DNA from: Deltaproteobacteria bacterium | Lineage (GTDB): Bacteria; Desulfobacterota; Syntrophorhabdia; Syntrophorhabdales; Syntrophorhabdaceae | Assembly: GCA_029553295.1 (NCBI GenBank) | Contig: JAKPCK010000088.1 | Coordinates: 1 to 38,528, forward strand | DNA length: 38,528 nucleotides | Direction of reading: 5' to 3' | Shown: piece after piece, positions 1 to 38,528 of the stretch | Position numbering within the stretch: position 1 is the stretch's first letter | How the letters are laid out: each line of letters begins with the position of its first letter | Translations under genes and position numbers: made by a program | Notes under the pieces: model-generated | What the model saw: only the letters and a program-made list of their open reading frames with translations | What the model was told of the DNA's origin: nothing | Database searches by the model: none

Positions 1-1551
1 TCGGCCAATGAGCTTATCCCGGGGCATATACACCTAAACAGGATTGCCCAGGCAGTAAAGGATGCTATAAGGATGGCAGGCGGGACACCTATGGAGTTTT
101 CTACCATAGGTATCTGTGATGGTATAGCCATGAACCATGAGGGTATGAAATATTCCCTTGGCTCAAGGGAGCTTATATGCGATTCCGTTGAGGTGATGTG
201 CAAGGCATACCCTTTTGATGGCCTTGTTTTAATACCCAACTGCGACAAGATTATACCTGGGATGATGATGGCGGCCATGCGTCTCAATATACCTTCCATA
301 CTTATAAGCGGTGGCCCTATGCTTGCAGGGAGATTTATGGGAAAAAAGGTAGACCTTATATCTGTCTTTGAGGGTGTAGGCAGGGTTGCCAGCGGGACCA
401 TGACAGAAGAAGAACTATGTATGTTAGAAGAGTGCGCATGTCCTGGGGCAGGTTCATGTGCTGGTATGTTTACTGCCAATTCCATGAACTGCCTTTCAGA
501 GGCCCTGGGCATTGCCCTTCCTGGAAACGGGACAATCCCTGCTGTCCATTCAGCCCGTATAAGGCTTGCCAAGATAGCGGGTCAAAAGATTATGGAGCTT
601 GTAAAAAATGACATTAAACCCCGTGATATAATGACAATCGATGCATTCAAGAATGCCATAACCGTTGATATGGCATTCGGTGGTTCATCTAACACAGCAT
701 TACACCTCCCTGCTATTGCCTTTGAAGGGGGCATCAGGTTACCCCTTACGCTTTTCGATGACATATCAGAAAAGGTCCCCCATCTATGCAATATGAGCCC
801 TGCAGGTCCCCACAGATTAGAGGACTTAAACGAGGCAGGAGGTGTATACGCCATAATGAAGGAGTTATCAAGAAAGAGGCTCATCAATAAGAAGTGTCTG
901 ACGGTTGATGGTAGAAGGGTAGGGGATATTATAAAAGAGGCAGGGGTCTATGACCATGAGGTTATCCATTCCATTGATAATCCATATCACGAAAAAGGCG
1001 GTCTCGCTGTCCTCACAGGTAGCCTTGCCCCTGATGGCTCTATTGTAAAGAGGATCGGTGTATCAAAGGATATATGGCATTTTGTGGGAAAGGCAAGGGT
1101 CTTTGAGAGCGAGGAAGAGGCAGGGGCAGCTATAATGAACGGCGAAATAAACCCCGGGGATGCAGTTATAATAAGGTATGAGGGTCCGAAAGGCGGCCCA
1201 GGGATGAGAGAGATGTTAACGCCAACGAGCATCCTTGCAGGGAGAGGCCTGGACCTGTCCTGTGCCCTTATTACAGACGGAAGGTTTTCAGGGGGGACAA
1301 GAGGTCTCTGTATAGGCCATGTGTCCCCTGAGGCAGCAGAAGGAGGGCCTATTGCATTTGTCATGGATGGGGACAAGATAGAGATAGACCTAATAAAAAA
1401 GACTATAGACTTAAAGGTCAGCGAAAAGGAGATGAAGAAACGTAAATCTGCATGGAGGAGGCCTGAACCAAAGATAAAAGAGGGTTACATGGCAAGGTAT
1501 GCCCAGATGGTTACATCTGCTGCAACAGGTGCAGTATTTAAAACAGACTAA
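1..1551 (+). CDS. ilvD: Dihydroxy-acid dehydratase, 5'-truncated by window edge
   Basis: The enzyme dehydrates 2,3-dihydroxy-isovalerate and 2,3-dihydroxy-3-methylvalerate to the 2-keto acids in Val/Ile/Leu synthesis, in the cytoplasm, using an Fe-S cluster and Mg2+. The frame is open from base 1 (begins [17 protein letters not shown]), giving 516 codons; the family is about 555 residues, so roughly the first 40 residues lie outside the window. The first in-frame ATG at 73 lies inside the conserved domain and is not the start. Visible hallmarks, numbered from base 1: NCDKIIPGM with the cluster Cys81 and the Lys83 expected to be carbamylated, [10 protein letters not shown] (Cys147 and Cys153), and GRFSGGTRG near Ser430, the family's catalytic serine. 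The frame is intact to the stop. The neighbour is an unrelated signalling gene, so ilvD probably ends its transcription unit here. Confidence 0.96.
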
Positions 1552-1584
1552 AGACTATAGGCTTAATAAAAATAGCAAAAGACC

Positions 1585-1616
1585 ATCCTGTTCTGGCGAG
1601 ACGTATAAGACCTTGT
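1585..1616 (+). repeat. Possible dispersed intergenic element, copy 1
   Basis: A stretch shortly after ilvD starts ACCATCCTGTTCTGGC and continues to a GTATAAGACCTT-like end. It resembles a stretch at 16733-16764 (ACCATCCTGCTCTGGC, then GTATGACCTT). Both copies lie just downstream of the last gene of a unit. Bases 1581-1619 can also form a weak A/G-rich stem closed by a T run (AGACCA with TGGTTT), so this copy may be part of a weak ilvD terminator. Only two copies are visible and they are diverged, so chance is not excluded. Confidence 0.35.
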
Positions 1617-1623
1617 GGTTTTT

Positions 1624-1653
1624 TTGAGGATAAATTTAAGAATAAGATATAAA
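1624..1653 (+). promoter_or_regulatory. Candidate sigma-70 promoter for the diguanylate cyclase gene
   Basis: TTGAGG at 1624-1629 and TATAAA at 1648-1653 are separated by 18 bases, in the AT-rich gap upstream of the cyclase gene. The match is moderate (4/6 and 5/6). The same hexamer pair with a 16-base spacer occurs upstream of glyQ. Confidence 0.35.
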
Positions 1654-1700
1654 ATGCGATAATAATCAGCAGCGAAAATAAATATCTATACGGTAGGATT

Positions 1701-3653
1701 TTGGGAGAAACAGATAAATCAGAGACAGGGTTTATAAAGGGTCACAAAGGCATGCAGATGCCTAAAGGGTCTATTCTATCAGAATTTAAAAGCCTTGAGA
1801 ATAATGGCCTATCCAGTGATATGGTGGCAAACAATGACCATGAGGAGCTATTAAAGCTCATACTTGCCCTTTCAACTAATTTTATTATTCTATCCCCTGA
1901 AGACACAGATGATGGTATTGTAGATGTCTTGGGGGTTATTGGTAGATATGCAGGTGCTGATAGGAGCTATGTATTTCAGTTTTCCGAAGATGGCAAACAG
2001 ATAAGCAATACCCACGAATGGTGCGCAGAGGGTATAAAATCGCAGAAAAAATTATTACAGAACGTCTCATCAAATATTATACCGTGGTTTTGCAGTAAGA
2101 TTAAAAGCCTTGAAATAGTCCATCTCCCTGACATTGATGATGCCCCTATTGATGCCATTGAAGAGAAGAGGAACCTGGCTATCAAGGAGATTAAGTCTAT
2201 AATCGCTGTACCCATTGTATCAGGCTATAAGGCAATTGGTTTTCTGGGGTTTGAAAATATCCGAAAGAAAACAACATGGTCAGAGAGTATCATCTCCCTG
2301 CTTAAGATTGTGGGCGAGATATTTGCCAATGCCCTATTAAGGAAACAGATGGCATTGGCCCTTAAGGCGAGCGAGTCAAAATACAGAAATATCTTTGAAA
2401 ACGCTGTGGAGGGGATCTTCCAGATTGCATATGACGGCAGTGTATTAAGCGTCAACCCATCCTTTGCTGCCATGCACGGGTTTGAATCGCCTGATGATAT
2501 AGTAGATAAGGTATATATGGATAGACAGCTTTTTGCAGACCCGGGAGAATATGAAAGATTAAAGAACATCCTTGAGGAACAGGGGGCTGTTAAAGGGTAT
2601 GAGATACTGAGCAGAAAAAGGGACGGGACACTGTTCTGGACATCAATAAATGCCCGGGCAGTGTATAATGATAAAAATCAGATACTATATTTTGAAGGCA
2701 CTGTAGAAAACATAAATGAACGTAAGCAGATAGAGTTGATGCTAAAGGAGTCAGAGGAGAGATATAGGATCCTTACAGAACAGTCACCTGTTGGCGTTTA
2801 TCTTATACAGGAAGGTCTATTTAGGTATGTAAATAAGACCTTTGCAGAGATACATGGATATGAACCTGAAGAGATAATAAATAAACTTTCGCCGAGGGAC
2901 CTTACTATTGTAGATGAAGGCACGTCCATAGAAAAGATAGTGAAAGAGATGTGGGACGACAGAGGTGGTATGCGTCTCGATATCATAGCATGCAGAAAAG
3001 ACGGCACAGTCAGGAGAGGTGAGATACACGGGTCAAGGGTGATATACAATGGAAAGCCTGCTGTATTAGGGACAATGCTTGATGTAACAGAAAAGAGGCA
3101 GATGGAGGAGAGGCTCAAGACCCTTTCAACAACCGATGAGCTGACAGGCCTTTTAAACAGGAGAGGATTTTTTACATTTGCTGAACAGCAGCTTAAGATG
3201 GCAAGACGCCTCAGGAAAGAACTCATTCTATTTTTTATTGATATGGATGGACTAAAATGGATAAACGATAATATAGGACATCAGGAGGGTGACAAGGCCT
3301 TAATTGCCTTGGCAAATGCATTGAAAGGGACATTCAGGGAATCAGACATTGTAGGCAGACTTGGCGGTGACGAGTTTGCAGTCCTTGCCCTTTGCACAGG
3401 GGTGCTGAATGCAGAAAACCTAAAGAGGCGTCTAAACCATCTTGTAGATATATATAATGAACAGGAGGCCCTTCAGTATAGGCTCTCTTACAGCCTTGGT
3501 TTTGTCAATTATGACCCACAGATTCATAATTCACTGGAAGAACTCATATCAATAGCCGATAATTTCATGTATTCAGAAAAGAAAAAGAAGAAGGAAAAAG
3601 GCCTCTATTCCATAGGTGCAATGACAGAAAAAGGGGCTGTGGTCGGACACTAA
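1701..3653 (+). CDS. GAF-PAS-PAS-GGDEF diguanylate cyclase
   Basis: A sensory diguanylate cyclase that should make c-di-GMP from two GTP. No transmembrane segment is visible, so it is probably cytoplasmic. Domain order: GAF about residues 53-215, PAS about 225-345 (SESKYRNIFENAVEGIF), PAS about 350-465 (ESEERYRILTEQSPVGVY), then GGDEF about 470-635. The catalytic loop is an exact GGDEF (555-559). It is preceded by RESD (546-549) at the spacing of the product-inhibition I-site (RxxD-x5-GGDEF), so feedback inhibition by c-di-GMP is expected. No EAL domain follows. The start is uncertain: TTG 1701 has AGGA only 3 bases upstream, while ATG 1758 has AAAGG 7 bases upstream and would shorten the protein by 19 residues without touching a domain. 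It appears monocistronic. What the GAF and PAS domains sense cannot be read from sequence. Confidence 0.9.
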   Translation: MGETDKSETGFIKGHKGMQMPKGSILSEFKSLENNGLSSDMVANNDHEELLKLILALSTNFIILSPEDTDDGIVDVLGVIGRYAGADRSYVFQFSEDGKQISNTHEWCAEGIKSQKKLLQNVSSNIIPWFCSKIKSLEIVHLPDIDDAPIDAIEEKRNLAIKEIKSIIAVPIVSGYKAIGFLGFENIRKKTTWSESIISLLKIVGEIFANALLRKQMALALKASESKYRNIFENAVEGIFQIAYDGSVLSVNPSFAAMHGFESPDDIVDKVYMDRQLFADPGEYERLKNILEEQGAVKGYEILSRKRDGTLFWTSINARAVYNDKNQILYFEGTVENINERKQIELMLKESEERYRILTEQSPVGVYLIQEGLFRYVNKTFAEIHGYEPEEIINKLSPRDLTIVDEGTSIEKIVKEMWDDRGGMRLDIIACRKDGTVRRGEIHGSRVIYNGKPAVLGTMLDVTEKRQMEERLKTLSTTDELTGLLNRRGFFTFAEQQLKMARRLRKELILFFIDMDGLKWINDNIGHQEGDKALIALANALKGTFRESDIVGRLGGDEFAVLALCTGVLNAENLKRRLNHLVDIYNEQEALQYRLSYSLGFVNYDPQIHNSLEELISIADNFMYSEKKKKKEKGLYSIGAMTEKGAVVGH

Positions 3654-3694
3654 ACATAGATAGGCCTGAACCTTGAGGCAGTTCCTTTAGTATC

Positions 3695-3700
3695 TATAAA
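3695..3700 (+). promoter_or_regulatory. Candidate -10 of a glyQ promoter (-35 at 3673-3678)
   Basis: TTGAGG at 3673-3678, a 16-base spacer, then TATAAA at 3695-3700 give a moderate sigma-70 match about 170 bases before glyQ. This implies a long 5' leader, which contains the hairpin at 3815-3849. No other convincing promoter was seen in the gap 3654-3870. Confidence 0.3.
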
Positions 3701-3814
3701 TAGTGAATCATAAAAAGTAAATCGATTAAAAACTACAAAATCATAATGCATCTAACGCATATATCAGTATGTTTTTACAAATCTGCAGTCTGTATTTAAA
3801 TTTTGTCTTTTTTT

Positions 3815-3849
3815 TCACAAAAATATGGAAATATGAACATATCTTGTGA
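3815..3849 (+). promoter_or_regulatory. Imperfect hairpin in the glyQ leader
   Basis: TCACAA (3815-3820) pairs with TTGTGA (3844-3849), and ATAT (3823-3826) pairs with ATAT (3839-3842), with a small asymmetric internal loop and a 12-base apical loop. It ends about 20 bases before the glyQ ATG and just upstream of the AAAAAAGG ribosome-binding site. It could be a dyad operator or an RNA hairpin affecting translation. It is not a terminator (no U tract) and does not look like a T-box. Confidence 0.3.
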
Positions 3850-3870
3850 TATACAAAAAAGGTATTAGCC

Positions 3871-4746
3871 ATGTATCTTCAAGACCTTATATTTGCGTTG
3901 CAGAGTTTCTGGGCAGAAAGAGGTTGTATTGTCCAGCAGCCCTATGACATGGAGGTAGGTGCAGGGACATTTCACCCTGCCACCTTTTTAAGGGCACTGG
4001 GTCCTGAGCCGTGGAATACAGCCTATGTCCAGCCTTCAAGAAGACCTGCAGACGGCAGATACGGTGAAAACCCCAACAGGCTACAGCATTATTATCAGTT
4101 CCAGGTAATAATGAAGCCATCGCCAAAGGATATACAGAATATCTACATAGACAGCCTGAAGGGTTTTGGTATAGATATGTCATCCCATGATATAAGGTTT
4201 GTAGAGGATGACTGGGAGTCACCCACCCTTGGGGCATGGGGTCTTGGCTGGGAGGTCTGGCTCGACGGGATGGAGATTACCCAGTTTACTTATTTTCAGC
4301 AGTGCGGTGGCATTGACCTATCCCCCATAACAGTTGAGATAACATACGGTATAGAGAGGATAGCCATGTATCTCCAGGATGTGGATAATGTCTTCCATAT
4401 CAAATGGAATAAAGATATAACCTATGGTGATGTCTTTCTCGAACCAGAAAGGGAGTTTTCCATATACAACTTTGAGGAATCTGATGCATCCATACTGAGA
4501 GGGCTCTTTGATGTCTTTGAGGCAGAAGGGGAGAGGCTTGCAAAGGACAGGGGTATTGTCTTTCCCGCCTATGATTACTGCCTTAAATGTTCCCACATCT
4601 TCAATCTACTGGACGCAAGGGGCGCAATCAGCGTGACAGAGAGGGCAAACTACATCGGCAGGGTAAGAAACCTTGCCAAGCTATGTGCTGAATTATATGT
4701 GAAAAAACGGGAAGAGATGGGTTTTCCTCTTTTAAAGACCACATAA
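3871..4746 (+). CDS. glyQ: Glycyl-tRNA synthetase alpha subunit
   Basis: The alpha subunit of the bacterial alpha2beta2-type class II glycyl-tRNA synthetase carries the aminoacylation core that activates glycine with ATP. At 291 residues it is the usual length. The N-terminus [14 protein letters not shown], the run [18 protein letters not shown] and the [22 protein letters not shown] region are characteristic. ATG 3871 follows AAAAAAGG and precedes the conserved N-terminus directly. glyS follows after 18 bases, so the two subunits are co-expressed, with ppdK 13 bases further on. The separate alpha and beta genes (not the single-chain eukaryotic/archaeal type) are typical of most Gram-negative bacteria. 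Confidence 0.97.
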
Positions 4747-4764
4747 AGACAAAAGGTATCTTTA

Positions 4765-6837
4765 ATGGGAGATTTTTTACTTGAGATAGGGACAGAGGAG
4801 ATTCCTGCGAGGTTTATTGAACCTGCAAAGGAAGGTTTATCGAGGCTTTTAACTGAAGGTCTTGCCCAGATGAGGATTAGTTTTGGCAGTATCTACATCC
4901 AGGGCACACCAAGGAGGCTTGCGGTCATAATAGATGACATGGCAGAGAAGCAGGCAGAGACAAAGACCGTAAAGTTCGGCCCCCCTGCCAACAGGGCATA
5001 TGATGAATCCGGTAATCCAACAAAGGCAGCAACAGGCTTTGCAAAATCACAGGGTGTAGCTGTGGAAGACCTGAAAAAGGCTGTCAAGGATGGCGTTGAA
5101 TTTGTAACAGTAGAGAAGATCGAAAAAGGCATGCCCACTGTACATGTCTTGCCTAATCTATTGAAAGATATAATATCCAGGATACCTTTTCAGAAGAAGA
5201 TGAGGTGGGGCAGCGAGACCTTTGAATATGCAAGGCCTATCCAGTGGCTGATTGTGCTTTTTGACGGTATACCAGTAGAGGTAGAGATTGCAGATGTAAA
5301 GAGTGGCAACCTTACATACTGCCACAGGTTTCTGTCCAAAGGCCCCATAGAGATAAAAAACACAAGAGAATATAGAGACAGATTAAGAGAGAACTATGTC
5401 ATCATAGATGAATCAGAGCGGATGGGTATCATCTTAAAGGGTATTGAGGATATAGAAAAAAGGGTTGGTGGCATTGCAGTAAGGGATGAAGACCTCTTAA
5501 AGGAGATATTATATATCACCGAATATCCCTATCCCCTTACAGGCACATTTGATAGGTCATTTTTAACGATTCCAAAAGAGGTCCTTATAAACGTCATGAA
5601 GAGTCATCAGAAATATATCCCCATCGAGGACCCAAAAGGGGAACTGATGCCCTATTTTATATTTTTCGCCAATACAGTCCCTACCAGTGATGCAAATGTT
5701 ATAAAGGGCAATGAGAAGGTGTTGAGGGCAAGGCTTGCCGATGCAGGTTTCTTCTTTGAAGAAGATAAGAAGACTACCTTAGATAGCCTCTATGAGAGGC
5801 TATCCTCTATTGTATTCCATGTTAGGCTGGGGACATTAAAGGAGAAGACAGACAGGGTTCAAGAGATTGCAGGCTATCTTGCCGATGTCCTTAATTACAA
5901 TGATACAGAAAGGCTCAATAAGGCTGCCCGTATAATAAAGGCAGACCTCCTGACACACATGGTGGGCGAGTTCCCTGAGCTCCAGGGGACAATGGGCAGG
6001 ATATACGCAGGACTACAGGGCTATGACCCGGATGTGGCAACTGCCATAGAGGAACACTACCTGCCTACAGGGGGGGAAAAAGACCTGCCCAAGACAACAC
6101 TGGGCTCTATCCTTGGGATAGCAGATAAGATAGACTCTCTTGTCTCTTTTTTCTCTGTAGGGATTACACCATCCGGGAACCTTGACCCTTATGCACTAAG
6201 AAGGCAGGCCCTGGGTATTATAAGGATAATAACGGATAGAAACTATAACATCAGCCTGTCAGGGCTTATAAGGCGTGCATATGAGGCAGGTTCAGGGATA
6301 AAGGACAGGCTTTCTCTTGAGGATACAAAAGCCTCTCTTATAGATTTCATACAGACGAGATTCAAGTTCTCTATGATAGAGGAGGGTCACAGACAGGACT
6401 TTGTGGAGAGTGTCCTTGATGTGGTAGGCGAAGATATATACGATGGATATGAACGTCTCCTGGCACTGGAGAACCAGGGTGCCATTGAGGATTTTGAGAA
6501 GCTCATGGTGGGTTTCAAAAGGGTTTATAATATCACAAAGCAGATATTCGATTCCCTTGTTATAGATACATCCCTTTTCAGGCAGGATGAGGAGAGGGCG
6601 TTATACAGTACCTACGATACAAAAAAGGGTGAATTCTTTGATCATATGAAAAACAAAAAATATCCCCATGCCCTTACAGTGCTTATCAGTTTCAAAACAA
6701 CTATAGATAATTTCTTTGACAAGGTCTTTGTAATGGACAAGGAAGAATCTATAAAGAACAACAGGCTCGCCCTTTTAAAACATATAAAAGATATGTTTTT
6801 GACATACAGTGACTTTTCAAAAATCCGAATAGAATAG
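4765..6837 (+). CDS. glyS: Glycyl-tRNA synthetase beta subunit
   Basis: The beta subunit of the heterotetrameric glycyl-tRNA synthetase is needed for tRNA(Gly) recognition and carries HD-like and anticodon-binding regions. At 690 residues it has normal length. The N-terminus [21 protein letters not shown] is the family signature. Other conserved stretches are [40 protein letters not shown] and [15 protein letters not shown]. The C-terminal part from about residue 580 matches the anticodon-binding domain (KRVYNITKQ..., [16 protein letters not shown]). The start ATG follows AAAAGG 18 bases after the glyQ stop. The frame is intact throughout. ppdK begins 13 bases downstream. Confidence 0.97.
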
Positions 6838-6850
6838 ACAGGAGGGTTTC

Positions 6851-9625
6851 ATGGCAAAATATGTATACTATTTTGGTGGTAAAAAGGCTGAGGGCAGTTC
6901 AAAATTAAAAAATCTATTAGGTGGAAAGGGCGCAGGCCTTGCAGACATGGTTAATCTCGGTATCCCGGTTCCCCCGGGCTTTACCATAACCACAGAGGTA
7001 TGTATACTCTACTACAATTCCGGCATGAAATTCCCTGATGGTCTAAAAGAAGAGGTCATAGAAAATGTAAAAAAGGTAGAGAAGGAGATGGGGGCAGTAT
7101 TTGGCGACAGCAAAAACCCCCTACTTTTTTCTGTAAGGTCCGGGGCAAGGGTAAGTATGCCAGGTATGATGGATACTGTATTGAACCTCGGTCTCAATGA
7201 AAAGACTGTAAAGGGCCTTGCCAAAAAAACGAACAACGAGTGGTTTGCCTATGATTGCTACCGCAGGTTTGTCCAGATGTATGGAGATGTTGTCCTCGGG
7301 CTTAAGCCCCAGACAAAAGAGGAGACAGACCCCTTTGAAGAGATAATAGAGGCAAAGAAGAAAGAGAGGAATATTAAGCTCGATGTAGAGCTCTCTGTAG
7401 ATGACCTGAAGGACCTGGTAAAGAGATTCAAGGCTATTATAAAAAAGAGGGTCGGTGCTGAATTCCCTGAAGACCCTTATGAACAGCTTTGGGGGGCAAT
7501 AGGCGCTGTGTTTAAATCATGGAATAACGAGAGGGCAATAGCATACAGGGAATTGAACAATATACCCGATGACTGGGGGACTGCTGTTAATGTCCAGTGT
7601 ATGGTGTTTGGTAATATGGGTAATGACTGTGGCACAGGCGTTGCCTTTACAAGAGACCCGGCAACAGGAGAGAACCACTTTTACGGCGAATATCTCCTCA
7701 ATGCCCAGGGTGAGGATGTTGTGGCAGGTATAAGGACACCCCTGCCCATCAATATAAAACAGAAGGCAGACAAAAAGGTGCAATCCCTTGAAGAGGTTAT
7801 GCCTGACATATACAAACAGCTTATAAGGATAAGGGATATACTGGAGAAGAACTACAAGGATATGCAGGATATAGAGTTTACAATACAGAACGGAAAGCTA
7901 TGGATGCTCCAGACAAGGACAGGAAAGAGGACAGCATTCTCTGCATTTAAGATAGCCGTTGATATGGTAAAAGAGGGCCTTATCACAAAGGAAGAGGCGC
8001 TCATGAGGGTAGAGCCGGATATGCTCAATCAGCTTTTAAGACCCATATTCGACCCAAAAGAGAAGGAAAAGGCCCTGAAATCAGGGAATATGATTGCAAG
8101 GGGCCTCAATGCCGGGCCTGGTGCTGCAACAGGTAAGGTAGTATTCAATGCAGAGGATGCAGAATCATGGGCAGCAAGGGGCGAGAAGGTGATACTCGTT
8201 CGTATAGAGACATCCCCGGAGGATATAAGGGGTATGAATGCAGCCCAGGGTATCCTTACATCAAGGGGTGGTATGACAAGCCATGCAGCCCTCGTGGCAA
8301 GGCAGATGGGTAAGGTCTGCGTTGCCGGGTGTGGTGAACTGGATATAGATTACAAGAAGAAATCTATATCTGTGAAGGGAAAGACCATAAAAGAGGGCGA
8401 ATATATCTCCATTGACGGGACTACCGGGGAGGTCTTTATGGGAGAGATAAAGACCATACCATCGGAGATATTAAGGGTGCTCATCGATAAGACCTTAAAG
8501 CCAGAGAAATCACAGGTCTATCAGGATTTTGCCCTCCTCATGTCATGGGCAGATGAGACAAGGAGACTGGGTATCAGGACCAATGCTGACGAGCCTAAAC
8601 AGGCATCCGTGGCAGTTGCCTTTGGTGCCGAGGGTATAGGGCTCTGCAGGACAGAGCATATGTTCTTTGAGGGCGAGAGGATTGATGCTGTCAGGGAGAT
8701 GATACTTGCCAATGATTTAGAGGGAAGAAAAAAGGCACTTAAAAAGCTCCTTCCCATGCAGAAGAAGGATTTTATAGGGATATTCAAGGTAATGAATGGG
8801 CTACCTGTAACCATAAGGACACTGGACCCGCCACTACATGAGTTCCTGCCCCACACAGAGAAGGAGATAAAGGCATTGTCCCAGAAGATGGGGATACCAT
8901 TCGAAAGCCTCCTTGCAAAGGTCAGCAGCCTCCATGAGGCAAACCCCATGCTCGGTCACAGGGGATGCAGACTCGGTATAGTATTCCCTGAGATCACCCA
9001 GATGCAGGCACAGGCCATCTTTGAGGCAGCATGTGAGGTGAAAAAGAAGGGCATAGATGTAAAACCTGAGATAATGATACCCCTTGTAGGTCATATCCGT
9101 GAGCTTTCATTGCAGAAGGATGTGGTTGAGAAGACCGCTAAGGAAGTAACCAAGAAATACGGCATTGAGATAGACTACAAGATAGGGACTATGATAGAGA
9201 TACCAAGGGCAGCAATCACTGCAGACGAGATAGCAAAAGAGGCAGAGTTCTTCTCTTTTGGCACCAACGACCTCACCCAGACAGTCCTTGGTATGAGCAG
9301 GGATGATGCAGGAAAATTTCTGAGGTTCTATGTAGAAAACGGTATATACGACTATGACCCATTCCAGAGGATAGATGAAGAGGGTGTTGGTAAACTCATG
9401 AAGATGGGTGTTGAACTGGGCAGGTCTACAAGGAAAGACCTGAAGGTAGGCATATGCGGTGAACACGGGGGAGAGCCAAACTCTGTTGAATTCTGTCACA
9501 GGATAGGCCTCAATTATGTAAGCTGTTCACCATACAGGGTGACCCTTGCTAAACTTGCTGCAGCCAGGGCTGCAATAAAAGAGAAGAGGGAGAGCAAGGA
9601 AAAAAAGACAAAGAGGTCTAAATAA
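6851..9625 (+). CDS. ppdK: Pyruvate, phosphate dikinase
   Basis: It interconverts pyruvate + ATP + Pi with phosphoenolpyruvate + AMP + PPi, linking pyruvate to gluconeogenesis or PPi-based glycolysis in the cytoplasm. At 924 residues it is slightly longer than the usual 870-900, with a Lys-rich tail ([14 protein letters not shown]). Domains: N-terminal ATP-grasp ([17 protein letters not shown]..., [10 protein letters not shown]), the phospho-His swivelling domain with GGMTSHAAL (catalytic His478), and the C-terminal PEP/pyruvate TIM barrel with FGTNDLTQ and GICGEHGG (catalytic Cys869). The start has GGAGGG 7 bases upstream. It is the third gene of the glyQ-glyS-ppdK unit, an arrangement I recall from several deltaproteobacteria. 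All key catalytic residues are present. Confidence 0.97.
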
Positions 9626-9641
9626 GGGATAGGTAGTTTAC

Positions 9642-9775
9642 AATAGTGAATAGATGAAAAGGGGACGGGCATTAAAAAGAAAATATTCACAAAATGTTTT
9701 CCCCTTAAAAATAGTTGATTACTTAGCATTATAGAACTATAGGCGATTTTTGGATTTGATTCTCTGTTCACTATT
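9642..9775. repeat. 13-bp inverted repeat enclosing 108 bases between ppdK and hdrC
   Basis: AATAGTGAATAGA (9642-9654) pairs with TCTGTTCACTATT (9763-9775), with one U-G wobble in RNA. A smaller AAGGGG/CCCCTT pair lies inside (from about 9658 and 9703). The first ten bases, AATAGTGAAT, also occur at 3699-3708 in the glyQ upstream gap. The element could be a structured 3' end of the ppdK mRNA, a small RNA or a remnant repeat. No typical U-tract terminator follows. Confidence 0.4.
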
Positions 9776-9801
9776 AAAAACGAAAAATTTATAAAAAAAT
9801 A

Positions 9802-9830
9802 TTGACAAGGTTTTTTAAAAAGTGTTAAAA
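9802..9830 (+). promoter_or_regulatory. Candidate sigma-70 promoter of the hdr-flx operon
   Basis: A perfect TTGACA (9802-9807) is followed by a 17-base spacer and a weak -10, TTAAAA (9825-9830). It sits 35 bases upstream of the first ATG of the operon, in AT-rich DNA. Confidence 0.5.
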
Positions 9831-9864
9831 ATTTCACAAATAAAAGGATGGGCTAAAAAGACAT

Positions 9865-10431
9865 ATGGATGCCATTAATTTAACAGAGAGTATTGATTGG
9901 GAATTTATAGAGCATGTAAAAGAAGAAAGCGGACAGGACCCTGCATTATGCTATCAATGCGGGAACTGCACTGCTGGTTGTCCTTACTCCCACTACTTTG
10001 ATTACCCTGTAAGCCAGATAATGAGGCTTCTCCAGGCAGGCCAGAAGGACACAATACTCAATTCAAAGGCAATCTGGCTCTGTGCAACATGCGAGACATG
10101 CACAACAAGGTGTCCCTGCGAGATAGATGTGGCACATATTATGGATGTATTGAGGATTATAGCCCGCAGGGAAAACAGGGTATCAGAGAAAGACATAAAG
10201 CTATTCTATGACTCCTTTCTTGACTCTGTGAAAAAGTTTGGGAGGATCTACGAGGTCGGGACACTGATGTCCTACAACCTGAGGTCAGGTCATCTTTTTG
10301 CAGATTCAGATTTAGGTCCAAAGGTTTTGGCTCATAACAAGATACATTTTCTACCTAAAAAGATAAAAGGAAGCGATAAAGTGGCAAAGATATTTGACAG
10401 ATTCCAGGAAACTTTGAAGAAACATGGCTAA
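9865..10431 (+). CDS. hdrC: HdrC-like [4Fe-4S] subunit of heterodisulfide reductase-type complex
   Basis: A small ferredoxin-like subunit (188 residues) that passes electrons between HdrA and HdrB in Hdr-type complexes. Two exact C-x2-C-x2-C-x3-C-P motifs are visible: Cys29/32/35/39 and Cys73/76/79/83, enough for two [4Fe-4S] clusters. There is no signal peptide or transmembrane segment, so this is the soluble HdrC type and not the membrane HdrE/DsrM type. It is the first gene of a run of seven; its last 8 bases overlap the hdrB start. The Shine-Dalgarno is poor: AAAGGA lies about 16 bases before ATG 9865, and an earlier ATG (9847) runs into a stop after two codons. The assignment by motif and context is strong; the physiological disulfide is unknown. 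Confidence 0.92.
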   Translation: MDAINLTESIDWEFIEHVKEESGQDPALCYQCGNCTAGCPYSHYFDYPVSQIMRLLQAGQKDTILNSKAIWLCATCETCTTRCPCEIDVAHIMDVLRIIARRENRVSEKDIKLFYDSFLDSVKKFGRIYEVGTLMSYNLRSGHLFADSDLGPKVLAHNKIHFLPKKIKGSDKVAKIFDRFQETLKKHG

Positions 10432-11398
10432 AAAGAGATACGCATATTATCAAGGATGTTCCCTTGAAGGGACTGCGGTGGAATATGACAAGTCAATGAG
10501 GGTTGTTTTTGATGCACTGGGCATTGACTATGTTGAACCTGAAGACTGGAGTTGCTGTGGCTCAACCCCGGCCCATACAGTAGACCATGTCTTTGCTGCT
10601 GCCCTTGCAGCAAGAAACCTGTCTATTATCGAGAATATGGGTCTTGATGTGGTAACCACAAACTGTCCTTCATGTCTCATGGCCTTTAAAAAGGCACAGT
10701 ACTCCATGGAGAACGACGAGACATTCAAGGAGAAGGTAAACGAGCTCCTTGATGAAAAGTATAACTGTGGGGTATATGCCAAGTCTTCACTCCAGATACT
10801 ATATGAAGATGTGGGATTAGAGGCCATATCCAACCGGGTAACCCATATAATCCCAGATATGAAGGCCGCACCTTACTATGGCTGCATAATGAACAGACCA
10901 CCCAAGATCGCCCAGTTCGACGACCCTGAAAACCCCATATCCATGGACAGGATTATATCTGCCCTTGGTATTGAGGTATGTGACTTTGCCTTTAAATTAG
11001 AGTGCTGTGGCGCTGCATTCGGTGTGCCTAAGAGGAAGATGGTAAATGAACTGTCTAAAAAAGTCATTGCCATGGCAGAGGATGCAGGGGCAAACTGTAT
11101 TGTTGTTGCATGCCCATTATGCCAGCAGAACCTTGATTTGAGGCAGGAACAGATAAATCAGACAACAGGTTCTAATTTCAATATCCCGGTTATATATTTT
11201 ACCCAGTTGATGGGTCTTGCATTCGGGTATACCCCAAAGGAATTAGGACTTGATAAGCTCATTGTCAGTGCAGACCATTTTGCACGCTCCCGCATTACAA
11301 AGCAGGAGTATTTAGAGAGGGAGAAGGCAAAAGAACAGGAAAAAAAGGCAAAAAAAGAAGTTAAAAAACAAGAGACTGGAGAAGAGGAGAACCCATAG
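10424..11398 (+). CDS. hdrB: HdrB-like subunit with two CCG domains
   Basis: The catalytic disulfide-reducing subunit of Hdr-type complexes. Both cysteine-rich (CCG) domains that bind the unusual non-cubane [4Fe-4S] clusters are complete: C12-x31-C44C45-x35-C81-x2-C84 and C154-x39-C194C195-x34-C230-x2-C233. This fits the family pattern CX31-39CCX35-36CXXC, with one spacer a residue short. At 324 residues it is a little longer than typical because of a charged tail from about 300 (Lys/Glu-rich, ending EEENP). It overlaps hdrC by 8 bases and abuts hdrA directly. In bacteria without coenzymes M and B the substrate is not a methanogen heterodisulfide; DsrC-type or other protein disulfides have been proposed. 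Confidence 0.93.
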   Translation: MAKKRYAYYQGCSLEGTAVEYDKSMRVVFDALGIDYVEPEDWSCCGSTPAHTVDHVFAAALAARNLSIIENMGLDVVTTNCPSCLMAFKKAQYSMENDETFKEKVNELLDEKYNCGVYAKSSLQILYEDVGLEAISNRVTHIIPDMKAAPYYGCIMNRPPKIAQFDDPENPISMDRIISALGIEVCDFAFKLECCGAAFGVPKRKMVNELSKKVIAMAEDAGANCIVVACPLCQQNLDLRQEQINQTTGSNFNIPVIYFTQLMGLAFGYTPKELGLDKLIVSADHFARSRITKQEYLEREKAKEQEKKAKKEVKKQETGEEENP

Positions 11399-13360
11399 AT
11401 GAGGGTTGGTGTATTTATTTGCCATTGTGGAAACAATATTGCAGGGACAGTAGATGTCAAGGCTGTTGCCGATGAGATAAGAAAAATCCCCGGTGTTGCC
11501 CATGCTACAACATATATGTATACATGCTCTGAGCCGGGACAGGATGAGATTAAACAGGCAATAAAGCAGTATAATCTCAACAGGATCGTTGTGGCAGCAT
11601 GTTCACCGAGGATGCACGAGCTGACATTCAGAAGGACAATAGAGAAGGCAGGGCTTAATAAATACTACTTTGAGATGGCCAACATCCGTGAACACATATC
11701 ATGGGTTGGCGAAAACAAAGAGGCCAACACAAAAAAGGCTATCGATGTCATTACAATGGCTGTTGCCAAGGTTATGCAGGATAAGCCGCTTTTCTCTTCA
11801 TCCTTCAAGATAAACAAGAGGGTCCTTGTCATAGGTGGTGGTGTGGCAGGTATGCAGGCAGCCCTGGACTGCGGCGACGGCGGTCTTGAGGTTGTCCTGG
11901 TAGAGAAGAGCCCGAGCGTAGGCGGTATGATGTCAAGGCTCGACAAGACCTTCCCAACTATAGACTGCTCCATATGCATACTGGGTCCAAAGATGGTGGA
12001 TGTGGCCCAGCACGATAAGATAAAACTCTATGCATATTCAGAGATAGAGGATATAAAAGGTTATGTAGGTAACTATCAGATAAAGATAAGAAAGAAGGCA
12101 ACATATGTGGACTGGACAAAATGCACAGGATGCGGTGCATGTATGGAGAAATGCCCTTCAAGAAATGCCTATGACTATTTTAATTTCGGTGTGGCACCTA
12201 CAAAGGCCATTAATATCCCATTCCCACAGGCTATACCGAAAAAGGCCAAGATAGACCCCAACTACTGCAGGCAATTCACAAAAGGCAAATGTGGCGTATG
12301 TGCAAAGATATGCCCCACAAAGGCCATTAACTATGAGATGCAGGATGAGATAGTTACAGAAGAGGTGGGTGCAATAATAGTTGCATCAGGATACAGCCTC
12401 CTTGACCTGGAAAGGCTTCCGGAATACGGTGGTGGCCGTTACCCTGATGTTATATCAGGTATCCAGTATGAGAGGCTCCTCAATGCATCCGGTCCAACAG
12501 CAGGGCATATATTGAGACCATCAGACAATACAGAACCAAAGACCGTTGTCTTTGTGGCATGTGCAGGCTCAAGGGATAAGTCAATAGGCGTCCCTTACTG
12601 CTCCAACTTCTGTTGTATGTATATTGCAAAACAGGCAATACTAACCAAAGACCATATACCTGATTCCCAGTCCTATGTGTTCTATATGGACATAAGGTCA
12701 CCTGGAAAGGGGTATGACGAGTTTACCAGGCGGGCACAGGAGGACTATGGCGTCAAATATATAAGGGGTCGTGTATCAAGGATATACCCGAAGGGCAAGA
12801 AGATGGTGGTGAGGGGTGCAGATACACTCCTTGGGACACAGGTAGAGGTAGAGGCAGATCTGGTTGTACTGGGGACAGCAGTCCTTTCCAACCCTGATGC
12901 AGCACGCCTTGCAGAAAAACTCCATATATCCTATGATACATTCGGTTTCTATGTAGAGAGCCATCCAAAATTAAGACCAGTTGAGACAAACACATCAGGT
13001 GTATTTCTTGCCGGTGCGTGTCAGGGTCCAAAGGATATACCGGCATCAGTGGGTCAGGGCAGCGCAGCAGCCAGTAAGGTCCTTGCCTTATTCTCCAAGG
13101 ATATGCTGGAATCAGACCCTGCTGTGGCAAAGGTTAATATAAACAAATGTGTTGGATGCCTGAAGTGCGTCCGAACATGTCCTTTCCAGGCAATAAAGGA
13201 AAATCAGTTGAGAGACGGCAGGATAGTTGCTGATGTTATAGAGACAGTCTGTGCTGGTTGTGGTGTATGCACATCTACATGCCCATGCGGTGCAATTCAG
13301 TTACAGCATTTTACAGACAACCAGATATTGGCGGAGGTTAATGCATTATGTCAGGGGTAG
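11399..13360 (+). CDS. hdrA: HdrA-like flavin/iron-sulfur electron-bifurcating subunit
   Basis: The FAD-containing core of Hdr complexes, thought to be the site of flavin-based electron bifurcation. At 653 residues it is in the normal single-HdrA range. N-terminal Cys motif CHCGNN (Cys8, Cys10), FAD-binding GGGVAG (146-151), a central ferredoxin-like insert with CTGCGACMEKCP (from Cys242) and CGVCAKICP, and two C-terminal [4Fe-4S] motifs (CVGCLKCVRTCP from Cys584; CAGCGVCTSTCP from Cys618). The conserved DCSICILGPKM stretch has an ordinary Cys codon, and there is no in-frame TGA, so it does not use selenocysteine. It starts immediately after the hdrB stop and overlaps flxD by 13 bases, so translation is coupled. 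Confidence 0.95.
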   Translation: MRVGVFICHCGNNIAGTVDVKAVADEIRKIPGVAHATTYMYTCSEPGQDEIKQAIKQYNLNRIVVAACSPRMHELTFRRTIEKAGLNKYYFEMANIREHISWVGENKEANTKKAIDVITMAVAKVMQDKPLFSSSFKINKRVLVIGGGVAGMQAALDCGDGGLEVVLVEKSPSVGGMMSRLDKTFPTIDCSICILGPKMVDVAQHDKIKLYAYSEIEDIKGYVGNYQIKIRKKATYVDWTKCTGCGACMEKCPSRNAYDYFNFGVAPTKAINIPFPQAIPKKAKIDPNYCRQFTKGKCGVCAKICPTKAINYEMQDEIVTEEVGAIIVASGYSLLDLERLPEYGGGRYPDVISGIQYERLLNASGPTAGHILRPSDNTEPKTVVFVACAGSRDKSIGVPYCSNFCCMYIAKQAILTKDHIPDSQSYVFYMDIRSPGKGYDEFTRRAQEDYGVKYIRGRVSRIYPKGKKMVVRGADTLLGTQVEVEADLVVLGTAVLSNPDAARLAEKLHISYDTFGFYVESHPKLRPVETNTSGVFLAGACQGPKDIPASVGQGSAAASKVLALFSKDMLESDPAVAKVNINKCVGCLKCVRTCPFQAIKENQLRDGRIVADVIETVCAGCGVCTSTCPCGAIQLQHFTDNQILAEVNALCQG

Positions 13361-13776
13361 ACCCTAAACAAGAGTTAAGGATAGTAGGATTTCTTTGTAA
13401 CTGGTGTTCATATGGTGGTGCAGATACTGCTGGGGTGAGTCGTTTTAAACAACCAACTGACCTCCGCATAATCAGAGTCCCCTGTTCAGGAAGGGTAGAC
13501 CCCCTTTTTGTGGTTAAGGCACTTTTAAACGGTGCAGACGGGGTTCTTGTTTCAGGGTGTCACCCGAGGGACTGTCACTATTCAGACGGAAACTTCTATG
13601 CCAGAAGAAGACTCGAGATGTTAAAGAGACTCCTATCTTTCTTAGGCATAGACAACAGGAGATTCCACTACACATGGATATCTGCCTCAGAGGGTGCAAG
13701 GTGGCAGCAGACTGTCAGAGATTTTACAGAGGCAATCCATAGATTAGGCCCGTTGAATATAAAAAGGGAGGCTTAA
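13348..13776 (+). CDS. flxD: MvhD/FlxD-like [2Fe-2S] electron-transfer subunit
   Basis: A 142-residue protein of the MvhD family, which delivers electrons to HdrA from a hydrogenase, formate dehydrogenase or Flx module. The conserved cysteines are all present: FLCNWCSYGGAD (Cys17, Cys20), RVPCSGRVDP (Cys46) and GCHPRDCHY (Cys71, Cys76). It overlaps the hdrA 3' end by 13 bases, which places it in the HdrA complex. No hydrogenase subunits (MvhA/MvhG) follow; the next three genes are of the Flx type, so the name flxD fits better than mvhD. Confidence 0.92.
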   Translation: MSGVDPKQELRIVGFLCNWCSYGGADTAGVSRFKQPTDLRIIRVPCSGRVDPLFVVKALLNGADGVLVSGCHPRDCHYSDGNFYARRRLEMLKRLLSFLGIDNRRFHYTWISASEGARWQQTVRDFTEAIHRLGPLNIKREA

Positions 13777-13779
13777 AGC

Positions 13780-14736
13780 GTGTCAATGGAGATGCTCAGA
13801 GATGTGGTAAAAAATGTTTTAAGTGAAGTAGATGTTGTTATAGGTTATACAGAGGGTTTTGATAAGGTCCATGCAACCCCTCTTTTTATAAATACACCGG
13901 AGCAGGTAGACAGGCTCATATGGTCTCCTATCTGTGTCCATAATCTCACAACCTACCTTCCATCTCTAAAGAAAAAGGTAGGCATCATAGTAAAGGGCTG
14001 TGATAGCAGGACAATAGTCCAGTATATGCAGGAAGGGCTCATCAATAGAGAGAATATAAAGATAATAGGTATCCCCTGCAGCGGGGTCATAAGCGTTAAG
14101 AAACTAACAAAGGCAGTAGACTATGCAAACATCGAGGATATCTCCTTTGAAAAGGATGGAAAGATAAATGTAACTACAGATAAGGGACAGAAGACACTGG
14201 CATTGACAGATGTCCAGCCTGATAAATGCAGGACATGCCAGTATCCCACACCTGTAATCTATGACCATCTTATCGGCGACCCCATATCATCTGACAAACC
14301 AAAAGAGAGTGTCTATGAGGATATAGTAGAGTTTGATAAGATGACACTGGAGGAGAAACTCAATTACTGGTTAAAAGAGTTCGATAGATGTATACGATGC
14401 TATGCATGCAGGAATGCATGCCCCATGTGTATTTGTCAGGACAGTTGTATAGCAGAGACCCGTGAGCCACACTGGATAAGCCAGAGACTAACCACACAGG
14501 AGAAACTCATGTTCCATATGATCCACGCAGTGCATCTGGCAGGCAGGTGTGTCGAGTGCGGGGAGTGTGAGAGGGTATGCCCCATGGGTATACCGGTCAA
14601 TAAGCTCAAGAGAAAGATAAATATGGATATGAAGGACCTGTTTGATTACGAACCCGGTGTAAATCCTGATGATAAGCCTCCCATGTATACATTTAATGTA
14701 GACGAGTTGAAAATCAAGGAGCATAAGATCGGATGA
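13780..14736 (+). CDS. FlxC-like protein: FrhB/FdhB-type N-domain plus two [4Fe-4S] clusters
   Basis: A 318-residue cytoplasmic iron-sulfur protein. The N-terminal two thirds (IVKGCDSRTIVQYMQEG, IIGIPCSGVIS, CRTCQYPTPVIYDHLIGD) resemble the FrhB/FdhB family (F420-hydrogenase/formate dehydrogenase beta subunits). The C-terminus carries two ferredoxin motifs, CIRCYACRNACP (from Cys204) and CVECGECERVCP (from Cys257). Start: GTG 13780 lies 8 bases after GGGAGG; the next ATG, two codons later, is too far from it. It sits 3 bases after flxD and overlaps the next gene by ATGA. Position in an Hdr-Flx operon suggests an electron-relay subunit between the NAD(P)H-oxidising flavoprotein and HdrA. The exact Flx letter is inferred from order and is less certain than the complex. 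Confidence 0.78.
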   Translation: MSMEMLRDVVKNVLSEVDVVIGYTEGFDKVHATPLFINTPEQVDRLIWSPICVHNLTTYLPSLKKKVGIIVKGCDSRTIVQYMQEGLINRENIKIIGIPCSGVISVKKLTKAVDYANIEDISFEKDGKINVTTDKGQKTLALTDVQPDKCRTCQYPTPVIYDHLIGDPISSDKPKESVYEDIVEFDKMTLEEKLNYWLKEFDRCIRCYACRNACPMCICQDSCIAETREPHWISQRLTTQEKLMFHMIHAVHLAGRCVECGECERVCPMGIPVNKLKRKINMDMKDLFDYEPGVNPDDKPPMYTFNVDELKIKEHKIG

Positions 14737-15812
14737 TAGAGATAGGTTTTCTCAAAAAAGAGAATTTACAGGCATTTTTAAAGGAACTGGCAGCAAAGTA
14801 TACTGTATATGCACCCTTTGCAGAGGAAGATATAGTATCCTTCAAGCCCCTTGCTGAGGGCAGGGATATCTGCCTTGATCGTCCTGCTAATCTATCGCCA
14901 AAATCAGTGATCTTTCCTCAGTATGAGACACTATTCAAATACAGTTTCTTAAAAAAAGAGGATAGCCCTGATAAGGTAGATATAAAGCTCGAAGAGCAGA
15001 TGGACTTCAAGGATACGGTTATATTCGGTGCAAGACCATGCGATGCAAAGGGTTTTACGGTCTACGACAGGGTTTACAAGGATTCAGATATACCAGACCC
15101 ATACTATACTGGCAGGCGTGAGAAGACAGTGATTATAGGCCTTGCATGTCCTGCACCATCCCCTGGTTGTTTCTGTGTGTCAGTGGGTGGTGGCCCTGCA
15201 GATAAAGAGGGTTCGGATATCCTCATTACAGAACTACCCAGTGGTTATGTATTTGAGCCTGTAACAGAAAAAGGCAAGGCATTAATGCAGTCAAGCCTCA
15301 TAGAAGACGGCAAGGCAAGCCTGCAAGAGGCACAGAAAAAACAGGAAGAGACAAAAAACAAGGTCAAAAATCCTTTTACAAAGACTGGAAAGCCTGAAAT
15401 ATCACAGAAGATATTTAATGAAGATGAATTCTGGGAACAGGCACTAAGCAAATGCGTAAGCTGTGCAGCATGCACATTCCTCTGCCCTACATGTTACTGT
15501 TTTAATATAACAGATGAGTCGAGATTAAAAGAGGGGGAGAGGATAAGGAGCTGGGATGCATGTATGTTTTTCCACTTTACCCTTGAGGCAAGTGGTCATA
15601 ACCCAAGACCTACAAAATTCCACAGGTTCAAAAACAGGGTAGGCCATAAGTTTGTTTATTATCCAGAGAAATACAACGGCGTCATAGCTTGCTGCGGCTG
15701 TGGAAGGTGCATAAGATACTGTCCTGTTTCAGTAGATATAAGCAAGGTCGTAGATGACCTGTGCGAGCAGAGCGCAGAAACAAATCTAACATCTAATGGG
15801 GGAAAGGCATGA
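14733..15812 (+). CDS. FlxB-like iron-sulfur protein (hydrogenase beta-subunit type)
   Basis: A 359-residue protein of the HydB/sulfhydrogenase beta-like family of dicluster ferredoxins that transfer electrons from partner flavoproteins. The N-terminal domain contains the conserved VIFGARPCDAKGF and GLACPAPSPGCFC. Two C-terminal cluster motifs follow: CVSCAACTFLCPTCYC (from Cys241) and CCGCGRCIRYCP (from Cys320). A charged Lys/Gln-rich linker (about 195-225) separates the halves. It begins at the ATGA overlap with the previous gene and ends in another overlap with the flavoprotein gene, the pairing also seen in sulfhydrogenase-type operons. It probably bridges FlxA to FlxC/FlxD; no hydrogenase active-site subunit is nearby. 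Confidence 0.8.
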   Translation: MIEIGFLKKENLQAFLKELAAKYTVYAPFAEEDIVSFKPLAEGRDICLDRPANLSPKSVIFPQYETLFKYSFLKKEDSPDKVDIKLEEQMDFKDTVIFGARPCDAKGFTVYDRVYKDSDIPDPYYTGRREKTVIIGLACPAPSPGCFCVSVGGGPADKEGSDILITELPSGYVFEPVTEKGKALMQSSLIEDGKASLQEAQKKQEETKNKVKNPFTKTGKPEISQKIFNEDEFWEQALSKCVSCAACTFLCPTCYCFNITDESRLKEGERIRSWDACMFFHFTLEASGHNPRPTKFHRFKNRVGHKFVYYPEKYNGVIACCGCGRCIRYCPVSVDISKVVDDLCEQSAETNLTSNGGKA

Positions 15813-16636
15813 AGAATCCCTACCTGCCTGAATTAGCAACCATTACAAACATTATAGAAGAGACACCCAATATAAAATCCTTTCATGTGGTCTTTAATGA
15901 CCCGGAAAAGATGAAAAACTTCAAATTCGAGCCAGGACAGGTTGGACAGCTCTCTGTTTTTGGTGTAGGTGAGTCAACCTTTGTTATAAATTCACCTCCC
16001 ACAAGGATGGAGTATCTCCAGTTCAGCGTCATGAAGGCAGGTGAGGTGACAAACGCCATACATGAACTCTATGTGGGAGACCAGATAGGTGTCAGGGCAC
16101 CCCTGGGCAACTGGTTCCCCTATGAACAGATGAAGGGCAAAAAAATACTCTTCATCGGTGGCGGCATTGGGCTTGCACCCCTGAGGACATTGATACTATT
16201 CATGCTCGACAACCGTAAGGACTACGACGACATAACGATACTTTACGGCGCCAGGACACCACCTGACCTATGTTACAAAGACGACCTCAAGGAGTGGGAA
16301 TCAAGGTCAGATGTCAATCTCATACTAACGGTTGATACAGAATATCCGGGATGGACAAAAAGGACAGGTTTTGTGCCAACAGTCCTCAATGAGATTGCAC
16401 CCTCCCCGGAGAATACCATAGCCATCACATGCGGTCCGCCTATAATGATAAAATTCGTCCTCCAGAACCTTGTAAAGCTCAACTTCAAGGATGAACAGAT
16501 TATAACCACCCTGGAAAAGAGGATGAAGTGCGGTATAGGTATCTGTGGAAGATGCAATATAGGCTCCAAATATGTGTGCAAGGATGGGCCTGTCTTCTCC
16601 CTTGACCAATTAAAGGCACTACCTCCTGAGCTATAA
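15809..16636 (+). CDS. FlxA-like FAD/NAD(P)-binding oxidoreductase with [2Fe-2S] cluster
   Basis: A 275-residue flavoprotein of the PyrK/HydG (ferredoxin-NADP reductase) fold, expected to oxidise NAD(P)H and feed electrons to the Hdr module. Seen: N-terminal FAD-binding barrel (FEPGQVGQLSVFGVGE, VMKAGEVTNAIHEL), NAD(P)-binding FIGGGIGLAPLRTL with the downstream TCGPPIMIK, and a C-terminal [2Fe-2S] motif C-x4-C-x2-C-x7-C (KCGIGICGRCNIGSKYVC). It is the last gene of the operon and overlaps its neighbour by ATGA. With hdrCBA and flxD it completes the FlxABCD-HdrABC set described from sulfate reducers and other anaerobes, where NADH oxidation is coupled to ferredoxin and disulfide reduction. Confidence 0.88.
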   Translation: MKNPYLPELATITNIIEETPNIKSFHVVFNDPEKMKNFKFEPGQVGQLSVFGVGESTFVINSPPTRMEYLQFSVMKAGEVTNAIHELYVGDQIGVRAPLGNWFPYEQMKGKKILFIGGGIGLAPLRTLILFMLDNRKDYDDITILYGARTPPDLCYKDDLKEWESRSDVNLILTVDTEYPGWTKRTGFVPTVLNEIAPSPENTIAITCGPPIMIKFVLQNLVKLNFKDEQIITTLEKRMKCGIGICGRCNIGSKYVCKDGPVFSLDQLKALPPEL

Positions 16637-16656
16637 AAATATAGAAAAACAATCTT

Positions 16657-16706
16657 AAAGCCCTTTGCAAGGCCTCAGATACAAAGGTTTTGCAGAGGGC
16701 TTTTAG
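16657..16706 (+). terminator. Intrinsic terminator of the hdr-flx operon
   Basis: AAAGCCCTTTGCAA (16657-16670) pairs with TTGCAGAGGGCTTT (16690-16703) in a 14-bp stem containing one G-U wobble, with a 19-base loop, followed by a T-rich stretch (CTTTTAGTTT). It begins 20 bases after the flxA stop, the expected place for the operon end. Confidence 0.8.
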
Positions 16707-16732
16707 TTTAGCCTGAAGACCACAGATCAAAA

Positions 16733-16764
16733 CCATCCTGCTCTGGCAGGTGTGTATGACCTTA
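16733..16764 (+). repeat. Possible dispersed intergenic element, copy 2
   Basis: ACCATCCTGCTCTGGC followed by GTATGACCTT resembles the stretch after ilvD at 1585-1616. In this copy CCTGC and GCAGG form a perfect 5-bp stem with a TCTG loop. It lies between the hdr-flx terminator and the tig promoter and overlaps neither. Confidence 0.35.
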
Positions 16765-16831
16765 TTTAGACTGCTAAGCCTCAAAGATATGGAATAGATA
16801 TGTAGACTTTTTTGATTTCCAAAGGAAAATA

Positions 16832-16860
16832 TTGAATAAATTAGCGTTGTGATTTATAAT
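16832..16860 (+). promoter_or_regulatory. Sigma-70 promoter of tig-clpP-clpX
   Basis: TTGAAT (16832-16837), a 17-base spacer and a perfect TATAAT (16855-16860) lie about 70 bases before the tig ATG. Housekeeping control of the chaperone/protease operon fits; no clear heat-shock (sigma-32 or CIRCE) motif was seen. Confidence 0.7.
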
Positions 16861-16931
16861 ACACGGAGGCATATGCAATGGATATTCATACTGTCTTTGC
16901 AGGATGAGTTATAATTATATCGGAGGCCCTG

Positions 16932-18209
16932 ATGAAGATTGATGTTCAAGTTATAGATAATGTTACGAAAAAGCTCGAGGTGAGAATTCCTGAGGAGGAT
17001 ATTAAGAGAATCGAGGAAGGCATTTATAATGAGCTAAAGAGACAGGCAAAGATAAAAGGTTTTCGACCTGGAAAGGCACCTCGTAACATAATCGCTACAT
17101 TCTATAAGGATTACATAGATGATGAGCTAAGAAACAGGCTCGTGAAAAACACTATGTTTGATGCCCTTAAAGAGGCAGATATAAATCCCATTGGTGAACC
17201 TATTGTTGATTTTTTAGAAGAGGATGGTCTGAAAGGCTATGTCCTTGAGTGTGAGGTCATCCCTGAGATAGAACTCCCAGAATATAAAGGCATAGAGGTG
17301 GAGGTAGAGCCTATTAATATAACTGAAGAGGATATCAACAAGAGGATAGAGAGCATAAGGCTCCTCCATGCTGAGATGAGGATGAAAGAGGCAGATGAGG
17401 GTGCTGAGGAAGGTGATTTTGTTGTCATAAGCTATCAGGGTTTCCTATCCGACATACCATTAAAAGAGGTAAAGTCAGATGCATATCCCATTGAGCTAGG
17501 TTCATCATCTGTCATGCCTGAATTTGAGAAAGAGATATACGGATTAAAGATGGGAGAGGATAAGGAGTTTGATATAGATTTTCCCGATGATTATCCGGAT
17601 AAGGATATATGCGGAAAGAGAGTTACATTCAAGGTCCATATAAAAGAGATAAGAAAGAAGATACTGCCTGAATTAGATGACGACTTTGCAAAGGATATGG
17701 GCTTTGAAAACCTCGATGATATGAAGGCAAACATAAAAGACGAGCTCTTAAAGGAAAAGGAAAAAAACAGGAACAAAATCATATATCAAAAGATTATAGA
17801 CAGAATCCTTGAGGGTATAGAGATACCTATCCCCAAGAGATACCTGGCAAAGAGGGTAGAGTCCATGCTTGAGGATGCAGAGGCAAGATACCCTTCTGAA
17901 GGCATTGCAGAGGACATAAAAAAGAATATAGAAGGCACCCTCAGGAAGGACTTTGAGGAAAAGGCATCATTGAGGATAAAGACAGACATATTGCTCACCA
18001 AGATAGCAGAAAAAGAAGACCTCAAGATAGAAGAGGGTGATGTAGAGGAGAGGATAAAGAGGATTGCCGAGGACTCAAAGAGACCCTTTATAGAGATAAA
18101 GAGTTTTTATGAGCGGAATAACCTGATAGACAAGCTAAAAGACATTATCCTTGAGGAAAAGACGCTCAATCTCCTGAAGGATAATGCTGTTATAAAGGAG
18201 ACACCATGA
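16932..18209 (+). CDS. tig: Trigger factor, ribosome-associated chaperone/prolyl isomerase
   Basis: It binds at the ribosome exit tunnel and protects nascent chains. At 425 residues it is the normal length. The N-terminal ribosome-binding domain has the signature [12 protein letters not shown] (family GFRxGKxP). The central FKBP-type PPIase domain (about 150-240, [12 protein letters not shown]..., [20 protein letters not shown]) and the long helical C-terminal domain (about 250-425) follow. The start ATG is preceded by CGGAGG with 5 bases spacing. Its last four bases form an ATGA overlap with clpP. The tig-clpP-clpX order is a widely conserved bacterial operon linking folding with degradation. 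Confidence 0.97.
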
Positions 18210-18799
18210 CCCTTATCCCCATGGTAATAGAAAGGGATGGGAGAGGCGAGAGGGCATACGATATATACTCGAGGCTCCTCAAAGAGAGGATAATTTTTCT
18301 CGGTTCAGCCATAGATGACAATGTGGCCAATATCATTATTGCCCAGTTGTTGTTCCTCGAATCAGAAGACCCATCCAAAGACATATTCCTGTATATAAAC
18401 AGCCCGGGCGGCATAATTACAAGCGGTCTTGCCATATATGACACCATGCAGTATATAAAACCTGCTGTTGTCACCATGTGTATAGGTCAGGCAGCGAGCA
18501 TGGGTGCTGTTTTACTGGCTGGAGGTGCAAAGGGTAAGAGGCTTGCCCTTCCCCATTCAAGGATACTCATACATCAGCCCTTAGGAGGGGTCCAGGGTCA
18601 GGCAACAGATATAAACATACAGGCAAAGGAGATATTGAGGATGCGCCAGGAGATAAATAACATATTTACAAAACATACTGGCCAGCCCCCGGAGAGGATA
18701 GAGGCAGATACAGAGAGGGATTTTTATATGACGGCACAGCAGGCACTTGAATACGGAATAATAGATGAAATCGTAGAAAAGAGGGCATTAAATGATTAA
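18206..18799 (+). CDS. clpP: ATP-dependent Clp protease proteolytic subunit
   Basis: A serine peptidase that assembles as a double heptameric ring and degrades substrates unfolded by ClpX. At 197 residues it is the usual length. The catalytic triad is complete: Ser98 in GQAASMGA, His123 in [10 protein letters not shown] and Asp172 in TERDFYM. The motifs INSPGG and [12 protein letters not shown] are also conserved. The start overlaps the tig stop (ATGA) with GGAG upstream; the 3' end overlaps clpX by 8 bases. Confidence 0.98.
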
Positions 18800-20042
18800 A
18801 AAGAATGGGAGGACAATAAAATTGCATTGTTCTTTTTGCGGTAAGAGTCAGGATGAGGTCAAAAAACTCATTGCAGGACCCATGGTATATATATGCGATG
18901 AGTGTGTTGGCCTGTGCAATGAGATTATCCAGGAGGAGGTAAAAAAGGAGAGGCTCGACTATATAAAGACCTCCATGCCCAAGCCCAATGAGATAAACAG
19001 GCTCCTGGATGAATACGTAATAGGTCAGGAATATGCAAAAAAGGTGCTTTCAGTTGCCGTCTACAATCACTACAAGAGGATAGAGACAAAGGCAAAATTC
19101 GATGATGTGGAGATACAGAAGAGCAATATACTCCTCATAGGGCCTACAGGCTCAGGGAAGACCCTCCTTGCCCAGACCCTTGCCAAGATACTCCACGTGC
19201 CATTTACCATAGCAGATGCCACAACACTGACAGAGGCAGGCTATGTGGGTGAGGACGTGGAGAACATTATATTGTATCTCCTCCAGGCCGCTGATTACAA
19301 TGTGGAAAAGACAGAGAAAGGTATTGTCTATATAGATGAGATAGACAAGATATCGAGAAAGACAGACAGCCCCTCCATAACTAGGGATGTGTCAGGAGAG
19401 GGCGTCCAGCAGGCACTTTTAAAGATAATTGAGGGGACAATCGCCAATGTTCCGCCAAAGGGCGGTAGAAAACACCCCCAGCAGGAATACATAAGGGTAG
19501 ATACATCCAATATACTCTTTATATGCGGTGGTGCATTCAATGGTATAGACTCCATAATAGCGAACAGGATAGGCAAAAAGGGTATTGGATTCGGTGTGGA
19601 TGTAGAGGGCGGCAGGGACAAGAGATATTCAGAACTCATAAAGGAGATACAGCCGGAAGACCTCCTCAAATACGGCCTCATACCGGAGTTTATAGGCAGA
19701 TTACCCATTATAGCCACCCTTGAGGAGTTGAGTGAGGAGGCCCTTATAGAGATACTAAAGAGACCGAAGAACGCCATATCCAAACAATACAAGAAGCTCT
19801 TTGAGCTTGAGAATGTAAAACTGACCTTTACTGAGGGCGCATTAAGGGCAATAGCAAAAGAGGCCATGAAGAAGAAGACAGGCGCCAGGAGCCTGAGGGC
19901 AATTATGGAAAAGGTTATGCTCGATATCATGTATGAGATACCATCCATGTCCAATGTAAAAGAGTGTGTTGTAAGTGAAGAGGTCATAATAAACCATGAC
20001 AGACCCATCCTCATTTACGAGGAAGAGGCAGATATAGCATAA
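18792..20042 (+). CDS. clpX: ClpX ATPase, unfoldase of ClpXP
   Basis: A hexameric AAA+ unfoldase that recognises tagged and regulatory proteins and threads them into ClpP. At 416 residues it is the expected size. N-terminal zinc-binding domain with Cys13/16/35/38 (CSFC...CDEC), Walker A GPTGSGKT (117-124), pore loop GYVGED, Walker [10 protein letters not shown] (178-186), the ClpP-docking IGF tripeptide in KGIGFGVD, and the arginine-finger/sensor region ([29 protein letters not shown]). It is the last gene of the operon, overlapping clpP by 8 bases. A T/A-rich stretch (T7-G-T7-GA7) follows the stop, which could aid termination but forms only a weak stem. No lon gene follows inside the window. 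Confidence 0.98.
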
Positions 20043-20072
20043 TTTTTTTGTTTTTTTGAAAAAAATTGATGT

Positions 20073-20101
20073 TTGACATTTAAAACAAGAGTTGTTATAT
20101 T
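20073..20101 (+). promoter_or_regulatory. Strong sigma-70 promoter of the tRNA pair
   Basis: A perfect TTGACA (20073-20078), a 17-base spacer and TATATT (20096-20101) end 10 bases before the mature 5' end of tRNA-Val. No GC-rich discriminator element is evident beyond GCCACTGTG. Confidence 0.75.
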
Positions 20102-20111
20102 AAGCCACTGT

Positions 20112-20186
20112 GGGCGGGTAGCTCAGCGGGAGAGCATCGGCCTTACAAGCCGGGGGTCACAGGTTCAAAACCTGTTCCGCCTACCA
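20112..20186 (+). tRNA. tRNA-Val (anticodon UAC), CCA encoded
   Basis: The cloverleaf folds fully. Acceptor GGGCGGG pairs with TCCGCCT (G-U at both ends), the D stem is GCTC/GAGC, and the anticodon stem TCGGC/GCCGG encloses loop CTTACAA with anticodon TAC at 20144-20146. The T arm is ACAGG-TTCAAAA-CCTGT, then discriminator A and an encoded CCA. Length is 75 bases. Confidence 0.96.
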
Positions 20187-20193
20187 TTTATGC

Positions 20194-20271
<78 letters not shown>

Positions 20272-20294
20272 TTTTTTTGTCCGCACGTTTTTTG

Positions 20295-21167
20295 ATGGTC
20301 TCGGTAATCATAACCACATACAATAGAAAAAAATTTCTCTTCCATGCTGTCAACTCTGTAATTCAGCAAGATTTTCAAGATAAAGAGATTATCGTAGTTG
20401 ATGATGGGTCTGATGATAAATCCTATGAGATAGTAAAGGATTTGCCTGTCCGTTATGTCTGGAAGCCCAATGGAGGTATAAGCAGTGCCAGGAATGCCGG
20501 TATAAGACTGTCCAGGGGTGATTACATTGCCTTTCTCGATGTGGATGACCTGTGGCTAAAGAATAAGCTTTCCATTCAGATGGAGGCCATGATAGAGAAG
20601 TATTATCCTGTGTCCTATACAGACGAGATCTGGCTTAAAAACCACAAGAGGATAAACCAGAGGCAGAGGCACAGGAAGTATTCAGGCCATATCTTTGATA
20701 GATGCCTCCCCCTATGCATAATAAGCCCTTCATCTGTTGTCATCAAGAGGGAGGTCTTTGATTCTGTTGGTCTTTTTGATGAATCACTACCTGTTTGCGA
20801 GGACTATGATATGTGGCTCAGGCTTTCATCGAGATACCCCATACTCTTTATTGACAGACCCCTTATAATAAAAAACGGCGGCCATGAGGACCAGCTATCG
20901 AAAAGATATGAGGTCATGGACAGGTTCAGGATAAAAAGCCTTGTGAAATTGTTGGACAGCAATACACTGGATATGGATATGCGTGAAAAGGCTATAGGGG
21001 AGCTGGAGAGGAAGTGTCATATAGTGGCAAGGGGCGCAATAAAGAGGGGCAGGTTTGATGAGGCCAAGACCTTGATGAAACTGGTAGTGACATACAAAAA
21101 AGGTGAAAAAGACCGAGGACAAGAGCGCCTATTAACATTTACAAAACACAGCGATGAGATGGATTAG
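20295..21167 (+). CDS. Family 2 glycosyltransferase
   Basis: A GT-A fold glycosyltransferase likely to transfer a nucleotide-sugar to a lipid-linked or surface glycan acceptor; the sugar is not predictable. ATG 20295 begins MVSVIITTYNRKKFL, the canonical GT2 N-terminus. In-frame TTG codons at 20277 and 20292 would start inside or beside the tRNA terminator T run. Motifs: VVDDGSDD (35-41), the NGGISSARNAGI block and the metal-binding LDVDD (81-85). EDYDMWLRLS, the acceptor-side ED motif, lies near 180. At 290 residues it is a normal length. No good Shine-Dalgarno is visible, and the gene starts only 23 bases after tRNA-Asp, so it may be read through from the tRNA promoter or weakly translated. 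No other glycan genes are nearby. Confidence 0.88.
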   Translation: MVSVIITTYNRKKFLFHAVNSVIQQDFQDKEIIVVDDGSDDKSYEIVKDLPVRYVWKPNGGISSARNAGIRLSRGDYIAFLDVDDLWLKNKLSIQMEAMIEKYYPVSYTDEIWLKNHKRINQRQRHRKYSGHIFDRCLPLCIISPSSVVIKREVFDSVGLFDESLPVCEDYDMWLRLSSRYPILFIDRPLIIKNGGHEDQLSKRYEVMDRFRIKSLVKLLDSNTLDMDMREKAIGELERKCHIVARGAIKRGRFDEAKTLMKLVVTYKKGEKDRGQERLLTFTKHSDEMD

Positions 21168-21373
21168 TATAAGTCCATTGACGATTTATAGCTATTAAGG
21201 GGGCATCCCCAGACAAGGGTCTTTAGGTCTTTTTTATATGAATAGGCCTAAAAGCCAGCCTCAGACATCTGGACTGAGATTTGGTTGTTAGGCGCCGTCA
21301 TAAAATACTGTTTGCAATTTTTAATTTAAAATCGTAATAGTTAGTAAAAGGACAATATTTGGGGGTAAGAATT
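21168..21373 (+). other. Intergenic stretch with small hairpins before the receiver-CheC gene
   Basis: A GGGG-GCAT-CCCC hairpin (21199-21210), then AGAC-AAGG-GTCT (21211-21222) and a T run (21230-21235) may together end the glycosyltransferase transcript. Further on, CTCAG and CTGAG arms fall within 21258-21280. A weak promoter-like pair, TTGCAA (21312-21317) with 17 bases to TAATAG (21335-21340), precedes the next gene. I see no recognised riboswitch. Confidence 0.3.
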
Positions 21374-22342
21374 ATGAAGATACTTGTTGTAGACGATTCG
21401 TTCTATGCAAGGCAACTTATTGTCAGGGCCCTTACAAAGGCCGGTCATACTATAACTGAGGCATCCGGGGGGATAGAGGCCATAGATATATTCAAAAAAG
21501 AGGTCTTTGACGCAGCGACCGTTGACATGATTATGCCGGATATGGACGGTATAGAGCTTATAAAAAGACTGCATGCATTAAACAGAGACATACCCCTTAT
21601 TGCTGTTACCGCTGATATACAGGATGAGACAAAAAAAGATGCCCTCGAGGCAGGTGCCATTGCCTTTGTATCAAAGACGGCAAAACCAGATGTAATCTTG
21701 AATATACTCAATAGCTTAAAAGAGGAATCCGATTTTTTCTTTTTATCTATGGATGAAAAAGATGCCTTTACAGAGCTGATAAATATATCCATGGGCCAGG
21801 CAGCTGGTGCATTGAGTTCACTGCTGGGGCGGCGCATTATCTTAAAGGTGCCGTACTTTGAGATAGTAAAGGCATCGAGACTGAAGGGATTTTTTGAAGA
21901 AAAACTGGAGCATGTAGGTGCGGCAATACACCAGAGATTCTCAGGGACTATAAATGGATTGGCCTCCCTTGTCCTGCCCTATGAGCATGCAGTATTGCTT
22001 GTCCGCATCTTATTGTCTGTTGAAAAGGACATCAACCGATTAACACCATCAGAACAGACCGTACTTGCAGAGGTGGGTAATATTGTTTTAAACTCTGCCA
22101 TATCTACACTGGGCAACAGGCTCAATACAAGGCTGGCCATAAGTATCCCTGATGTGCATCTCAACAAGCCTGGCGGTGATATAGCAGATTTTATAACATC
22201 ATATACCTGTGATTCAGAACATGCCATAATAATATTGAGTCACCTGACCATAAGTGAGGTAGAGCTTATATCCTATATCGTCCTCATCTTGCCGAGGGTT
22301 GCCATCATAAAACTGTTGAGGGAGCTTAGGGCTCAGATATGA
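21374..22342 (+). CDS. Response-regulator receiver fused to CheC-type phosphatase
   Basis: A two-domain signalling protein of 322 residues. The CheY-like receiver (1-118) has the acidic pocket Asp7/Asp8, phospho-acceptor Asp51 (TVDMIMPDMDG), Thr79 and Lys101 (VSKTAKP). The CheC-like domain (about 121-315) has both phosphatase motifs intact. The first is D130-x3-E134-x2-N137-x22-P160 and the second T229-x3-E233-x2-N236-x22-P259, matching the CheC consensus [DS]-x3-E-x2-N-x22-P except Thr at the first position of the second motif. It could dephosphorylate CheY-type receivers, possibly its own. ATG 21374 lies 8 bases after GGGGG; the in-frame TTG at 21359 is less likely. It overlaps the following HD-GYP gene by ATGA. 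No CheA, CheY or MCP gene is in the window. Confidence 0.88.
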   Translation: MKILVVDDSFYARQLIVRALTKAGHTITEASGGIEAIDIFKKEVFDAATVDMIMPDMDGIELIKRLHALNRDIPLIAVTADIQDETKKDALEAGAIAFVSKTAKPDVILNILNSLKEESDFFFLSMDEKDAFTELINISMGQAAGALSSLLGRRIILKVPYFEIVKASRLKGFFEEKLEHVGAAIHQRFSGTINGLASLVLPYEHAVLLVRILLSVEKDINRLTPSEQTVLAEVGNIVLNSAISTLGNRLNTRLAISIPDVHLNKPGGDIADFITSYTCDSEHAIIILSHLTISEVELISYIVLILPRVAIIKLLRELRAQI

Positions 22343-23751
22343 AAAGTGACATTACAGAGATAATCCTCGAAAACTGTGGCCTTGGGGCTATAAAAATCGA
22401 TAGCCAGGCGAGGATAGAACTGTGGAATAGATGGATGGAGTTAAGGACTGGTAAATCCGGCGAATCTGTTCTGGGCTGCCCACTGAAAGAGGTGTTTACA
22501 GATGCTGATAATTCCTTTTTTGATACAGTCCAGTATGTCCTTTCTACAGGTCTGCCAAGGGTATTGTCCCCTGTCTTTCACTTTTTTTTGAACCCCTATG
22601 ATAGCCAGTCAAAACAGCTTGTAAAGATTTTACCTCTTTTTGACCAGTCAGCGGATATCACAGGCACCCTCATACTCATTGAAGATATGACAGCCCATCT
22701 TGAATATGAATCAGAGATAGAGACAAAGGCAAGAGAATTTAAAGAATTTGGGAAAAAGGCAAAAAAAGATGAGGAGGAGGCCCTGGACTGGCTAAAACAG
22801 CAGATCCAGTTTAATAATGCCATAACCGAATGCCTTGAAGAGGGGATTATCATCTACAACAGGGCAGGTATAGTGACCTTTGTCAATCCTACTGCAGATA
22901 AACTACTCCAGTGGAGCAGGATGGAGCTTGTGGGATTGAACATCAATGTATTTCTGTCAGGGGAAAGCAGGGTAAAGGATGTATTGAAGACTGGCGAGAG
23001 TATCCACAGCGACAATGAGCTGTTCAGGAGAAAGGACGGCTCATCTTTTCCTGTCTCTTATATCTCATCACCCATCATCTTGGAGGGTAAGATAAAATGG
23101 GGTATTGTTACATTTCAGGATATAACAGAGAGGAAGCGCATAGAAAAGGAGATAAATGAAAACCTTGAGAGGCTGAAAAAGGTCCTGGATGACACGGTAA
23201 AGGCCCTTTCGTTTGCCGGTGAGATGAGGGACCCCTATACTGCCGGTCACCAGAGGAGGGTCACCCAGCTGGCGCTGGAGATAGCTAAAGAGATGTCATT
23301 GGGAGACAATATAAAGGAGGCAATAAGGATATCAGGGATACTCCATGATATAGGTAAGATAACAATACCTGCAGAGATACTGAGTAAACCAGGAAGACTA
23401 ACAGAATACGAGAGGATTATACTCAAGGGGCACTCACAGGTGGGATATGAGATGATAAAGGCAATAGATTTCCCTCTCCCTGTAGCGGATATTATTATCC
23501 AGCACCATGAAAGACTTGATGGCTCTGGCTACCCAAACGGCTTAAAGGGTGATGAGATAAGACTTGAGGCAAGGATACTTGCTGTTTCTGATGTGGTGGA
23601 GGCCATGTCGTCCCACAGGCCATACAGGCCAGCCCTGGGAGCAGAAAAGGCACTGGAGGAGATAGAGAGAAATGCAGGTACACTGTATGATGAGGAGGTT
23701 GTAAAGACATGCGTAAGGCTGTTCAGGGAGAAGGGATTTACACTCGAATAG
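22339..23751 (+). CDS. PAS-PAS-HD-GYP c-di-GMP phosphodiesterase
   Basis: It probably hydrolyses c-di-GMP, in the cytoplasm. Domains over 470 residues: an N-terminal PAS-like region (1-115, KIDSQARIELWNRWMELRTG), a short coiled, Lys/Glu-rich linker (125-155), a second PAS (about 160-275, YNRAGIVTFVNPTADKLLQWS) and HD-GYP (about 290-470). The metal and signature residues are intact: HDIGK (His336-Asp337), QHHERLDGSGYP (His389-His390, GYP 397-399). Translation is coupled to the receiver-CheC gene upstream (ATGA overlap), implying that the phosphatase/receiver output is linked to this phosphodiesterase. It opposes the cyclase at 1701. A short AGGCT-GAGA-AGCCT hairpin (about 23769-23782) follows the gene, without a U tract. 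Confidence 0.92.
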   Translation: MKSDITEIILENCGLGAIKIDSQARIELWNRWMELRTGKSGESVLGCPLKEVFTDADNSFFDTVQYVLSTGLPRVLSPVFHFFLNPYDSQSKQLVKILPLFDQSADITGTLILIEDMTAHLEYESEIETKAREFKEFGKKAKKDEEEALDWLKQQIQFNNAITECLEEGIIIYNRAGIVTFVNPTADKLLQWSRMELVGLNINVFLSGESRVKDVLKTGESIHSDNELFRRKDGSSFPVSYISSPIILEGKIKWGIVTFQDITERKRIEKEINENLERLKKVLDDTVKALSFAGEMRDPYTAGHQRRVTQLALEIAKEMSLGDNIKEAIRISGILHDIGKITIPAEILSKPGRLTEYERIILKGHSQVGYEMIKAIDFPLPVADIIIQHHERLDGSGYPNGLKGDEIRLEARILAVSDVVEAMSSHRPYRPALGAEKALEEIERNAGTLYDEEVVKTCVRLFREKGFTLE

Positions 23752-23845
23752 GGACATAATATCCCTGCAGGCTGAGAAGCCTTAAACCTTATAGGCAAAT
23801 AGATCAAAGATTGAACATAGAATATAGAACTTTTCAGGTGATTTC

Positions 23846-25007
23846 ATGGCAGAGATAGGCAGGGCATTATCAGAGCTTGAAAGGATGGCTGCCCAGTATA
23901 AAAAGGCAATCGAGTCCCTTAACGAGAGTGAGGAGAGCCTTGAGCTTGCCATATCAGGCTCTAATGGCGGTCTGTGGTATCTATCCTTTGACCCTGAAAG
24001 ACCTGATATTATCCCTGATGAGATATATATCTCACCTACCTTAAAGAGGTTTATCGGCTATGAAGACCATGAATTTCCAAACTCTGTAAAGGCATGGAAG
24101 GAAAGGATTATCCCTGAAGATCTAATACTTGTAAATAAAAGCGCCCAGGAACACCTGGAAGGAAAAAGGGACATCCATAAGGTAGAATATCGTATATACC
24201 ACAAAGACGGCAGCATCCGTTGGATTCACAGCAGGGGTAAGATATTAAGGGATAGTTCAGGTAGGCCCATAAAAATAGGCAGGTATAGACTGGGATATAA
24301 CAGCGAGGAAAAAGGCAGAGGAGGATTTAAAAGCAGGAAAGGAGAGGCTCCAAAGTCTTTCAAAGAACCTTCTCAATAAACTCGAGGCAGAGCGCCGTCA
24401 CATGGCAAGGGAACTCCACGATGAGATTGGCCAGGCCTTAACTGCCATAAAGATAAACCTCCAATCCCTCCAGAGGATAAACGACCCTACTGCCTTCAAA
24501 AAGAGGCTCGATGACAGTATAGGGATAGTAGAGAGGACCCTCAATCAGGTAAGGGACCTGTCTTTAAACCTGAGGCCTTCACTGCTCGATGATATAGGCC
24601 TTGTCCCCACCATAAGGTGGTATGCAGACCGGCTCTTTAAGACAACAGGTATAGCAATAGAGCTTAAGATAGATGAGATCAAGAAAAGGCCGCCCCTTGA
24701 GATTGAGACAGCATGTTTTCGCATAGTCCAGGAGGCCCTAAATAATATTGTAAGGCATGCAGGGGCAGGCAAGATTACCATAGAACTGAGGATGGTGGAT
24801 GGATACCTTGACCTTGAGGTCATAGATGACGGCATTGGTTTTGATGTAAGGCATGCCATAGAGGATGCCCAGATGGGGAAAAGCCTCGGGATACTTGGTA
24901 TGAGGGAGAGGGCAGAGTTGTCAGGTGGTGAGATAGTAATAGAGTCTAATGCAGGGGGTAGCACAAAGGTTAAGGCCCGTTTTCCGGTAGATATGGATGT
25001 GCAATGA
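23846..25007 (+). pseudogene. PAS-HisKA_3 sensor histidine kinase, broken by a +1 frameshift
   Basis: The first segment (23846-about 24277) encodes a PAS domain with its PAC end (EYRIYHKDGSIRWIHSRGKIL, SSGRPIKI). The expected continuation AGIDWDITARKKAEEDL is in the +1 frame from 24279. One extra G in the GG at 24278-24279 explains the break exactly. The second frame then runs intact to 25007: phospho-acceptor helix MARELHDEIGQALTAIK, N box QEALNNIVRHA, G boxes DDGIGFD and LGILGMRERAELSGG, a NarX/DesK-type kinase. Repaired length is about 386 residues, with no transmembrane segment. ATG 24402 lies inside the HisKA_3 helix and is not a natural start. The stop overlaps the response-regulator start by ATGA. 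It is decay or a sequencing error; the motifs remain well preserved, so any decay is recent. Confidence 0.85.
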
Positions 25008-25684
25008 GAGACAGAAAAGGCAAAAATATAAAGGTTGTCCTCGCTGAAGACCATACCCTTGTGAGAAAAGGCATAAAAGCACTCCTTGAGGAGCTTGAAG
25101 GTATAGATGTGGTGGCTGAGGCAGGGGATGGCCATGAGGCAATAAACGCTGTTGAGACAAGTGGCCCTGATATAGTGTTACTCGATATTGCCATGTCTGG
25201 TTTAAACGGCCTTGAGGTGGCATCGAGGATAACAAAGGATTTTCCCGATACAAAGGTGATATTACTATCCATGCATGCAAACGAGGAATATGTCTTCCAG
25301 TCCCTTAAGGCAGGCGTTGCAGGCTATCTCTTAAAGGATGCAGGGACAGCAGAGCTCGAGCTTGCCATAAGGAGTGTTATCCGTGGGAGATATATCTGAG
25401 CCCCCAGATATCAAAACAGGTTGTCACAGATTACATGGCCCGCACTGAAGGCAAGACAAGGGCAGGGCAGTCAATGGATTCAAACCCATTTGAGGTCCTC
25501 ACATCAAGACAGCGGGAGATTACAGCTTATTGCCGAGGGATATACCACAAAGGAGATAGCAAAGAGGCTGAATATAAGCATAAATACAGTAGAGGCCCAC
25601 AGGACCCAGATTATGGAACAACTGGACATACACAATATAGCAGGCCTTGTAAGATATGCTATCCGAACAAAGCTGGTGGAATAA
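25004..25684 (+). pseudogene. NarL/FixJ-type response regulator, broken by two frameshifts
   Basis: The receiver domain (25004-about 25385) is normal: AEDHTLVRKG, phospho-Asp in DIVLLDIAMSGLNG, and Lys in YLLKDAG. The frame then stops early (RGRYI, stop at 25397). One missing G in the GGG at 25384-25388 would restore RGEIYLSPQISKQVV and the linker through LTSRQRE. A second break near 25518-25524 (two bases lost or one gained) is needed to reach LQLIAEGYTTKEIAKRLNISINTVEAHRTQI, the LuxR-type HTH, which ends at 25684. So the order of frames is A, B, A. The repaired protein would be about 227 residues, normal for the family, and is the cognate partner of the overlapping kinase. As written, no DNA-binding regulator can be produced. 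Confidence 0.85.
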
Positions 25685-25793
25685 GACCCTTCAAAAACCT
25701 TATTGCCATAGATTAGGTTTTTATAGTCCTTCTGATTTCCTTATGGGTAATACCTGAAATTATCCCTGTAATAGTCCTTCAGAACCTTCTGGC

Positions 25794-26495
25794 TTATGCC
25801 CTTCTTTTGCATTTTTTAATGCAATTTTTGCACATAAGCCTTGCATTGTAGAGCTCAAAGAATCTCTCGGGGTGTCTGTGATAGAGGTATTCCCACTGGA
25901 CAATGGCTGCTATTGATAAAAGGAGGATAGAGTAAGTCCAGAAGGAGGGTATGAATACCATGGGAGAAAACGCCATAAGGTAACCCCAGTTATTTATCCT
26001 GCATGTGTTACAGCATTTGTTTCCTATTATTGTCTGAAATGGACACCAGACTGTGGCACAGAATTCATCCATGAAGATAAAAAATATTACAATTATGAAT
26101 ATCCACAGATCGCTCAGCATGTCTGCCTTTCTCCAGAGCCACATGGTCATTACCAATAGAATCCAGTAGATGGCTGACCTGATTGCGCCATTATCCATCT
26201 TTTTTTTATATTTTTTTAACCCCTCTCTTTTGGAGGTATTATCAGTACCCGCCTCCTGATAGTTTATGCTGTATATCTTTCCGAGATTTATCTTTTTATT
26301 CAATGAAGGGATAAATCTCTTTATCAAAACGAGGATAGTCAGTAGCCATAAGATATGATATGTCTTTATCGAGGCAAAAAGGCTATATGTAAAAAACCTT
26401 TTCAGTATATCAGGCCCTGCTATGGCAAGGACAAATGAGACAATGAGTATTGCGCCCTTTACGGCAAGCTCAACCCCGTTTTTGTTAAATTTCAT
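25794..26495 (-). CDS. Cys-rich polytopic membrane protein of unknown function
   Basis: A 233-residue inner-membrane protein with about five or six hydrophobic segments (near residues 9-28, 43-60, 103-121, 127-146 and 170-200). A Lys-rich hydrophilic loop (about 66-100) lies between the second and third. The C-terminal third holds eight cysteines in three groups: CATVWC, KCCNTC and a final CKNCIKKC, which could bind metal or an Fe-S cluster or form disulfides. The fold recalls uncharacterised conserved membrane proteins containing CPFQ...NKCCNTCR...W, but I cannot name a function. It lies 22 bases downstream of the CsgG-like gene on the same strand, so is probably co-transcribed with it, and converges on the decayed regulator. 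No clear Shine-Dalgarno precedes the ATG. Confidence 0.75.
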   Translation of the reverse strand: MKFNKNGVELAVKGAILIVSFVLAIAGPDILKRFFTYSLFASIKTYHILWLLTILVLIKRFIPSLNKKINLGKIYSINYQEAGTDNTSKREGLKKYKKKMDNGAIRSAIYWILLVMTMWLWRKADMLSDLWIFIIVIFFIFMDEFCATVWCPFQTIIGNKCCNTCRINNWGYLMAFSPMVFIPSFWTYSILLLSIAAIVQWEYLYHRHPERFFELYNARLMCKNCIKKCKRRA

Positions 26496-26517
26496 CTATT
26501 GAGTATTTTTTTAAAGG

Positions 26518-27234
26518 CTACTGGAGTTTTATGGATTTTTTTGTCCTCTCTTTTCTCGCAGCCTCTTTTTCGTTATATTCTTTCATGCAGGAATCATCCT
26601 TGCCTTTTACAAGAGAACACTGGAGGTATTCTGCAATCTCGATTATGCACGCCCTTATGGCCTTACCTGTTGGGGTTTTTTCCTGATTGGAGAGATCCCC
26701 TGAAAATAGACCAAATCCACCTCTTAGGCTCAGACCCGATGACTCTGAAGACGCCTCTATGGTCCTTGCATCTACAATAGCCCCTGTCTCTGTACTGACA
26801 ACCTTCAGGTCAACGGCTATATAGGCCTCGTTCTTTTTTCCCCCTATGGTGAAGCCCATAAAGCCGAACCCTGCACCACTCCCGCTCGTGTGTTCTTCAA
26901 AGGAAGACACAGTACCAGCAATGAGATATTTTGCTGCTTTAAGGTTACCTATCTTGACCCTTGTGGCATCATCCACCAGACCTGATTCGCTTATCTTCTG
27001 TTCGCTTATGACCTTGTCAATCTCTCTTCTCTCGAGCACTTGAAAGGCCTTTGTGCTTACCAACTCAGATATAAGCATATCCTGGAGTTCCTGGCCTGTA
27101 TTACCCCTCCACCATGCTGCACCTGTCTTGTTGGAGAATCTTAATACCCCTACTGTTGGTTTGTCTTCTGCAAAAGCTATAGATACAGAGAACAGAAAAA
27201 CTAATGTTATTGCCAAAAAGATAATTTTTTTCAT
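26518..27234 (-). CDS. Secreted CsgG-family protein
   Basis: A 238-residue exported protein of the CsgG/HfaB/FlgO superfamily. Signal peptide MKKIIFLAITLVFLFSVSIAFA ends at a signal-peptidase I type site (AFA-ED) with no lipobox Cys, unlike curli CsgG. The CsgG core runs from about residue 25 (PTVGVLRFSNKTG) through MLISELVSTKAFQVLERREIDKVISEQ, a hallmark, and SGLVDDATRVKIGNLKAAKYLIAGTV. An extra Gly-rich segment (GSGAGFGFMGF) occupies the region where CsgG has transmembrane hairpins. The tail is Lys/Glu-rich. The ATG is preceded by AAGGGGG with 7 bases spacing. It is divergent from the barrel-protein operon, sharing the 27235-27471 control region. Curli-type secretion is not implied on its own; no CsgA, CsgE or CsgF is seen. 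Confidence 0.85.
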   Translation of the reverse strand: MKKIIFLAITLVFLFSVSIAFAEDKPTVGVLRFSNKTGAAWWRGNTGQELQDMLISELVSTKAFQVLERREIDKVISEQKISESGLVDDATRVKIGNLKAAKYLIAGTVSSFEEHTSGSGAGFGFMGFTIGGKKNEAYIAVDLKVVSTETGAIVDARTIEASSESSGLSLRGGFGLFSGDLSNQEKTPTGKAIRACIIEIAEYLQCSLVKGKDDSCMKEYNEKEAARKERTKKSIKLQ

Positions 27235-27281
27235 TTTAGCCCCCTTGTGGGAAACATTAATTGTAATTTAATCTAATCGAT

Positions 27282-27312
27282 ATAATAACCAATATTAACC
27301 TATATATGTCAA
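27282..27312 (-). promoter_or_regulatory. Candidate promoter of the minus-strand CsgG-like gene
   Basis: Read on the minus strand, TTGACA (27307-27312) is followed after 19 bases by TATTAT (27282-27287), about 48 bases before the ATG. The spacer is longer than ideal. It is nearly back-to-back with the plus-strand promoter at 27334, so the two units may be co-regulated. Confidence 0.45.
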
Positions 27313-27333
27313 TAAATAAAAAATTATTATTTC

Positions 27334-27362
27334 TTGACAATATACCCTGTGGCGGCTACAAT
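27334..27362 (+). promoter_or_regulatory. Sigma-70 promoter of the envelope operon
   Basis: A perfect TTGACA (27334-27339), a 17-base spacer and TACAAT (27357-27362, 5/6) are present. The predicted 5' leader before the barrel-protein start is about 100 bases, unusually long for this window, and AT-rich, with no obvious strong hairpin. Confidence 0.7.
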
Positions 27363-27471
27363 GGAATTATAATTTACGGATATCTAGATTCAAAAGTATT
27401 GGCATGTGATAAATGTCATTTACAATTTTTGATTATCTGTTAATAATAAAAATTATATAAGGAGGTCTGGA

Positions 27472-28230
27472 GTGAAAATCAAAGGAATGTTTATGATTAT
27501 ACCTGTAGTTTTACTTATCTTTACAGTGGCACCGGTATATGCCATAGGTATTGAGGCTGCCATAGGCGCCTGGAATCAGATACCTGAAGGTGATATGGGA
27601 TATAAAGGAGATTCACTCAGTTTAAAGAGTGACCTTCAGTATAGTAAAAGCAAGACAGAGATGTCAGGCAGGGTAAAGATAGATATGCCTCTTTTTATAC
27701 CTAATATCTATCTTATGGCAACACCCATGAAGTATACAGGAAATGGGGTTAAAAACACGGCATTCAGATTCGGTGACAGGGTCTATTTAGCCAATGTCCC
27801 CTATAGCTCTGAGCTAAAATTAGACCACTATGATATAGGCCTCTATTACGGTATACCCTTTATAAACACAGCAACCCTTGGTAAACTTAATGTAGATGTA
27901 GGTTTAAATCTCAGGATTATGGACATGAAGGGGAGTATTACACAGGGAAATATCTCAGAGTCTAAGAGTGTAACAGCCCCGCTCCCTATGCTATATGCAG
28001 CAGGACAGCTAAAGGTCATTGGAGATTTCTCCGTTGAGGCAGAGACAAGGGGCATTGCCTATAGTTCAAACCATTATATTGATGTTATCGGCAGGCTCAA
28101 ATATAAGGTCTTTGGCCCTGCCTTTATTGGTGCAGGATACAGATATGAAAAGATTAAGGTGGACTATAAAGACCTGAAGGTAGACGTGAACATAGGCGGC
28201 CCTTTTGCAGAGATAGGTGTTAAGTTTTAG
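27472..28230 (+). CDS. Outer-membrane beta-barrel protein, TIGR04219-like
   Basis: A 252-residue exported protein with a signal peptide ending at PVYA. The mature part is dominated by alternating hydrophobic/polar strands and ends in a C-terminal aromatic residue (EIGVKF), the BAM recognition signature of outer-membrane barrels. The pattern IGIEAAIGAWNQIPEGDMGYKGD, GLYYGIPF and GPAFIGAGYRYEKI matches the TIGR04219 outer-membrane family as I recall it. GTG 27472 is used, with AAGGAGGT 5-7 bases upstream; the later ATG 27487 lies inside the signal peptide. It is the first gene of the plus-strand envelope operon, with the next gene 22 bases on. It may be a porin-like or anchoring component; function is unknown. 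Confidence 0.82.
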   Translation: MKIKGMFMIIPVVLLIFTVAPVYAIGIEAAIGAWNQIPEGDMGYKGDSLSLKSDLQYSKSKTEMSGRVKIDMPLFIPNIYLMATPMKYTGNGVKNTAFRFGDRVYLANVPYSSELKLDHYDIGLYYGIPFINTATLGKLNVDVGLNLRIMDMKGSITQGNISESKSVTAPLPMLYAAGQLKVIGDFSVEAETRGIAYSSNHYIDVIGRLKYKVFGPAFIGAGYRYEKIKVDYKDLKVDVNIGGPFAEIGVKF

Positions 28231-28252
28231 TGATTTTTTATAGGTGGTGATA

Positions 28253-29449
28253 ATGAATAAAAAGATATTGCTTATTATATGCCTCTCTATTTTACCTTTA
28301 GTGTTTTTTGCCATAGAAGGATTATGTCAGACAAAATGCATAGACTCTGAAGGAGAGGCGGTAATTTTAAACAACGATATCCCTTCTGCAAAGATAGAGG
28401 CTGTGGCAAGGGCTAAATGGGCTGCCATTGAGCAGACAGTAGGTGTTGAGGTTAAGGCACAGAGCGTCATGCAGAATATGGCATTGGTTGACGATGCAGT
28501 AAGTAGACAGATAAAGGGGGATATAGCAAGCTATAAGATCCTGGGTGAAGACATAAAGGATGGCGTAATAAAGGTAAGGATAAACGCATGTGTCGAGTCA
28601 AACAGGGCAAGGGATGCATTATCCTCCCTTGCCTTGAATAACTCTGTGGCTGTCTTTGTCCCTGCAAAAAAACCAAAGGTTGTTAGTGAGACAGAGCATA
28701 TAAGGAGAACACCCTATGGAACCCAGGAGAGACATGGCCTGCAGACCAGGGATGAATACGATGATACTAATTTTTTCTCTGAAAACATCATAAAGAGGCT
28801 TACTGAACAGGGCTATACTGTAACTGATGTTGCACCCACCCGCGCCACAGATGCCGCTGAGCTGGAAAGGGCTTTAAAGACCGGTAATTTCCTTAGTATG
28901 AGGAGCCTTATGTATAAATTTCTCTCTAATGTGCTACTCCTCGGCAAGATAGAATATGCAATTTCCACAAGAAAAGGTCAGGATATAGGATACGGTTTGT
29001 CCATGCCCTTTAACCATGTTACTGTAAGGCTCACCTATAGGATTGTCACAAGAGACCAATCGGGCCAGATGAGGATTTTGACTGCCGATGCTGTGGAAGG
29101 CAAGGGTCTTGCAAAGAACGTGGAGGATGCAACAGCCAGGGGTCATCAAGACCTGGCAGAAAAGGCAGGTCCTATGATAATGGAGAAGATAAGTCAGTAT
29201 ATAAAGGGGGTTGCCAAGAAGATAAATGTAAAGTTTGAAGGTGTAAATGACCTGAATACAAACTTTGAGATAAAAGGCGTACTCCAGAATACAGCTTGGG
29301 TAACCAGTGTAGATGAGAAGGGTCTTGGGGAATTTGTTGTTAGTTATCCAGAGAACCCAGTATATCTTGCCAATAGCATAAGCCAGAGGGGAAACTTCAG
29401 GGTGAAGAATTTCTCTACCTATTCTATTGTTGTAAAATATGAAAAATAA
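28253..29449 (+). CDS. Secreted protein with FlgT N-domain-like module
   Basis: A 398-residue exported protein. ATG 28253 follows TAGGTGGTG and opens directly on a signal peptide (MNKKILLIICLSILPLVFF); GTG codons at 28244 and 28247 overlap that ribosome-binding site and are less likely. Residues about 28-130 (SEGEAVILNNDIPSAKIEAV, RAKWAAIEQTVGVEVKAQSV, QIKGDIASYKILGED) match the pattern of the FlgT N-terminal domain, found in the H-ring protein of the Vibrio flagellar motor. A middle region (about 130-330) has alpha/beta character. The tail (about 340-398) looks beta-rich. Its stop lies inside the next gene's leader. No flagellar gene is near, so a non-flagellar periplasmic ring or assembly role is inferred only. 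Confidence 0.7.
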   Translation: MNKKILLIICLSILPLVFFAIEGLCQTKCIDSEGEAVILNNDIPSAKIEAVARAKWAAIEQTVGVEVKAQSVMQNMALVDDAVSRQIKGDIASYKILGEDIKDGVIKVRINACVESNRARDALSSLALNNSVAVFVPAKKPKVVSETEHIRRTPYGTQERHGLQTRDEYDDTNFFSENIIKRLTEQGYTVTDVAPTRATDAAELERALKTGNFLSMRSLMYKFLSNVLLLGKIEYAISTRKGQDIGYGLSMPFNHVTVRLTYRIVTRDQSGQMRILTADAVEGKGLAKNVEDATARGHQDLAEKAGPMIMEKISQYIKGVAKKINVKFEGVNDLNTNFEIKGVLQNTAWVTSVDEKGLGEFVVSYPENPVYLANSISQRGNFRVKNFSTYSIVVKYEK

Positions 29450-29465
29450 AAAAAGGAGCTATATT

Positions 29466-30509
29466 ATGAGAAAGAGTCTATACCTTGTATTGTTACTGCT
29501 ATTTCTTTTATTGTTGAATGCCTGTGCCACATCCATCAAGACCACTGCCCTTGTCCCGGCAAGGTATCATGAGGCAGCAGTCCTTAAAGAGGTGGCGGTC
29601 TTACCTTTTGACGGAAGGGGAGGGGTCGAGTTTGCCACAGAGATAGAAGGGACATTGGGGAGTATCAATATAGGGGATAAACAGTATTTTACATTGGTGG
29701 AGAGGGCAAGGCTCGACAGGGTGATGAATGAGCTCAAGTTTTCCCAGAGCGGGCTTGTGGATGAGACCAAGGCAGCACAACTCGGTAAGATGGTAGGTGC
29801 AAAAGGGATTTATACAGGTAGAATTAATAAATCAGATTATGTTGATAAGCCATATACTGAACAGAGAACAGTTTGTGTTCAGAGAGAGACAAAAAGAGAT
29901 AGAAAAGGCAACATTGTTGAGGGAGATTGTTTAAGTTGGAGAAAATACAAGGTAAATTGCACAGAGAGGATTGTAAACTTTGAATTTACACCCAAGCTCA
30001 TCGAGGTTGAGACAGGGAGGGTTGCCTATTCCAGGACCATATCAAAGACCACAGGGGCAAAGGCTTGTTCAGACAGTTCAACCCCCCTCCCCAGTGTTAT
30101 GGAGCTTATAGGGAAGGCAAAGGATATGGCAAAGGCAGAATTCAGGAGGGATATAGCCCCATATTATGTGAATTTCGAGATAGTCCTCATGGATTCCAAA
30201 GACGGGATCGTATCTCGAGATGCAGAGAACAAGTTTGAAAGGGCCCTTGATTATGCAAGAAGCAACAGGATGGACAGGGCATGTGAACTCTGGGGAGAGT
30301 CACGGATACTGTCGCCAAATGCACCATCTATCCTCTATAACCTTGGCATATGCTCTGAGATAACAGGGGATTTGGAAAAGGCCTATGAACTATATCAAAA
30401 GGCAGATAGGGAGATCGGGAAACCTGATGATAACATAACAAAGGCTCTAAGCAGGGTAGGCGAACAATTGAAAAAACAGAGGCTATTAAAGGAACAGGTA
30501 GGAAAATAG
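29466..30509 (+). CDS. CsgG/FlgO-like lipoprotein with C-terminal TPR
   Basis: A 347-residue lipoprotein. ATG 29466 follows AAAAGGAG and gives a signal peptide with lipobox LLNAC; upstream in-frame start codons overlap the previous gene and lack that spacing. The CsgG-type core follows (KEVAVLPFDGRGG, FTLVERARLDRVMNELKFSQSGLVDETKAAQLGKMVGAKGIYTGRI). An inserted loop carries four Cys (CVQRETK..., CLSWRK, NCTER, KACSDSS) that could form disulfides in the periplasm. From about residue 255, FERALDYARSNRMDRACELWGES and YNLGICSEITGDLEKAYELYQKA form TPR-like repeats. CsgG itself is also a lipoprotein, so this copy is the best candidate for an outer-membrane pore in the cluster. Pore formation is not shown by sequence. 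Confidence 0.82.
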   Translation: MRKSLYLVLLLLFLLLLNACATSIKTTALVPARYHEAAVLKEVAVLPFDGRGGVEFATEIEGTLGSINIGDKQYFTLVERARLDRVMNELKFSQSGLVDETKAAQLGKMVGAKGIYTGRINKSDYVDKPYTEQRTVCVQRETKRDRKGNIVEGDCLSWRKYKVNCTERIVNFEFTPKLIEVETGRVAYSRTISKTTGAKACSDSSTPLPSVMELIGKAKDMAKAEFRRDIAPYYVNFEIVLMDSKDGIVSRDAENKFERALDYARSNRMDRACELWGESRILSPNAPSILYNLGICSEITGDLEKAYELYQKADREIGKPDDNITKALSRVGEQLKKQRLLKEQVGK

Positions 30510-30549
30510 TTTTGTAATCTTAAGTTAAAGAGAAAAGGAGGTATTTTAA

Positions 30550-31767
30550 ATGAAAGCACGGCTATTGATTCTTTTAATGATTGGTCTACTATCTATCCCG
30601 TTTATCTATGGTTGTGAAAAACCCCAGGTTGCAAGATGCACATTGCCAGAGGATAACCCCCAGCACCACTATGTGAGGGGTATGGAGGCCATAGAGCAGG
30701 GTAGACTGGATGTGGCAAAAGAGAAATTCGAAAGGGCCTTATACTGTGATGAAAACTTCTATCCTGCCAATGGCGGGCTGGCCATTATATCAGCCTATAG
30801 GGTCGTGCAACAGAAAGACCCTGGATACAGCGCTGTGGACAGACAGCGTGCCATTGACTATGTGGAGAACAGAGGGGCACGGGCAGTAACAGATGAGGAT
30901 AAGTTTGACCATTTTGTCTCTGTTATAAGGGTAGATACCATTATGGATGGCAGGGACTGGCTTGACAAGGCAGAGAGCGCATACAGGATGGCAAAAGAAC
31001 TCAAGGTGGACGAGAGAAGGCTCTATTATTATCAGGGATTAGAGTCTCTGGACTATTTTATGGGCCTTGCATATGTAGAGGCAATGGAGTTCCAAAAGGC
31101 AAGGGAGAAGTTCGCTTCTGTCCTTAACGCAAAGAGGGGAGGCAAGTGGAATGAGAAGGCAGACAGGGCATGGAAAAAGATGGACAAGATTGTCCAGGCC
31201 ATGGCCGGGATAACCGTTGGCGATGTGGGTAAGAAGATTGCCATAAAAGACTCTGTCACAAGGGCAGACCTTGCAGCGCTCCTCGTTGATGAGCTAAAGG
31301 TAGATAAGCTCTTTGCCGGTAGGATTCCTGTCCAATCCCAGCTTGACAGGATGAAGCCAGAATTTACACCAGCAGATATGATGAACAATCCCTTCAAAGA
31401 TGAGATACAGACCATTATGAAATGGAAGGTGAGGGGTTTAGAACCTAAATACGATGAGACAACAAAGGCCTATCTCTTTAAGCCTACAGAGGTTGTAAAA
31501 AGGGGAGAGATGGCCTTCATCCTTGAGGATGTCCTTATAAAGCTTACCGGAGACGAGAAGATTGCCACTGCCTATTTCGGTCAGAGTAAATCACCTTTCC
31601 CTGATATAAGGCCTACCTCGCCTATTTACAATGCAGTTATGAATATGACATCAAGGGGTATTATGGTTGGCGAGCTCTCCGGCGAATTCAGGCCTGATGA
31701 CCCGGTAACAGGTGCAGATGCACTGCTTGCCCTGAGGATGTTAAAACAGAGGATGAATATATATTAA
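30550..31767 (+). CDS. Lipoprotein with TPR-like N-half and C-terminal SLH domains
   Basis: A 405-residue protein with signal peptide and lipobox (FIYGC). Residues about 35-80 (HHYVRGMEAIEQGRLDVAKEKFERALYCDENFYPA) and 160-205 (YYYQGLESLDYFMGLAYVEAMEFQKAREKFASVL) are TPR-like helical repeats. The C-terminal half carries S-layer-homology motifs: VTRADLAALLVDEL, then NPFKDEIQTIMKW...VVKRGEMAFILED, then SPFPDIRPTSPIYNAVMNMTSRGIMVGELSGEFRPDDPVT. The last is the clearest copy. SLH domains bind cell-wall polymers, and in diderms they occur on peptidoglycan-binding envelope proteins. A strong AAAAGGAGGT precedes ATG 30550. It may tether the neighbouring complex between outer membrane and wall; this is inference. 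Confidence 0.82.
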   Translation: MKARLLILLMIGLLSIPFIYGCEKPQVARCTLPEDNPQHHYVRGMEAIEQGRLDVAKEKFERALYCDENFYPANGGLAIISAYRVVQQKDPGYSAVDRQRAIDYVENRGARAVTDEDKFDHFVSVIRVDTIMDGRDWLDKAESAYRMAKELKVDERRLYYYQGLESLDYFMGLAYVEAMEFQKAREKFASVLNAKRGGKWNEKADRAWKKMDKIVQAMAGITVGDVGKKIAIKDSVTRADLAALLVDELKVDKLFAGRIPVQSQLDRMKPEFTPADMMNNPFKDEIQTIMKWKVRGLEPKYDETTKAYLFKPTEVVKRGEMAFILEDVLIKLTGDEKIATAYFGQSKSPFPDIRPTSPIYNAVMNMTSRGIMVGELSGEFRPDDPVTGADALLALRMLKQRMNIY

Positions 31768-31783
31768 AATTTAGGAGGTAGCA

Positions 31784-32719
31784 ATGAAAAAGACTGTTGT
31801 ATTGTTTTTGGTTCTTTTATTATGTCTTGTTGGTTCTGCATTTGCCCAGCAGCCACCACCAGGAGATACAGGTGTGGATAGCGCCTTTGTTACTGCCAAT
31901 GAATGGCTCAATAAAAACAATCTATCGGTAACAGGGGGCGCAGGCGGTGCAAACTACGAGCAGGCATTCATGCAGGATGCCATACTTGTGGTCGGTGAGG
32001 CAGTAGCACCAGCCCACATCACCCACCCATCTCAGAGGGAGATTATGGCAAAAAGGGGTGCTGTGGTTATGGCACAGAGACAGCTTGCCGAATACCTGAA
32101 TGGCTTTGCCATAGTAGGTGATACCCTGGTTAAAGACGGTATGACCCAGTATGATGTGGTCCGTAGTGCAGTTGCAGGGCTTGTAAAAGGCGCCCAGGTT
32201 GTGGTTCAGGAATATAATAGAGAAAAGGATATGGCCATAGCCATATTGAAGCTCGGGATGCACGGGCCAAAGAGCTTTGCATCAACCCTGTATGAGAAGA
32301 TGTTCAGCGACCCTAATCTGAGAAAGGAACTGAGGACAGATAAGCCTTCATACAGGGGCAGACCTGTTCCCCTCGACGACAAATACGATGGGTTGATAAT
32401 AGATGCAACAGAGCATAACTTCAGACCGGCTCTCATAAACAGGATTTTTACAGTAAAGGGTGAGGTTATATACGACCCTGCCAAGATAAGCCAGAAGGTC
32501 CTCGTCGAACAGGGCTGCGGCGAATATACAAACAGTATTGAGAAGGCAAGGGCAGCATTAAGCTCAAGAGGTGTAAACAACCCTATGGTTATAAAGGCCT
32601 CAGGAACAGTAAGCCCATCTGACCTACAGGTCTCTCCCGAAGACGCTGCCAAGGTATTTTCTGCCAATCAAAAGACAAACTTCTTTGCCTCTGCAAAGGT
32701 TGCATTTGTTCTAAAGTAA
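31784..32719 (+). CDS. Secreted LPP20/FlgP-like protein
   Basis: A 311-residue exported protein with signal peptide MKKTVVLFLVLLLCLVGSAFA-QQ and no lipobox. Residues about 60-165 follow the LPP20 family pattern closely: VVGEAVAPAHITHPSQREIM, AKRGAVVMAQRQLAEYLNGF, YDVVRSAVAGLVKGAQVVVQEY and MAIAILKLGM. LPP20 proteins include FlgP of the Vibrio flagellar H-ring and Helicobacter Lpp20. The C-terminal half (about 185-311, IIDATEHNFRPALINRIFTVKGEVIYDP) is a second domain I do not recognise. AGGAGG lies 7 bases before the ATG. It follows the SLH lipoprotein by 16 bases. Together with the FlgT-N-like and CsgG/FlgO-like genes upstream it reproduces the fold set of FlgO-FlgP-FlgT. Confidence 0.78.
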   Translation: MKKTVVLFLVLLLCLVGSAFAQQPPPGDTGVDSAFVTANEWLNKNNLSVTGGAGGANYEQAFMQDAILVVGEAVAPAHITHPSQREIMAKRGAVVMAQRQLAEYLNGFAIVGDTLVKDGMTQYDVVRSAVAGLVKGAQVVVQEYNREKDMAIAILKLGMHGPKSFASTLYEKMFSDPNLRKELRTDKPSYRGRPVPLDDKYDGLIIDATEHNFRPALINRIFTVKGEVIYDPAKISQKVLVEQGCGEYTNSIEKARAALSSRGVNNPMVIKASGTVSPSDLQVSPEDAAKVFSANQKTNFFASAKVAFVLK

Positions 32720-32726
32720 AAGTTCT

Positions 32727-32762
32727 TGAGGGGATACAGGACATGGTTCCTGTATCCCCTCA
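32727..32762 (+). terminator. Perfect 15-bp hairpin between operon genes
   Basis: GAGGGGATACAGGA (32728-32741) and TCCTGTATCCCCTC (32748-32761) are perfect inverted repeats. One more T-A pair closes the base, and the loop is CATGGT. It starts 8 bases after the stop of the LPP20-like gene. The following bases (TTTAGTGA) are only weakly T-rich, so it may act as a partial terminator/attenuator or an mRNA 3'-end protector. It separates the first part of the operon from the LamG fusion and transglutaminase genes. Confidence 0.7.
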
Positions 32763-32787
32763 TTTAGTGAAAAATGGAGGTTATGAT

Positions 32788-33924
32788 ATGAGAAGACCCT
32801 CATTAGCATTTTTTTTCAGTATCCTTATATTTTTTCTTGTTTGCCCTTTTGTATACAGCTATGAAAAAGAGATGGATGACCTTGCCTCATATATTGCCAG
32901 TAATATGGACAAGATAGGGAGAAAGAGGGTTGTGGTTGCTGATTTCAATGACGAGCATGGCAAACCCATGGAGCTGGGGAGATATATCTCTGATGAACTC
33001 TCTTTATTTTTAAGGAGAAAGGCAAAGGGTTTTGATGTCCTCGAGAGAAACCAGTTAAAGTCCATACTTTTCCAGAATAAATTAACCATAGGCGACCCTT
33101 ATGACCTACAGGTTGTGAAGCGTCTCGGCCAGATTGCAAGGGTAGGCGCTATTGTAACAGGTTCTATAAGGGTTTTTCAGGATAGTATAAGGGTTGAGAT
33201 AAACCTTGTAAATACCTATATGGCAAATGTTATTGGTACAACAAAGGCAGACATAGTAAAGACCCAGAGGATACGGGAGCTCCTTGGAAAAAAAGGGGAG
33301 CTTGTAGGATACTGGAGGTTTGATGACCCGAACAACCTTGGCTTTGACAGTTCAGGCTATGGAAATCACGGCTCTGTCATGTATTCCAAGATCAGGTTCG
33401 TAAATGAGGGTATAATGGGCGGTGCAGCATATTTTTTTGAAGGCAGGTCAGATGTCCCAGCAGGTATTGTGGTGAGAAACAGCGATTCCCTGAATATCAG
33501 AACCGGTGAGATTACCATTGCTGCATGGGTAAAACCTGATGGTAACAATATAGATAACGGAAATGCCGTTATATCGAAATGCTGTGAACCGTATGGTCTA
33601 TTTACCTGGCTTGCTTCACCGGCAAACGGGTTATCCGCTGTCTTTTCTTCGGCGGCAGTATATTCCGGTTATGTTATCCCTAATAATGTATGGAGCCATA
33701 TCGCAGTTGCATATGACGGAAATACTGCAAGATTCTATTGTAATGGTTCCCTTGTAGCTACCAGATCTTTTCCAAGGGGCCTAGCTATGGACAATGGTGA
33801 TCTTTATATAGGCGCCTCTCCCTCCGGTGCACCAGAGGATTTCTCAGGGATAATGGATGATGTGAGGATATATAACAAGGCGCTTTCAGATGGAGAGGTC
33901 TACAATGTCTTTATCTCTCGCTGA
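32788..33924 (+). CDS. CsgG/FlgO-like domain fused to LamG-like lectin domain
   Basis: A 378-residue exported protein. ATG 32788 lies 7 bases after GGAGG and opens on a signal peptide (MRRPSLAFFFSILIFFLVCPFVYS); ATG 32743 lies in the hairpin loop upstream and is rejected. Residues about 25-165 are CsgG/FlgO-like: KRVVVADFNDEHGKPMELGRY, KGFDVLERNQLKSILFQNKL, RLGQIARVGAIVTGSIRVF. From about 175 a LamG/concanavalin A-like jelly roll begins: LVGYWRFDDPNNLGFDSSGYG, IAAWVKPDGN, WSHIAVAYDGNTARFYCNGS, GIMDDVRIYNKALS. This lectin-like domain usually binds carbohydrate or protein ligands outside the cell. The fusion suggests that the CsgG-like module delivers or anchors a binding domain. The next gene is 47 bases on. 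Confidence 0.85.
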   Translation: MRRPSLAFFFSILIFFLVCPFVYSYEKEMDDLASYIASNMDKIGRKRVVVADFNDEHGKPMELGRYISDELSLFLRRKAKGFDVLERNQLKSILFQNKLTIGDPYDLQVVKRLGQIARVGAIVTGSIRVFQDSIRVEINLVNTYMANVIGTTKADIVKTQRIRELLGKKGELVGYWRFDDPNNLGFDSSGYGNHGSVMYSKIRFVNEGIMGGAAYFFEGRSDVPAGIVVRNSDSLNIRTGEITIAAWVKPDGNNIDNGNAVISKCCEPYGLFTWLASPANGLSAVFSSAAVYSGYVIPNNVWSHIAVAYDGNTARFYCNGSLVATRSFPRGLAMDNGDLYIGASPSGAPEDFSGIMDDVRIYNKALSDGEVYNVFISR

Positions 33925-33971
33925 ATTGGTGGGTTTATTTTATAGAAAATTAAATCTATAGGACAGGCATT

Positions 33972-35639
33972 ATGAAGAGATTTTTTTTATATTTTATGGC
34001 TTTTTTTGTTGTTTTTGCTGTTTTAACGGGTTATTCATCTGCAAAGACACTCCTCCTTGAGGGTAGACTTGAGGGGAAAATCAATGTAACCCAGCATATG
34101 AATTTTACTATAAGCAGACCGTTAAACAGCTTGAGCTACAGGTTTGCATTACCTGTTTCTTTCTCCAACAGGACTGTGAATCAGGGGCTTAGACAACTGA
34201 ATGTGCGATTTGACCCCCAGCCATCAAATGTGGAAGATGAAAGGGATTCCTTTGGTAATAACTATAAAAGGGTGACATGGAACAATCTCGGTCAGGATGC
34301 AAAGATTATCATATCCTATGAGACAAACATCAAATCTGAGTTATCTGCCATGGAGAGCAGGGCAGTCTTTCCTTTAAAATCACTGCCCCCTGAGACAACT
34401 GTTTTTCTGAGACCTACAAAGATGGTGCCGAGTGATTCCCCTGAGATTGTATCTCTTTCGAGAAGATTGACATCCGGTGCAGATACTGAGTATCAGGCTG
34501 TTACCTCAATAATGAACTTTATAGCTGATAATATAAAATACGCCTATAATCCACCCCAGTATGATGCCATACATACACTGAATGTAAAGTCAGGCAACTG
34601 CCAGAACCTGGCCCATCTTTCCATGGCGCTTTTGAGGGCAGCAGGGATACCTGCACGAATTGTCGGCGGTATAACGCTCAAGGACCAGTGGAAGGTTCCT
34701 CTTGGTGGGGGCAATTATTCTGTCCAGGGCATGGGACAGGGAGGTCATGTGTGGATTGAGATATTTTTCCCTGACCTTGGCTGGCTATCCTATGACCCCC
34801 AGCAGTCCAAACAGTTCACCTCTACAAGACATATAAAACAGACCCATGGACTTGATTCAAAGGATGTTAATGATTCATGGAGGGCATCACCCTATGTCCC
34901 TGAATACAGCGAGCTCATAGATGCAAAATTTATAGACGACAATATAAACCTCGTCCTGAAATCAAGTTATGATTCGCCAAGGTCATACATAGTAAGCAAT
35001 AATATAAGTATTAAGGCTGTTGCCCCACCTCCTGGGCCACCTAAGCCGCCTACACCACCTACACCGCCTACACCACCTCCGCCATTACCCCCTGCGGGCA
35101 AGATGACAGAATTTGGAAACATGGAGTTTCCGACCCTTGTAAACCTCTATCAGATAATAGGAGACAGGGCAGAAAAGATCATGGATAAGGAGACTGCCGA
35201 ATATGTTACATCTACCTATGTCTATGCCCAGGCATTCAAGGTAACAAAAGACTTTGACCTGCATACTGTCTCTCTTGCCATGAGAAAATTCGGAGGCGAC
35301 GGCAGTATCTACATAGACCTTGTCTCAGATGATAAAGGCAAACCCAATATACTCTCCGGGACACGTTCGAAGTTTGTATCACTGGAGGCTATCAGGAAGA
35401 GACCGGGCTATTACTGGGTAGATTTTACCTTTCCCACAGACACAGGGTTTGTAAGGCTAAAAAAAGGCAAATACTGGATTGTATTAAGACGTTCAGGGGA
35501 GGCGATAGTAAATTGGTTCTATACCCCTGGAAAGCATTATGGTGACAGCGATGACACAAGGTCAACATCCAAGGGTTATAAGTGGGAGGATATACTCAAC
35601 TACGATTTCGTATTCAAGGTAAGGGGTATATACAGATAA
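33972..35639 (+). CDS. Exported transglutaminase-like protein with poly-Pro linker and C-terminal jelly-roll-like domain
   Basis: A 555-residue exported protein with signal peptide ending near YSSA. An N-terminal beta domain (about 26-150) is followed by a transglutaminase-like core (about 155-300) with the full triad: Cys210 in SGNCQNLAH, His259 in GGHVWIEIF and Asp275 in WLSYDPQQ. A proline-rich linker (about 350-375, repeated PPTPP units, DNA 35026-35095) leads to a C-terminal beta-rich domain (375-555), ending in DFVFKVRGIYR. That part resembles choice-of-anchor/DUF4082-type modules; I am unsure of its family. Such enzymes act as cysteine proteases, amidases or cross-linkers; which applies here is unknown. 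It is the last gene of the plus-strand operon. Its stop codon directly abuts the stop of the convergent SH3 gene with no base between. Confidence 0.85.
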   Translation: MKRFFLYFMAFFVVFAVLTGYSSAKTLLLEGRLEGKINVTQHMNFTISRPLNSLSYRFALPVSFSNRTVNQGLRQLNVRFDPQPSNVEDERDSFGNNYKRVTWNNLGQDAKIIISYETNIKSELSAMESRAVFPLKSLPPETTVFLRPTKMVPSDSPEIVSLSRRLTSGADTEYQAVTSIMNFIADNIKYAYNPPQYDAIHTLNVKSGNCQNLAHLSMALLRAAGIPARIVGGITLKDQWKVPLGGGNYSVQGMGQGGHVWIEIFFPDLGWLSYDPQQSKQFTSTRHIKQTHGLDSKDVNDSWRASPYVPEYSELIDAKFIDDNINLVLKSSYDSPRSYIVSNNISIKAVAPPPGPPKPPTPPTPPTPPPPLPPAGKMTEFGNMEFPTLVNLYQIIGDRAEKIMDKETAEYVTSTYVYAQAFKVTKDFDLHTVSLAMRKFGGDGSIYIDLVSDDKGKPNILSGTRSKFVSLEAIRKRPGYYWVDFTFPTDTGFVRLKKGKYWIVLRRSGEAIVNWFYTPGKHYGDSDDTRSTSKGYKWEDILNYDFVFKVRGIYR

Positions 35640-36131
35640 CTATTCAGGAACCTGTTGGGTCAGGCTTTTATCTATCCAGCCAATGAGTCCAGATGGGAGC
35701 CTGACCTTAAACATATTCCCAGACTCATCTATCTTTTCCATCTTTGTCCCGGGGCTCACAACCCTCAGGGATTTACTCTTGATATCTGCTTCTGCCCTTA
35801 TATGGGACTGTTTAGTGGTTATTAAAAATATAATTGTTGGAAGAGCCTTTGCCTTTTGTTGAACCTGTGGCGTTACCATCTCGGTGGGTACCCAGGTCTC
35901 TATGTATTTTCCCTCTTCATCTATCTTATTTAGATACCTTTTGACCTCACCTGTCTTTGTGTCTATCAAAAATACACCAGTAGATGTATCGCTCTGCTGT
36001 GTCTTTATATTGAAAGTCTTGAATGTCCCCTGGAAGAGCTGGTATCTACCTATTTCGGACTGGGACTGGGCTATTGCAGCCCCTGCAAATGTCAAAAACA
36101 AAGACAGGCTAATGGCAGTTATCCTTAACAT
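35640..36131 (-). CDS. Secreted bacterial SH3-domain protein
   Basis: A 163-residue exported protein with signal peptide ending AGAAIA-QS. The N-terminal part (about 25-85, GRYQLFQGTFKTFN, TGVFLIDTKTGEVKRYLNK) resembles small periplasmic beta proteins that report a stored value. The C-terminal part (about 95-160, HIRAEADIKSKSLRVVSPGTKMEKIDESGNMFKVRLPSGLIGWIDKSL) is a typical SH3b domain, often binding peptidoglycan or peptides. The start has GAGGAG about 7 bases upstream, 11 bases after the preceding FN3 gene, so it is the last gene of a minus-strand operon. Function is probably wall- or complex-binding; not known. Confidence 0.8.
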   Translation of the reverse strand: MLRITAISLSLFLTFAGAAIAQSQSEIGRYQLFQGTFKTFNIKTQQSDTSTGVFLIDTKTGEVKRYLNKIDEEGKYIETWVPTEMVTPQVQQKAKALPTIIFLITTKQSHIRAEADIKSKSLRVVSPGTKMEKIDESGNMFKVRLPSGLIGWIDKSLTQQVPE

Positions 36132-36142
36132 ATTCTTCTCCT

Positions 36143-37825
36143 CTACTTTTTTGGTTCGGCTATTGCCTGAACCGATATAGGTGATGACAACTGGCTTTCA
36201 GCATTGGCAGAGTTAAAAGAAGAAACCCTGTAATAGAGTACAGTATTCTCCTTTATACTGAAGTCGTCATCTATATACTGGTCTCTGTCAGACCTTACAT
36301 CGTTTATCAATCTGTATTCCCCACTCTCTGTTGATGACCTGTATATCTTGTAACCCTTTATCTCATCATCTGGGCTTACTATGAGGTCCCACTGCAATAC
36401 CACCTTTTTTGGCTCTGTAGCCCTTGCCTTTAGACCTGTTGGCACAGGAGGCCTATCCCTTGTCTTTGCCGATGTGGGCTCTGAGAGATCGGTTTCCATA
36501 TTGCTACTGTTATATGCAGCGATCCTGTACCAATATTCCTTGTTATCCTCTAAATCTCTGTCTGTATATGTAGTTGTCTCTCGGTTAGATATCTGGGTTA
36601 TCCTCCTATAGCTTCCATATTTATCAAAGGACCTGTAGATTCTATAGCCTTCTACAACATCAGAAATAATAGGTTCCCAGGCAAGGATAGCATGTCTTAT
36701 CTTTCCATTGGAGGCCTTTATGGGTTTCATCTTTGCAACAGTAGTAGCACTGAGGCGGGCGGAGAAATGGCTCTCCGACTTATTCTCATTAAATGCTGTT
36801 ATAGCATATTCATACTCTGTGCCGTCTGATAGGCCTTTATCGGTAAATTCCTTTGCCTCATTGCTTAATCTTGCAGCCTCTGTGTAATCTTTTTCACCCT
36901 GTTTTTTTCTATAGATCTTAAAGCCTGCTACCTCAAGGCCCTTTTCTTTTTCTCCATGGGGTTTGGGCACCCATTTGAGGTGTGCACTTTTTATATCAGG
37001 TTTGATATTTAGAAATATAGGTGGATATGGCGCCACAGATGTCCTGCCCACAGCCATGGTGGAGAACTCAGACTCTGCACCTGTCTGGGATATAGCCTTT
37101 ATCTTATAGTAAAATGTCTCATTTAATTTCAGATTTCTGTCCATAAAAAAAGTAGTGGTAGTAGTGGCTATCTGGTTAAAGGGCCCCTCCTCCTTTGCTG
37201 ATTTGTATACCTTGTACCCAAGAATCATATCCGGTCTTTGGTGGCCCCATTTTATCCTTATGGCGTCTGTTGAGCCTGTTGTCTCTATGTTTACTGGGGG
37301 TGTAAGGGGTTGGGCAGCGGCAGCGCTACCGGCACCGGAGCACTCTTTTGCCTTTTTTATAATGATACCTGCAATATCCTGGATTTTTTTGCCAGATGCG
37401 TCCTTCTCAGAGACATTGTATATATCGCTCAGGCATGATGTCTTGCCTTTTATATCAAAGAGTTCAAGCTCCAGGACTATCCCGGCGTCTGTTGTATCTA
37501 TACTCCCGGAAAGGATAAAATCAAGCCCGTATTTATTGCCAATGGATAAAAAAGTGCTCTTTGACCTATCTTCTGGCCTCATATTCTCGAGATCCATGAT
37601 GTTCTCTATCTTTTTTCTCTCTGTCAGTTCAAAAAAACCTGACCTGTCTAAATCGTTCTGGAGCGTGGACATGAGGTTTTCTGTCTCACTTATGGCCCTT
37701 AAGGTCTTTGGGGTAAAAGGAAAACAGGCAAGCTTCTTTCTTATGCCCTGACTTGATGCATAAGAGAAAAGCATGAATACAGATAATATCGCAACAAAAC
37801 AGATAACAAAGGGTCTTTTATCCAT
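36143..37825 (-). CDS. Exported protein: CsgG/TolB-N-like domain plus four fibronectin type III domains
   Basis: A 560-residue exported protein with signal peptide MDKRPFVICFVAILSVFMLFSYASS. Residues about 28-160 look like a divergent CsgG/TolB-N type domain (KLACFPFTP, LMSTLQNDLDRSGFFELTERKKIENIM, IGNKYGLDFILSGSI, LELELFDIKGK). Four FN3 domains follow, starting near 175, 270, 368 and 460. Each has the Trp core and the GYKVYK/GFKIYR/GYRIYR/GYKIYR strand, plus the YYYKIKAIS/YEYAITAFN/YWYRIAAYN/LYYRVSSFN strand. FN3 arrays serve as spacers or binding arms on surface and periplasmic proteins. The gene starts 3 bases after the stop of the upstream partial gene, so they are translationally coupled. 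The FN3 copies are diverged, which argues against recent duplication. Confidence 0.85.
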   Translation of the reverse strand: MDKRPFVICFVAILSVFMLFSYASSQGIRKKLACFPFTPKTLRAISETENLMSTLQNDLDRSGFFELTERKKIENIMDLENMRPEDRSKSTFLSIGNKYGLDFILSGSIDTTDAGIVLELELFDIKGKTSCLSDIYNVSEKDASGKKIQDIAGIIIKKAKECSGAGSAAAAQPLTPPVNIETTGSTDAIRIKWGHQRPDMILGYKVYKSAKEEGPFNQIATTTTTFFMDRNLKLNETFYYKIKAISQTGAESEFSTMAVGRTSVAPYPPIFLNIKPDIKSAHLKWVPKPHGEKEKGLEVAGFKIYRKKQGEKDYTEAARLSNEAKEFTDKGLSDGTEYEYAITAFNENKSESHFSARLSATTVAKMKPIKASNGKIRHAILAWEPIISDVVEGYRIYRSFDKYGSYRRITQISNRETTTYTDRDLEDNKEYWYRIAAYNSSNMETDLSEPTSAKTRDRPPVPTGLKARATEPKKVVLQWDLIVSPDDEIKGYKIYRSSTESGEYRLINDVRSDRDQYIDDDFSIKENTVLYYRVSSFNSANAESQLSSPISVQAIAEPKK

Positions 37826-37828
37826 ATC

Positions 37829-38528
37829 TTACATGTCTTTTAATGCCTTGTTTATCCCCTCCCAAGATTCTTTTGTTATAGGGGTAGATATCCTCTTTAA
37901 TTTCTCAACATGTATGGCATCTACGAATTTTTCTATAGCAGATTCATATTCATTACTGGATAGGAGTTTTTTTGCCTGCTCTGAATAAGAGATCTGGAGG
38001 TTCTGGAAACGACCGAGGACAGCCTGGCCGAGTTTTGCAACTGTTTTGTTTATTACCCTCTCAAACAACTCAGAATCTGATGGCATCTTAAGGGGTATAT
38101 AGGGTATTTTGGCAAACTCGACACCCTCTTGGTAGTTCCCCTCAACTGTCTCTGTTTCTTTAAGGGTATCTGTTATCTTTACCTCACCCTCTTCCACATC
38201 TATTATCCTGTATGAGACTGTTACTGTGGCTGTATGCCTGTAGGTTGCAACCTTATAGGATACAAGCCTTGTCTCGTCTTCCTCAATGTATTGCGGAGGG
38301 GCATATTTAATCTGTTCTGGGGTTGGATAAGGATGTGTTTGCCGCCATATCCTATATTCCTCGTTGGGTAGACGTTTTTTGCCGACCACGGCATTAATGG
38401 TCCTCTGACCTTCATCCTTGTTCTTCTCTATATTGAACTGAAGGACATTGCCGAGGATAAATATATCTGTACCCTTTAGTTTTCCTGCCTTTTTTGCGCT
38501 CTCCAAATCAGCAAGGCCTGCCTGGCCA
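37829..38528 (-). CDS. Partial CDS, probably secreted CsgG-related protein, 5' end outside window
   Basis: The frame is open to the right edge (GQAGLADLESAKKAGKLKGTD...), so at least 232 residues are present and the start lies beyond the window; the in-frame TTG near 38506 is not supported as a start. ARKAGKLKGTD-like text followed by IFILGNVLQFN resembles the end of the CsgG helix-strand unit (family: KAGKLLGVDYIVTGSV). TVSYRIIDVEEGEVKITDTL fits the following strands. A C-terminal helix (LISSNEYESAIEKF-like, about 185-210) is TPR-like. No signal peptide can be seen because the N-terminus is missing. It is first in the visible part of the minus-strand unit and is coupled to the FN3 gene. Confidence 0.6.
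   Translation of the reverse strand, partial: GQAGLADLESAKKAGKLKGTDIFILGNVLQFNIEKNKDEGQRTINAVVGKKRLPNEEYRIWRQTHPYPTPEQIKYAPPQYIEEDETRLVSYKVATYRHTATVTVSYRIIDVEEGEVKITDTLKETETVEGNYQEGVEFAKIPYIPLKMPSDSELFERVINKTVAKLGQAVLGRFQNLQISYSEQAKKLLSSNEYESAIEKFVDAIHVEKLKRISTPITKESWEGINKALKDM

Follow-up and report, generated by a model that had tools for sequence, protein, structure and literature searches.

The window considered here is a stretch of 38,528 nt, contig JAKPCK010000088.1 (1-38,528, forward strand) of assembly GCA_029553295.1, from a Deltaproteobacteria bacterium. The source genome belongs to the phylum Desulfobacterota, order Syntrophorhabdales, amounts to 2.25 Mb and is 96.8% complete. The window contains a block of seven genes on the plus strand. 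They encode, in order, an outer-membrane barrel, a FlgT-like protein, two TPR lipoproteins (the first CsgG-like, the second with SLH), a FlgP-like protein, a protein combining FlgO/CsgG and LamG and, last, a transglutaminase. The intergenic gaps within the block are each shorter than 50 bases, a promoter-like site lies upstream, and an AAGGAGG ribosome-binding site directly precedes the first gene, the barrel gene at 27472. Consequently, the most plausible reading of the block at 27472-35639 is an operon of seven genes. The features of the locus are as follows.

26518-27234, minus strand: full-length CsgG-family protein, divergent from the operon (CsgG 1.7e-53, nearly the whole profile)
27334-27362, plus strand: promoter-like site TTGACA-17-TACAAT (11 of 12 consensus positions; a consensus match alone)
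27472-28230, plus strand: outer-membrane beta-barrel protein of the TIGR04219 family (NCBIfam, E 8.4e-48, above cut-off)
28244-29449, plus strand: FlgT-like periplasmic protein (GTG start; ATG at 28253)
29439-30509, plus strand: CsgG/LpoB-like lipoprotein with C-terminal TPR and lipobox LNAC (ATG at 29466; Pfam CsgG 4.4e-8, LpoB 1.1e-6, TPR_2 9.4e-7)
30550-31767, plus strand: TPR and SLH lipoprotein, the most conserved marker of the module (Pfam SLH 1.4e-16)
31784-32719, plus strand: FlgP-like protein of 311 aa, with an SHS2 domain carrying a hairpin insert (about 60-160) and a C-terminal Tp0624 D2-like domain (about 190-311)
32743-33924, plus strand: fusion of a FlgO/CsgG-like domain with a LamG (concanavalin-like) domain (FlgO 1.2e-4, CsgG 2.6e-4, Laminin_G_3 5.9e-28)
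33972-35639, plus strand: secreted protein with a transglutaminase core, closing the operon (Transglut_core 1.3e-27)
35640-36131, minus strand: SH3-domain protein (SH3_3 2.6e-7), conserved in the genus-mate G002
36143-37825, minus strand: LpoB/TolB_N-like domain with FN3 repeats (fn3 1.8e-20, LpoB 3.2e-5)
37829-38528, minus strand: 3' part of a gene for a TPR-CsgG lipoprotein, truncated where the contig ends (89% identical to L015:10182-12161)

The first-pass annotation had described FlgT-, CsgG- and FlgP-like genes clustered in one operon, with an SLH/TPR gene between them, and had set the extent at 28253-32719. These genes are real, all present, closely spaced and on the plus strand; the unit is larger and also takes in the barrel gene at 27472, the FlgO/CsgG-LamG gene at 32743 and the transglutaminase gene at 33972. 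A similar barrel gene lies downstream of the FlgP-like gene in many relatives, and a transglutaminase ortholog adjoins the FlgP-like gene in genome G011 and in L026, a related locus from a Geobacteraceae MAG. The last three features form a second, convergent block. In G002 this block runs on into a second FlgT-like gene next to the TPR-CsgG gene. The corresponding gene in the genome studied here is represented by a broken FlgT_N gene start at the end of contig C157 (39.7 bits).

The FlgT-like protein comprises an SHS2-type FlgT_N domain with an insert, a CsgG/TolB-N-like middle domain and a different C-terminal alpha/beta domain. FlgT_N reaches 4.8e-6 and 27.4 bits on the 28244 protein against a cut-off of 28.8 (hmmscan), and 30.1 bits, above the cut-off, at 28340-28588 in the genome scan; a paralog in G011 also lies above the cut-off. 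When the predicted model was searched with Foldseek, FlgT 3W1E ranked first (E 2.9e-8), followed by the FlgT of the Vibrio ring structure 8z5n and then by CsgG. The earlier assignment of a FlgT fold to this gene is thus sound. In VIA-align, the model matches 3W1E with Z 10.9 over 214 residues (model 31-321) and 8z5n with Z 10.2 over 131-321. The large rmsd of the former alignment, 13.4, suggests that the predicted protein has an altered interdomain angle. The middle domain resembles PelC, TraT and CsgG, with VIA Z values of 9.5 for PelC and 8.8 for TraT. PelC and TraT are oligomeric ring lipoproteins. FlgT_C gave no match at E 1 in the Pfam scan of the 28244 protein; in G011 and G410 a weak match to it occurs, there on the CsgG-like protein. 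A PDB sequence search with the single FlgT-like sequence returned no match, while the family profile reached FlgP at 2.3e-6 and did not reach FlgT significantly. The N-domain of the family carries an insert stretch equal to that of FlgP in length and pattern.

The gene at 29466 had been assigned to FlgO/CsgG; the CsgG part holds, accompanied by LpoB, and the FlgO part does not, the Pfam scan giving no match to FlgO (PF17680) on the 29439 protein. The best FlgO match is instead the 32743 gene, beyond the range first noted, where PF17680 scores 22.3 bits, slightly under the cut-off of 22.6. The lipobox cysteine is invariant in the CsgG-like family alignment, as is lipobox Cys22 of the SLH/TPR protein in 19 orthologs. 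The SLH/TPR protein carries one SLH repeat according to Pfam and two degenerate repeats by eye, and arginines 238 and 318 are invariant in its family. Further CsgG-family genes lie beside the operon at 26518, 36143 and 37829.

Pfam assigned no family to the 31784 protein. Compared as a single sequence, it nevertheless matches C. jejuni FlgP (9hmf_C) at E 1.5e-9 and Vibrio FlgP at 5e-4, and a profile of 21 FlgP-like relatives improves these values to 3e-17 and, for Vibrio FlgP 8z5n, 3.6e-12. The FlgP fold proposed from the first reading is therefore well founded. The alignments with the Campylobacter and Vibrio proteins run gapless through the ring hairpin, where for example the 31784 protein reads GFAIVGDTLVKDGMTQYDVVRSAVAGLVKGAQVV and C. 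jejuni FlgP reads GVKVNGKDTVKDAMLRSSTITAQVNGLIKNASII. Among the 36 Desulfobacterota relatives aligned, nearly all keep the insert at FlgP's own length and with a pattern shared by both FlgP sequences; G170 diverges. According to the C. jejuni motor paper (PMC12222027), ring formation in the FlgP family goes along with the presence of an insert that follows the SHS2 helix and precedes the second strand. FlgP-like proteins of the module would be expected to form rings, mainly because this ring-type insert is conserved in the relatives. The signal peptide of the 31784 protein ends AFA-QQ and lacks the lipobox cysteine, and a conserved lipobox Cys was not found in the alignment of the FlgP-like family. 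Confidence in the structure models is modest, at mean pLDDT values of 63 and 68, and the hairpin is poorly predicted.

The C-terminal part of the same protein offers a separate observation. Over 115 residues, the segment 190-311 aligns with positions 189-318 of the Tp0624 chain of Treponema pallidum (5jir; Z 14.5, rmsd 2.2); these positions correspond to D2 on a reading of the domain order in the paper on that structure. Foldseek aligns the 31784 model with Tp0624 over 277 columns across both domains. Tp0624 D2 has been described as lacking structural analogues, with D1 and D2 never found separately (PMC5104382).

Conservation was followed in a sample of 395 Desulfobacterota genomes, with carriage defined by the SLH/TPR gene at E 1e-30; 56 genomes carry it. 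In 42 of the 56 carriers, no more than 1 kb separates the SLH gene from a FlgP-like gene, and in 5 more the distance is within 6 kb; the neighbours of this pair often include FlgT-like and CsgG-like genes. One set of families has the order FlgT, GNA1162-like lipoprotein, CsgG-like, SLH, FlgP-like, barrel; another has FlgP-like, SLH, FlgT, a protein of about 215 aa, CsgG-like. The sequences in the CsgG-like profile used in this survey included the window protein and that of G011, so the match in G011 arises by construction. In family f27, the loci read in four genomes yielded only the SLH and FlgP-like genes, or just one of them. Chance clustering is ruled out by the adjacency in 42 of 56 carriers together with the two gene orders, and the preservation of the set in at least two orders argues for a shared function. 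The core of the module consists of the FlgT-like protein, CsgG/FlgO/GNA1162-like lipoproteins, the SLH/TPR lipoprotein and the FlgP-like protein with its ring insert, usually accompanied by the barrel. The initial proposal of a FlgO/FlgP/FlgT outer-ring set was correct for the folds of FlgT and FlgP, while its FlgO assignment belongs to another gene; the plain trio did not stand, the set being FlgT-like, CsgG-like, SLH/TPR, FlgP-like and barrel. No plasmid-borne copies of the FlgT-like or SLH proteins were found, and a defence system was set aside after PADLOC gave no match.

The domain composition raises the question of a flagellar origin. The Pfam scans of the larger genes of the window revealed no flagellar structural or motor gene, in agreement with the first-pass annotation, and the check it had proposed on the host genome found none of the four markers flagellin, FlhA, FlgI and FliP in this 96.8% complete assembly. 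A flagellar accessory locus, either an H-ring or a basal disk left over after loss of the flagellum, would account for a domain set like FlgO/FlgP/FlgT, and FlhA and FliP persist in the genus-mate G002. Across the phylum, however, FlhA occurs in 34 of 56 carriers and 214 of 339 non-carriers (odds ratio 0.90, p=0.77, kinship ignored). FlhA is absent from 22 of the 56 carriers, and five carriers that are 98-100% complete (G011, G059, G131, G353 and G256) have neither FlhA nor FliP. Where cluster and FlhA share a contig, they are far apart: about 114 kb in G234, 398 kb in G406 and 474 kb in G159. On the FlhA cross-table, an accessory or relic of the flagellum was rejected, and this explanation is considered very improbable. 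It had also been suggested that a complete flagellar regulon elsewhere, with these genes as its only FlgO, FlgP and FlgT copies, would make the locus a flagellar accessory; this does not hold, because the module occurs across the phylum irrespective of flagella and FlhA is missing from 22 of its 56 carriers. The module is conserved and, since its carriage is independent of flagella across the phylum, non-flagellar.

The full-length CsgG gene directs attention to secretion. It is divergent from the operon, and a gene 51% identical to it adjoins a FlgT-like gene in the Geobacteraceae locus L026. Together with the several exported LamG, FN3 and transglutaminase proteins of the cluster, this arrangement would suit the secretion of a surface fibre or coat by a CsgG-type system, whose pore would use the FlgT-like protein as its periplasmic adaptor. 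Such a system is nonetheless judged improbable: CsgG of the full-length type was not seen at most relatives' loci, and curlin repeats and CsgF are absent from the genome studied here and from 9 of the 10 other carriers tested. A curli system proper is ruled out by the lack of curlin and CsgF in the genome itself, the E. coli control being positive. As to a connection with secretins or type IV pili, the CsgG-like family of the relatives matches LysM/TsaP-type chains via its C-terminal domain. Secretins are present in 21 of the 22 carriers examined, a near-universal distribution that deprives their co-occurrence with the module of any power; a link to another outer-membrane machine is possible, because secretins occur in nearly all carriers.

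Because the cluster is kept phylum-wide with or without a flagellum, the module probably builds a different, undescribed cell-envelope structure. The preferred explanation, to which a probability of roughly 0.55 is assigned, is an envelope module of Desulfobacterota outside the flagellum that, together with its CsgG-family lipoproteins, would form a peptidoglycan-tethered ring or scaffold beneath the outer membrane; the ring and its cargo are the inferred elements. The SHS2 domains of the FlgP-like and FlgT-like proteins would oligomerise into a ring or disk beneath the outer membrane, which may stack on ring-forming CsgG-family lipoproteins. The ring would be anchored in the outer membrane by the lipoproteins and in the cell wall by the SLH repeats, assuming that the latter bind peptidoglycan. 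It could then frame the barrel or a CsgG-type pore, used to export or display surface proteins, for example the products of the LamG and transglutaminase genes. A more far-reaching version is put forward tentatively: FlgP-type and FlgT-type subunits, together with CsgG-family lipoproteins, may assemble into a previously undescribed ring or disk, tethered to peptidoglycan, that serves a non-flagellar machine. The H-ring and basal disk would in that case be the flagellar forms of a general envelope ring of greater age. The two readings first offered, a ring scaffold put to another use and an ancestral ring, would fit the data alike.

Like LpoB, Tol-Pal or Tp0624, the same proteins could also tether and maintain the outer membrane and cell wall with no ring at all, their domains working as monomers or in small oligomers. 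The CsgG, LpoB and TolB_N matches and the SLH and TPR domains are consistent with this, and the closest structure with the full architecture is Tp0624 D1-D2, a proposed envelope stabiliser. However, the FlgP ring insert is constant in length in nearly all relatives, and the related proteins FlgT, FlgP, CsgG and PelC form rings. A ringless tethering set is accordingly regarded as rather unlikely, and a ring-building envelope module as the better account.

The FlgT, FlgP, CsgG, SLH and transglutaminase domains are each already known individually. In the literature searched, which was limited in range, no description of a phylum-wide non-flagellar operon combining them was found. In Vibrio and Campylobacter, the outer rings of the motor are known as parts of flagella. 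A widespread operon of this kind in flagellum-less cells provides a concrete non-flagellar relative for testing whether flagellar outer rings existed independently, and the module suggests that the Desulfobacterota, which are abundant in the environment, have an envelope structure not yet studied.

Among known systems, the CsgG/PelC/LpoB/GNA1162 lipoprotein superfamily contributes several members to the cluster. PelC and CsgG form outer-membrane rings. In contrast to the curli CsgG system, the full-length CsgG encoded here has no curlin and CsgF partners in the genome. With SLH cell-wall anchors the module shares the SLH repeat on the 30550 protein, for which cell-wall binding is assumed. The D1-D2 part of Treponema pallidum Tp0624 (5jir) has the same two-domain order as the FlgP-like protein, whereas its divergent OmpA-like D3 domain is missing here. 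The Vibrio H-ring of FlgO, FlgP and FlgT has in common with the operon the folds of the FlgT N- and middle domains, the FlgP SHS2 domain with its ring insert, a putative FlgO-like domain and the adjacency of the genes. The operon differs from it in residing in a genome without a flagellum, in its interleaved SLH/TPR lipoprotein, barrel, LamG and transglutaminase genes, in a FlgT-like protein without a recognisable FlgT_C, and in a FlgP-like protein with an extra domain and without a lipobox. Finally, the basal-disk FlgP of Campylobacter jejuni (9hmf) shares an SHS2 core and hairpin insert that align without gaps; it is a short lipoprotein of the flagellar disk, whereas its counterpart here extends to 311 aa and includes the D2-like domain.

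The Treponema pallidum protein Tp0624 has a domain, D2, that was described in 2016 as having no structural analogues (PMC5104382); the predicted fold of residues 190-311 in the FlgP-like protein (31784-32719, forward strand) is a match to it. On the basis of this predicted match, the D1-D2 pair seems to be widespread in Desulfobacterota.

In the Desulfobacterota relative G054, whose genome is without the flagellar marker FlhA, a FlgP-like and a FlgT-like gene are paired (L020:2393-4494) with no adjoining SLH gene, possibly as a minimal version of the module. In relatives, GNA1162-like lipoprotein genes (PF05643; L062:6002-7006 and L068:6427-7218) are positioned between the FlgT-like and CsgG-like genes, which ties the module to the Neisseria GNA1162 lipoprotein family. 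The window's own genome carries the 5' start of a second FlgT-like gene, truncated at a contig end (G000:C157:2456-3085; L024). Because of synteny with the genus-mate G002, this gene is probably the continuation of the block at the window's right end.

Both members of a signalling pair at 23846-25716 appear broken: the sensor kinase has its PAS and kinase parts in separate short reading frames, and the receiver and DNA-binding parts of its NarL-type response regulator are split in the same way. Either pseudogenization or an assembly error would account for this. The stretch 9865-16636 holds a cluster in which FlpD/MvhD and a flavin oxidoreductase accompany iron-sulfur proteins of the heterodisulfide-reductase-like kind, a combination like that of electron-bifurcating metabolism.
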